Assembly (NCBI RefSeq): GCF_019649055.1
Contig: NW_026570300.1
Coordinates: 62,001 to 126,000 of the forward strand
Direction of reading: 5' to 3'
DNA length: 64,000 nt
Source of the DNA: Paramacrobiotus metropolitanus
Lineage: Eukaryota; Tardigrada; Eutardigrada; Parachela; Macrobiotidae
Notes under the pieces: model-generated
Database searches by the model: none
The model's input: the letters and a program-made list of their open reading frames with translations, nothing else
What the model was told of the DNA's origin: nothing
Translations under genes and position numbers: made by a program
Part shown: piece by piece, positions 1 through 64,000 of the stretch
How positions within the stretch are numbered: the first letter of the stretch is position 1
How the letters are laid out: the number at the start of each line of letters is the position of its first letter

Positions 1-354
1 CTTGGCAGATGCTGCAAAGTATGGCCGATGGCGGCCGCAGTGGGGGCCAGTTCAAAGGGCATAGTGAAGTCCTTGATCAAAATGTACGATAGTTTTATAT
101 TTTTCGCCATGAGGAGAGAGGTAGCCGCATACATGTCGATGCATTCGTGATCGCGGTAACCCAGACCAGTTAACACAAGGGCCTTCGTGCGTCGGCTGAT
201 GCTCCGGTCGAGTAAACACCCAAAATAATACCCTTCTGTCTCCCGAAGTCCCGGTTGTTCTTGGTCAGCTTGCAAATCAATGTTAACGAGGATATCTGAA
301 GACAGTATCGAGTTTCCCGTGGTGCTCAGTATCTGATCCCATAGACTGCATACT
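1..354 (-). CDS. Partial exon, probable receptor ligand-binding domain (type I periplasmic-binding-protein-like)
   Basis: The minus strand is open from an acceptor (AG at 355-356, preceded by a pyrimidine-rich tract) to the window edge, giving about 117 codons in phase 1. Readable stretches include GLRETEGYYFGCLLDRSI, TKALVLTGLGYRDHECIDMY and AAAIGHTLQHLP. The order (a statement about a gap or source, a Cys, an alternating hydrophobic segment, then a T-x3-IGHTL segment) resembles the ANF-receptor/type I periplasmic-binding fold of receptor guanylyl cyclases and related receptors. That assignment is by eye and weak. The exon is real: a diverged copy starting at the same splice point and phase lies at 16197. 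The gene continues beyond the left edge and also upstream (rightwards), but no earlier exon was found. Confidence 0.5.
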
Positions 355-840
355 CTGAAACATATTGATAAAACTGTTCTCTGTAACGGTCGGCTGGTGA
401 GCATTCATGTGTCTCTTAAACATGATACGGTATTTACGGTAATGATTATGATATAATATAAGAGCACCGTTTTAGGTTTTAGGTTTACGCATATTTATCT
501 GTGATGCTTTAATTCTCTTTTGTTATTTTTACCGTCTTGCTTTTGCTTGAGAATGAATATCCAGTTGCAACAGGACTTCGGCCAAAATCCCGTGTAGGAA
601 GCTCCCAGTGACGAACTGTCCGTTTTCTGAAATATAGCAAATTTTAGACATACTATCCTGGACAATGGTACCGTTCCTGTTATGTAAAAGGCTTGGATGG
701 TGCGAGCTGGTTGCGGTTCAGTGCAATCCACTGAACATTGGACAGTGGTGAAGTTCAGTGGACACTGACAGTGGAACGTTCAATAGTAAGTGGGTGTAGT
801 CACTAAATGTACTTCTACTCATATAATATCCTTTACAAAT
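355..840. other. Non-coding stretch, intron or upstream flank of the left-edge gene
   Basis: Minus-strand upstream sequence of the receptor-like exon. It contains a short direct duplication of TTTTAGG at 470-483 and a cluster of CAGTGGA/CCACTG words at 720-775. No exon with convincing splice sites was found. Confidence 0.4.
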
Positions 841-1614
841 GGCCCTATAACTTAACATTATGGCTGCATGCGTGCACTGGTCGTAAAAACGGGGGTCGGC
901 TGCATGCACGGGTGACCTTTTCGGGTCAGCACGGGTAGAAGCCGCGTGCACGGAGTTTGGGAACGGGTTGGCTGTGTGCACGGCTAATTTGTTTGTTTTA
1001 AGGATTTTTTGGATAATTGCTTTAATCACGACTATAAAATCATGCCTCTTCTTTTACCAGCAACAGAGTTACTGGGAATTTTTGTGCAATGTCTAGTGCG
1101 AAGTTAATAACGCTTGTAATAGTACTGAGGTACAGTACTAGCACATACTTGAAAACCACTATAAGTACACTGGAATCGAAGAAGTAAGCATTTCTGTAGT
1201 ATTTTGTTCTGTACCATCCGCGATATGGAAAAGCGAAACCTCGTCAAACAGTACTGACTAGCAAAAATTATCTGTAACGACATATTCCCAGATTTTTGCA
1301 CCCTAAAAAGTTTGTAAAAAACCTGTAAAAAAGCTGTTGTACAGATATGTTGTTCAATAAACCATAAAGAGTGATAAAATGGTGTTACAAATGAAAGTTC
1401 GAAAAGCGTATAAATACGTAAATAAAATCTATTTTGAAAGCCGTACACGCATACAACACCTGTGCAAGCGTCCCGTGCATACTGCAGCCAAGGTGTATAA
1501 GGGAATCAATTAAAGGGATAAACCTACATACTGCTGCAGCCAATACCCGTAAGGATTCCCGTGCACGCAGCCAATGCCTGATGCAGTTAACATCGAGCAT
1601 AACTTAAAGGGGCC
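841..1614. mobile_element. Probable non-autonomous DNA transposon with mirrored subterminal repeats
   Basis: The ends are GGCCCTATAACTTA at 841 and its approximate inverse at 1601-1614 (CTTAAAGGGGCC). Inside the left end are about four copies of a GGCTGCATGCACGGG-like word between 858 and 985. Inside the right end, between 1440 and 1590, the same word recurs in the opposite orientation. Mirrored subterminal arrays of this kind are typical transposase-binding sites. No transposase-sized reading frame lies inside and I see no clear target duplication, so the family is not assigned. Confidence 0.45.
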
Positions 1615-2089
1615 AGATCCTTCAACTTTTAACTCAGCCTCCGCACCATCATTGGACGAGTGATTTTCATATTATTGATACATTGTTTTAGCCGAATATC
1701 TGATGGTGAGTTACGTAATATTTTGTAGTTTGTGTAATCAGCTTTACGTCTAAACAATCAAGAGTGACCTGCTACAGCTGTCGACACAGAAAAGTATTAA
1801 CAAATGACTAATGCACTGCAACCCTTCCATTAAGAAATGACTAATGCGTTTCTAAATGCGGCTCGCTGACCTTTAAATTACCTCGCAATAGTTGTGGCAG
1901 CTGTGTTAATTACAAATTTCTGTCAGGACGGTAGCATAATTTCCGTTGCTGCCAACCGTTATTAAAATTTACAGCCTACTGTAGATTGTGATTTTTAGCG
2001 GGGACTTCGCAAGATACTAGGAGCATGGCAAACCGTACGCTTTGTAGTGTACGAGTATAAGTAGTGTTATGTCTTTCTACAGTATGATT
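1615..2089. other. AT-rich intergenic stretch, nothing recognised
   Basis: No coding exon or structured RNA was seen. The direct repeat AAATGACTAATGC occurs at about 1802 and again near 1835, spaced about 33 bases apart. Confidence 0.4.
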
Positions 2090-2500
2090 ACCTCGACTTT
2101 CGCAACAACTTCGAATCCGCTTGACTGTACATTTTTAATAACGGATCACCCACGTATTCAAATATTGATAAAATTTCGGAATTTACTGTTTTACGTAGTC
2201 ACCACTTCCGTCTTACCTCGATACATAAATTTGCAAATCACACCATCTCGTGATAACGTGCTGGTCGCACCTTCAAGCCTTCAACGACGTGCCTTTGTGG
2301 ACTGGCTTACAGTTTTTAACCCGAAGGTTTTCTCTTCACGTTTTTGTGATTTGCAAATTTTTTGTTATGTCAGGTAAAGATAATGGTGAGTTGGTGACTA
2401 CGCAAATTAATTTTGAAATTTTTGTGCAGTTAGGATATTTTAATACGTGTGTGACCTTTCATTCAAAATGTACAAGTTCTCTACAGTCAAACCGATCCGT
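2090..2500. repeat. Large imperfect inverted repeat (MITE-like)
   Basis: The segment around 2125-2245 reads, in reverse complement, like 2343-2460. Shared words in order are GTGATTTGCAAATTT, TGGTGACTACG, AAATTTT, AATACGTG and a TACATTTT near the outer end. The spacer is about 100 bases. Similarity is clear but diverged, and the outer ends fade between about 2090 and 2500. It lies just 3' of the minus-strand gene at 2745-3782. Confidence 0.55.
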
Positions 2501-2744
2501 TGTTAAGAAAAGTCGAACGGATGTATACAAATATTTTGATTCATCGTTGTGTCGAAGAAAGCTTTTTCACAGTTTCAAAAATACATTTTATTGATTCGGC
2601 CAAATACACATTGATAAGGGCAATGGAGACCTGCTCACGTACGTAATCACATTAGTTCGAGTACATCTACAGATACGTAAGCCATAAAAATGCTGTTTAT
2701 ATAGGTGTCGCTAAGTGTGCTGTATGTACATTCTGCTTGAACAA

Positions 2745-3782
2745 TTACGCCTTCTTTTCGAACTCAGTAATTAAAAGCGTTTGTAACGTACTCGGACATG
2801 TTTGGCAGTCCAGTTCCGGATTGCTGGGAGAGTGTTCACAGACAGGTTTGTACGGGCAAGTGAGATTGTCACAACTGGCCGGCATATTTCGGCAATGGCA
2901 TGGCAGGTGCTGCGATTGGTGTAATGTACGAAAATCGTAGTGCGCCCCATTGGAGTATGATTTATACTCGAATCTGCTACCGATTACAAAATCATTCAAA
3001 AGGGCCACACGCTCATCACCGAAATGGCGGAAGCATTCAAGCAATTCTTCAGCAACTCGCGACATCTTCGCCGGGAAATCTGCTGTTAGAACAAACCGGG
3101 GGACGTCGCCTGGCGTCATCTCGCGCCTGATTCCCAGAAACAGCCTGCAGGTCATCGTATTCCCCACAATTCTCAAGAAACAGCGATCCCGTCTGTTGTA
3201 GATGCTGTAACCAGCTCCAAAAAATAGTAAATCGGTAAACTGTATGATATCGTGTTCAGTCAGTGGCTGGAGCACGCTCGCATTCTTCGCTTCCAAGGTA
3301 AATTTGATCACAGGTAGTTCAGTCAGCTGGTGAAACAACGGTGGTTGCTCGGGAGGAAGGTCTTGAACGATTTGCCACAGATGGACAACATGCTGTTGAC
3401 TCATACTGTCGGCATCTGTTGCATCCAGAGATACGTAGCATAACGCTTTGCTTTCAACGCAACAATCACTTAGCAGTTTGCCCGGACGAAAAATGTATGG
3501 CCCATTATCATTCCCGCGCACAGCGACGTGAACTGACAAAGAAATTTTATCGGGTCCAGCAGGAGCGCTTGATCCCCTGATCGGAAAACGATGATGCTGC
3601 CATACATAGCGTGAATCGATCCAGAATGGGGGAATTTTTGGGCTGTCCAGATTGAGAAATACCATTTCGCCATCGATATCTTCGATATATGCCAAACACC
3701 ATGCATAATCATCGCGTTTCACCAGAACGGTGTTTCCCATATTGATCTGATCTCGGAAGCGTTTCCGCCGAAAGAACGCCAT
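2745..3782 (-). CDS. Unrecognised protein with Tudor-like N-terminus and C-terminal Cys/His module, copy 1
   Basis: Single-exon reading frame of 345 residues starting MAFFRRKRFRDQINMGNTV. Residues about 14-62 (NTVLVKRDDYAWCLAYIEDIDG, then WIDSRYVWQHH) look like a small SH3-like barrel of the Tudor/Agenet type, because of the alternating V/A-x-Y/W-x-A-x-I-x-D-I-D-G strand pattern. A middle part carries VESKALCYVSLD and VVHLWQIVQDLP. The C-terminus holds an ordered set of eight possible metal ligands, CxCx6Cx4Cx5CxHx8Cx2C, with CPYKPVCEH inside. Copy 2 at 12438-13679 aligns along the full length with identical ligand spacing, which argues for purifying selection. Copy 2 has an intron where this copy is continuous, so this one may be an intron-less retrocopy. 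I do not know the family; chromatin or nucleic-acid binding is only a guess. Confidence 0.75.
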   Translation of the reverse strand: MAFFRRKRFRDQINMGNTVLVKRDDYAWCLAYIEDIDGEMVFLNLDSPKIPPFWIDSRYVWQHHRFPIRGSSAPAGPDKISLSVHVAVRGNDNGPYIFRPGKLLSDCCVESKALCYVSLDATDADSMSQQHVVHLWQIVQDLPPEQPPLFHQLTELPVIKFTLEAKNASVLQPLTEHDIIQFTDLLFFGAGYSIYNRRDRCFLRIVGNTMTCRLFLGIRREMTPGDVPRFVLTADFPAKMSRVAEELLECFRHFGDERVALLNDFVIGSRFEYKSYSNGAHYDFRTLHQSQHLPCHCRNMPASCDNLTCPYKPVCEHSPSNPELDCQTCPSTLQTLLITEFEKKA

Positions 3783-4386
3783 TTATCTGAGAATTAATGT
3801 GCTATCTGGCGCTCAGATGAACTCCAAGAAACAAATTAATAATTGTAAGGAATTTATTGTCTCCCTGCTATCAAGTCAGGGCGATGAAACTGGCACACGT
3901 ACTGGAGCTAAAAATCTTTTGCTAGACTGATTTCAGATTGAGGTTTGCGACATATCGAGTAACTTTGCACTGTTTGCAGTCGGTCTGCACTGTTTAATTC
4001 TCTTTCTCTCAGGGTTCCGTGATGTGGAAAAACTTTTCCCTGCATTGTTTTCATCGGGGCTGATGTTTGATTAGCTTCGCCCAGCAGCAGGATAGACGAA
4101 AACTGCCTTCCCAACTGCTTTATATTCTTGTACACCCTTGTGGCTTGTACCATAATGCATATAAACAGCATGCACTACGCTTGTACGTGTCATATATTTT
4201 CAAAGGCACCAGGGCCGCCTGACAAATTCCTCTAGTTTAATTTGTTCGTATAGAAGGTAGATAAGGCACTAGAACAAGAAAGGCATAAACAGAATGGCAG
4301 TAAAAGCCGGACTGAAATTAATCTAATTGTCCTGGGTGAACAGTTTAACCAACACTGTACCTAGAGTACAGTCTTGGCACAACTTA
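3783..4386. other. Upstream flank of copy 1
   Basis: Intergenic sequence 5' of the minus-strand gene. A stretch at 3908-4171 is open on the minus strand for 87 codons but shows no family resemblance or splice signals, so I treat it as chance. Confidence 0.4.
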
Positions 4387-5493
4387 TGCTAGGTCCATAC
4401 TTCAGTTGTAAGAAAAAGTTGTACAACAAATCGTAGTCTTAAAATGGGAACTACGATTACAACATTCGTAGTTGCAGTTACCAGGATGTTGTAGCAATGT
4501 TGTGCAATTTTTACTTTCTGCAACACTTTCCGACCATACTTCAACCACAACTAAAATTTAAGCCAACCCAGCACAGACGCGATTGGGGGAGATTGTCCCG
4601 CTTATTTTTATTAACAAGCGGAAGCAACCCTTTTATTAAGTTTATAATACCACTGACCAAACGAAAATATACAGAAATACAATATATCAATCATGGTCGC
4701 TATCATACCAAAAAAACCATTATAATATAAATGCAGACTTTTGTAGTTACTACAGTGAATCGAGTTTCTAAAAATGTATCGGCATAGTTATAATAATACA
4801 GAGTGAGAAACATAGTTTTGATGTTACTAAAGAGGGCAGAGGTCTGTAAAAAAATGGCGCATAACCTGCAGACTACAGAGTATTAACCGCTTTTAACTGG
4901 AAGCCGTTTTACGGCCCAGCGCCCTTCAGTTATTTTACCATTTTCCTGCTCGGCATCAACGAACCCGGCTGCAACATACCGGCGCGATCTCGCCTAGGTA
5001 CTGTCGCGCATAAAATTTCTTTAGGTATGTATTCCTTCAGGATATGGCAATCAGTTCATAGGTTACGTCATATTGATATCAGGTAATGAGTATGCTTCAA
5101 GTAATGATTATGTATCAAGTAATGTATCAAGTAATGATTATGTATCAAGTAATGAGTATGTATGTAATGAGTGTGTTTTATTAATTTAAAGAGTATCATT
5201 GCAAGTAGAGTTATAAACACATATAATAATAATTATGGTAATTCTGAGAAAATTAGCCATTGGCCAGTTTTCTACAATGTTGCAGAAAGGAAGAGAAGCC
5301 CCTCCCTCCTGAAACATCGATTTACAACAAATTTTTTGTTGTACAACATTTTTCTTACAACACGCAGCGTCCATACTTTCGAGAATTACAAAAAAAAATG
5401 CTACAACAAACTCGACTCTCGTGCATACTTTTTCTACGATTGTTGTAAGATTTCTATTGTATTCCGAATTACAACTGAAGTATGGACCTAGCA
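4387..5493. mobile_element. Non-autonomous DNA transposon, PIF/Harbinger-like, 1107 bp
   Basis: Perfect 25-bp terminal inverted repeats begin TGCTAGGTCCATACTTCAGT at 4387 and end with the inverse at 5493. They are flanked by the trinucleotide TTA on both sides (4384-4386 and 5494-5496). A TWA (TTA/TAA) target duplication is the hallmark of PIF/Harbinger elements. Subterminal words related to the TIR (CCATACTT, GTTGTAA/TTACAAC) recur near both ends, for example at 4530-4555 and 5372-5390. Internal reading frames do not exceed 106 codons and none resembles a transposase. Positions 5085-5170 hold a short tandem array of TCAAGTAATGATTATGTA-like units. Confidence 0.8.
5085..5170. repeat. Short tandem repeat inside the Harbinger-like element
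   Basis: Four to five imperfect copies of a unit of about 12-18 bases built from TCAAGTAATGA(T/G)TATGTA. The copies differ by internal deletion. Confidence 0.7.
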
Positions 5494-5572
5494 TTATCCT
5501 CGTGGGGGCAATCGTTTCCTTCTTCTATACTACGAGAAATTCAAGGTTATACCATGGTACAAAATAATAATA

Positions 5573-5990
5573 ATTATTTTGCACCGTCACTAAAGTGGTC
5601 ATACTATATGTATTACGTTTGTCGCTATTATACACTGAAAGGTCAACAATGTTTTCAGAAGGGCTGAGCCGCTTTTTCCGTCACAATTTCCGGTGTCACT
5701 GCAAGTAACACATAGAACGTTTAAATCAGATCTGCGGATTACAAAGCCGTGTACACCGGAAGTAAGTCAAACTGCCCAGACAGCCATCGGCCCGTCGATA
5801 CATGATACATATACGCGAGGTCCCCGGTGACACTGAGCTTAACCGGCAACTGTTGGAGACGTCACTGAGATTAGCCCAGTTGCGACACAATACATTAAAA
5901 GACGTGACTGAGGTCAGCCCAGTCGCGACAACAATACACTGCTGCTGAGAATTAATTCGTGCACAATGGATTTCCTTTACTGACGTCACA
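5573..5990. repeat. Interspersed repeat family R1, copy A
   Basis: Shares an ordered set of words with 7225-7670 and 34755-35300: GGTCAACAATG, a GGGCTGAGCCGCTTTTTCC block, AAGCCGTGTACACCGGAAGT, and GTGCACAATGGAT near its right end. No terminal repeats or coding capacity were recognised. The 5' part present in the other two copies is missing here. Confidence 0.55.
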
Positions 5991-7224
5991 ATTCGAGTCT
6001 TATTGTTAGATCGAGGACGATCGTTCTAATGGACCGATTACGATTCACGACAGATCTTGCGATGCGAACACAGATTAAAAGAGTTTACACCAATAATGTA
6101 CTAGAAATGATTTGAATTGATTGCTACAGTTCGAAGTAAATGAATGGTAACCATTTTTCGGTTACAGGCAGTATGAGGCATATTGTAATCTGTAGGTTTT
6201 ATTGGCGCAATTTTTCTCTCACACTCCCGTGTGAAAGAAGACCCGGCAAAAGAACTAGAAATAGAAACCTCTATGAAAAAAGCAAAGACCGCTACTCTTC
6301 CGTTTGTGTCTGGTTTTCCTGCCTGTTTTCATACGAAGATGCTTTTCGCCTATACTCTGTTCCACAAAAACATGCCCTTAATCGTAATCGGATCTAAGTC
6401 TTCGTTTGGGATGTCTGGTTTATATTCTCAATATCACGAAATGGATACTACGATCGACGACAATGTCTATTCGTCGACGACAATTTGAAGTTGACTATAC
6501 AGAACAAGGTCATCACATTCTTCTGCCTGCTGTCCAGCTGAGTCGAAAAAGGAAGACTCGTGCTAGTGAATTTGGTGTAACGCCATTAACGGCGCAGTGC
6601 GCACCTTCGTTCCGCATACAGTTTGTACAGTATACCGTAGTACATTTTTATTTTCATTTTGACTGGGATTTAAAACACTCGTAAAGTAACTACAGAGTGA
6701 GTGTACTACTGTGAGTGGTGAGTAAAACAGTAGTGAGTAAAACAGAGTAGTGAGTAAATAACTACGTAATATCAATAGCAGTCAAATAACATCGATTTCT
6801 GCGGTGACCCGGAGTATTACGATTTTACAACATACGTACCTGCATAAACGCTTTGTACAGTCATGCATGAGGCGAAACCTCGAGTGGCTGACTGGAGAAG
6901 TAGAGGGAAGGTGTATGTATATATACATTTTATTCTATGCATAATGTCAAATTGAATTCCAAGGGCAACTGCTGATAGCGAATGCTTTAATTATTGTGCA
7001 TTATAAAATTCAGTCAGTCCGCGAATGACTCCGAATCCACCGGCGAGTGAGAAAACAGTCACATTGACCAGACTATATATTGAGTGCTGTGCCTCAGGGT
7101 TTGTCTGCTCGGAAATAAACTAAACTATAAACTAAACTAAAGCGCCGAAAGAGGTTAGATTGTGTGAATGATAGACAAAACAAAGCAAGCATAAGAACAT
7201 AAAAAGGAGAGGTAGAGCACGCAT
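5991..7224. other. Intergenic stretch with minor simple repeats
   Basis: Contains a short GTGAGTAAAACAGTA tandem at about 6716-6760 and a run built from AAACTAAACTA at 7118-7142, which could be the tail of an old retroposon. No convincing exon; reading frames of 85-92 codons at 6140-6684 overlap each other in different frames and look like chance. Confidence 0.4.
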
Positions 7225-7670
7225 ACATAATCGCCATGCGGTTGCCGGTAGGCGAAAGAACAAATGATCTGGCTGCATTAGTACATGGAGACTGATGGAG
7301 TTACCATCACATATATATACATACGAATGTTGAATCTTTCACAGAATCGAAAATCTGGGACCAAATGCCGCTGACCTATGGAAAATTACAAATTTCTGGG
7401 AACTTCTAAACCGAGCGAGTACTTACGTTTATGGCCCATATGCATAAGTATAGCAGAGTAAGTATTAACAACTGGAAAACCAAAATATAGCAAGGTATTA
7501 TACGCGTTTAGCCAGACTACTGTTAAGTGAAAAGTTACCATTGTGTGTAACTGGTATTATTTACAAAAAGGGTCAGCCTTTTTTTACCGGCATTGCTGCT
7601 ATTAAGGATTAAAGCCGTGTACACCGGAATTACTGTAAATTATAAATCCAACTGCCCGGACAGCGTAACC
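7225..7670. repeat. Interspersed repeat family R1, copy B
   Basis: Begins with CGCCATGCGGTTGCCGG and continues with AAATTACAAATTTCTGGGA, TTACCATTGTGTGTAAC, ACAAAAAGGGTCAGCC and AAGCCGTGTACACCGGAA, in the same order as the copy at 34755. Diverged by point changes and by an internal insertion of about 120 bases between the second and third words. Confidence 0.65.
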
Positions 7671-8600
7671 GCAGTTAAAGCACTCAAGTACAGCTGTTTC
7701 CTCCTGTGGGTGTTGAGACTTTGAGGCCTTTCGGACCGGAAGACTCTGTTGATCAGCAAACTGGCAGGAAAATAAACCAGCAAGCAGATGGGCATTAGCA
7801 ATGAAATATCTGCACCGCCGCCAACGGATCGGTATCCAAATTCAACGTGAAAACGTGGCATCCATCTTGGGAACGAAATCAGCTTCGAGTAACTTGTACC
7901 AACTACCAAGTGTTCCCTGTTGTGCGGCCGTCAGTTTCCGTTTTTTGCTAAACGGTATATGATATTTGCTTTTTGAATTTTCTACAGAGTATGTGCGATT
8001 TTAAGCAACATTTTTGACAATAGAGCCGCCCTGAAACACACACTAATTAACGATTGTCGGTAGAATAGTACTCCAGAGTACAGTGCAGTCACTGCAGCAG
8101 ATAAATGGTACAGAGAAAATCTAAAGTGCTGAAAAATAATATCCCCGTCACCCGTTGTGCAGCAGTTGATAAAATTGTTAACCGTTATATTTTAATACCA
8201 CCTACATTTGCTTATTTAGCAAATTAGCACAGAAACACGAAGGCTATCTGTTATCAAGGAAGGAACATTCGAACATACTGGAGCCGAAAGTAAAGATATT
8301 TTAATTTGACGCGCGAAAGCCGACGCACGAGGGTGTTCTCGTAATTATCCAAGTAAACGGTGATCCCTTATTTCGCGTCTTGTTTTGTATGGATACGAAG
8401 TACTTTAAAGATATTTAGAACGTAAATGGAAATATTTATGTTTTTGTCTAGTATGAATGGAAATGCTTTCTACGCAACTGTAGTGCATATGCTGGATACT
8501 CCTTCGCTAATATTGTGTCGAATTGGCTGACCGAGGCTGCGTCACTTCCTGTGCTGCGATGCTATTTCAGCCAGACTTAGTGTGATTGTCAGAAATGTGA
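7671..8600. other. Intergenic stretch, nothing recognised
   Basis: The minus strand is open at 7640-7909 with a hydrophobic run (PICLLVYFPASLLI), but it overlaps the edge of a repeat copy and has no splice or homology support. Otherwise no features. Confidence 0.35.
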
Positions 8601-11600
8601 ACTATAATAACTATAAGAATTATGACAACTACGCACTTGTATGATAACTTCCTGCATGGTGGCATATGCATGGTGGCTGGTGGATATTTTAATATCCACC
8701 AGGCCAGCCAGTATTTTACTGTTATTTCCTGACATGGCTAGCTATTCTAATTAAAAATATTTTTAAGTGATTAATTTTCGTGTTTCGCGTAGTTTAAGTG
8801 CCTATAAGCACAAGATAACTCACATTAGTTGAAATGGGAAGACCAAAACAGTGTAGACTTTCGACCGTTGCATTTCATCACTTGAATATCCAGGGCTTAT
8901 CGTATGCCAAAGTCGATCTTATTCAACAGTTATTGAGTAATGAAGATAACTGTTCGAAAATATTATGTTTATCCGAATCACACCTGTCTATGCATGATCC
9001 TGATCAGCTCTATGCGCTTCCTGGATACCAGCTCCTTCGCAAGGACCGTAGTAAAGCATCAGGAAAATCTAAGGGTGGTGGCCTGTTATTATACGTTCCT
9101 TCTCATATACCGTGCTCAGAAGTTCGCAGATCGGATACATGTGGCAGATGTGAAAGTTTATGGGCAGTTTTGCAAGTCGGACAGCGGAAAGTTCTTGTAG
9201 GGCTTCTCTACAGAGCTCCTGATGCCAGCGCCTTTGACACGGAGTTCTTGTTCAGTCACGTTGATGAGATGCTTGTAAAATATCCTGGCCATGATCAGGT
9301 GGTATGTGGGGACATAAATGTGGATGTTTCTGTGCCTTCTTCCCCCTATTACCGTCACTACCGCGATTTAATGAACCACCATGCGTTGTCGGACAAGGTG
9401 AGTGGATTCACGAGAGTGGCATGTCGAATCCGAAGAAAGGACGGCGCAGTGTTGAATAGTGCGAAGAAGATCGATATCATGTTGTGTTCACCAGCGGAGA
9501 GTTACACCTCAGCGCCACCGGAAGACGTAAGTTTTTCAGACCATCGTTTGTGCAGAACAGTCGCGTCGTACAAATCTGCAATTCCCATTCACAAAACCAT
9601 TACGTTTCGCCTATGGAAGCATACAACCATAGAAGAATTCCACCGAAGAATCAGAGAAGTTTCCGAAAACTACAGTGATTACGACAAATCTGTCCCAGTT
9701 GACGATTTTGTGTCAAGTTACATCCAGGAATTAAACAATATTGTCGATCATTGTTTACCGTTACGAACCCGCAGGGTTCGTCAAAAAGAGCCCCCCTGGA
9801 TGAGCGTGCCCCTAAAAACATTGATCGAGGGAAAGAATGAAGCCTACCGCCTCAGATGTCAGTTCCGTGACTCGCTAGAATTTGAGCAGTACGACAAGCA
9901 ATTTAAGACTATGAAGAAAGCAGTGCGTTCGATGATCCTGGATGAAAAGCGAAAATTCTTCGCTCAAAACAGAGGAGAAACCGAAAAAATATGGCGGGAG
10001 TTAGCCAGACTGCTTCGTAAATGCAAAGAAAAAGAAGAGTCATCAGTGGATCCCAACGTGCTGAACGCGCACTTTGTTGCACAAGGATTGCACGGAAACG
10101 ACCACCCTGTACCTTGCATGCCCCCCGAGGGCGGTGACACTAACCCATTGCTTTGCAGGTTTACCGATGTATCAGTTGACGTTGTTGCACTTTTGCTGAA
10201 AGGGATGGCAAAACGGAAGAAGAGCGCTGGTCCCTGCGGGATGCCTAGCAGAATCCTGGCAGGCGTGAACCAGTATCTTACTAAACCGCTAACGATCATG
10301 ATTAACGCATCCCTGAAAGCAGGAGTGTACCCAACGATTTTCAAAAGCGCTGACGTAGTCGCCATCCCGAAGCAGACCAATGCACGACAGCCGGATGATT
10401 TCAGACCAATTTCACTGGTGTGCAACATATCGAAAGCTTTCGAGAAAGTTGTACAAAACCAGCTTGTAGCCGTTTTGAAGACCGGGAATGTGTTTTCTGA
10501 GAAGCAATCCGGATTCCGGGACGGACACTCGTGCGAAACCTTACTGCTGAAACTGTCCGAAAAGTGGAGAAAAACAATGGATGCTGGGAAAATTACAGCT
10601 TTATGCCTAAATGACCTTAAAAAGGCATTCGATTCTGTTTCCCATGCGAAAATGATTGAAAAGTTACACGCGATTGGCATCCGTGGTGGCGCGCTAAAAT
10701 GGTTTCACAGCTACCTGACTTCCCGAAAACAGCGCGTTAAGATGATCCGGAATGTGTCAGACTGGCTGCCAGTGCAATCGGGTGTGCCCCAGGGAACACG
10801 TCTGGCTCCGGTGCTCTACACGCTGTACACAAACGACATGCTACCGGGACTCGACGCCGAATGCTTTGCGGATGACACCGTGCTGTATGGTGTCGGCACC
10901 ACCCACGCGGAGGCAGCTTTGAATCTTGGCATTCAAGTTGATAAGGCGACCACCTGGTTTGCAGCGAACACCCTGTGCGTAAACGAGAAGAAATGTAAAC
11001 TTATTTACATCTGTCCACAATCAAGGAAAAACCAGCCTGCGCCTACAGTCAGGATGAACGGTCACCAGCTGGAAGCGGAAACATGCGTAAAATACCTCGG
11101 CATTTACATCGATCAAAATTTAAAGTGGGAGGAACATTTCAGCCATATACTGCGGAAAGTTAACTACGGCATCGCAATGATAAACGCAGCGAAAGAAGGC
11201 CTGGACATGTCACAGCGCAGGAGTCTTTACCATGCCTGTGTGCAACCACATTTCGACTACGGGTCGGATACGTGGTCACCAGCATCTTCGACTCTACGCG
11301 ACAAGTTGACCAGAGCCCAACGGAAAGCACTGCAGGCCATTACTGACTACAAGGAGCGGGTAACCCCCGAGCTGTATCAGCGATTGCGCATCCTGCCGGT
11401 ATTTGACCGTTGGAAGCAGTCAGAAGCCGTTTGGTTGTATAAGATCTACAACCATGAAGTGTACAAACTTCCGCCCTACCTGGTTGAACTGATCGACTTC
11501 AAGGATCTGTCACCGCAGTACAATCTCAGGAAGCCGAAACGAATCCAAGCCAGAGCGAAACAGAAAATCGGAGAAAGCACGCTGGCCATGCGGTTAAAGA

Positions 11601-11803
11601 ACGTTTTTGAGCGGATTCAGAAAGTTAATTCACAGATACTCAGTGTTAGCGGCGTTAACTTTTTCAAGTTCGCTCTGAAAACTATTGATCTGTCTAAATA
11701 ATCTCTTCTGTAATTTTTCGCTGCATTTTTTACCGACCAGACATTGAAGTCCTGTTAAACGGGTTGTCTGCTCCTGATACATGAATGAATAAATGAATGA
11801 ACT
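8600..11803 (+). mobile_element. L2/CR1-like LINE with uninterrupted ORF2
   Basis: Non-LTR retrotransposon. The ORF2 frame is whole. The element ends near 11803 in a short TGAA-rich tail (ATGAATGAATAAATGAATGA at 11780-11799), the kind of 3' end seen in L2 and related CR1-group LINEs. The 5' limit is not visible; no ORF1 was found upstream, so it is either a one-ORF lineage or 5'-truncated. Positions about 8671-8713 form a hairpin (TGGTGGATATT with its inverse), possibly part of the 5' UTR. Confidence 0.8.
8834..11701 (+). CDS. LINE ORF2: AP-like endonuclease and reverse transcriptase
   Basis: 955 residues with no stop. The N-terminal third is an exonuclease-endonuclease-phosphatase domain: NIQG near residue 18, LSESHLS near 48, LLYRAPD, GDINVD near 158 and FSDHR near 235. 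The reverse transcriptase follows: FRPISLVCNISKAFEKVV, the motif A aspartate in NDLKKAFDSVSH (about D594), SGVPQGTRLAPVLY, and the catalytic FADD at about 678-681. The C-terminus has LGIYIDQNLKWEEHF and the usual HACVQPHFDYGSDTW segment. All catalytic residues I can locate are present, so the copy looks recent and could be active. The clade (L2 or CR1 group) is inferred from motifs and the TGAA tail. Antisense frames here (up to 238 codons) are shadows. Confidence 0.92.
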   Translation: MGRPKQCRLSTVAFHHLNIQGLSYAKVDLIQQLLSNEDNCSKILCLSESHLSMHDPDQLYALPGYQLLRKDRSKASGKSKGGGLLLYVPSHIPCSEVRRSDTCGRCESLWAVLQVGQRKVLVGLLYRAPDASAFDTEFLFSHVDEMLVKYPGHDQVVCGDINVDVSVPSSPYYRHYRDLMNHHALSDKVSGFTRVACRIRRKDGAVLNSAKKIDIMLCSPAESYTSAPPEDVSFSDHRLCRTVASYKSAIPIHKTITFRLWKHTTIEEFHRRIREVSENYSDYDKSVPVDDFVSSYIQELNNIVDHCLPLRTRRVRQKEPPWMSVPLKTLIEGKNEAYRLRCQFRDSLEFEQYDKQFKTMKKAVRSMILDEKRKFFAQNRGETEKIWRELARLLRKCKEKEESSVDPNVLNAHFVAQGLHGNDHPVPCMPPEGGDTNPLLCRFTDVSVDVVALLLKGMAKRKKSAGPCGMPSRILAGVNQYLTKPLTIMINASLKAGVYPTIFKSADVVAIPKQTNARQPDDFRPISLVCNISKAFEKVVQNQLVAVLKTGNVFSEKQSGFRDGHSCETLLLKLSEKWRKTMDAGKITALCLNDLKKAFDSVSHAKMIEKLHAIGIRGGALKWFHSYLTSRKQRVKMIRNVSDWLPVQSGVPQGTRLAPVLYTLYTNDMLPGLDAECFADDTVLYGVGTTHAEAALNLGIQVDKATTWFAANTLCVNEKKCKLIYICPQSRKNQPAPTVRMNGHQLEAETCVKYLGIYIDQNLKWEEHFSHILRKVNYGIAMINAAKEGLDMSQRRSLYHACVQPHFDYGSDTWSPASSTLRDKLTRAQRKALQAITDYKERVTPELYQRLRILPVFDRWKQSEAVWLYKIYNHEVYKLPPYLVELIDFKDLSPQYNLRKPKRIQARAKQKIGESTLAMRLKNVFERIQKVNSQILSVSGVNFFKFALKTIDLSK

Positions 11804-12437
11804 ACGTACATATGTGAAGACAGTCGACAGGGCAGTCTTTCACCAGTTGTACTGTATTTTCTGCCTTTTGTATGCACGAAATTAGAATAGTGCGCCTGAA
11901 ATAAGAGCTAACTGAAAGGCGAGACGACTACCGTTCGAGGAGACTCGCAATTGTCGCAAGTACTGTACATGCCTAGTGCAGGGCGTCACTTCGTGGCTTT
12001 GAATTCCTTTTGGGCTTGTGGCTTTGTGCTCTTCCAGTGCATCGGCGAAAATCTTCTATTCAACCGTAACCGTAATGCATATGAAGGAGACTCCTTCATA
12101 TGCACTACGAATTCAACAGCCAGCCTCTTCAGCCTAAAGTCTACGCCTGGACTCTGCTCGGCACAATAAGCAGTGCTGTCTCCTTTACCGTTTGACCTAA
12201 TTATTTCGTTTGTTTGCGGAGCACTAAAATCAGAATACTCTGGAAGTTACCGTATTTATATAAATGAGGAGATATAAGCATAAGCTCATCATTACCGACG
12301 CAAATGTCTCGCTCTACCAGACTACTTATGTGTTTTTGAACTAGGGAACAAATTCACCATTGATCTGTGAACCCCATAAGACGTGAATCGCGTATACGAT
12401 TTTATTGAAAATACCATAATATTTATCCGCTAAAAGC
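11804..12437. other. Upstream flank of copy 2, with a perfect palindrome
   Basis: No gene. Positions 12076-12104 are a perfect palindrome of 14-base arms (TGCATATGAAGGAG and its inverse) around a single A. Confidence 0.6.
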
Positions 12438-13679
12438 ATGCCATCTTCGTACTTCTCCCCCAAACGTGGGCATAATCAGTTTAACTTGGGCAATACAGTA
12501 CTGGTCAATCGTGGTGACAATGTGTGGTATTTAGCATACATCCAGGATATCGACGGCGATAAAGCTTTTGTCGATTTCGACTGTACTCGGATTCCACCCT
12601 ACTGGATTGATCTGGAGTACGTGTGGGAACATCATCATTTGGCGCTGTCAGAGCAGGAAGACGGCGAATATTACAACAAGTATTTCCCTGCTCCCAACGT
12701 GTACGTTGCCGTGCGAACTAACCAGAATTCACCGTACGTTTTCCATCAGGCTGAAATGTTCAGCCTCTGTTCAGTTGAAAACAAAGCGCTGTGTTATGTC
12801 TCACTCGATACTACCGTCGAACGCAGCAAGAAAACAACAAACCTCTGTCAAGTTGTACATCTTTGGCAAGTTGTACAGGAACTTCCTACTGCACAGCCAT
12901 CCGTGGGCACGCTACCTGGCGAAACACCTTTTATAAAACTATGTTTTGAATCTAAAAAGGTCAACGCAGCTTTTATAAAGGCTATCACTACTAGCGAGCA
13001 GGAGATGAAGACATTTGTCGATCTGCTTTTTCACGGTGCTGGATATCGCTATGGTTTCATTTACAACAAGGGATGGAATCGATTCTTCGTCAAGGTTGAG
13101 AGCGGGATAATTATGTTCATATTTTTAAAGATTTGGCGTTGGGTAACATTTGAGGAGCGAGAATGTTTTCCGTTCGTACTGACTGCCGAATCACAAGCGC
13201 GATTATCCAGTGCTTCCGAGAAGCTCATTGAATGCTTCAGCTACAGCGAAGACAACCGCGATATCCTTTTGAATGCCTATATTTGTTCGGGTAATGAAAA
13301 CGTTGTTTTAAAAAGAGACTTGTAGATTAATATGACAAACGCTTAATATAGTACTACAGAGTGGGGTGTGGATGTATATATGTAGCAACCGGCTTTATTC
13401 ATACCATAGTTTTTTCTTTCTTTTCTGATAGAGTTTGGTCTGATGAGAGGACTTCGATGGTATCGAACTGTGGGGACGCTACGTCAACCTCAGTTTCTCA
13501 TGTGCGAGTGCCGCAATCTTCCCACAAAATGCAACCGCGTTACTTGCCCGTACAAACCGGAGTGTGAACATTCAGTTCTCCATCCGGAGTTAAACTGCCC
13601 TACTTGTCCCAGTACGGTTTTGTTTTCCGAATATTTTCAGCATACAAGTACATGTAGTAACATTAATTTTATTGAATAA
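12438..13679 (+). CDS. Unrecognised protein with Tudor-like N-terminus and C-terminal Cys/His module, copy 2 (two exons)
   Basis: Exons 12438-13290 and 13432-13679, joined in phase 1 by an intron beginning GTAATG and ending in a long T-rich tract plus GATAG. The spliced frame encodes 366 residues. The N-terminus (NTVLVNRGDNVWYLAYIQ, WIDLEYVWEHH) matches copy 1, as do VENKALCYVSLD, VVHLWQVVQELP and FVDLLFHGAGY. Exon 2 supplies the C-terminal module with CECRNLPTKC, CPYKPECEH and CPTCPS, in exactly the ligand spacing of copy 1. Without the intron the first frame stops at 13325 and loses this module. The alignment to copy 1 across the junction (GS-x-F versus CS-x-F, then 30 residues to the first CxC) supports the model. 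Function unknown; a zinc-binding module is likely. Confidence 0.75.
13291..13431 (+). other. Intron of copy 2, absent from copy 1
   Basis: 141-bp GT-AG intron, phase 1, with a T/C-rich 3' end. The paralogue at 2745-3782 reads straight through the equivalent point. Confidence 0.7.
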
Positions 13680-14984
13680 CAGAATGTACTGTACTAATCT
13701 TACAAACTAATGTTGACTTTGACTCTTACAGAAAACGGGGAGTTCATCATAAAAGTATTTTTGTGCAACGTTCTGTCCGAAATACTTCTGATTTTGGATG
13801 TCTATTCGCAGGCCAAAGCAAAACGGTTCGTTGAAAGTAGAATGCACTTTGTACCATAAATTCCAACGTTCACGGAACTGATTCCGTCATTTGCAAAACT
13901 TTTTCAGCGATTTTATAATTTTTGTCTTTCTCGGTACTGTTTTCGCTGGGTATTTTGTCATTTGCGAGTAATTATTCCCAGTCCCAGATTCCCAGATCCC
14001 AGTGACTCTTTCAATAAATAATAGTCTGTTGTTCTTAATTTAGTTGGTTGTACGCTAGCAGAAAGGTTTAAGCAGTTACTGCCGTCTGGAGCGGCAGTAA
14101 CGGTAATAATAATATTCAGCTAATTTTTGGTCAAAATAAGTACGCAAAAGCAATTCCACGAATTTCATTTCAACATTTCCATTCGATACTAACAGACCAT
14201 TGTAACGTAAGGGTAAGGGCACCACGAAAATTATACCAAGTGTAAACGGCCTCCGTCGTATCAGTTTTAAAGGGTGGTGCTGTGTTGGTAACCGAGGTAC
14301 GCGTATCCGTTGTCACAGGGCGCGGCCACCACGTGCGGCTGCATAGGGTAGGGGCACCGGCCGAGTCAATGTAAGGATACCAGTGAGTGTGACATGTGTG
14401 CACTTGTTTGTATCGAGCGCAACCAGAAGCTACGATTTAGCGTTCGTCAGTCGGACCTATCCTCAAAGTATCTAAGTGCGTGACATTTTTCAAATTTCAT
14501 AAACTGTTCGCTTTGCAGTGTTATCGGGCGCTCGCTCGGTGCAAATGATCGAGCAAAACCACTGCTATCTATTATACAAGATCTTACATTACGCGGTTCA
14601 TATTTTGAGATTCTATAACCATAAAACTTCTGGAAAACAGACAACCATTAGATCCGGATAGTTCAGAAGTGGCCGGCACGTGTTTTTTTTATGAAAATAT
14701 CGAGCCGGCATCAAGCCGGCATCAAGACCAGATTGATCCAACCCATCTTAAAGGTCACCTTGAAACTTAGAAAATATTTGCCTAGATACAATACAAAAAT
14801 ACCAATTGATAATTATCACACTAATTAAACCGAAAACAAATAAATTATTGTACTTATTCAAACACTCGTTATTCAAAACATCGCTACCGGTGTTGCCAGA
14901 GCCTCGAAACACGTTTAAAATCAACCGATATAAAAATGTAAAAATATCAAATATAAAAATCAATACGAAAAATCACTGGACGAG
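13680..14984. other. Intergenic stretch
   Basis: No exon with support. Small direct duplications: CCCAGATTCCCAGATCCCAG at 13981-14000 and GAGCCGGCATCAAGCCGGCATCAAG around 14701-14725. Confidence 0.4.
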
Positions 14985-15019
14985 TGAGTGACCGAAACAC
15001 CATAACTGCCCACTGAGCG

Positions 15020-15690
15020 GAATTTCTAGGTGAGTGAGTCATCGAGCGGGTTTTTGTTTGTTACCTTTAACGGCTTGTGCACTGGACAGTAGTTGTAGCA
15101 GGGTCACATCCTCACCTAGCTTTTTCTCCCCACTAGCGATATTTCTTACTGGACAGGTTGAGCTCGGTCAGTCACTCACCTAGTGATTGAGTGCGTCAAA
15201 AAAATCGCTAGGTGAGTACGTGAGCTAACACTACTGTCCAGTGCACGAACTCGTTAAGTGATCTAGTGACCGAGCTACCACTACTGTCCAGTGCATAGAT
15301 CCCGTTAGGTAGATGGGTGACCGAGCTACCAATACTGTCCAGTGCACAGAGCCTGTTAGGTGAACGCGTGACCATACCACTACTGTTCAGTGGACGAACT
15401 CCGTTAAGTGATCTAGTGACCGAGGTACCACTGTCCAGTGCACAAACTCCGTTAAGTGATCTAATGAGCGAGCTAGCACTACTGTCCAGCGCATAAACTC
15501 CGTTAAGTGATCTAGTGACCGAGCATCCTTTTGCATAGATCCTGTTAGGTAGGTGACCGAGCTACCAAAGCTATCCAGTGCACAGAGCCCGTTAGGTAAA
15601 CGTATGATCGAACCGCAATATTACTGAGCAAAATAGAGCTGGGCCTGTCCTAAGTGACTCATTCAGCACCACTGTCCAGTCTTAAAGGCC
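15020..15690. repeat. Degenerate minisatellite with higher-order order and inverted leading units
   Basis: About eight direct copies of a unit of roughly 45-60 bases from 15230 to 15625, built as CACTACTGTCCAGTGCA, then a variable arm, then GTGACCGAGCTAC. Three arm types can be told apart: A (ACTCCGTTAAGTGATCTA), B (AGATCCCGTTAGGTAG) and C (CAGAGCCTGTTAGGTGAAC). They run A-B-C-A-A-A-B-C. Between 15060 and 15180 related units lie in the opposite orientation (GTGCACTGGACAGTAGT; GAGCTCGGTCAGTCACTCAC), so the locus can fold back on itself. The CTAGGTGAGTGA word recurs at both edges. Confidence 0.8.
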
Positions 15691-16196
15691 CTTTTAGTTT
15701 GTAAATGTGATACTCTCGGTGATTAGATTCGGATGGTTTCGCTAAGAAAATTTTACAAAAATGATCTGTAAAGTCAAAGTAATTGCGTTCGACTGCACGA
15801 AACCAAAACATCTATTTTTTATAAAATTTTGTTATCGGGCTCTTCAGATTTATCCGTTCTAAGTTAACAATCCGTAAACCGGCCATGAGAACCCAAGAAA
15901 CGCGGAGGCGAAGCCGAGGCTGTTTCTTTGTATGGTACATAATATTAATGACCGGCGCATGTGTGTATCTGGATTCGTGGCGTTAGAGTGTGATTGACGG
16001 ATACCACTTGTTTCTTAATCGCTTGAACATAGGTAACCTTTGCATGCTTCGCTTCGATCGATTAACGAGTCATACACTTGGGCAGTAAATTACGGTGATT
16101 TGTAACCACAAGCGGGAAATAGAGTTGACTACGTACTGCGAAAACAATAAAAAATTACTGCAAACTTCACATGCTGTACACGTAAACTATTTGCAG
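15691..16196. other. Intergenic stretch upstream of the decayed receptor exon
   Basis: No feature recognised apart from the pyrimidine-rich acceptor just before 16197. Confidence 0.35.
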
Positions 16197-16500
16197 AGTT
16201 TGTCGGTTATGGCAGCAAGTGCTAACTAGCTCCTGGGCAACGACAGATGTTTGTGTCACCGTTGATTTTCAAGCCATAAGCAGATTAACCTCCGGCCTTC
16301 GTGAAACGGAAGGCTACCACATTGGATACATGATGGATTACAGCATAACGCACTCAACCAAAGCTCTAGTTTTAATTAATCGGGGTGTCGCGGTTGCGTC
16401 TTTACCGACATGTACACTATCTATTCTTATTTTCCCTAAAGAGTTTTAAACTGCTATATATTTTTGATCAAAGACTTGTGCGTGTTCGGAACTTATTCCA
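16197..16500 (+). pseudogene. Decayed copy of the receptor-like exon at 1-354
   Basis: After an acceptor (TTGCAG at 16191-16196) the plus strand reads VCRLWQQVL, then a SGLRETEGYHIGYMMDYSI block followed by TKALVLINRG. This follows VCSLWDQIL, PGLRETEGYYFGCLLDRSI and TKALVLTGLG of the left-edge exon, with the same splice point and phase. Beyond the GLG/NRG point the similarity continues only in other frames (TDMYTIYSY for IDMYAATSL, then YIFLIKDL for YILIKDF), so at least two frameshifts and a stop interrupt it. No flanking exons were found. It is best read as a fragment left from a tandem or segmental duplication of the receptor gene. Confidence 0.65.
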
Positions 16501-16637
16501 ACTGAGACAGGTCATCGCCTAGTGCGCCTGCCGGTACTTATGCCGGTTTGCCGGCAGTTGTTGGTGGTTAACTGCACCATAGTAAACGCTGTCTCCTGTT
16601 CCAACCACTGACCGCGATGAGCGTCTAATATCTAGCG

Positions 16638-17185
16638 ATGTCTTACTCTTCGAAAAAGCTCGACGTTACGGTTCCTAGGATGTCGTTTGATTGTTCAGCT
16701 AATGCCGGCGAAATCCTGCGATGCTTCATGGATATTCTAGAGAATTCTCTGCCACCAGATTCCATTAAGCAACGAGTGAAGCAGCAGCATCAGCTGATGA
16801 TGGAAACGGTACCTTACCCAGATGGCCGGCTCAAGTTTCGAAAACTGTTAAAGAGGTGAGTGCGACCATATAAAATGCACTGCAATGGAGCGCTAAGGTA
16901 CTATGTATCATGATCGTACATTAACGAAATTGCAGCTTCCTCGGTGCAAAAAAAGCGTAAAATATGCAGCACTGCTAATCTCGTTAATGCCATAGTCGAG
17001 TACGTATACATGTAATGTAAAAATTTTGCAGGCACACGTTTACACGATCCGTGGAAAATGATAATGATGCATTTTGGGATAATTTGGATTTAAGACGTTT
17101 CGAGGATCTGCCGCTTAGCCGCTATATTCTGCACTTGATCAATTTTAATAATGATTTGCCTCTAGAAGATGTTCATCCCTTTTGA
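16638..17185 (+). CDS. Small unrecognised two-exon gene, 123 residues
   Basis: Exon 1 is 16638-16855 (donor GTGAGT) and exon 2 is 17032-17185 (acceptor TTTTGCAG). The junction is phase 2 and the spliced length closes exactly on a TGA. The protein starts MSYSSKKLDVTVPRMSFDCS, contains a probable helix (GEILRCFMDILENSL) followed by a charged Q/K-rich segment, and ends in an acidic, aromatic part (FWDNLDLRRFEDLPLSRYIL). No signal peptide or membrane segment. I recognise no family. Both splice sites are strong and the frame survives them, which supports a real gene. The first exon could have an unseen upstream partner, since another ATG precedes none nearby. Confidence 0.6.
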
Positions 17186-18303
17186 AATTATTATGGGAAC
17201 TACTGTTCACGAAGATGCACTTTTTAATAGAAGCACACACCTTACCATTAACCTTATCAGTCGCCAATCTCGCCATGTGGCTATAAATGCCGTTCGAGGT
17301 GGTATCGTACAGAGGGACCGAGCCTCCGAGACACGCTTTGCTTTTGTCGTTCGTACATAGGTATTGTAGCTATGGGGCCTGGTGGGCAGCAAAAGTTTTA
17401 GCACGTAACGATTGCCTCCTCGCTGAAAATAAATTCGCATCAAATCTCTATTACTTCCAGGTAAAGTCTACAGTATCTGTAACATTTACCAGTTCCGCCT
17501 ATACTACTGTAGAGCGGCACTGCATTTACTTATTATTAGGTATTCACGGGATATTCATTAAATGTTATGCACCAGTGACATGCAACCGAAATATCCATCT
17601 GCAAACGGCGGCCTTCTATTCATGATTACATGATTTACATCGTAATTGTACTCGTATAGTCTTACCAAATGCTTTAACATAATAATTGGCATTATTAATT
17701 GCTTTAACATATACATGTACTTGCTCGCACAGATTATGGTGTTGGCAGTATGTTGAAGTATTCCAGTACAAATCGTATCGATTACACCACTTTAATCATG
17801 TTTCAAGTACTTAAATCACCTGTTAATTTGATGTTCCTAGCTATAACGTATCTACGTTAGGAACTATTTGCTCTTTATTCATTCCTGCACAAAAACCCAA
17901 CAACTGTTGAAATTATTTCGAATAAGAAAACCATACAAATTAAATACCACCTTATATGTAAACCACCGTACAAATTAATTATTATAATAATTTTAAACAA
18001 CCGACAGAAATCTTTAAGTGGGGTAGAATAACTAATAATGCCATTCCGCTGAGTTGAATTAATTTGATTGTGAATACGAGGACATTTGGGTGCTGTGAAC
18101 ATACCCTGCACGATTAGGCTGCGATGAACAGCTGGCTAGCCGTAGCTCGGTCTGAATGCAAACGGCTATAAATGTATTATGTATCTACAACTTTGTATGC
18201 AGTACATGAGCAAAATTTTGGTTCCGGCGAAATCCGGCCATCTTATACAGAACTCATCAATTTTGTTTCAATTTTCTCGGCAGAATTGTTTATTATCAAA
18301 CCA
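17186..18303. other. Intergenic stretch, nothing recognised
   Basis: Reading frames of up to 112 codons at 17287-17625 have no splice or homology support. A duplicated GCTTTAACATA word is at 17671 and 17700. Confidence 0.4.
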
Positions 18304-20386
18304 TCACGTCTCGCGCGAGAAAAAGCAATCATCGATCCGACCAATTAGCCACCGCCGCGCAGATACTTGTACAGATATAAAACCATAAAACCCGATCCCA
18401 ATAAAAAAACAACCTCCACCGCCTGCTATGACCGGACTGGCAGTCCCAGAAAAAAACAATAAATCTGTTATTTCTCCGGGATTGTATTCCATGGTTTTCA
18501 CATTGGCATCCACTGCAAATTCATCCCGTTGTGCCGATCACATCGGCGACCGCCACCTCTCCGCCAGTTCCGCCAGACGCAGTGTTCCATTAATATAGGC
18601 CTTGTCCACGACAAAGACACACTTCTCCGTGAGGATCATATCGACGACACCTTTACCGGTCAGGCAATGTACACTCGTTGAGGATCTTGGGATCATTCTC
18701 CTTCGATGTGTGCTCCATCACGACTATTCTAGTACTCTTTACCACCTGCACGAAAAGCTTAAAAAATAAATGGTAAAATTAAGAGCATCTTTCTCTTGCG
18801 AAATTTCGGACATTATGCCATCGGCAACCAAACCGGAAACGTAAACCGCTATCATTACCTACTCTAGCCATAACACTACGATAACAAACATTTATGTAGC
18901 CAGCCTCATTGATGTGTCTACGAGTTAATTTAAACTGTTTAATAAACAGATATTTCAAAACATGCAGTTCACACGGACATTTTTGATATAATGGTTATTA
19001 TACAAATCAACGAAAGCAGTTTTTCGATGCTGCGACAGCAAAGTTTGCTGAGCAATGAGCACCACTGATATAACGTTAAAAATTAAACCATTCCACGAAG
19101 ACTTACTGTACCTTTGTTCCGGCTGCACTGGCCGACGAGATCCATAGCGCCGCCCATCCCCTGACCATCTTCTCCGGAATCATCCAGTTGGCCAGATCGC
19201 CGCGCTTCGACACCTGCAGGGCGTCCAGCATCGTCAGGTGAATGTGCCCACCGCGGATCATCGCGAAGGATTCATCGCTGCTGAAGTAGCTGGCCCGGGC
19301 AACACCGTCAGTCTGCTTGCCGACGTTGATCACATCGGCGTCCACTTGCTCCTTGGTGGATATTCACATTCACCACAGCCCAGTATTCCGTTTTCACTAC
19401 AAAAACAGAAGAATTTTGTAAAAAAATTATTGCAAAATGTAATGCTGTCTGAATACTAGAAAATTATTATCGAAATCACGCTAACATAACGTTCCAGCAC
19501 AGAATACCAGCCGCAACTCTACCTAACAGCTCACAGCTGATCGATCGCCTATTCACAAGTCTTGCATCGATACTGCACTTACTAATTACGTATTTACGAA
19601 CTTCATCTGTTAAAATTAATAGTGTCCGCGCTTGCAGCTTTTGTGAATTTAGTGGCTATCGAAAGGTTTAACCATTAAACCAATGTGTCGAAAACTCAGC
19701 TGCAACATTCAAAAAATTTATTCAGATATCGTTTTAAACACTCCAAACCCATTTTGCATGACGGCCGTCACAACAAGCACTTCCGGAACGCTTTGCTATC
19801 ATTTCTAATTCTTTGGCAGTTTCTGTAGTGCATGCAATTTTTGCTTTTCACTCGGATGTTTATGACAGTTTTCACATAATATGTAAGAGCACCTTTTCAG
19901 CAACACGGGAACTGATGCTTGAAACAACCACGTAATACTGACTCTTTATCACGCACACAATGAAATACCGAATTAATAAATAAATTCGCTGGAAGTAAGA
20001 GAGACGTTCCTCAAACACAACTATAAAATAATCCGTTTGATTACGGCAAACAACTACAATATGCGGAGCAATAAAAAATCAGAAACTTAAAAAAGACAAA
20101 AAGAATTAAAACAAAGAAAACGTTGGAAAAAAACATGTACTTTCATCCCTTGCGAATTTGATTACTAACCAGCATGGGTGCCCAGATTGCCATACATCCC
20201 GTCCTTGAACTCCTTGGCCGCGCGGCGGTTGTTTAACATTTTCGACTCGCGGGTCTGGCTGGCGATGTCGATCTTCTTGTTGGGCCCGTACTTGATGGGG
20301 CGCCGCGCCCTCGTGCATCAGGGGGTGCCACGGCAGTGGGCGTGTAGAAGGCCGGGATGCCGGCACCGACACTCGGCCAGTGTGCC
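18304..20386 (-). pseudogene. OXCT1: Succinyl-CoA:3-oxoacid CoA-transferase (SCOT) pseudogene, intron-bearing
   Basis: Three minus-strand exon remnants in gene order: about 20170-20386, 19107-19396 and from 18745 down to at least 18440 (the frame now runs on to 18304). They show GTLAE, GIPAFYTPTAV, KYGPNKKIDIASQTRESK and AKEFKDGMYGNLG; then the SENGILG segment that carries the catalytic glutamate in this family, [30 protein letters not shown] and DLANWMIP; then RIVVMEHTSKENDPKILNEC and FAVDANVK. SCOT is the mitochondrial enzyme that activates acetoacetate in ketone-body use. The N-terminal part (roughly the first 140 residues) and about 100 residues between RESK and AKEF are missing. Every exon carries single-base shifts, for example before LMHEGG, after SENGILG, inside MVKGMGGAMD and after NECTLP. 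Splice sites remain, so it arose by gene duplication, not by retroposition. Confidence 0.85.
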
Positions 20387-20970
20387 CTAAAATGATTCAC
20401 ATACTTAATAATTTTTCCTTGCCTACGTTTGCGCTGAAAAGTTAGGCAAATCATACTTAAAAGAATGATGATGGTTACAGCAGAATTTACAGCATAACAC
20501 TTGACATTACAACTAAACAGAAACTCATTACAAACAATTTTATTCCCAGAAATACCGTCGAACAGCCGTTGCATTGTTAACAGAGAAACCTGAGTAAAAA
20601 ATATTCCATCAACTTGCCAAATTTTTTCCGAGGGAAAATCAGTAACTACTCAGTACAAAAAAACCACAAACCAATCATACTCGTCCGGTTTGTCTGAATA
20701 TTGTACACACCGCTAAAATTACTCATGAGAAATAAACGAAATCACCGCCAGATTTCTCCAACAAAATAAAATATAGGGGCAACATAGTGTTAAAATTCTT
20801 GTTAAGCAAAGAACTGTCTTGCTTCGATTAGGAAATATTTTTGTCCCTGTGTTATAATACGTAAAACAGCTGGATGGAACAAGGACACGGCTATGGACAG
20901 GATCACAGCTTCAAGGAAATGATAAGTGTCATGGTGAATGGACTCGTAGTCGTGGCCAGCAGCAGATTAA

Positions 20971-22544
20971 TTAATGTCGGCGTTCCATGGCAGCGGCACA
21001 GGTTACGCCCGCCGCCAAAACTCCTCTGGAAAGAACAGTATACTGTCAACACCTGATATAAGTAACCATAAGCTTGCCATAAGCATAAAGAGACTAGAAT
21101 TTACGCGCAAAAGGTTTGAATAAACTTGCTGGTACTGACACCTATAAGTTGGTTAGGGAACATCAGCTAAGACAGTAATCAATAAAATCGGAAAGAGCAT
21201 TGCTACAAACTGGCAATATTTGTAGTATCAACTATTAAGTATTTAATACATAACGTATCTCGAGCAATTAATGAGGAAATGTCTGACTGTCATTGGCACT
21301 GTTGTAAACGTTGTTTTTAAACCGGAAATAGGCCTTGATATTGTTACCACACTGTCGAAGTAATAGAGTAATTAGAGAACTATAGCTGTAAGTTAGTACC
21401 TGCTATCTTACTCACTGTAAATTTCAAACAATAACTCTTAACAATAAGGTTTTCACAATAATTTTCAAAACAAATTCCATAATTCAATACATGTGCATTT
21501 ACCGTATAGAATTGAGTAGCGCGGCCTGATTGCCTATGAGGTGATCCGGACGAAGATAAACGTAGCGCGCTTGGCCTTCTCCGATAACATTTCGCCAGCC
21601 CTCGAAATGGTTTCGCATATCAGCGGTAAGATGGAGCGCAGTTAAAAACGCCTCCGTACCTGGAGCTTCCGGAATATCCGCGTCTGCAACACATGCCACA
21701 AGGTTACACTTTCATCCTCGACATCCTTGATTGCTATTATAATGGCGGATTATGATAATTTTTTATCGTTAAAGCCACAATTTCTCATCTACTTAGCTGA
21801 TTTTTAAACACTTTTCGAAAGCTTAATTTTACCTCAATTTAGAAAAATTATTCTATACAGATAGTTTATTAGCAACAGCCTTCCAAATAACAAAAATGCT
21901 AGCGCTGGTACACTACTTGACAAGTTTACAGTTAAAATTGTTAAATATAAAAAAAAGCAAACAAAGTCTCTCGGGTTAAATGGTACTGACAAATTAATCT
22001 GCCTAGTAGAGTACAGTTGTAAAGATTTTACACATGCAGTCTACAAGATACAGTACAGTCTGATACAGACAACCACGCTGTGCATCGGCAACATAACAAC
22101 CGCTGATAATATTCACGCTCGGAAATTAATAAGTCTAATCCAGATCAATTTTTTCGAGAAAAATTCCTGACAGCGTCAATAAGAAACAAGCTGTAAAGAT
22201 TACAGGATGCTCTGCGCGGAGACCTAAAGGTTACTTTTAGACTACTCGGAGACGCTACATCAGTTAGCTAACGGGCCATGACCAAGCTAAGCCTCACAGA
22301 AATTCCTTTACATAACGAAAATTGTGAACACGAGAATTAAAGATAACCTACTACGTTTACTGAAAACGGAAAGGTCGACTTGTAAGAATCAAAAATTTCA
22401 ATAGGCAAAATCCCAGAGCCCGACTGACTGACCTTGATCAAATTCAAATATGATCGCTCGCAGTGAAGCCCCCGCCTGATTTGCTGCCCCAGGCATGGCA
22501 GCCACGCAAACTAATTTTCCCGCTGCATCGCTCACGAATGCCAT
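20971..22544 (-). CDS. Unrecognised three-exon gene, 115 residues
   Basis: Exons 22433-22544, 21503-21683 and 20971-21025, with donors GTCAGT and GTAAAT and acceptors GTGTTGCAG and TTCTTTCCAG. Phases 1 and 2 match at both junctions and the spliced frame closes on TAA at 20971. The protein begins MAFVSDAAGKLVCVAAMPGA, passes through IIFEFDQDADIPEAPGTEAF, FEGWRNVIGEGQARYVYLRP and NQAALLNSIRGVLAAG, and ends AAAMERRH. No transmembrane segment or signal peptide if ATG 22544 is used; an upstream ATG at 22610 would add 22 hydrophobic residues. I do not recognise the fold. The gene lies just upstream of the SCOT pseudogene on the same strand. Confidence 0.6.
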
Positions 22545-22610
22545 ATTTGGAGCAAATAGAATGAGGAAATAAGGCTGGTGCATTAATAGACGAGTAAAGG
22601 TTACGGTCAC

Positions 22611-24061
22611 TGTGTTACTACGCTAATAACGAAAATTCTCGACTGCAAGAGGAAGAAGATCAGACTGCAAGTCGCACTGCCAACAAAATCCGTCGTTTAT
22701 ATAGCGGCAGCGCTAACTCTACGCTTGTACAGGTATTGGACGTTCTACCCGAATTGCAAGACATGCGTCTACGTGGCGTACTGAGCATGCAACCAAGATT
22801 GGCATCCCGACAATAGATCCAGTCAGGGTTGACCGCCTCGCGCGGTTATCGCCCAAGAGGAACACTTATCCATTTTCACAATCAGCGTTTCCGGCATCAT
22901 GCAACCATAAGTTATTAGGGTTGCTGCGAATCACACTGTTCTGTGTTCACCGCTTTCTCATGTGTTTTCTGGCTTTTAAGACAGATATCTATCTGTAACT
23001 ATCTCATTAATTAATTTTAATTACGCTACAAACACAAGCACATGTACGAGTACATTGACACAAACAGTAGCCTCTCCATAATTACTACAGTAATACAGCG
23101 CCATAAAATTTTCGAATCTCACTGAGCATCACTTCAGCATGCCGACAAGCACCTCGGCACTGCCACTGTTCTGTGTTCCGAAAACGAAACATGAATTACA
23201 CTACTACAGTACTCGAAAAATTGCAATATCCCTACGTAAACATGTCAGCCGCATGCACATTCATTCTATCGGTATACAACACAACCTCCACTCAACCACA
23301 ACCTCCGAATCTGGTGCCATTCTAAAGTTTATCCACAATTTCAACCGGAGGATTTATTGAGTACTGCAGTAAGCAACCGTTAAAAACCACTTTATTTTTA
23401 CGATCAGGCCTTTCCAGAGAACTAATAGCAATTATAATCCATTGATTAAGACTAGTCCAAGAGCTTCTACGATTATCGCTCGGAGTTTCCGACCGAGAAA
23501 TCCTGCGACTGTGAGCGTATTCCTGGACAATCAAACAACCCGGCACTAGCAATAATTAATATTATACGATCGACTCCTAAGCCACTGCCAAAACGCTAGA
23601 GGCATTTTATACCCGCAGATTTCGGGCACTCATTCCTAGGCGGAAGTTTCACAAAACTTGCAATGCTGACAAAAGTCAAAATAATAGTAAAAGAAGTTTG
23701 CGGTGTTTTATAAAAATTGCTGTTTTTTCCTTCCGTGTCAAACATTATGATCTAACTGAAGAGTGAACAGGCTGGACAAGACCGCTGGCATTAAAATTCT
23801 TCTGTTTATTATGCGTTTTATGCAATGACGAAGGTGTTAAATGCACATAAAAACGACGCGGTTAAAAATTGGAGTTCACTTAACTCACTTAACTCACTCA
23901 CATTCTTGCTTGGACAGCTTGCAGACTGCCCAATAAATTTAGAACTTTTCTCTCTGCAGCCTTTAGCCTACATTCAGCCCATTCCACAGTATACATAGTC
24001 GAACATCTTGACTAAGTATATGACATGTAAATTACGGTGACCTTTAAAGTTTTGACAACAC
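22611..24061. other. Intergenic stretch before the LINE
   Basis: No supported exon. The direct repeat TTAACTCACTTAACTCACTCAC at 23877-23900 may lie close to the 5' limit of the following LINE, which I cannot define. Confidence 0.35.
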
Positions 24062-25220
24062 TTGCAAGGCATGATGCCTGATTCTGAAGACAGTGGAGGT
24101 TTTGTTCAAGAGGATTTGTCTGATTTGCCGTTTGTTGATTTGGCAAAGAAACTATCCAGTATTCTGCAGGAAGTGTATGCAAATTTACCACCCAAGAATC
24201 ACAAACTCCGCCCGATCCTCACTAAGAACAAAGATGTCCTGATGCAAATCCCATCTTTACTGAAAGATCACCACATCCGATTATATGAAAATGCCCTAAA
24301 GACGGAAACCGAACTGATCCATGAAAAGGAGCGCACAAGACAACTTACTAGTGCCCGTGTTGAAGATACCGGCACCCTTACCGATGACCACCACGACAAG
24401 CCGCGAAAAACTTATGCCGCCATCACGAAAGAACCTGTGCCGGCAGTCATCCTCCAGCCGAAGAAGACAGAGCCACTACCTCCTCCCAGATCCCGCACAA
24501 CAACAAGTGAGCTCACCAAACTATCCAATGCTCTCAACACTGCTCTCCCTGCTGGTGCCGCTGATCTGAACGTGACCGACATCCGTCCCATTGGTGGTAA
24601 GCGTGTTCTACTTCGTTTTAAGAATGCCGACAGTGCCGCAAATGGTAAGTCAATCTTGGAAAGCCATTCAGAAGCTTTGGGTTATGATGTGGTCAGTACT
24701 AAACCCAAAACGTCAAGGGTTATTGTTCGCCGAGTCCCAAAAACACTGTCTAATGACGATTTCTTGAAAGAATTACGCGTTAAAGTAAACATCCCACCCA
24801 ATTCAGTGCTTAAAATTGTCACCCGGTTGACCAGTCAAAGAGAGGAAGTATCCACGTGTGCAATTAGTTTTCGAGGTCAGCCAGGATGTTCGCAATATCC
24901 TGACTGACCAACGGTTCTTAATGATTCAGTGGTCCTGATGTCCTATAGAGGACCATGTTTACGTACCACAATGTACTAGATGTTGTGCCTACGGTCACAC
25001 TTCGACAAAGTGTGAAAATCCCTCGCTGTGCGTTTGTGCTAAATCCCATCACACTAACGACTGCACGGAGAATGCTGATTTTCGATTCATTTGCGCAAAT
25101 TGTAGTGATAGCGGTGTTTATTCTCCGACAAACTACCATACGGCGTATGACCACTTTTATTGCTCTGTCTTCAAAAATTCGCGATACTTTTACAACCGAA
25201 ATTTCCCAAAAAACCGGTAA
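24062..25220 (+). pseudogene. LINE ORF1 (gag-like, RRM-like plus zinc knuckles), broken
   Basis: The first 281 codons (24062-24907) are open and include a probable coiled or disordered N-terminal part and an RRM-like stretch (SRVIVRRVPKTLSNDDFLKE). After about 24870 the frame shifts; the shifted frame carries the C-terminal zinc knuckles CTRCCAYGHTSTKC (CX2CX4HX4C), then CVCAKSHHTNDC and a third CANC-type unit, and stops at 25218. That frame also contains an in-frame TGA just before the first knuckle. The arrangement matches ORF1 proteins of Jockey-type LINEs. Confidence 0.75.
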
Positions 25221-25271
25221 ACGCTAACGAAATTTTAATTAACAACCAGGCTGTGCCACAATTGTTCGACA

Positions 25272-28162
25272 ATGCTTAACGATGAAAATTTGTCCAGTAA
25301 CGATATTGGCTACCCGACCGTAAATAGTCGACAACCGAAACATCCTGTTCTTCTTGAGAACATCCGCATACGATGTTGTAATGTCAGAAGCGTCAAGAAC
25401 AAACGTGAAGAAGTGAAATTGTTTTGCTCGGACAGTGATGTGACCGTTCTTACTGAAACATATGATAGACCATTTATGACAGGTTCTGATTTTGCTGACC
25501 TGGATAACTACAATGTCTTTCGAAATGGTAGAGCTGATGGTCGTGGTGGTGTTGCTGTTGTTATCAGAAAATCTCTTTGTGCTTTTCCCATGCCAGAGCT
25601 TAATACTCCTTCCCTTGAAATTTTGTGCGTTGAGTCTCGTGCTATTGATCGTATTTTTATTGCTTTCTATGCGCCCCCTGATAAAAGTATTCATCTTGTG
25701 CCTGCCCTGATTAAACACCTGCGTTCTAATTTCTCTCTTGGTCTATTAGCAAAATGCATAATCATGGGTGATTTCAATCGGCCTGACATAAATTGGTCTA
25801 ATAAAACCGCAAGAAAACCAGCCAGTCGTGAGCTGCTGTCCGCTATCAAAGAATTCGAGATGATACAGCTAGTCAACTTTCCAACCAGGAAGAACAATTG
25901 TCTTGACTTGTGTCTCATCAGTGCCAACTCGCTTTTTTCACCAGCAGTTCCCATCAGCCCGCCCTCCTCTACCAACGATCATATCGGTTTTGAATTTTCT
26001 CTGAAACTAAAGAAATATCGCAGAAAATTTCGTACTGTTAAGCGATGGAAAATCGAAAGCAATAATGTTGGTCAGTTCATCGACGCGTTAAATGTTGTCA
26101 ACTGGGAAAGTTTATTTTGCAATTTAAACGTTAATGAAAGAGCAGATAAATTTGAAAATGTTTTTCTCGAAACAGCAAAAGCATATTTTGAATTTAGTGA
26201 CGTGAAAATTCGGATTGGTGCAGTGAAATATCCTAGAAATATTAAAAAAGTAATAAATTCAAGAGATCTTGCTTTTCGTAAATACCGACAGATAAATCTA
26301 CCGAATTTGAAAACTAAATGGAAAAAGTTGTCAAAGAAATTAAGTGCTGCTAAGAAAATTTGAAAACACAGACTTTCTGATATTTCCACTGCACACAGAA
26401 ACAATCCATCCAAATTTTGGCGGTATATGAAATCGATGAATGACCGCATCGGTATGCCACCTCTCAAAAGGCCGGATGGCACGACGGCAGCTACAGATAA
26501 CGAAAAAGCTAATCTACTGAACGCTCTGTACCGCGAGTCTCAGTCGACCTGCAACGCGCACTGTACTGGCTCTGATTTAAATTTAATTTGCGGCAACGAA
26601 GAAAGGTGGGAAATCTCGGAGCTTTTGATTTTGAACAACTTGCGAAAATTTCTGTAACAACTTCAAGTGGCAAGTACGAAATCACTAACAAACTTCTGAA
26701 AATTGCTGCTCCAGGCATTCTTGCTCCGCTCAGATTAATTTTTAATGCCGCTATCAATGAAGGTGTGTTTCCGGTGAAGTGGAAGCATTCGTTTATAACA
26801 GCAGTACCGAAAATCTCTGCAGATCACAGATTGCCGGGTAGCTATCGACCAGTTTCAATGTTGAACCCAGTTTCAAAAATTTTTGAACGTTGTCTTGATC
26901 AATTAATTCGTGAACATTTGAACAAAAATTCAATACTTCTGGATCACCAGTTTGCTTACCGGCATAAAAGGTCTACTGAGCTACAGCTATTTCTTTTTGT
27001 CAAGTCTTTGAACGATTTCAACACAAGCGGCATTGCTGTAGATGCAGTATTCTTGGACTGCTCAAAAGCTTTTGATAAGCTTTCCCACGAATCCATCATA
27101 AACGCGCTGATCGAAATGAATCTTCCCAGTCACATCGTACATTTGGTCTCTGATTACTTGAAAGATCGAACACAATGTGTGACAGTTGGAAATGAGTTTG
27201 CTCATTCGTTACCCGTTAACAGTGGTGTACCGCAGGGTTCAGTTTTAGGGCCACTACTGTTCATTTGTGTCTTAAATTTCATTCTCCGCGCATTAAAAAA
27301 CGGTAGCGCCGCTCTCGTTTTTGCAGATGACGTAGTTATTTTTCGCCCCATTACTGAAACAGGTGACAGTCAGCTGTTGCAGGAAGATCTTACTTCTCTC
27401 AATGAATGGCTTGCTAGCAAAAAGCTCAGTCTAAACGCTGCTAAGTCTGCCCACGTTCACTTCTCAAAACAGAAATCCTCGGTCTGCCCATATTATTACA
27501 GTATCGATAATGTTACGATTCCAAATTGTGATCATGTCAAACACTTGGGCATATTCGTTGACCGAAAACTAAATTTTAAATTAAATAGTGAAAATGTAGC
27601 AAAAAAATGCAACCGAAAAATCAGCTACATTAATCACATTTTCCGTTATACTGATTGCGGTGCTCGCATACGACTTTTTGTCTCTTGTCCTCTCGGTCAT
27701 CGATTACTGTTGCTCCATCACGCACCCGTTATTCAAACAGTCCGCTGATCTCTTAGAACGTTGCCAGAGAAGATTCACTAAATCCTTGCGACTCGGCAAC
27801 AATGTTCTAAATTATGGTGCACGGCTAAAAGAGCTTAAATGGGATGATTTAATTACTCGCCGTTTAAAAAAAGCGCTGTTGTTTTGTATAAATTGGTCTT
27901 TCGGGTGATTCCTATGGGTGATCAAATCGTAACTCCTCTTACGTTTTCGGTCTCTGCGTTTGAGTCTGTTGCAGGAAACACAAGATCATCCGAGCGTCTA
28001 ATGAAACATCCATGTCCTATAAAACCTGCCGCGACGACCTTTTGTGGGATAACAGTGACTACTGACCACCTGTCCTATATAAACACCCTCGCCTCCATCT
28101 GGAACGAGCTTCCTTTGCAGCCAGTAGCCTATGTCACATTAAAGCCTTTTCGGAAGCCCTGA
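25272..28162 (+). pseudogene. LINE ORF2 (endonuclease-reverse transcriptase), broken
   Basis: The endonuclease domain is open at 25272-26363: NVRSVKNKREEV, VLTETYD, FYAPPDKS, MGDFNRPDINW and STNDHIGFEF. A TGA at 26361-26363 interrupts the frame, which then continues to about 26600 (FWRYMKSMNDRIG). A frameshift near 26600 leads into the reverse transcriptase frame (26588-27748): YRPVSMLNPVSKIFERCL, motif A VFLDCSKAFDKLSH, SGVPQGSVLGPLLF and FADDVVIF. A further shift near 27680 moves to the conserved C-terminus (ERCQRRFTKSLRL). About three breaks in all. Confidence 0.8.
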
Positions 28163-28898
28163 AACCGTGAAATTGAATGTGCTGCCGTCGGTTGAAATCT
28201 TAAAAGCCAATCTTTACTCTAAATAAATGCTTATCTGCGCTTTTTTCTTTGCTATCCTTGTAGGTAATGGGTACTTTATTGAGTGTGTACTGTTACGCAT
28301 AAACGGCTGCGACTAGTTGAAATAGTACAGTACAGAAAGGCGATTACGTGCGTAAGTGTCCTTGCTTTCCTTTTTCCCACGATTTCTTTTGGAATACTTT
28401 TGAAAATTTGAATTAATTTAGCTGTACGTGGGTTTTGGTTTTATGCATCGACCCCAGCGCGATCGTCTCCCTCCCTTTTTTCCACAGTAATATAGCGTCA
28501 ACTTATCGCAACCGAAAAAATAATGTTTATTTCCATCTCTATGTCTCTTAATGTTACTGCATCTGATCAGTCGTTTGGTTGATGTTTTTGTGTTTTGCTG
28601 AAGAATGCTTTGTGTTTTGTTTTTGCGATCTTCATTGTTGTACTCCAATGTCGTTTCACGACTGTTGTCTGTAGCCTAGAGGGGGCTAATGCTCCGTGCA
28701 AAGGACAATAAACTTCCATTATTATTTAAGGAATCTGCTAGAAATTTGTACTGTGCAGACTATAGTAAACAGATAGCAAGTATTTCTTTAAACAATTGAA
28801 TCACGAAAACTTCAGCGCCATGAGTTTTACATATGTGCTGATTAAGATTGTACTTGTCGTCTTACGGTTTTCGATTCGACTACAAGCTAATACATGTA

Positions 28899-29286
28899 CA
28901 GGGCCGTAGCGAGGGTATAGGCGCACTGGCGCGCGCCTATACCTCCTCGGCCAACTTTTGAATAAAATTTGCGCCCGAAACTGGCACACAGGTGCAAAAT
29001 TTCTGGATTTTTCAAAGGGCGCAGCGGGCGCCACTGGCCGTGCGCCCGTGGCGCAGAGTGGACTTTGGCCGGATGTGCCTTGGTCTGATGTACGGCGATC
29101 AAGAACTACAATAATTAAACTATTTATATTAATTAAAGTATTAAAGCGCGGGCTGTTTATACGGGCGCAACGGGCGCAGGCTTCGAAATTTATGGGCGCA
29201 GTGGGCTCAGATTGACCTTCGAAGCGGGCGCAAATGGCGCAGTCAAATTGCGCCTACCCCATCCAACGGACCTCGCTACGGCCCTG
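28899..29286. mobile_element. Non-autonomous hAT element, 388 bp
   Basis: Perfect 16-bp terminal inverted repeats (CAGGGCCGTAGCGAGG) are flanked on both sides by the 8-bp target duplication TACATGTA (28891-28898 and 29287-29294). An 8-bp duplication and CAGGG-type termini identify hAT elements. The interior is rich in a GGGCGCA(A/G) word in both orientations and has no coding capacity. The perfect duplication suggests a fairly young insertion. Confidence 0.9.
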
Positions 29287-29294
29287 TACATGTA

Positions 29295-32200
29295 GAATAA
29301 ATTAAAAAAAATTAGCCACAACTGTAAGCGCTGATATATAACAAAAATATTGGAAAATTATTTCTAGAATAACGAAAGACGTATAAAACCCCCTTTGACT
29401 AGAAAGTAAATGAAATTAATCAAATTAATAGGTACAGAATAATGCAGATAGATATACAGCACATAATATTTGTCGTTGATGAGCTGCAGATTGCGACCAA
29501 AAGTGGTTGATTTTGTGATCTGATCGCTGCAGTTGTACGACTACAGACAACTGCTGCTCGCATTGGCCATCGTCCAAAAACTGCCACGATTCAAAATTTG
29601 CGCGCATCGGTTCAAATCGCCTCCGCGCTGGATGCCAAGTAATTTCTCACAATCAGCACCATAGGTAGAATATGTTATGGACTTATGGGACATGCTAACG
29701 TGCCAACAAATCAAACCAGCCTTTTATGATTAATTCGATCGTTCACAATACTGCAAAGTATTCTAATCCTATTTCAAATTGTCAGTAAATTTTCAGTACA
29801 TGCCAGAAAAATGCATGAGCGTAAGTAGATAAGCTTCTAATTAAAGTTTCCAATTCAACTCATGCAGAAGAGGAATTAACGCGCAGCCACGAGTTTTTAA
29901 GGCAGAACATTTCTTTAGCTATTCAAAGAGGTAATGCCGCTTCTGTTATTGGTACTGTAGAAAATGCTGTTATGTTTAATTGAAACTGAACCTTGATATT
30001 GTTATCGCGTTATGGAAATAAAGAGAATGTACTAATGAAGCAGTTAGTATATTGAATACTCCATACTTATAACCTTCAACACCAGCTCAACCCCAAAATG
30101 GCAGCAAAATTCGAAAGGTTTTACAAAGTCGTCTGCATCTGCGGCTTTAATTTGCATTTACAGTATAGCTATCGCAAGCTAGTACAATATAATCTGCTAC
30201 ACAATCTAAAGTACTGTATAGAGACACACGTTCACCGACAACAAGCAAGCGGCAAAAAATCTTCGTAGCGCTTGTCTGACTAATCGAAGATGCAAAAACA
30301 GGAAAACTGATCATGATTTCACTGAGATTTTATTTTACAATGCCAAAGTTAGAGAAAATATTATATCCCTTTTGTAATCTCTGCATTTTTGTTGCTTTTT
30401 GTGCTTCTTTGTGTGAGACGTAAAATTAGGCAGTTTAGACTGCATAAAGTTGTTTTGCAGTGCTAGTGGACTCAGTCCACCAGCACAGTCGACATTTGAG
30501 AAGAAAACAAATCATCCAACACACAATTAGCAAGCCAAACTTAATTAACACTGTCTTGCCAAACAGCTACAATACCGTCGCAATGGTTGATTACGCAGCA
30601 ATGCCGGCTTTTTGTCGCCTCAAAGACATTACAGACTGGCACTTGAATTTCAACACACGTGCAGCTTCATGGCAAAAAACCCGAAAATTAAATATGATTT
30701 TTAAATAAAATCTTACTGTAAATTCGAAAAGGAGACTGTAATCGCATGGCTGTCTGTGTCAGCCGGTGTGGCAAACAACCACTTTACTAAGCAAGAACTT
30801 CCGGTATGTTCGGTCTGGTATCTGTACAATAATTATCATTTTCAAATAACAGCATCCTAAATAAGTTTTATCGTATTGTTATTAAAATCCTATCTTAAGA
30901 ATTTGTAAAAGAATTCATAAAACGGTAACAAATTTCAAAAATCACACAAATTCTGTAGCGCCATGAACGTGCAATCACAGAATACCAAACCATACGTGGC
31001 ATGACTACACAAGTCAGGCCACGCCAACCCATGCCAATCATCCCGCTACGGACTGCGAAACGAAAGAAAACGCCAAAATGTCTGTCAACAGTATCATCAC
31101 CAATTTGGCAGGAAATTTAGGTTTAAGAGTACAGCACAGCTGATACGGCTTAACTAATATAAATTTATACGTGATGCGATTACTGCAAAAAAGCAGGCCA
31201 TATTAGTATAGGCGGATAACGAATAGGTACGGCATAATACAGTTATATTGCATGTACTGATGATGTACATGTGCTAACAAATCTGCTAGGCTGTGTGGTT
31301 GTTTTACCATAAAAATGGCGTACAAAAAACGAAAGCGATACATGATAACAATTTCCTATTTCCGCTTCAAAAGCAATCAGCAATTGTTGTGCAGCTTCCG
31401 AAAAAAAACACTTCACAAAATCCACTAATTTTCGCAAAAACGTTCAAACAATAATTTCTTATTATAACAGACAGAAGTACATAACAAGTTGTCCATAATT
31501 TTAACAAATTATTTACTAATTGCAGTATTTATTGCACTCAATAATTCTAAAAAGTTTTAATAATGCTGTTGTTTTTCCTACAATTCGTTTGATCGATGCT
31601 ACTGCCAAAAAATTTACGACATTGTGAAATTAATTGCTGTACAAAAACAGCCTTACCGTTCACTCCATTTTCCAGTGTCAACCGCGATGAACTGCGCAGC
31701 AGCCACTCAAAATCCACCTTCATCCCGGAACCAGCCCGGTGCCATACTTCTTTAGGAATAGGAACGGTCAAAGGGAATCACACATCCGCAAGCTCAACGG
31801 AAAACTGGAGGCCCGATTGCGCATGCACACCACACGATGGCCACGGTTTATTCGTGCATTACGTGATTACACTAGAGACTCTATTAGCGAAAAGCCACTT
31901 TTTCTGTATGGCCTCAATCATATCTCACATAGGCTTGTTTTGTAGAGAAAAAAATCTAAAACTTTTTAGTGTTTTTGAATAAATCGAAAGGAAAAGATTT
32001 CTATTCCAGAAAGCAGGAATGATGGGAATATACGCCCCACAATAGGGTCTACGAGGAACCGCATTTTTAGCCGTGCCAGCCCGAATATGAGCCGATCTCC
32101 ACTGCATACTTAAAGCATGGGGCCAGCCACAGAAACTCGTGTGCGGTAGCCCTAATGTCTTAAACATCGTGACAGACGATTTTAGCTCATGTTCTGTGGC

Positions 32201-34026
32201 TTCCCAAAATTCTGAAAAGATGCAACAAGCTAGACAACTCAAAATTTTTGAAAGTATGTATCAGTTTCATCAGTTCCAGCAAGGCAGACACGCTAAATGC
32301 AAGTTTATCAGTATGCCGTTTGCCAGGGAACCTAACGTACAAAACACCAGATTTCACAGTTCGCACTTATTTCAAGATCCGGAGTTTCCCGGGGAGATTT
32401 TCATCCCAAAACTGGATGAAATCGAAAGATGATGAAGTTTACAGACTTGTGGATTTGGTAAAGTTGTGGTAAATCGTCCTAGTTCAAAAGATAAATGCAA
32501 CAGAACAGCAACTTCTGTATAGTGCGACTGGGTCTACAACGTTTATAGTGGCTCAATGTAGTGGTACTCTGGATAAACCATACACCATTCGATAGGGAAT
32601 TAAATTCTCTTTCTGATTGGTGCATTTTAAAATGAGACCAATCAGAAAGGCGTGGGGCAGGGCTACGACAACCCGAGGCATCAATTTTTTCGGTACGAAG
32701 CACGGGATTCGAGCCGAAATAGTGCACAGTGTGGTGTATATACCTACGCTGTCGTAGAGTCTCTAGATTACACCTTACAGTTTACAGTTGCAGTTTACTC
32801 TATTACCTATTCTTACGAATTGTAAAATTATAAAGGTTGCCCTGTCTGATATCTATCGTGGACTAAGTACCGAAAGAAATTCAAAAAAGCGAAGAAAAGG
32901 TTAAACATTAAAGAAGAACAACTTCAGTACGGTGTCACCTGCGCAAGCATTCGATTCCACACCCAGCACAAAAAACTTCAAACAAGCGATCGATCTCTGT
33001 ACATGCCCCGCAGCAATACATAATGGGTACAGGGAGTTGATAATAACTGACATCACGATCAAGTGACTGAATAAAACCACGCTTCCAACGGACGGCCATA
33101 AGCAATAAAGCCTATAAAGCCACCCAAAACTGATATTATTAACTGCCGAATAAACGTCCTTTTACAGGACACTTCGGGCGAAGAGTGAAATTGCTCAGAG
33201 AACTTTTAAGCGGAGATTACAACTACATCTAAAATCTCAGTAAGATGAGCAGATACCCAAAGAAGTAAAGTAGTGATCAACGATTCATCATCTCGATACA
33301 ACGTACACTGCATTTGTACTCCATAATCAACACAATCGGTGACAATCCAGTGAATCCACATAAACAGGAGGAAATAGGAACAGTACGTACAAAATTATTC
33401 AGGATATTTTCAGGTATTTATACTGGAAAGGGCAAATAATCCAGTGCTGCAACTCAGCAGCAACTGACAAGAGATTTCTGTCTCCAAGTGCCCTGTCGAA
33501 TTCACACAGATACTTGGCAGTGCCAGACATTGAGCGATTGCAGTCTGCAGTCGAAAAGTGCATGTGGCAGGAGCGGGCTGACAGCATGACCTCTTATTAG
33601 TGAACAAAGCCTGGAGGCGGAGCATCATTGCCAGTATTGCGAACAGCACTAAAACAGACCAAATTATTAGTTATTAATTTTTAAACAGTAGCAATGCCGC
33701 TTTATTATAGCAGCATTGTAAAGGTCAACGAGTATGACTGGGAAGACGTCATACAAGGAAACAGCGGATCGAAGAATTTTCTTCGATCCTCTGATGGTTT
33801 TGAGCAGGGTAAAGTATGGATGAGAAGATCGTGCCCGCATGACTACATACACCCTGCAACAGGCGGTAAAATAAAACAAGAGACGAACAAAGAGCGGACA
33901 ACTTTGCTTTTTTCATGGAAATTGCTACTTCGGTTAACATTTTGCGTTTCTATTTTCACGGTATTTATAAATGTAACGAAATCAAAACTGTGATGTTCTG
34001 GTGGTTCGCTTGTCTCTGTAAGTACG
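29295..34026. other. Long stretch without a convincing gene
   Basis: AT-rich. Two pieces look slightly exon-like on the plus strand: 29869-29980 (after a CATGCAG acceptor; frame reads SHEFLRQNISLAIQRGNAAS) and 31752-31945 (frame reads HIRKLNGKLEARLRMHTTRW and ends SHRLVL before a stop). They could not be linked to each other or to a known family. A hairpin with 13-base arms (CTTTCTGATTGGT and its inverse) is at 32609-32649. Confidence 0.4.
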
Positions 34027-34070
34027 TTCTGTCGAACTTCGTAGTTCGTATGCTACGAAGTTCGACAGAA
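34027..34070. repeat. Perfect hairpin, 18-base arms
   Basis: TTCTGTCGAACTTCGTAG at 34027-34044 is followed by an 8-base loop and its exact inverse at 34053-34070. The arms match perfectly, which is unlikely by chance. It is too short for a pre-miRNA on its own and no exon adjoins it, so its role is unknown. Confidence 0.8.
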
Positions 34071-34754
34071 TTAAACCTTACTCGCTGACCGCTGTCAACA
34101 GGTATTTTTATCTGGCCGTTTTATTACCCTGCGAGCCTGCGGGTACTTAGTCTTCCAGCAGCCATATTAACCGGCACGTTGCCGGTAACCGATCAAATTG
34201 AAGGTCGTAGCATGACGTCACTGCGCCAGGCCCGCAGCTTCCACGGAACACACTGACTTCGACTGGGATTTACACTTTACAGTAAGTACTTCTACAGTAC
34301 TACGAGTAGTCAAACAATACTTATTAATTAGTACTGTTATATTAGTAGTAGTCAAGGAATATCAGTTTGTGTGGTAGCCCGGAATATTATTATGAGCCAC
34401 TTTACGCCACGCCGCCACGGTTGCATGGGCATGGTTCAACGTCAGCAAAATTACTTAATTATATTGCTATTAATTGTAACAGCCAACAGGTCCATAATTA
34501 ATAATTAATAATTCTCACTTGGTCTCATTATAAAGTATCGCGACCGTAATGCGGTACTTTTGTACGTACTGCGTACTCGTATTTAATGTACCGTACGTAG
34601 TACTTTTATTAATCTATAGGTTTTTTAATCTATAGGTTTTTTTTTATAGGTACTTACTCTCACGAGAGTAAGTATTGTTGTAGCCGTTTGTGGTACATTA
34701 TAAAGTACAACTTACAAGTACTTGCAGTATCCTGCTACTCCACAGTACTACCTA

Positions 34755-35300
34755 TGGAGATCGCCATGCGGTTGCCGGAAGATAAAGGAACTTTTATACT
34801 ATATCATGCACAGAACTGAAGATTTGGGAATTACTCGTATATGCATCAGACATATTGGGAAAACTACAAATTTCTGGGAATTGCTAATATTCTATGAAGG
34901 TCACCATTGTGTGCAACCAGCATCACATATTTACAGAAAGGGTCAGCCTCTTTTTCCAACGCTTAAATCCATTACACTTGTCAGTTGTCGACTGCTTGGC
35001 TACAGGACGCGCATGCAACGAATTTAAGCCGTGGGCACCGGAAGTAAACTTAACTGCTAGCTGGACAGCCATTGGCCCGTTAGTGCACGTTTGTAAATTG
35101 TACACGCGACTGACGCGAGGCTTCTATATATAGCAGCGCGGTTTAGCGGACAATGAGCTAAACCAGTTTATGAATCGTCCATTTTCATTGTCATTTAACT
35201 GATCGAGGCGGTGAAATGACGACAATCAGGCGGTCAGCTCAAAGTTGTGACACAAATGTGCGGCCGACCATGGGATTTGATTCGCGCACAATGGATCTCA
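34755..35300. repeat. Interspersed repeat family R1, copy C
   Basis: Opens with CGCCATGCGGTTGCCGG and carries AAACTACAAATTTCTGGGA, GTCACCATTGTGTGCAAC, ACAGAAAGGGTCAGCC, AAGCCGTGGGCACCGGAAGT, a TATATATAG box at about 35127 and GCGCACAATGGATC near its right end. This is the most complete of the three copies and shows the full order of conserved blocks. Confidence 0.65.
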
Positions 35301-35447
35301 AGACTTAGTATCAACCACAGTTTATATGATGAACAATGCGGACAGAGCGTCCTTATATAGATACGAGCTCAAGACTGAAGAGTTTATGAAAATTAATGCG
35401 GTACGTGTACAATCTGTACTCGTTTTACCTGTACTGGTTTTATCGTT

Positions 35448-35642
35448 CAGTGGCGAATCTAGGCGGGTTCGGACGGGGGGGGGGGCTAGAGAACTCACAC
35501 CAAAGGGGGGAGTATTCTCTCGCGTTTTCGGCGACCTCGGGCGTAAAAAAATTCGCAACGTACCCCCCTCTTAAGAATTTTTTTGACGTCCGAGTTACGG
35601 GGGGGCATTAGCCCCGGGAGCACCCCCTTAAATTCGCCACTG
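35448..35642. mobile_element. Non-autonomous hAT element, 195 bp
   Basis: Termini CAGTGGCGAATCTAGG and the near-inverse ending TTCGCCACTG, with the exact 8-bp target duplication TTATCGTT at 35440-35447 and 35643-35650. The interior has long G runs (an 11-G run near 35476) and inverse C runs, so the element is strongly self-complementary. No coding capacity. Confidence 0.9.
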
Positions 35643-35650
35643 TTATCGTT

Positions 35651-36459
35651 AATACTGTGTATGCGAGTATTAATGCACTTTAACAATACACCGTACTGTA
35701 CTGTACATACTGTATAAAAAGTGAGTAACATAGATAATTATAAACTTAATTTCGTACTAATTATTATAATCATGCCACACCCACTATCACCACATTGCAG
35801 TATACTTTACAACATAAAAGCGTGCATGCATTTCGAAATAACAAACAAACACCTCGAAAATCAGTTTCACGTGAATTTGTGTATAATACAGTATTTATAT
35901 GTAAGTAATACATTACGTATACAATATATAAAATTTTAGATGAATTGGGAGATATCAAATTACTTATTGCTGTGTGCAAGCCTTACGCGGCTCGCGCGGT
36001 TGAACAGTAATTGCTTAAAAAGCGTGAAGTACCGCTGCGTTATAATTATAAGCACTAAACTGGTCTAAAAAGGTATATAGATATAAGGTATTAGACGGCT
36101 TGATTAGTGAAAGAAGTTCCAAAAAATGTGTACTACTAGGTAAAAATGTGTTCCAACTTCCAACTACTTATAATTAGTGAATATTAGATTGTTTGAGCTA
36201 CAACATACATACTTCTAGTGAATCGAAACATTTTGGTTTCATTGAATAAGGGCGCTGACTGACCCACAGAATCACACCTCTCAAGATATTTAAGATAACT
36301 CACAATATTAAGGAACTGTTTTACAAACAAAACATCATTTTACCAAGCTGTACATGCTGAGATTGCAACACATCATTTGTGCAATTTAAGGAGATCAAAA
36401 TACCGTAAATATCACACAGATATACGGAGACAGTACTGCTAATTACACGGAACGAACAA
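35651..36459. other. 3' flank of PPP2R3C
   Basis: AT-rich stretch downstream of the minus-strand PPP2R3C gene; presumably holds its 3' UTR. No other feature recognised. Confidence 0.4.
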
Positions 36460-39400
36460 CTAAGTCGGCGATGCCAGCTGCTGCTCACGAAATTCATACG
36501 CCAGAAAGCAGTCCTTATCGATCAGCAAACCGACAACAGTCCCGCCCAAACGACTGTGGATCAATTCGGGAAGGGTTATCCATCCGTATCGTCGACTGGG
36601 CACCTGCAACGCGCAGTAAATTAGTAACACAACAAAACACAAACATCACTGTTACTAGCTGCAAATTTTGAAACGAGGGAAAGCAAAGCTAATCGTTCAT
36701 TGTACACGCTCTCCTTCTACGTCACTTCATGTTTGCAAGGCGAGTTTGGTGCCAAATGCCATCACGATACGCGCCATAAAATTTGAATTTTTCATATTAT
36801 TAACAAAATATACTACTACGTTTTCCTTGGTTCGAACGTCTAAATTTGACAAAATTCTGCGCTTACCATATCGAAAATCTCCGCGACGACATCCGCAAAC
36901 GTCGGCGGATGCACATTATCCATTAGTAGGAGCTTTTGTATATCTTTATAAAAATAGTAAATTGTCTGGCGGTCGATAGCGCCTTGGTGGTTGACATCCA
37001 GGATCCGGAAGAGAAACCGCACCGCCGGTGCTTCGTTTTTGTTGCCCAGTGCCAGCACCACGTCCAGGAAGGTTTTGTAGTCCATCTCGCCTTCATACGT
37101 CAAACATTCTTCGTACACTCTCCGCACAAAAGCTTCCGTCAAACTGGCTTTGGGATAGTGGACGAATTCTTCCCGCGATAAAAGCCCGTTGCGCTTCCGG
37201 TCCAGAGACAGATAGTCGTTGTATGTGTCCATACTGGCTTCCAGTGTAAACCAGTTCTTCTTATCTGGCTTCTCGCCAGATTCTCGAACCTAGAAAAAAA
37301 TGTAGGAAAAACTTTCCATTTTTTTCATAAAGTTGAGACACAACTTCTTTGCGCTATCGTAGAGGAGCGTTGAACTAAAGCCAATGTACTACGAACACAC
37401 CACGAATGACGATTAATCTATAACGACAGTAAAACAAATGCGCGATACAGTAACAGACAGTTACGTTACAACGCTACACTCAAAACAGCCAAAACGGTAG
37501 TGTGAGTTAACTACAGTTTTTTCAAACGTAACTTCCGACTTTTAAGGGAGAAATGAACGATTAATAAAACCGGACTTCATAATTACAGGATATCTAAACA
37601 TACCTATTAGCCAATTCGACAAACAGTACATCAATGTTTGCACGTAAATACACCGTTTTATTGGCAATAGCCACCCAATTATATTAACAAAAAATGCACG
37701 CGCTGACACCCTACGTAGTCGTTAGAATTTAAACATTAAAAAAACAACCAAATTCCCGTAATACTTCTATGGGCTATGTTAGCCTATGTACGTAGGTATT
37801 TCCAGCACGGCTTAAAAGTTCACCAGCAACTACTATTTTATTCGTACTGTTTACCGGCGAATGGGTTTCTTACCAAGCACTATTTAAATTCAAACAAACA
37901 TGTTACAGAATTCTTTAAGGAATCCAAAAAAGTTTTCAACAACTTACAGGTACGCCACTTAATTAGCCATGTTGCTTTTGAAAAGGGTTATTAAAACAGT
38001 TGGCAACTTGGTTTTGGTTTGATTTGTTCAATTATATCCGTAAAAATACAGAAAAGAAAGTTTGAAAACGAAAAGTTTATAGTAAAACGTTTTGAAAGAA
38101 CGTTTGATTTGATTAAAGAGAATTTCGTTCAGCATAGGGGTCTATGGCAAACCGCCTCGTAGACCTCCATGCTGAACGAAATTCTCTTAAATCGCAAATC
38201 AAACGTTTCTATCAAAACGTTTTACTTATAAACTTTTCGTTTTCAAACTTAACTTTTTTTTCTGCATTTTTTAAGCTGTGGTACGCACGGATTGTATGAA
38301 TTTGAACAAATCGAAAAAACACCAAACCTGCAGGGGTTGCCCAATGCGCAGCTGTTTTGGTAATTCCACAAACTGCTTTTCAAAAGCGCCTCCTGGCATA
38401 CAGTAAGTGGCGTACCTTACAGTTATCAAGTAAGTAATGCAACACTCTAAAAGTTGCAATATACATAAGAACGAAAACCCCGCGCCACTGCTTAATATAC
38501 TACCTAGGATCCTAAAACCTACGTAATTATCATTATCGAAATATTTAACCAAAAAGAATAAAGCAAATCAGTTTTGACTCAATCTACTTTAGCGCTGTTG
38601 TGGACTTTATCGGCTTTCTGGAATTACTCCACCTTACATCCATCAGTTCCTGCATGAGTGTCGATCCCAATACGCGGGTGATCTTGATCTTCCCCTGTTT
38701 CCCGGGATCGAGAAAGAAAAAGAACTTGCGCAGCACGGAGCACACATAAAACTTTTTAAAGTCGGGATCCATGCGGGCCAGCGAGTCAATGGTGGGAATC
38801 AGCTCATCGATATACTGCTCGAGATCCGCTTCTTTGAGGAAACCATTCCCTTCCAGATCGTACAGCGACAACGCCAACCGCGTCCGTTCCAGCCAGACTT
38901 TCCGCACCACAAAATTGAACAGATCCGCCACGCGGATCAGATTGCTGTCGCGGGCGTTCTCCGTGCAGATCAACGCGAGGAATGTGGTCGGACGGAGGTA
39001 TGCTTGCACTTTGGGCGAGGATGCGCGTCGAATGGTGGAATAATTCTTATATGTCAGATAATGCTTCTCCTCCGCTTTAGCATCGGAATTCTACAAGAAC
39101 AAAAGTGAAACCGATGAAATAATAGAAAATAAACGCTGAGAAATCAAAGAAGAATAATTTCACGGATTTCTGAATGCTAAATATGCTGCCGCACAAAGAC
39201 AATGCGACAAATTTTATTGTTAGGAACGCTGACGCTTATTGCTAACCTGCGACGAGCTCTGTGCATGCTGTTGGAACAGATTCCACAACTCCTGTATTTC
39301 TTCGTTGTCGAGGATTTTGGCATTCAGTTTCGATAGAGCCATACCGCGCGCCTCTTCCAGCAAACGGAACTGGAGCACATTATCGTTAGGCATAATACGA

Positions 39401-39531
39401 CGGTAGAAAGAGGGAAGCTGTTCAGATTCCATGGATGAGCCGTCAGATTTCCATTTGGCATAAATTTGACGCGTTAGCGCCTGTTCCGGAGGGGGAATGC
39501 TTTCCATCGGGTCCGAATCGAAGACTACCAT
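36460..39531 (-). CDS. PPP2R3C: Protein phosphatase 2A regulatory subunit B'' gamma (G5PR)
   Basis: Four exons, all joined in phase 0: 39247-39531, 38638-39090, 36867-37289 and 36460-36603, totalling 434 residues against about 450 in vertebrates. Telling matches to PPP2R3C are PSFYRRIMP and ILDNEEIQELWNLF in exon 1; FVVRKVWLERTRLALSLYDL and FYVCSVLRKFFFFLDP in exon 2; and ECLTYEGEMDYKTFLDVVLA in exon 3. Paired EF-hand-like segments (DLEGNGFLKEADLE; DRKRNGLLSREEF) bind calcium in B'' subunits. The protein directs the PP2A catalytic core and has been placed at centrosomes and in the nucleus. Donors are GTTAGC, GTAAGG and GTAAGC. The start at 39531 is the first ATG of the frame; an alternative first exon upstream is possible. 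The second intron carries a long hairpin element. Confidence 0.9.
38043..38271. mobile_element. Palindromic MITE (Tc1/mariner-like) inside a PPP2R3C intron
   Basis: Two arms of about 105 bases (38043-38146 and 38163-38271) are near-perfect inverses around a loop of about 16 bases. Shared words include GTTTGAAAACGAAAAGTTTA, AAAACGTTTTGA, AACGTTTGATTTG and AGAGAATTTCGTTCAGCAT. TA dinucleotides flank both ends (38041-38042 and 38272-38273), as expected for Tc1/mariner-type insertions. The pre-mRNA of PPP2R3C would fold it into a long double-stranded hairpin. Confidence 0.85.
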
Positions 39532-40209
39532 GTTAAAATGTGATAAGTGTAGGATTCAAGCGCTTAAATTTTGATGATAAATTCAACGAATGCGTAAGCA
39601 CAAGGTAAAACAGGAAAGTGAAATAGCTGATAAAAGTGTCAGAAAAGTTTTTTTTATGATAAATTGATAAAACGAAAAAATTAAGACTTACGGTCACTTA
39701 CCATTAGAAAAGCCAACCACCAAGTCGTTTTGGTTACAGTACTACTGGCATGGATACTATGGGCGGCTGGCAGGAGGCAGGTGTGTCGCAAGGTAGGCCG
39801 CCGTTATTCTGGAATGCTGACAGGAAGTCTGATGCAGCAAGCTACAAACTGCAAAAGTGCAAATCAAAACAGATCGTCAGAATACATCCAAGAATGCAGA
39901 ATTCCAAGATTTCAATTTTAAGTTAACAACTTAACTGTTAACAGTTAACTTTGTAAGTTTTTTTACTTCTTTTGAGTTTTTCTCTGATTATTTCAGCCGC
40001 CCCAACTTTCGTAAGGTATAAATAAACGTGATCCTGTTGTCACTTTTGTACCTAGGAGTGGCTGAAAGAATTTTCAGCAGCAACGTTCAAAGTCAGGCAA
40101 ACTGGCCGAAACTGCGTTTGCCATCAATCTTTCCGTGATATTGACACTCGGTCATTATTTTCTTCTCCTTCTTCTTTGTTTGTATCTCTACTTCCGCAAA
40201 GATAAACAG
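39532..40209. promoter_or_regulatory. Head-to-head intergenic promoter region, PPP2R3C and OTUD6B
   Basis: The two start codons are 678 bases apart on opposite strands, so both promoters must lie here. A TATA-like box TATAAATA is at 40017-40024 in the OTUD6B direction. Positions 39924-39952 hold a GTTAACTGTTAACAGTTAAC-type palindrome. Confidence 0.5.
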
Positions 40210-41115
40210 ATGGACGAAGAGGATATCCATCAGCGGCATCGGAGGGAGCTGAAGGACCTCCAGACCAAATGTACAACGCTGAAGAAATCAGCACCCGTTT
40301 CCGACAAGAAACGTCGCAAAGAAGTTCTCGGGGAGATCGCCGCCCTCGAAAAAGAGCTCCAGGAGCGTCATGAGCGCGAACTCGCGGAATTCCAACCCAA
40401 GGCTACCCTTCCAACCGAGCCCCACACTGATGGGGACGCCTCCGTGGATGAGTTGAGCGGAGAGACAGCGAACCTGGAGATAACGCCTGCGGAGGTCGCC
40501 GAGGTCCCGGACGGATCTCCCGTGCATTCCGACAACGAAACCGCCACGGAACCCGGAAAAAAAGCCACCCGCGCGCAACGGCGTCGCCAGAACAAGCAAG
40601 CCAAACAAGCCGAGCTGAAAAAGTCCCTGAAACCCGACGACACCGGTCCCATCCAGGTGTCAGCGCGCACCATGGAAAAAATCAAATTAAAAAAGATCCT
40701 GGATGAGAACGGGCTGCGCGTGGTGGATATGCCAGCGGATGGCAATTGCCTGTATTTTTCCCTCGTCCACCAACTGAAACTGCACGGTGTGGAGAAGACC
40801 GTGAAGAGTCTGCGGGAGATGGCGGGCGGTTTCATGCGAGCACATCGCGATGAATTCCAACCTTTCGTCCATGAGGATTTCGATGAGTACTGCCGGGAGG
40901 TGGTGGAGACCAACGCCTGGGGCAGCCAGGTGGAGCTGCGCGCCCTCTCGGCCGGTCTGCAGCGGCCGATTCGGGTGCTGCAGGCGGAGGGACCGGAAGT
41001 GTTTATCGGTGAAGAATATCAAAAGGAAGCGGTGCTGCCGTTGACTGTCGTCTTCCACCGGCATGAATTAAGTCTCGGGGAGCATTATAATTCCGTGATT
41101 CCCAAGGATGAGTGA
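40210..41115 (+). CDS. OTUD6B: OTU domain deubiquitinase, OTUD6 type
   Basis: Single exon, 301 residues from ATG 40210. The frame is open for 25 more codons upstream to an ATG at 40135, but those residues are a hydrophobic low-complexity run absent from OTUD6 proteins, and the family begins with an acidic E/D-rich start like MDEEDIHQRHRREL. Residues 1-60 form a charged coiled coil with DKKRRKEVLGEIAALEKEL. A basic TRAQRRRQNK stretch follows near 120. The OTU domain spans about 168-300: the catalytic Cys box DGNCLYFSLVHQ (D177, C180) and the His box GEHYNSV (H292). WGSQVELRALS and FIGEEY are also typical. The enzyme hydrolyses ubiquitin chains; in mammals it acts on proteasome assembly and translation. 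All catalytic residues are present. Confidence 0.93.
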   Translation: MDEEDIHQRHRRELKDLQTKCTTLKKSAPVSDKKRRKEVLGEIAALEKELQERHERELAEFQPKATLPTEPHTDGDASVDELSGETANLEITPAEVAEVPDGSPVHSDNETATEPGKKATRAQRRRQNKQAKQAELKKSLKPDDTGPIQVSARTMEKIKLKKILDENGLRVVDMPADGNCLYFSLVHQLKLHGVEKTVKSLREMAGGFMRAHRDEFQPFVHEDFDEYCREVVETNAWGSQVELRALSAGLQRPIRVLQAEGPEVFIGEEYQKEAVLPLTVVFHRHELSLGEHYNSVIPKDE

Positions 41116-41843
41116 AGCGTGGAAGACACTCAGGCGTTTTAAGTCCGTTTATACGTGATTCTTTGATTTGTTAGATTTTTGTTTTAAAAATATGTGATGT
41201 TGGGCACTTCTCAGTTTTCCGTGCGGAAATGTTTTACCACAACCAGTTGTCAGTTCTAGTAACTCCAGTTTCGCATTGTTGTATCGCTGCGACATTTATC
41301 GCAGTTGGTGTATTGTATCCATAAATATTAGAATGATGAACGTTATTATGCGTGCGATGACAAGATGCGATGAATAAGAGTAAAACTTCAAAACTAAAAG
41401 CAACACAAGGAGCGTAATAAAGATGCGGTAGCATAGTGCAACGAAGTATGCGCAGAAGGGGCTTGTACAGCATTTACGTCTATAAGTGCGTCGGATAGGC
41501 GCCTCAACCCTCCAGTGGAACTTGCAAGTTTTTCGCGAGTGTCATTCGATGGTTTGCCAAATTGTACTTCCAATTTGAAAGTTTCAAATTTATTTTCGTT
41601 TCGTAACTGTCGTCAAGTTTTCCGTTTGCATATTATATTTACAGGTACTCGTCAGTTATCATTTATACTTCGTTATCCGTGGATAACAGGCATTTGTCCT
41701 CTCCATGCTTCTTGATTTGTGGAACAGCATGTTGTGATCGTAGTGACTAGTCACTAGTGAGCTCATCGCGTTTCTGGTGCGCTGTGAAATTCTTGAACAT
41801 ACTTGGATTATTGGATGCTCGATGTCTGGATATGATCATCAGG
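41116..41843. other. OTUD6B 3' UTR and MRPL40 promoter region
   Basis: No other gene seen. A small palindrome AGTGACTAGTCACT lies at about 41740-41753. Confidence 0.4.
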
Positions 41844-43326
41844 ATGAATGTCTTGCGGAGCTTCCTCGCCAGAACTTTCCCTCTCTCATCTGCATGGAGC
41901 GTCCGGTCCGCATGTCCCTTCCACACGTTTTCCCCCGCGTTATTCTGGACCAACCCGGTTCTTTGGTGAATAATATGAAATTCATGAATTCAGGAATTAA
42001 TTATGCGTGTATTCACTACCGCGCTTCAAGCAACGACCCGTACATATTATTGTAATTTATAGCGCGGAACCTATGAAAAAGAAGAAACGCGTCGATCCCG
42101 CGGTACTGCGGGCGAGGGAGGAGCGCAAGAAGAAGAGGATCGAGAAGACGATCAGCAAGCTTGCGAAGAATGCGCAGAAACTCAAGCCCATTGACGAATG
42201 GGTCGTCCCTAAGCAGCTGAGGCTGGAAATGAAGTTAGTAACATCTGTACAGTACTTACAGGATGTTTATACAGTTATCAAATTTTTACCGACCATAAAC
42301 TGTGTAAGCACTTTTAGTCCAGAGCGTCGCGTTTTTCTTTGACTGCTGTTTTTTCCAGTTTCCGCTAATTGGAAAGTGTGTAATAGAAACTGGTAAATTT
42401 TATATTTCTTGCTAAGATTGTGTTTACAGTTTATTGTTAGTTTCTTAGTGGCATTACACTCGTAATTATTGGCTGGTACATAATTTCCTTCTCTTTTGTT
42501 TTCTTTATTTAATAAATTTTAACTGACAGCACATGAATGGTTAAGAATTGTTTTTCGTTTTTGGGTGAATTTTGCAAAGGAGAAATGTTTCACTTGCAGA
42601 CTTGCTCTAACGAAAAGTAGAATTTGTTTGCTTCCGTTATTTGTTCACTGTTTTGTTTGTTTTGGTAGAGAGAGAACACGAAAGCCTCCGCCCTTGGAAG
42701 AAGAAGAGTTGGAACGGCGTGCGTTACTGCGAAAAACCTGGACGAGATACAAGCATTACCAGTATTTAGCCGAACAGGATAAACTCTCCACCATGGTCAT
42801 GTCGGCGGAAGCTGCCTTGCGTGAGCTGAGAATAGAATCGGAGGAGCTGTATCAGAAAGCTGTTCAGGTAAACATATCGTGATAAGTTAATTGCAGTTTC
42901 TAGATTAATATTACTTACTTTGTTCTGCTTCTGTTTGAATTTTATTGCAAATTGTGGATGTGTGGTTCGGTTTTTGCGTGCTCCGTGCAATTCGGTTAAT
43001 TTTCAAAATTCTTCAATAGTAAATTTAAAGAAATAAAAGTATTATAAAACGTGAGATACGTTAAGTCGTTAACATACCAAACAGTCGCGGTTAACGGAAT
43101 GTCGGCAGTTTACTAAGTACTGTAGTAGTGTTTGCAGGATTAGCGTGTAGTCTTCTGTCCCACGACGGTATTTTTATTCTCTAATTTTTAGGTTTTGGTT
43201 ATTTTTGTTTTGCAGTTGGACAACATGAGTTTACCAATCACACTGAAGGGCCCTGTCAACACACCACCGATCCCGGGATATATCTCACCAGATGGCGATT
43301 ATTTGAACACGACAAGGAAATGGTGA
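41844..43326 (+). CDS. MRPL40: Mitochondrial large ribosomal subunit protein mL40
   Basis: Four exons: 41844-41965, 42063-42233, 42669-42867 and 43216-43326. The spliced length is 603 bases and encodes 200 residues (about 206 in mammals). Exon 1 encodes a mitochondrial presequence, MNVLRSFLARTFPLSSAWSV, rich in R and S and without acidic residues. Exon 2 gives the family signature EPMKKKKRVDPAVL with KLKPIDEWVVP. Exon 3 carries PPPLEEEELERRALLRKTW, and exon 4 ends with TPPIPGYISPDGDYLN, matching the conserved mL40 C-terminus. Introns start GTGAAT, GTTAGT and GTAAAC. An in-frame ATG 12 bases earlier (41832) could also be used. The protein is a structural component of the mitochondrial large ribosomal subunit. 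Confidence 0.92.
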
Positions 43327-46149
43327 CATCTTTTTTATTGCATTATTTTATCGTTTGTTGTTTTATTTGTACCGGTATATGTTTCGATTGCCTGTGAAAT
43401 GTGGATTTCGCGTTTATGAGTCGAGTCAGCAGTTGTTAAAAACGTTGAAAAACTGAAAGAAAAAGATTATAGCGAAGAAAAACGAATCGCCGACCCTGGT
43501 GGGTGGCTGTTTACGCATGGCATTACATTAATTTTTGGAGTTTGAGAATTTAACTAACACTGTATTAGGTTTAGTGCAGGAAAACGCGCTGCAAATTGGC
43601 AAAAAGAATATTTTCGTCAGAAAAGTTGAAAGTTAATATATGCGAACAGGTTTTAAATAAGTGATTTTGATGTCCTAAATCAAAGATTTAATGAAACCTT
43701 AGTAAAAGATTAAGTTATAAGTACTTAAATTTTAAAATGGGAAGTGGCCGTCTCACACGCCGTTTCGATTGGTTCACCACCGTCCAATAGGAAATGCAAA
43801 ATGGAGTCAGCACTATTGCTTATTGGTGCATAGTATTCTATAAGCCAATCATGGTCCGTATAACACCAGCACACCTGCGACAGGCAAGATTTGCTTCTGG
43901 TTATCTGGTATGGCTGAATCCGAAACCTGAAAATATTCATATCGGTCTGCGTCAGACTCATTACGAAGTAAATTGATAATGCGCATGCATCTTAATTTGA
44001 AAGGAAATTTTCTGGGATTGTTTCGCGTTCGTTGGCATTATCATTCTTGTGCGTGTAAATCAATTCCCCAAGAACTGCAGCATTACTGTGGTTGATAACA
44101 TGACCTGAATTAAGTCCACTTGACGATGCTGGAAATGTGCGTGTCGTGTGAGCATCGGAACAAGTTCTCAAGCCAAACTGGTTTCTGTTGATTCTGTTTT
44201 CCCAAGTGTTTTGTGATTTGAATGATTTTCCACCACTGCGTCGTTTTTCGGTGTTGACATTTACTCATTCCATCATAGCGGATTGTAGTGGGGAAAAAAG
44301 GTAAGACGCTGCTTCGTGTCTTGATGAGTGTAACTTAAAGTACCATGTTTAAATTTAAACTACCTTTTTAAAATGTAATGATTGCAGTCCCACATAAATC
44401 ACAACGATTTTTGTCGACCTTAAATCACTGTATGTTGTGGACAACATTTTCAACTTTAAGTGTTTAATGACTCTATAAATACGAAAAAAACTGAAACTAG
44501 CCGCTAGCGTTACCGCAGCTGAAATTTATAAATTAATTTAATTTTGGAAGTACAGAAAAAATTGTCTGTTTGGAATTACCTTCTGATGCTGACGAGTGAG
44601 TCAACTCATTTCTCGGTAATTAAAAATCAATGCCAAGTGGGTTTGCTATAATTTTTTATGAATGATGTTTGCGATTTCTTTTTGGGAGTTGTAGATAAGT
44701 CATGAAGCTGTATTGTACACTGTAGTGACTGACTGACTGTACAGTGTACATGGTTCTGTCAACTTCTGTGCATCAATTATTTCAAATTTGCGTTTGCCAT
44801 CTGAATCTTGTATCGTGCACCCTTGTTGATTTTTATGTGTTTTTAAATTATCCAGAAAGAAGTGTTTTTAAGTGTATGTTGTAGGCTGATCGAAATAAAT
44901 TTCCAAATTTAATGAGGACAATCGGTTTGTAGGCACACTTTACAGCGACGTTTGCTGAGGTGCACTTTTGACTTTCTTACAATATTTGTGCATTCCAACG
45001 TTGGTCAGCAGAAAGTCACTACTGCGATTCTTATCTGTTGTTCGATCTCTAACGTAAAGATGAAGCGAAATATTTTTGATCTGTCGCCAAATAAATCAGT
45101 AAGACGGCCCGAGACTGCGGGGGCGGTGTACACAGCAGGCGGAAGGCTGAAATGGATTGACTAATCGTAAATCGTAATACATAATTGATAGTAAATTATG
45201 GTGTAATGTGATCCCGAAATAGCTTCTTCGGCTTTCAGACTTTTCGGTTCATTGGCTTGATAAAAGCCACGAGAGTGTGGTTTTAAACTTATAATTTTCA
45301 TGATATTGGTAATTTGAACATTATTTTGCGTCATCTTGTATCGACGTTGACGGTCAACGTTCAGTTCTTTTATTTATCAAATTAGTTGAAATTACGAACC
45401 ATTGAAGAAATTATTCATTTCACTCGATTTTTGGCTCCGAATTCTTCGGACCTCAATTAGCGGTTTTTGCTTTGATTTTTAACCGCCGTTTTTGTTTGCG
45501 AAAGTTTATTTTGTACATATGCACTAACATTTTTCTTTTAATTAATTCCTCCGCCATGCAGTCAGCAGTGCTCTCTGTTGTTGCTGTTTGTTAGTGAATT
45601 TTTGTATACAGTAATATATTGCAATATGATTTCAAGCAGTAGTTTCAGTTACCAGTGCTCGTTGCATGTTTTGCTCAATTATAAGTGTTCCATAATAAAA
45701 CAGTTGCCCGGTTATCTACTACGCTGTAAATCCTCATTAATTTGTACAATACTCGTCTATACACTACTTACGATTAATGTCTGCTGTATAGCTAATACTG
45801 ACTTAGCAGTAATATTAGGTAATGTTAAATGTTAATTCACTTCAACTTAATTCAGTTAATTGCTGATTTGCCTTGTGGAATGCAAATGATTATCCTTCGA
45901 TCGCTCCTTTGCCTCCGGCTTTCGATCCAAAAATTACTTACGGTGATTTATGGATCGTATTGTGGCGTTTTTGTGTTTCGTGGTATTTGACTTGACATAT
46001 TGTTGACATAGGAAATCATTGTTTACCTGAATAACACCGTCAGCTGTTGATTATTGATATTATACTGTGTGCTGATGTGTTCATCGTGCAGTTACGCTAC
46101 TATTAAGTTCAATAAATCAAATTTGGTTTGCAGTGTTTCTAGTGTTTTG
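43327..46149. other. Intergenic stretch between MRPL40 and SNX17
   Basis: Contains MRPL40 3' UTR, a CCAAT-box cluster at 43768-43849, a hairpin (TGTACACTGTA and its inverse) at 44714-44750, and presumably the SNX17 first, non-coding exon ending at 46149. No further coding exon was found; frames of 70-85 codons here have no support. Confidence 0.5.
43768..43849. promoter_or_regulatory. Cluster of four CCAAT boxes
   Basis: CCAAT pentamers occur at 43768-43772 (minus), 43784-43788 (plus), 43822-43826 (minus) and 43845-43849 (plus), alternating in orientation within 82 bases. Such clusters are typical of NF-Y-bound promoters or enhancers. No transcript start can be assigned. Confidence 0.4.
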
Positions 46150-46376
46150 GTAAGTATTTTTAAGGATTTTCTCTGCACTGCCGGCTGGTAACGTGCAGTA
46201 GTTGTAGGGAAACTGTTGTAATACTCGTAGTAATATAGTATTCGATATCAAAACGTGCCACTTCGTAGATTTAATTTTTTAAGTCAGTAAAATTTAGACG
46301 GTTAAAAACAATAAGTTTCTATCGATGAGCGGATAATATTTATTTAAGTTTTTAATTTTCTATTGATTGCTTGTAG
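46150..46376 (+). other. 5' UTR intron of SNX17
   Basis: TTTTG followed by GTAAGT at 46150, and an acceptor TTGTAG ending 46376, 31 bases before the start codon. Both sites are strong. Confidence 0.6.
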
Positions 46377-46407
46377 ATTGACGAATAACTGATTGCTGAT
46401 TGGGAAG

Positions 46408-48230
46408 ATGCATTTCGCCATTCTGGGCACGGAGGATCTCATTGACGCCTACGGCACGACGTACACCTCCTACAAACTGTACTGCAACGGGACGTACCAT
46501 GGATCGGCTCGCTATCGGGAATTCGCCGATCTCCACAACGGGCTGCGCAATCATTTCAATGGCAGCCTGCCATCGTTCCCACCGAAGAAGATGTTCAATC
46601 TCTCTGCCCTGGAGGTCAATGCTCGCCGGGCTCAACTGGAGAAGTACATGCAGAATCTGGGACAGCTGCCCGAGGCGGTATACAGTGCACCGCTGCAGGA
46701 TTTCCTGAAAAAACTTATCCTACGCTCCGCGCACGATCTGGATGCTTCCGATTTACAGGTACGAGTACAATTTATATAAGAATTTTGATTCTGCTCGATG
46801 TTTATTAATTGTTGTTTTGCAGTTTTAATTGAATTTTGTCAATTTGCACGAATAGTTCTGGTGGTTGCTATCGCGATTTTTAAGGCAGAGCTGCCTGGAT
46901 TGTGGTTTTAAAAGTGTTTACATTCATTTCTGAATGGAGAAAATGCATGTTGATCGATGCAGTGCAAAATAAGCATAGAACATTTGATAAAGTTCTGCAA
47001 AAAAACTGTGAAATAAAAATTTAGTAAGTTATGGCTATAGTTTTCGTCTTGAATTTGAGCTGATTTTCGTAATTTCATGTAAGCCACCTGACAGTATCTG
47101 TACATGCAAGTCGTTGTGGAGATCTGATGATATTTTATTTGCCAAAAATTTTTAAGAGCTGTTTATCGTGTACGTTTTTTCTGTATACAAGTGTATGAAG
47201 TATGGAATGAATGTGCCGAAAAAAGGATAATGGCTTGTATAAACAAGCTTGAGCAGGATTGTTTGTTTAGGTATTTTTGCTCAACGGCAGTGCCATTTCC
47301 CTTCAGCTTGACCCGAAAACTTCCGCCGACGAGGTCCTGGAAGCAGTTTGCCGGGACATTAAACTCCCCCTTGAACTGACCAACTACTTCGCCCTGTATC
47401 TCGCCCGTGAAGACCTTCCCGCCAAATACATCCCTTTCAAAAAATTCGCACCATTCGAGTATCCCTTCGCTTGCCTCCACCTCAACAGTCCCCCGAACGG
47501 CCTATCCCGACCGAAACTGCGTATTATCCTGAAAAAATCCTATTGGGACGCCGAATTCGACACGGAAATCCTGGATTCACCCAGCCGCGTGGGCATCAAC
47601 CTCCTGTTTGTAGAGACCGTCGACGCCATCAATCGCGGTTGGATTGTCCCCACCTCCGAGCAGAAAGCCCAACTGGAACACCTGCAGAGTAAAGGGTCCC
47701 GTCGGGAATTCGTCCAGTTAGCCCGCAACATCAAGGGCTACGGGAGTGTCCATTTTGGACCCGCCGTCGTGGACTATCCCTCTCCCGGCACCCGCACCGT
47801 CCCGTATCTGACCGGGAAGGATTTTGTGTGTCCGGTCAATGTCGGCGGGAAACAGGAGGCCGTCTTTCGCATTGTGAGGATGCGCTGCTGGCGCTTGTGT
47901 CTGTCGGAGACGTTCCGCAGTGGCGGTCCGGCGGAGCGCAGTCCGGACACGGCGTCGTTGATGTTCGAGTATCTGATGGCGCGGGAGCAGCTGCAGTGGG
48001 TGACGGTGGTGTCGGAGGAGGCCGTGTGGATGAGCGCGTGTCTGCAGAGTATGGTTGAGGAGTTGATGATGAAGAAGAGCGGGAAACGCATTGAAAAGTG
48101 GGAGAAGAAGGTGCGCAACGGCGGCGAGACAAACGGGCGGACGGAGAGTTTAAGCGTGAGTGTGACGGTGACGCGCAATGTGCGGAGTGACAATGTGGCG
48201 TTTGAGGGAATTGGAAACGATGATCTCTGA
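46408..48230 (+). CDS. SNX17: Sorting nexin 17
   Basis: Two coding exons, 46408-46758 and 47271-48230, joined in phase 0 (donor GTACGA, acceptor TTTGTTTAG); 436 residues against about 470 in vertebrates. A phase-free intron in the 5' UTR runs 46150-46376. Residues 1-117 form the PX domain (MHFAILGTED, RYREFADLHNGL, FPPKKMF, QLEKYMQ), which binds PI3P on early endosomes. The rest is the FERM-like module that recognises NPxY cargo tails: VLEAVCRDI, ILKKSYWDAEFDTEI, RVGINLLFVETV, RMRCWRL, QLQWVTVVSEEAVWMSACLQ. The C-terminus NVAFEGIGNDDL is the signature tail by which SNX17 engages the Retriever complex for recycling of integrins and LDL-receptor family cargo. The linker before the tail is shorter than in vertebrates. 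Confidence 0.95.
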
Positions 48231-49349
48231 GCGGATGAAAATGTTTAAGGTTTCCCCTGGGTACTACGGATGTAAATGCTCAGTGTGCGCTTGAAATCGG
48301 CGTATCACGATATTTTTATACATGTATTAGGACAGATGTGCTCGCTTTCCAGTCTGTGAATTTTGCGCCGTATCGCTTTGTGGCCCTTCGGGGTTGTTTT
48401 ATAAAATGTTAAAATTGTGACTATTTTATTTGTGTTCAGCGTTTGCTTAGCCTTGTTTTATTACCGCAGCAGAACCTTTTTTTTATTTTTCCCGATGTTG
48501 ATGCGTAATTTTTGATTGCATCTTCTGGGCTTTTTTATTGTGAGGATTATTTGCGAAAAAAATGACAGATTTGTACCGTAGACGGTATGCGATATCATAC
48601 ATGTACTTGTACTAGTACAGAGTACTGTGTACAGATACATTCCAGTGATTCCACTACGCGAAGTAGTATCGTACTATGGACCACGCGAAGACCAGGCTTT
48701 TTGGGGGTACATCAACAATTAGAACAGATTTGTTCGTATTTTGTATGTAATTTTGTGCAGGAGTATATGCAAATGGATGTTTAAATCAACGTTCTATCCT
48801 GTAGAATGTCTTGTACAGAACTTCAGAGTACATAACAGAGCGGAGGCGGAAGCAGTTTATAAAGACATTTCTGCCAAATTACCACATTTAAGCAAAAGTA
48901 CATTATGATCTGCAGTGTTTGTAAAATTAGTATTGTAAATTTAGCTAACTGAAATAAATAAACACATACAGATAATTCAATACTTACTAGTTTTAATTTG
49001 TTAAACTGTACATAATCGAAAATATATTGAATATAAAATGTTTCAATTTTTTAAGAGAGCGGCGTCACTCACTCACAGCCCACAGGCATGTAGATCGTCC
49101 GCACCCGTGCGTAGGTTCCGTTGAACTGAACCTCGCTCGCAACGCCACGCCACCTCGTTTCCAAACCGCAGTTGCTGCTTTCCAGCCTTTCCTGTTAATT
49201 TCTAAACTGCCAGTGAGCCGCTGTGAGCGTTCTGTTTTGGTTTTTTCCGTGATCTTGAGTTACTGCACTCTTATTTCGTTCCTGTGTTATTCACACAATC
49301 ATCGCTTCAGTTGCTATTCTTTTTGCATAATTTTTCCCATCTTCCCGCC
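48231..49349. other. SNX17 3' UTR and intergenic stretch
   Basis: No gene seen. A GTAC-rich palindromic cluster lies around 48596-48635. An AAATAAATAAAC poly(A)-type signal lies at about 48952-48963. Confidence 0.4.
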
Positions 49350-50864
49350 ATGAATCGCCATCTACTACGCTGTCAGCTGGCACTGTATCGCGCCAGTAAC
49401 AGCACCTTCACTGCGCCAGCATCCTCACCACGCTCCATCTCAACCACGGCGCCTGTCCTGAAAGCCAAGAAGAAGGACTTGACGGGTACGTACGGGATGG
49501 TGTGTCTATCACCGATTCCGCCTATTGTCGTCTCAGTTGAGGATCAGGCTCGATAGTGCGGGTGTTCGCTTCTCTTTAACAGCTATAAAAGCACGGCGTC
49601 CGCCGCCGCCCATGATTCCGCATCCCACGGCCAAGGAGATGAGCACTAACCCGCCTGATCCCCGCAATGAGCCCGGTTTTGATTGGGAGGCGTATAGTAA
49701 AAAGTTTAATTTTCGTACAGGCCAGCATACGGGCGCGGGACCGACGAATGTGGACAAGAAACATACGGAGAAACCCGCGCATGAGCGCGTATTATCCACA
49801 GGTAGATGAATATCACCGTAAAGTAAATGGCTGATTATTCAATACGGCGTGGGTAGCGAATTTTCTGTTTCCGGTCACATGGGTTGCATTAGTGGTAACC
49901 GAGAAGTACCGGTTGCGTCTGGTTTTGGTTATGCAGTATGTTTTCTAAATTCAGTAAATTGTTCTGGTGGACGATTAAAGTTGATTTGGATTGTTTATGT
50001 CCGAACGGTGTTATTTCAAATCAGATTAGATTTTCTGGGCCAGATTATTTGCGTCTATTTCTGCTTAATTAGGGTTTTTGCTTGTGTCGTTGTGAGAGAC
50101 ATACGTGAAGCGGAGGTGTTTAATAAACTTTAGTTACCTTATCGGCGGAAAATTAAATTCTGGAAATTCAAAAGAATAAACGGAACTCAATACGAGGATA
50201 AAAAGTTTTTGTTTTAGTTGAATACTAATTAAATACCACCTTTTGGACTGATTTCGGTGCGACGTCTGGAATTCGCAATTTTTTGTTGAAATTGATTTGG
50301 TACTGTAAAATGTGTGCATTTATTTTGGTAAATTGCCATCACCTTGCAATCGCTTGTCGGTTGGATTTGTATCGCATTTTTAGAGACGTTTTATGGCTTA
50401 CCGGCTTTTTCCGATCCGATAGAGTAATTGGAATATCAGTTAATGGATTTTATGAAGACTCTTATAATGTAGTACTGGTAACAGTTTATTGTTTGATAAT
50501 CAAGTGCATTTCGAGTAGGAATAAATAAATTTAGTATGATTTTAATTTCGACTGAAAATTATCCCGCTTGCTTGTTTGATTTTTTAACTGATTGTTTCCT
50601 GAATGAGATGTATTTGTATTTTCTTTCACAGGTGGAATTTCAAATGCCGCCGATAAGATCAAACCCGACGACTCGAAGGATGAAGACGACGGCTCCCTGG
50701 AGACCAAGGAGGACCTCTCCCCGGGCACCGCCAACAAGCAGGAGCTGGCCAAGCACGCCAAGAAGAGCCATATCCCACCGGAAATCGCCGGCAAAGTCCA
50801 CGATTCAACGGCGGAATTCATCCACAAACAGTCGGGCGCCTCCTCCATGGGTTCCGGAGGATAG
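49350..50864 (+). CDS. Small hydrophilic protein with mitochondrial-type presequence, 195 residues
   Basis: Three exons, 49350-49485, 49583-49801 and 50632-50864, both junctions in phase 1; the spliced frame closes on TAG. The N-terminus MNRHLLRCQLALYRASNSTF is rich in R, S, T and A with no acidic residue for over 30 residues, a typical mitochondrial presequence. The mature part is very polar, lacks Cys and has few hydrophobics: IKARRPPPPMIPHPTAKE, EPGFDWEAYSKKFNF, DDSKDEDDGSLETKEDL, ELAKHAKKSHIPPEIAGK, EFIHKQSGASSMGSGG. Its composition recalls late-embryogenesis-abundant and other disordered stress proteins, but I see no LEA motif. A poly(A) signal AATAAA follows at 51112. I do not recognise a family. 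Neighbouring MRPL40 also serves mitochondria, but no link is implied. Confidence 0.75.
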
Positions 50865-51562
50865 AAGACCCTTCGTGTGTATACGTTTCCGCGGGAAGAA
50901 TGTGGCTTTTGTGACTACATTTGTCTGTAGATAGGATTTATCCGTTCGGTGTATGTTTTCCGTAAGAAAACATGATATGTGTGGTTCAGTTACGCTTTTG
51001 TGACTGGAAACAATCGTCCGTGGTTTGTTTTTCGTTAATAATCTTCTGGTTTCGTGAAAATTTTCGCGTTAGGATGTTAAAAAAATTCTTTGTACAGAAA
51101 CGGCTTAGCGGAATAAAAATGAAAGAGTAGAATGGTTTTTGCGCCAGACTTGTGATTTATTGAGCATGTGCATAGTGGCACCAGTCTTTCTTAAACACTT
51201 CAGACAGATGTTCGTTATATTAACTAAGAATGCCGAAATATCTTTTTTCCGTACGTACTGAACGTTTAGTAAATAGATATTGACGGCATAAATTGTCGCG
51301 CTTATCCATTTTAACCTTGATACTGGAATTTTCAAGCGCAAGCGCGGAAAGGTCACGTGGTTAGCATTGGATCCATGTATTAACTGTACATCCCACTGAT
51401 TTGCTATCCGGACGCTGGTGCGGACGTAACTGAAAAGGCTTTGTTACCAGCTTTGCTAGTTTCGGTTTATTACAGCAACTATGAATTAAGATTTACAAGC
51501 TCGGTCGTTTTGCGGGAAGAGATAAAATAATAGTGACGACTGGTTGGACTGTGCATTACCGG
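50865..51562. other. 3' UTR of the hydrophilic-protein gene and convergent gene tail
   Basis: Poly(A) signal AATAAA at 51112-51117 on the plus strand. The minus strand is open at 51105-51356 (83 codons) and could contain a further exon of the peptide-precursor gene, but no acceptor of quality was found. Confidence 0.45.
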
Positions 51563-52361
51563 TTACCAGTATACTGTGTACTTACAGTAATTATGGAAGA
51601 GCAAACCCCAAAGGAAACCTTGAGCGTCCCCTCCTAAACCCCAGCCACCAAACTGCCGCTTCGACCTGCTGTGTACCGCATCTGCAAGGAATTAAAGAAT
51701 TAACCGTATTCCACCGAATTACGTCGTAGTAACCTTACGAGTAGCGTTACTGTTTTAAGGGACCTACAGAAAAAGGAAGAAAATAATGAAGAGAACCATA
51801 GTTTTTATGAGAAAAAAATATATATATATACTGTACATGAGTGCAAGCTGTATTTCGAAGTGGGCTTGTAATTAAACGAAGAGGGTCATCAACAGACAAA
51901 GTATGGTAATTATAAGTGCAATTCGATCTTATAATTATGCATCTGTACATTTGTAAAAACATAAAAATCAAATACACGTCATTTACTGTAGTTGCGCAAT
52001 CATAAGTATAAAGACGCTCACCAGAATGATACGATTATTACAAATTTAGGACAAAACGAAAGTCTTGATATATACATAAACTAGGTCATCGTAGAGTCTA
52101 CATCCTTTAGGTCACCCGTCACCAATACACAACTTAAAATAAAATATTACCATTTCAGTAAAGCTACCATTAAAAGCAGATGTGCAATGCTTTGCGTTCG
52201 TCAACGTACGTAGTACGATTGTAAGATAATAAAACCTTACCATTTTGCACTGCTTGTGATCCCTCTGAATTCGATACGGGCATTGCATGAATATGCAGGA
52301 TCAGTGTGCAAAACAGCGTCAGGAATATGCATAATTTCACTGTCGTAGCAAAAGCGGCCAT
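51563..52361 (-). CDS. Candidate secreted peptide precursor (two exons, 79 residues)
   Basis: Exon 1 is 52241-52361 (donor GTAAGG); exon 2 starts at 51681 after an excellent acceptor (CTTTAATTCCTTGCAG). The junction is phase 1. The protein begins MAAFATTVKLCIFLTLFC, a clear signal peptide with cleavage likely after HIHA near residue 26. A short spacer (MPVSNSEGSQAVQ) leads to a dibasic site in HSRSKR, followed by the Gln-starting peptide QFGGWGLGGDAQGFLWG. A Gln after KR is the usual precursor of a pyroglutamate-blocked neuropeptide. The frame reads on to a stop at 51563, but a strong donor (GTAAGT at 51585) would let it splice to a further exon instead. I know no peptide family with this sequence. 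Confidence 0.5.
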
Positions 52362-55300
52362 TGTACATGTGATACGGCTGTGGGCAGGTGACCTTTTGTA
52401 AATTACCGGTGGATACGACGGTAAAATTATATATGGGTACACTGATGCCGCTGCTTCCGCTGATTTTTAGCGTGAAATAAATCTTGTCGACAAGGTTAGC
52501 CGTGTGAATCAGCAATACCGTGCGCGCATTTTCACGCCAAAATGCGTGTTTTTCTCGAGTGGCCGGAAAAGATTATGCTTAATTTGCATTTCACTTAATT
52601 TCTTTTGGCGCTAGCACAAGCCACAGAAATGAACAACTGACAGTACTAACAGTGCCGTTTGCAGTTTCAGTTAACTACTGTGTATAATTATAAGAAACGC
52701 CCATCCAATGCAGGAAAGAAGTGGTTGACAGCAGTCTTTTTGCCGGTATTAAAAATATCACTAAAGTAGCTAACAATTATTTGGACTGTTATAACTTATA
52801 TGGATTAAGGATTTGAAATCGCTAGTTCAGTTTAGAGTTACTTTACACTGCATGATACTTAATTAAAATTCTACAGTTTCATGTGATTTTATTATGTACT
52901 GAAATGTTTACGTTATTGAAAATCGGGGGTTGTACAAAATATACTGTGTAGGTCGCAGGATAGGCGCGCAGGAAGCCTTTTTACTATGTCTATCATTTTG
53001 TTCTGCGTTTAAGCATTCGGTCTCCGATAAAATATTGTTTTTTTATACTTATGAACTAAAAATACAGTAAGCGTTGACCATGTAATAATTGTTAGTGGTA
53101 AATATGTTTGTAAATTTGCACTAGTGTTATCGCTGTTTATACGTATATATACCAGCCAACGCGCTGACGCCATGATCTGGCGCACATGTACAATACAAGT
53201 ACTAGAAGTATGCATAGAATATTATCATAACGTTGTAATATATGGCGCCGCTGGTCAACTGCAGCATATGTCCAGCGGGTGCAATGCGCAGTCGAATTCC
53301 CCGGTGGCGCGGATGTTGAGTGGAGAAAAATAAAAGGAATTTAATATTTAATAATCAGAGCAGCCGGTAATGGATCCATCTGGGACGGGATATGTGTTTG
53401 TATCGCTGTACAATACAGTAGTGGGTGTCCACAGTCGACTGCGCTAAAACTGGATAAACTGCCGGGATTCAGCAGGTGTGGAACAAGTGTAATGGACTGT
53501 ACAGTGCAAAACAGAATGTCGCGCTCTGGTTTTATGGATAACATTAGCCGGATCGCACAGTTTATCCTACTTGACCTTTTGACTTGCAGTGGATGATACG
53601 GCTGCTCATCCCGACGATATAATTGTGCACCTGCAACAATCGGACCATCTGACGTGGTTCCGTTCACTCCATCCATACGAGTACAAATGCAGAGGCTCTG
53701 TACATGAAATAAATACGCTGCGCATGTATATTTTAAAATATTTTCCAATCAGTGTGCTTAAACCGCATATGTAGCTTAAATTCTACAAAACTTTATCGCG
53801 GTAAAAAAATAAAGGACATACAGTAACAGCGACTGCATATATGTACTTGTGTACTTATATGATAAATTTTTACGTTTTATAATTAAATAATAACCGCTAG
53901 GCTGTATGTAAATCGGTTCTCTTACGAATAATTTATTGGTTGTACAGTATTGCTGCAACATTTGCACTTTCCAATGTTAAATCTGTTGTTTTCCCGCAGC
54001 AATATAAAGCCAGAACTCCTAATATTAGTTCAAGGAGAAATACATACGTAATTGGATGATCCGATTCGGATCAAAGAAAAGCCCCGGAAAGTTTTACTTT
54101 TTTCAGAGAGATATACCTAATATAACTGCTCAGTTCTGTTGTAGTACTCTAGTATTATACAAATAGTACTACAGTTACTACTGATCTTTGGATAAGAAAA
54201 TGTCACTTAATATCGGGATTAGCGATCGCGAATAATTGTCGATGCAGCGCGCGTGACACGTGTCTTAAAGACGCTGCAGCTAGCGATGCTGGTTAATTCG
54301 GATGACGCGCACGTTTCCCGTGTCAGCAGAGGAAGATTAATTGCTTCGTACCGCCATGGTTCCGGAGCCGGTGCGAGGCTCTTGCTCGGGATGCGGCGGG
54401 ATATGTCGACTGGCGCGCGGCGTATTTCCTTATCGGTAGCCGCATCGCGGACGGGCAGTTGCACGTCCTGTCTTATATACCAACGCATGCATCCATGCGA
54501 ATCGCCCCACGAAATATGTCCAGTGGATGCGAATACGATCATTAGTCGGTATATACAACGCGATCGTAGTTGCTTATCTGGGCAGATGCCCGGTGAATTA
54601 AGGGATAATACGGCCCAGTTAATCGCGGCCCGTTCGTGTGACTTTTAAAATTAATCGCCAATGGAATTAAGAAATTTATGTTATCGCCATCGCATCCTTC
54701 AATATTATTGTACGATGTGTATATTGATTTTAGTGAACAGATACTGGATACAGTACAGTACATAACATAAAACGCTACGTGGGGTAAATCATAACGCTTA
54801 ATGGAGCGTTCAGTGTCCATATTGTGCGATGAAATAGTATTCCAGTTTCGGTTTATTCTGGCCGCATTCTCAACTAAAATTATTTATAGTTCTCCCGCGC
54901 TTTTCTTGTTATAACTGTTCAGGAAAAAAATGTAACAGCTTTTTATTTATATTTTTGCAGTATAGGTATTACCTCAGGTAGAGCAGAGGTGCAAAGAGAT
55001 CGACGATTTGTGAAATAAGTTAGCCTATGCACTACGATAACTCGCTGCCAGTACGGAATTACCGCCCATAATAATGCAGCAGCGATTTCGGATTTTTGCG
55101 GCGTTTAAAGCCATCGGGCTCATTCTAAGTTTCTAACATTGCAACACATTCAGGATTTTTGTAGCGTTTACAGCTTAACGTCTTGGCCTGGCAAAAATTA
55201 GTTTGAAACGCCGGAACTTCGTGGCTTGTTTAAAATATAAACTGAAGTTTAATTTTATTTATCTACAGATTTCACCACCCCTATTCGACATTCAGGTCCC

Positions 55301-55970
55301 TAAGCGTAAAAATAAAAAAAAAACTGCTGTCCTAATTCATTATCTGTTTTCAATTAACGAACTTTTGCTTCATAGAAATAATGTTTTGTGAGATTGTTGA
55401 GCGCCGCCAAACCGTTTGCAATTATTTATTTCACCCCAAACGACATTCAACGCAAACAAGCTGAGCCAAAAAAACAGTGTATAGCAAACACATCGAAATC
55501 TGTACAAATTACAACGCAACGTCAAGAACAGAGTAAACAGAACCACAAATCTCGAAGGTCAATTATTTTTTTACACAAAAAATATTTTCTGTCACGTCTG
55601 TTTTGACAAGTAACCGGCAACAAGACATAGTTAAGCATTTTTAATGGAAAAAACAAAATGCGCACACAATTCCGCCGCAGTATCCGGCTCAGCTCGTGCA
55701 TAATCTAACGAAAATCAAGAAAAATAAAAAACAAAAATTTCATAACCGCTGTATACATATATAAAAAACTAGAAACTCTTATCGACAGCGATTAATAAAA
55801 AGATCAGAGGAAAAAATTATGGACGGAACGGGGAGAGAAAAACACAGAGATCCGGGTTATTGGATACACACCGGAAGGACAGCATTTGAGAAGGGAGCGC
55901 CAGGAAGACAACACAAGGAAGAGGAATCATCTTGAGCATCATATACACAACATTTCCGGTTGCCGGCGCT
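52362..55970. other. AT-rich stretch without a supported gene
   Basis: Upstream region of the peptide-precursor gene and the 3' flank of the BH3-like gene. GTAC-containing palindromic words are frequent. Frames of up to 135 codons (53341-53748 minus, 54253-54648 plus) lack splice or family support. Confidence 0.4.
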
Positions 55971-58900
55971 TTAGTCTGTCGTGGAACGGGAGCGCTGACG
56001 CTGGTGCAGCGGCGGAGCGGGATGCCGCGGTCCCATCAGATGACGCCATAAACGCAGCGCCGACGCGAAACTGATCCGCGTCATCAGACTGGCGCTGCTG
56101 TCGGGACTGTCCGATTTTACTGAACGCGTCTACAAAAACCAAAAAGAATGAAATACGCAATGCAAAAATTTATAATTTTTATTTTACTCAAAAGACCGAT
56201 TATTTTTTAATTCACTGAAACATGTTACATGCTTCAAGAAAATTCGCTGCTTTCATGCCGTAACGTGGACTCATGTCCAGCCACTACTCTACGGACAACG
56301 ATTGCTTTTACACATTTACCAAATCTGCATATATGCAGCATTGTGGATATGGAAAAATTCATTATTTTATTTCTGTAAACATTTCAATATAAAGGTAATG
56401 TTTCTTCTGTACATATTTAGTCAAAGCGAAAGTTATGAGGAACTTGTCCACTTTGCCAATTTATGCATTTCAGAGTTATTTTTAATAGTTCTTTTTTATC
56501 GAAAAATGTTTCGGTTGACTTTTCCCTCATACGGATTCTCATCTGGGCTACAAAAATATAAAAACCGGATATTCACAAAAATATAAAAACCAATTTTTTA
56601 TGTCGTATTTCTTTATTTTTCACTATTTATTTCGCAGGTTGCAGTTATAGTGTAAAGCCGCTATGTTGTCAAGATGTTTTTGTTTAGTTTGAGCAAATTA
56701 CGCGCTATGAATAGCCGCGGCTTGTCAGATAACTGGACATATTGAGTAATAACAAAATTCAGATCAAATGTCAAAAATTCACGACGGATAAGATTAAAAA
56801 GACACTATTTACGAATTAATGCGTCCATCAGAGATTACACCGCCGCTACAAAAGCCGGCGAACAGAATTTTGAGTGATTATTAGTGGCACCCAGCGTCAG
56901 AATCTGAGCGGGCAAAACAGATGGGCTGCATCGTTAATCTTCAATATCAAAACAGGATCATATTCCACGCAAAACATATTCATGGTCATTTATTTACGCC
57001 CCTACGCACAGTATTTGCCACGGAGCACAGACCGTAAAATGTACGTGTACTATCGGGACATAACGAAAGCTTTCGTAATGTCTCGGTACTATGTATGCCT
57101 TCTACATCTAGTAATCACATTCTTTGCGCCTGTTGAATTTTACCGCAACGTATTACATAAAAAACTGGATTAAGTGGATTTTTTTATTTCAAAAAGCAGA
57201 TGAAGAGAGCTTCTAATGATATCTGAAAAGCCCGAAATTCTAATGATATCTGAAGAATATGCGCCATATTTTTGCCGCGACTTTGAAAAGCTACGCAGCC
57301 ACTACTCTACGATTAACAATTCCTCATACGAAGGACATCTTTACCAATTCTACAAATATGCAATATTGAGGTTTATCAATTATCAAGACTCCCAAAAACG
57401 TTTAATTTCGCTGGATCAACTGAACAATATACCGCTCAAAGATTGGTGATATCCTGTCTCTACGATACGGAAATTCGATATCAGAAGTTGTACAACCACA
57501 ATAGACTGCGAAGCCTATAGAATTTTTCAAGCGTGAAATGCTGTATAAAGCCCATAAATACATCTCTGACTAATTTCTCATGATCTGGAACATCGGCTGC
57601 ACAATTTTAAAAGCCGGCTCAACCGAAAAGCAGTTTACAGCATCCAACGGGTACAAGTGCACCGTATTGTCAACCGCTGCGCTCTCCCACGTATAAACGC
57701 CCGCAAAACAGCAAACGGCCACAACGCCTGCCATTCCCAATCAAAACTTGGAAGAACATCACAATAGAGTTTATAAAATTAAAATGGTTAACCGTTGCGG
57801 TTCACACCACCGACTATGTCAAATTTTCAATAACATTTTCACGTCAAGTGCCAAGAAATGGCTGTTCGCGCTTGCAAGTGGTTTTGCCGATTGTAGGTTA
57901 ATTCAGAAAAGGTCACATCATATATACGAGTACATATAACGGTCCAAAATGATCCTGGCGCAATCCGCGCGATTGCGCCGCTCATACATTTTCAAAGTAC
58001 GATCAGCAAATTCAAAGTTTGATATTTCTCAAATACAAAAATTCTATTTTTAAATTAATAAATACAGTATACAAATCATCGAATAATAAATCTGTGGCGA
58101 ATCGTATTCTGTGAAATTCTGACCCAGTACTTGTTTTTTCGAAAACCACTGAAATTCTTCTACATATAACGCAGAATTTATTATCTCGTACGAAGTGTAC
58201 CAAATAATATTATGATGTATCCAGTTTTCGCTTCATTTACCGAACTGTATCCCGTTGCATATAATGATGTTGGCCCCGTAATCGTGCCAAAGCAGCAAAT
58301 CACATTAACGACCGACCAGAAATGTATAATCATAACGTGCCGCACTTGACAAAAGCTTGACATTTGGTGTAAAGTGCACAAGCCAAATCGACGGCACAGT
58401 GCAACACATTTCTAATACAGCTAATATCTGGCACATAATGATAACAGCCGCTGGAGCGTTTACATTAACAAAACCCGCCCCAGATCAAATTAACACTGTG
58501 TTGCGTTGTTCATTAAGGCCTCTCCAGGGAGTGATCAACACTGATCAGACGGCACAAAGCGCCAGTGTACTTGTCACACACACAGGGCCACCTGATGAAC
58601 AATACAAATGTTTCATTTATTATCATTTTTAATGAGCCACCAAATACGCAGCGCTGTCCACTGATCCGGCCACTTTAGCGCATCTTCCGCCTGCTGTTAC
58701 CATTCCAATAACACCGGATAATCTGGACTACAATATTTTCGGTTAGTCACAGTTTATCCTTTATATGCGCGATCCAGATCGCGACATTCATCGCTCCTCT
58801 TCATTCCGCCAAAACACTAACTTTAGCAACATTAATAATACTAATTTAACCGTTTTTTTCTAAATTTTAATTCCTGCCGGAAATATAAATAAAAATATAT

Positions 58901-61900
58901 ATATATTTTAACGAAATGATTTTTAAAAAAATACGTTGTTATAAAATATGTGTGAATTAATTTTTCGCTCATTTTCTCCCTTCACTGAAATGAAAATCGA
59001 TACTACAGATACTCTCCAATCTTCGCCACTGCATTTTGCGTGTGTAGTCTAATGCAAACCCAACCACCCGCAGTAGAAGTTCAGCAAAAAGGTCACCGTT
59101 GATAATTATTTGTTTTTACGCCCCGCCACCAGAGAGAATCCCTACTTGGGACATTTTGACACAAAATCAAACAGCTCTCCATTTTGCTCCGCATCAAGAA
59201 GCACAACTACGCCACATGCATAATAATATTCTGTCGCGTGCACTGCAGCCATTGCACTACCATAACACACACACCATCAACACAACAAACCGGTTCCACT
59301 ATTTGAGCGACGCGTGCTTAAAATCAGTTTACTCGGCTCTGCGCTGCAGCCACTTGATAAGATGATTAAACTGTTAAATCATCATAATAGCGTCAGCAAC
59401 TCGTCAATACGCAGGTGCTGATTGATTACCCGAACCACGGCTGCGACCTATTGTCAGTGAATAAATCACAAAAGAAGCAATATCTAACTGCTAAGTAAAC
59501 ACGGTAATGATCACCTATCAAAATAAGATGAATATAAATGTGTCAACAGATTTTCCCCTATTATTTATGTATTTACTACAAAAAGTCAAAAAATCGAGCT
59601 GTTTTCATACACCACTTATTTCACAAGTATCTAAAAAGATGTTCTGTAAAAATAAATCCACACAATTATTACAAAAAAATACGTAAGATTAATAATAAAA
59701 ATAAATCATTAACAGGTGGGTATTGGCATCATTTTCGTTATTCTTGACTTTTACAAATCTTTTTATCTCTGAGGTTGATCAAAACCTTCACACATGATCG
59801 CTTTCACAAGAAAGACTGAGTGTACGTTAACCGGATTGAAAAGACGACCGGGACACATTATTCAGTTAACTTGTACCGGGCGACAGTTAGAAATAATTAG
59901 CATAATCCTTCGCTGGTCCCCCTTCATGCAGCAGCAGACGATTAGCTGTTGCTCATAATTAATTCAAGAATAATTGTCTGCTATTCTTCCTTGTCAGCAA
60001 TTTCTTTTAAAAGAGACGGGATGACAACAACACACCCGCGAGACAAAGGTGCAATATCACACGCAGTCGACGACAGAGCAGAACTGAAGCAAATCAGGCC
60101 ATCAACCACTGCACGTGCACCGAAAGGTCACTCAACTCCGCCCCTTATACTGGCAAATGACCTATAATCCAGTTGACCGTCTCATCTATTTAAAAATAAT
60201 TTACCAATATTTTCTAATAATTTCTAAAATAAACAAACAGTTATCAAAGAAGTCCATAGCATGTAAGCAAGTCCAGACTCCAGAGTAGTGAAAAATCAAA
60301 AACTAAAAATTAACAGTCGCTATAGAAAAATTTTAAATAAATGTATAGAAAACCAACTCACCAGTCAGCGCGACAACTTAATACATGCAATTTAGCGACT
60401 CTGAAACCCATAATCATGCACGCATGACAGCCACTACACTACGGTAAATCATGCTACAAAGATTTTTTTAAAAAATAAATATCGGCTTTAAATCACCAAA
60501 AAAATTTACCAGTATTTTATAATTATTTCTAAATAAATAAACGTTTATAATTTTTAAAAATAACTATCGAGTTAAACACATCTTCCGTTGGAGTTTTGAA
60601 AGCAGTACTGTACACAAACGAATTATAATGGGATTATTACGCACGCACACGAAATTAAAATTTCTTGACGTGTGATTTTATCTCACGTTGAACTTAAAAT
60701 CACCTGCTGATCAGCCGGAGAATTAAGTGCAGGGAGATTTTATAAAAATCGGTCGAGGCAAAACAGAAATCACTTGCAGACTGAAAAGCCTGCTGGAGCA
60801 GACAAACACAGGTGTCTGCCTGGCGGGCAAACGTAATCTGCTCTAAACGGGCACAGGTCAATTCTCTCTATCACCCTTTCTACGCGCTCCTGTCCCTCCG
60901 TGTCTCTCTCTCTCTCTCTCCGCGTACAGCGTCAGAGATGCGATGAGGGAGATAACAGCCGGCTACTTAATCGACTACGCGCGCGTCTACTACGCGGCCA
61001 CTACGCTAGACATCTCCAACTGACAATCAGATTATCGACAAACTAAATTTGGATTTGGAAACACAGAGCGGAGACTGAGAGGGACCAGGCAAGATGACTG
61101 ATTTCCATGAAAATACATTACAAAGAAAACACGTCAAAATATCCAGATGTAACCAAAATAAGCGAAGAGGCACGAAATAATTCCATCAGTTTATTAGATG
61201 TTTTTATCTCATTTCAATAGTAGGTATAATCAAATTAAATGTACAAAAAACGTAAAAAATATTTATTTATCTCCTGCATTAATAAGGAAATGTTCAGCAC
61301 ATTAAAATAAAAACTTTTTATGACCGTTAAAATATTTATTTGTCTTCTGCATTAATAAGGAAATGTTAAAAAAATTTAATTAAAAATGCAAATTATTTTT
61401 TTAAAACCGTAAAAATATTTGTTTTTCCCCTGCATTAATCAGGAAATATTTAAATAAAATTTCGAAATATTTTATTCACATTATGATCAAAAACAACTAT
61501 GGAACATTAATTTTCAACGCCATCCGATTGCGGCGTATTGACACGTGCGAAACGGAGCGCGATTAATCGCATAAATCAAATTAGCGGCGATTCCACCGGT
61601 TGCGCAACATTAACCCGACCGCGCATCACTACCATAAATCATGGGCATAATTACCGCCAAAGTGCCAACTTCGGAAAATCGGATGGTGATTAATGCGGGG
61701 GGAAACTGTGAATAAACATAGCGGAAATAATGCAGTGTGACCCGCGGTGCAGCACGTCAACAATGCATACAAGAGGAAAATCTAATTAAAATGCCGGAAA
61801 AATCATTTATATTAGCAACGGGATTCTTCCTGGGATGAATAGATCACTTGTAAATTAACAATTTCGTAATTTCTCGTAACCGGAAATGGACCATCTTCCC

Positions 61901-63261
61901 TTTGTGATGACGATTAATGGTATGACACGATCACATCATCAGTGCAATATTAATTAACGAAAGTGCTCGATAATCATTCACAATACTGAAAATTAATACA
62001 TAAATGATGCGAAAAGATATTAAGGAATTTTGCACACGTAACTTATTTTGTATGCCCCAATGTTTAAAAAGTTTCAAAAAAAACTGAAAAACAAAAAAGC
62101 ATAATGCTGTACCGTTAAACCGACTCGAAAATCCTATTTTACAAAAATTCAAGAAAATTAGCCCAACAGAATTCCCCATTTTTTGTTGGAAAAGTATAAA
62201 GTAAAGCTTTCTACTCCGCCCAAAGATTTACTTATTAATCTGGATACACTAGCTCGAAACGCAGTTGAGAGCCCAAGCGGAACTGTAACAAGGCTGACGG
62301 TGTGGAAAGTGGAAATCGGTATATAAAACGGTTATGGACTGCTGCGTTCTTGACGTTAGAAAGCAGCCGGCTGTATGTGCGGCGGTGTGCGCTTATTGGC
62401 AAATGATGTGATAATCAAAAGTCTTATGAAATATTATTACAAACATACTACACGGCAGTTGATCAACAAGCTATAAAATCACTCATACGAAACCAATATT
62501 CATGCTTCCGATAACAGTGCAAATAGCATGAAACAGGCATCAGAAGCCGTTACTGTTGCGAATTATCATCTCGCTAACAATTTAGCTTTTCGTTCTCAGC
62601 AAACGTGCAATATATTCGTTCAAAAATCCCATCCTCTCGATCCTGGGTATCAACCAATTTACAATTCTCGCTGTAAAATTCGTGTTTTTCAAAGATATAG
62701 CTGACTTATAACATTAAATATTATTTTAAAAAATTTCACAGGCAAACAGTACCACGACTAAGCACGTAAATAGAGACAGAAAAGACTTCGAGCCGAAAAT
62801 AAATGTAGAAAGTATATTTTGGAGCGCGGTAATATTTCTTCGACGTGTAATTCTTCCTAAATATGTCAGATAAAAAGTTCCAAAAATAAACCAAACAATT
62901 TCCAAAAAATAAACCAAATAATTTTCAAAAACAAATCAGTTAATTTAAAAACGACGCATTTCTAAACAAAAAATATACGTTTAATTAATACGTACCGGCG
63001 TAAAATATTTGCTCTCGAAGTCATCTCCCAGGCGGGCCAGACAGCAAGCCAGCTGATACTCTATAGTGTCCAAATCGCAGCTGGACGGGGCATCTTTGGG
63101 CACATTCGCTGCTGCAAGAGGAAGCTTGCGACGTTCACCGGATAAAACTAGGTCAGGCAGGTTAGGACGCCGGCCAGCGGGCGACACCGACCGATCCACC
63201 TCATCCACATCATCCCTGTTTTGCCAGCAATGCACGGATGGTGAGCGACTGGATGGCTCTC
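55971..63261 (-). CDS. Gene with BH3-like motif, partial (two exons seen)
   Basis: Exon 62996-63261 (acceptor after a T-rich tract; donor GTACGT) encodes 88 residues without a Met, so the start lies upstream. It is Ser/Pro/Arg-rich and then carries YQLACCLARLGDDFESKYF. This fits the BH3 pattern, a Leu-x3-Leu-x2-Leu-Gly-Asp-x-Phe helix, as in BIM and BIK. The next candidate exon, 55971-56129, has a strong acceptor (TTTTTGGTTTTTGTAG) and matches in phase 0. It encodes RSVKSDSPDSSASLMTRISF, then ALRLWRHLMG and a basic tail. No BH1 motif (NWGR) is visible, so a BH3-only protein, which binds and inactivates pro-survival BCL2 proteins, is possible. The 6.9-kb intron could hide other exons. An upstream exon ending at 63750 is phase-compatible but has no ATG. 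Confidence 0.5.
56130..62995. other. Inferred large intron of the BH3-like gene, AT-rich
   Basis: Contains a (CT)n microsatellite at about 60903-60920, a TATATATATT run near 58895 and the triplicated tandem at 61247-61457. A stretch around 58.2-58.75 kb has a coding-like composition but is broken and unassignable. No supported exon was found. Confidence 0.45.
61247..61457. repeat. Three-copy tandem repeat, unit about 75-83 bases
   Basis: Each unit starts with a CGT(A/T)AAAATATTT(A/G)TTT block, continues with CTGCATTAATAAGGAAAT and ends in an A/T-rich filler of variable length. The conserved CTGCATTAAT core repeats at about 61274, 61350 and 61430. Confidence 0.8.
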
Positions 63262-64000
63262 CTAAACATGCCAAAATTAATGTACCAATGAAACAGCCAC
63301 ACTACGAGTATAGATTCTAATTTCTAATGATGAGGTTAGGAAAGCACAGATTTAAAACCATACGAATAACGGAATAACCTTTAAGTTTTACTGGTCTTAC
63401 TAAACGCAGTTAGATGCAACTGCTACCCGGCAAGCAGAAATGCGGAAAAACGTTGAAATTTTTAACGATTATAAGAGTATTATCAATAGCAAAGCATTTT
63501 AAAAAGCAAAATCTGGCTTAGATTATTGTTGCCCTTTCTCTTGGAAATGAACTGCTTTATAGATTATGCGCTCTTTGTTAATTAGATGAATGTATCGTGG
63601 CATAATTTATCATATTCATTTTCCTTCTTAATTTCTTATCATAAATTCTGCATCTAAATCACAAAATTTTTCTTTTTCTTCACTTTTAAAATTTGATATG
63701 AATAATTCCTCCTCCGCCACAATACCCGGCAATTGCAACCAGTTTCCACCTGAGCTTGAAAATCGGTAACAATGAGCTATTAAACACACAAATATCACCG
63801 GAGGGCGGCCGATCGACCGCACGTGGCTGACACTTGGCGCCTGTCGGAACAAAAACCCGATCCGATTATCAAAAAGCGCCCAGGAAAACTTCAAAAACGA
63901 CTTTTATATTGAACCGTTTCTCCTCCAACCTGTTTGGCCAAATAGTGTGCAAACATGTTGCTAACCACCGCTCTGCTCTCTCCTCTTCTGACTCCGTTTC
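63262..64000. other. 5' flank of the BH3-like gene
   Basis: A minus-strand open stretch (63750-63903) ends in a donor-like GTGGAA at 63749 in the phase needed by the BH3-like exon, so it may be a further exon beginning after the GTTCCGACAG acceptor near 63847. Otherwise nothing recognised. Confidence 0.35.

Follow-up and report, generated by a model that had tools for sequence, protein, structure and literature searches.

Gene structure of the two copies

The analyzed window, a stretch of 64,000 nucleotides of the tardigrade Paramacrobiotus metropolitanus (C80:62001-126000, contig NW_026570300.1; window positions are used for copies A and B throughout), harbors two related genes, copy A on the minus strand and copy B on the plus strand. 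The predicted exon order is exon 1, a cysteine-rich exon, a short exon encoding the front half of an F-box, and a last exon that completes the F-box. The parts of the two genes are as follows (^ marks a splice site; the evidence is given in brackets):

2981..3782, minus strand: copy A, exon 1 part, encoding an N-terminal domain without a recognised family (ORF, alignment of paralogues)
2792..2980, minus strand: copy A, VWC-derived part, 189 nt, seven cysteines and a histidine, ending at the donor CCGA^GTACGT (VWC is the best Pfam family, E 0.14; the C80 VWC is the best of 18)
2745..2791, minus strand: copy A, tail of the ORF given in the earlier note, most likely a read-through intron (splicing at 2792 leads into the F-box exon with the frame preserved)
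533..626, minus strand: copy A, F-box first-half exon, 94 nt (spliced F-box with Pfam E 0.016, below the cut-off)
1..354, minus strand: copy A, last exon, which leaves the window and has its stop at C80:61973, the C-terminal part lying in another frame (one frameshift)
12438..13290, plus strand: copy B, exon 1, with a phase 1 end, TCGG^GTAATG (splice site, alignment of paralogues)
13432..13611, plus strand: copy B, VWC-derived exon, 180 nt, phase 1-1 (VWC is the best Pfam family, E 8.9e-4; the C80 VWC is the best of 18)
13732..13825, plus strand: copy B, F-box first-half exon, 94 nt (spliced F-box with Pfam E 8.6e-4, below the cut-off)
16197..16856, plus strand: copy B, last exon, broken by several frame changes and stops relative to the intact paralogue C (comparison with C)

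An earlier note on this DNA, made from the sequence alone, had described two ORFs here. The ORF of copy A at 2745-3782 (minus strand) is real, being open over 345 codons, and the motif WID-x3-VW-x-HH reported for both copies is present in A and B. Copy B, which starts at 12438 (plus strand), is 44% identical to copy A. Its interval 12438-13679 is not a single ORF: it contains four internal stops, and an intron of 141 bases separates exon 1 from the cysteine-rich exon. Nor do the ORFs represent whole genes, the F-box half-exon and the last exon being located downstream of both A and B.

In both copies exon 1, the cysteine-rich exon and the F-box exon can be joined in frame and on into the last exon; for copy B, where skipping was tested, the frame is also open when the VWC-derived exon is omitted. 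Splicing is predicted on the basis of splice signals and open frames. Exon 1 of B, C and D ends in phase 1 at a matching position, while copy A reads on into its VWC-derived part, and the intron between these two parts is thus absent from copy A. Retroposition of copy A as a whole was ruled out because introns persist after its VWC-derived part.

The window also contains several other features. A LINE-type element lies between A and B on the strand of B (8834-11701, plus strand); its open frame of 955 codons encodes an endonuclease domain and a reverse-transcriptase domain (RVT_1, E 1.8e-33). A second one extends over two frames at 25272-27748 (plus strand; endonuclease 25272-26363, RVT_1 26588-27748). 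Inside the copy B intron that precedes the last exon, a unit of 51 bases is repeated in tandem 6.1 times (15222-15524). Further downstream are an OTU-family cysteine protease, likely a deubiquitinase (40135-41115, plus strand; PF02338, E 1.2e-27), and a FERM domain of the sorting nexin 17/31 type (47277-48230, plus strand; PF18116, E 2.3e-22).

A large F-box family

The genome (169,799,020 bases, 533 contigs) was searched with copy A as the query. The search for further copies that had been proposed in the earlier note did find them: there are at least 117 exon-1 matches (117 of 637 candidates scored; 118 matches were listed, one of which was copy B's own module exon and was set aside). The description of A and B as a divergent pair is therefore no longer tenable; to judge from these matches, both are members of a large, fast-evolving tardigrade F-box family with more than 100 members.

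The F-box half-exon and the last exon were each found in all six loci carrying a recognisable cysteine-rich exon (A-F), and the F-box half-exon in five of six other loci, the only miss being L068, where none was found. For the spliced sequences, F-box or F-box-like was the best Pfam family in seven of seven cases (E 1.9e-4 to 0.06), one of the seven passing the curated F-box cut-off. The last exon starts with RVCxLW, and a match to it lies at most 10 kb downstream on the same strand in 26 of the 30 best exon-1 matches. Using 117 exon-1 matches and 149 of 153 listed last-exon matches, we found among the matches listed a last exon within 10 kb downstream of 63/117 exon-1 matches and upstream of 30/117; within 3 kb the counts were 50 downstream versus 15 upstream.

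SCF adaptors bind Skp1 via the F-box. The family resembles F-box proteins serving as SCF ubiquitin-ligase adaptors (PF00646, PF12937) in its LPxEIL..L...RVCxLW core, here spread over two exons, and in the large F-box expansion of this genome; it differs from them in that an exon-1 domain of no recognised family precedes the F-box and that one clade has the VWC-derived exon interposed. Proteins of this family probably act inside the cell as SCF-type substrate adaptors and would bind Skp1. The F-box-like expansion as such is very large and covers many contigs: at least 150 matches (of 997 candidates, 150 were scored), each of them above the cut-off, were located, judging by eye, at places other than the exon-1 places of this family. 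On a short contig, C383:2023-2688 (plus strand) carries a last exon that shares 85% identity with the one in C and probably belongs to another close member.

The exon-1 domain matched no family in our searches. Scanning exon 1 of 26 members against Pfam gave a best E of 0.032, in one member only, and a profile search of PDB sequences gave a best E of 0.19; the hits of the latter search, serpins among them (E 0.19 or higher), were judged to be chance matches. A separate Pfam scan likewise gave exon 1 no family. The Tudor-like N-terminus proposed in the earlier note is unsupported here: the TUDOR profile (PF00567) had 20 matches in the genome, none of them at the listed exon-1 places, and Pfam found no TUDOR in exon 1 of the 26 members. 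A structure model of exon 1 from a two-row alignment was unusable (pLDDT 31). With at least 117 genome matches and none in the Pfam or PDB searches, exon 1 may encode a new domain family. The statement that the proteins match no known family consequently stands for exon 1, but not for the cysteine module, which is related to VWC, nor for the F-box downstream.

The cysteine module as a VWC-derived exon

VWC is a disulfide module of extracellular proteins. A genome search with the copy A module yielded seven matches, six of them behind an exon 1; the seventh (C80:52962-53081) lies within a VWC domain recognised by Pfam (E 1.5e-11; E 1.4e-9 when the genome was searched for VWC), 11.7 kb from copy A's module on the same contig. 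When the exons of A-E were trimmed, VWC was the best Pfam family for all five (E 0.14, 8.9e-4, 0.0035, 0.0027 and 0.066, respectively), with scores of 12.9-20.0 bits, all below the curated VWC cut-off (PF00093, 27.6 bits). We consequently call these exons VWC-derived rather than canonical VWC: the cut-off is not reached, although VWC is the best family in each case. Siva, a cysteine-rich family and the best one for the untrimmed D exon (E 0.19), was rejected, as after trimming it gave 0.027 versus 0.0027 for VWC, and the exon of F matched no Pfam family.

The relationship was also seen in comparisons with other VWC domains of the genome (35 listed, 20 fetched, 18 with a second half compared, 12 used in hhalign). 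In Smith-Waterman alignments against the 18, the C80 VWC ranked first for all five exons (87-127 versus 56-64 for the runner-up). A profile of A-E matched that of the 12 genomic VWCs in hhalign with a probability of 91.7 (E 7.6e-7) and, with the C80 VWC left out, of 42.2 (E 2.6e-4), while the best of 20 column-shuffled profiles reached E 0.013; adding the diverged exons weakened the match (E 0.023). Residues resembling SD1 can be seen by eye upstream.

The exon boundaries agree as well. All exons are divisible by three in length (A 189, B 180, C 186, D 216, E 204 and the C80 VWC exon 195 nt), begin and end in phase 1 wherever there are splice sites, and share the end CC(C/G)A^GT; being phase 1-1, the exon is frame-neutral. 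In B and C the intron downstream of the exon resembles its counterpart in the C80 VWC gene (1 of 1000 shuffles for either copy), and in D it does so weakly (0.02); this similarity is absent in A and E, and for the upstream intron it is not convincing.

The module is hence, by descent, a degenerate VWC domain and not the zinc-type module of no known kind that the earlier note had placed at the C-terminus. It is like the VWC (PF00093) of chordin, crossveinless-2 and CCN proteins in its C3-to-C10 spacing, phase 1-1 exon and subdomain-2 alignment. It is unlike them in its cysteine and histidine set (see below), in scoring below the Pfam cut-off and in residing inside an F-box gene. The N termini of A and B have no hydrophobic signal sequence as judged by eye, and the presence of the F-box favors the cytosol over a secreted setting.

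Changes in the cysteine and histidine pattern

The spacing CxCx6Cx4Cx5CxHx8Cx2C is exact in both A and B, and all eight residues are kept in A-E (5/5). Eight further members (F, L005, L007, L013-L016 and L064), in contrast, have 3-5 of the eight residues left, so that the eight ligands, claimed to be invariant, are so in A-E but not in the family. In the 13 aligned exons C3, C4 and C7 are kept throughout, C5 and C9 in none of the eight further members, and the histidine in nine of 13 (four of the eight further members).

The disulfides of VWC are C1-C4, C2-C8, C3-C5, C6-C9 and C7-C10 (PMC6270503). In the aligned columns A-E retain C3-C7, C9 and C10, whereas C2 and C8 are absent from all five, and the C1 position holds a cysteine only in C, being lost in A, B, D and E although its partner C4 stays; the full set of ten conserved cysteines and five disulfides of VWC is thus lacking in A-E. 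The CC pair is kept by all 18 genomic VWC second halves. At the second position after C7, A-E (5/5) have a histidine, which occurs in 0/18 of these halves. The pattern indicates that the C2-C8 disulfide pair was lost and the histidine of CxH gained, and that the eight relatives later lost further ligands.

Retention of C4 together with the gain of the histidine speaks for a new function, for example metal binding. A strict metal site is disfavored by the later ligand losses, and also by a precedent for cysteine loss within an ordinary VWC: CCN6 is described as lacking four VWC cysteines in other animals (PMC10326224). Most likely, the VWC remnant serves as a surface for recognition that either metal or the remainder of the protein keeps in shape.

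Distribution of the exon in the family

A tree of 26 exon-1 rows places the carriers within one clade of 17 (support 100/99). Of this clade, 16 rows were searched with a profile of 13 exons, and 15 matched, all except L017; with copy A counted from its ORF, the exon is present in 16/17 clade rows. L008, L010, L011 and L012 were matched (E 1.8e-8 to 5.2e-5) though they had been outside the training set. Degenerate forms occur in L005, L007, L013-L016 and L064, with the frame intact and phase-1 sites in most of them (L016 has no listed acceptor). None of the nine rows outside the clade, most of them searched with 1.5 kb of flank, matched above chance. If A-F were the sole carriers, the tree would need three changes; the exon was later found in further rows, and this need is gone. 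As the exon is found in 16/17 rows in the clade and in 0/9 outside, its distribution fits a single origin, with the exon gained once, by one exon-shuffling event, where the clade began.

Selection and damage

For the close paralogues B and C we calculated dN/dS ratios of 0.31 for exon 1, 0.13 for the F-box half-exon, 0.37 for the initial part of the last exon and 0.88 for the VWC-derived exon; given the last value, constraint on the captured exon is weak in this pair. Exon 1 of A compared with B, C and D is saturated at synonymous sites (dN 0.46-0.49), as are distant pairs in general (dN 0.2-0.6). The suggestion of function from conservation, made in the earlier note, is supported in that there is coding constraint, evident in exon 1 of B-C; the pairs with A are saturated.

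The last exon is intact in C (222 codons). In copy A it has one frameshift, after codon 126, and in copy B several frame changes and stops; in E, exon 1 stops early and the last exon departs from its relatives. Because the assembly was made partly from Nanopore reads (PMC8277472), single indels may be errors, and the last-exon damage in A or B could instead reflect sequencing error. The findings that the earlier note had named as speaking against its reading, a match to known domains and disrupted copies, are partly seen: both the module and the F-box belong to known domains, and some copies are disrupted, B itself among them in its last exon.

Origin of the genes and alternative explanations

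The best explanation, which we consider probable, is that the genes encode SCF-type F-box adaptors with a captured and rewired exon of an extracellular VWC domain. Exon 1 encodes the N-terminal domain and is followed by the F-box, split over two exons, and the C-terminal domain. The sequences show that, at an early point in one sub-clade, one symmetric VWC exon of phase 1-1 came between exon 1 and the F-box, inside their phase-1 intron. It appears to stem from a neighboring gene for an extracellular protein, its nearest relative in the genome being the C80 VWC. The captured domain then lost C2 and C8, as well as C1 in four of five copies, and gained the histidine of CxH. The proteins would act inside the cell, the F-box binding Skp1 and exon 1, the VWC remnant and the last exon contacting targets. 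In the reducing cytosol the leftover cysteine/histidine cluster, having no reliable disulfides, would be either metal-held or a plain binding surface. A more specific version, that the disulfide module was turned into a metal-binding target-recognition module (seven cysteines and the new histidine) which one branch is now dismantling, we regard as tentative and on the whole doubtful.

An unrelated new zinc module, with eight ligands for two metal ions and no tie to VWC, could account for the retention of the eight ligands in A-E despite 44% identity between A and B, for the persistence of C4 where C1 is gone (A, B, D, E), and for a histidine seen in 9/13 aligned exons versus 0/18 genomic VWC second halves. 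It leaves unexplained why VWC is the best Pfam family in 5/5 trimmed exons, why the hhalign match to VWC beats shuffled controls, why phase and end of the exon are the same as in the C80 VWC and why SD1-like residues appear by eye upstream; the relation to VWC by itself already speaks against an unrelated origin, and the eight related exons with 3-5 of eight ligands left (noted above as losses) and the CCN6 precedent (PMC10326224) weigh on the same side, making such a module very improbable.

Decay is a more serious competitor, yet still an unlikely one: the window copies and the cysteine exon would be pseudogenes and their conservation residual. The broken last exon of B, the frameshift in A, the early stop and unusual last exon of E, and the B-C ratio of 0.88 for the VWC-derived exon are what one would expect of it. 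However, in both A and B open frames run through exon 1, the VWC-derived exon and the F-box exon and join in frame, dN/dS for B-C is 0.31 (exon 1) and 0.13 (F-box exon), distant pairs are saturated at synonymous sites while dN is 0.2-0.6, and C has an intact last exon of 222 aa. Somewhat less probable again is a mostly skipped cassette, the main protein then being exon 1 joined directly to the F-box. Skipping the symmetric phase 1-1 exon keeps the frame, as seen for B, and SD1 differs in length and sequence between copies; against this, copy A has no intron before its VWC-derived part, which makes exon 1 and VWC inseparable there, and the eight cysteine/histidine residues are kept in 5/5 copies.

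Significance of the probable exon capture

F-box families have expanded and diversified in many lineages; to our knowledge, the way in which a member gains a new recognition domain is rarely visible. In the literature we found nothing on a tardigrade F-box family or on an F-box joined to VWC. The closest parallel is that of the Caenorhabditis F-box A2 genes, which captured a Tc1/Mariner HTH domain (PMC12062965): there, too, a multicopy F-box family acquired a foreign domain, proposed in that article to widen the range of protein targets, but the domain came from a transposon, whereas here the putative source is an animal gene for an extracellular protein and the vehicle a symmetric exon. Searching that article for terms turned up no VWC, extracellular or tardigrades.

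In this family a single genome shows the donor domain, the phase-1 limits of the exon, the clade in which it spread and its later wear. Should the VWC remnant prove to fold around metal in the cytosol, the switch from disulfide to metal support could be tested directly. The conversion of the captured module, if true, would be a traceable case of a disulfide fold being refitted for the reducing cytosol, with its donor still next door.
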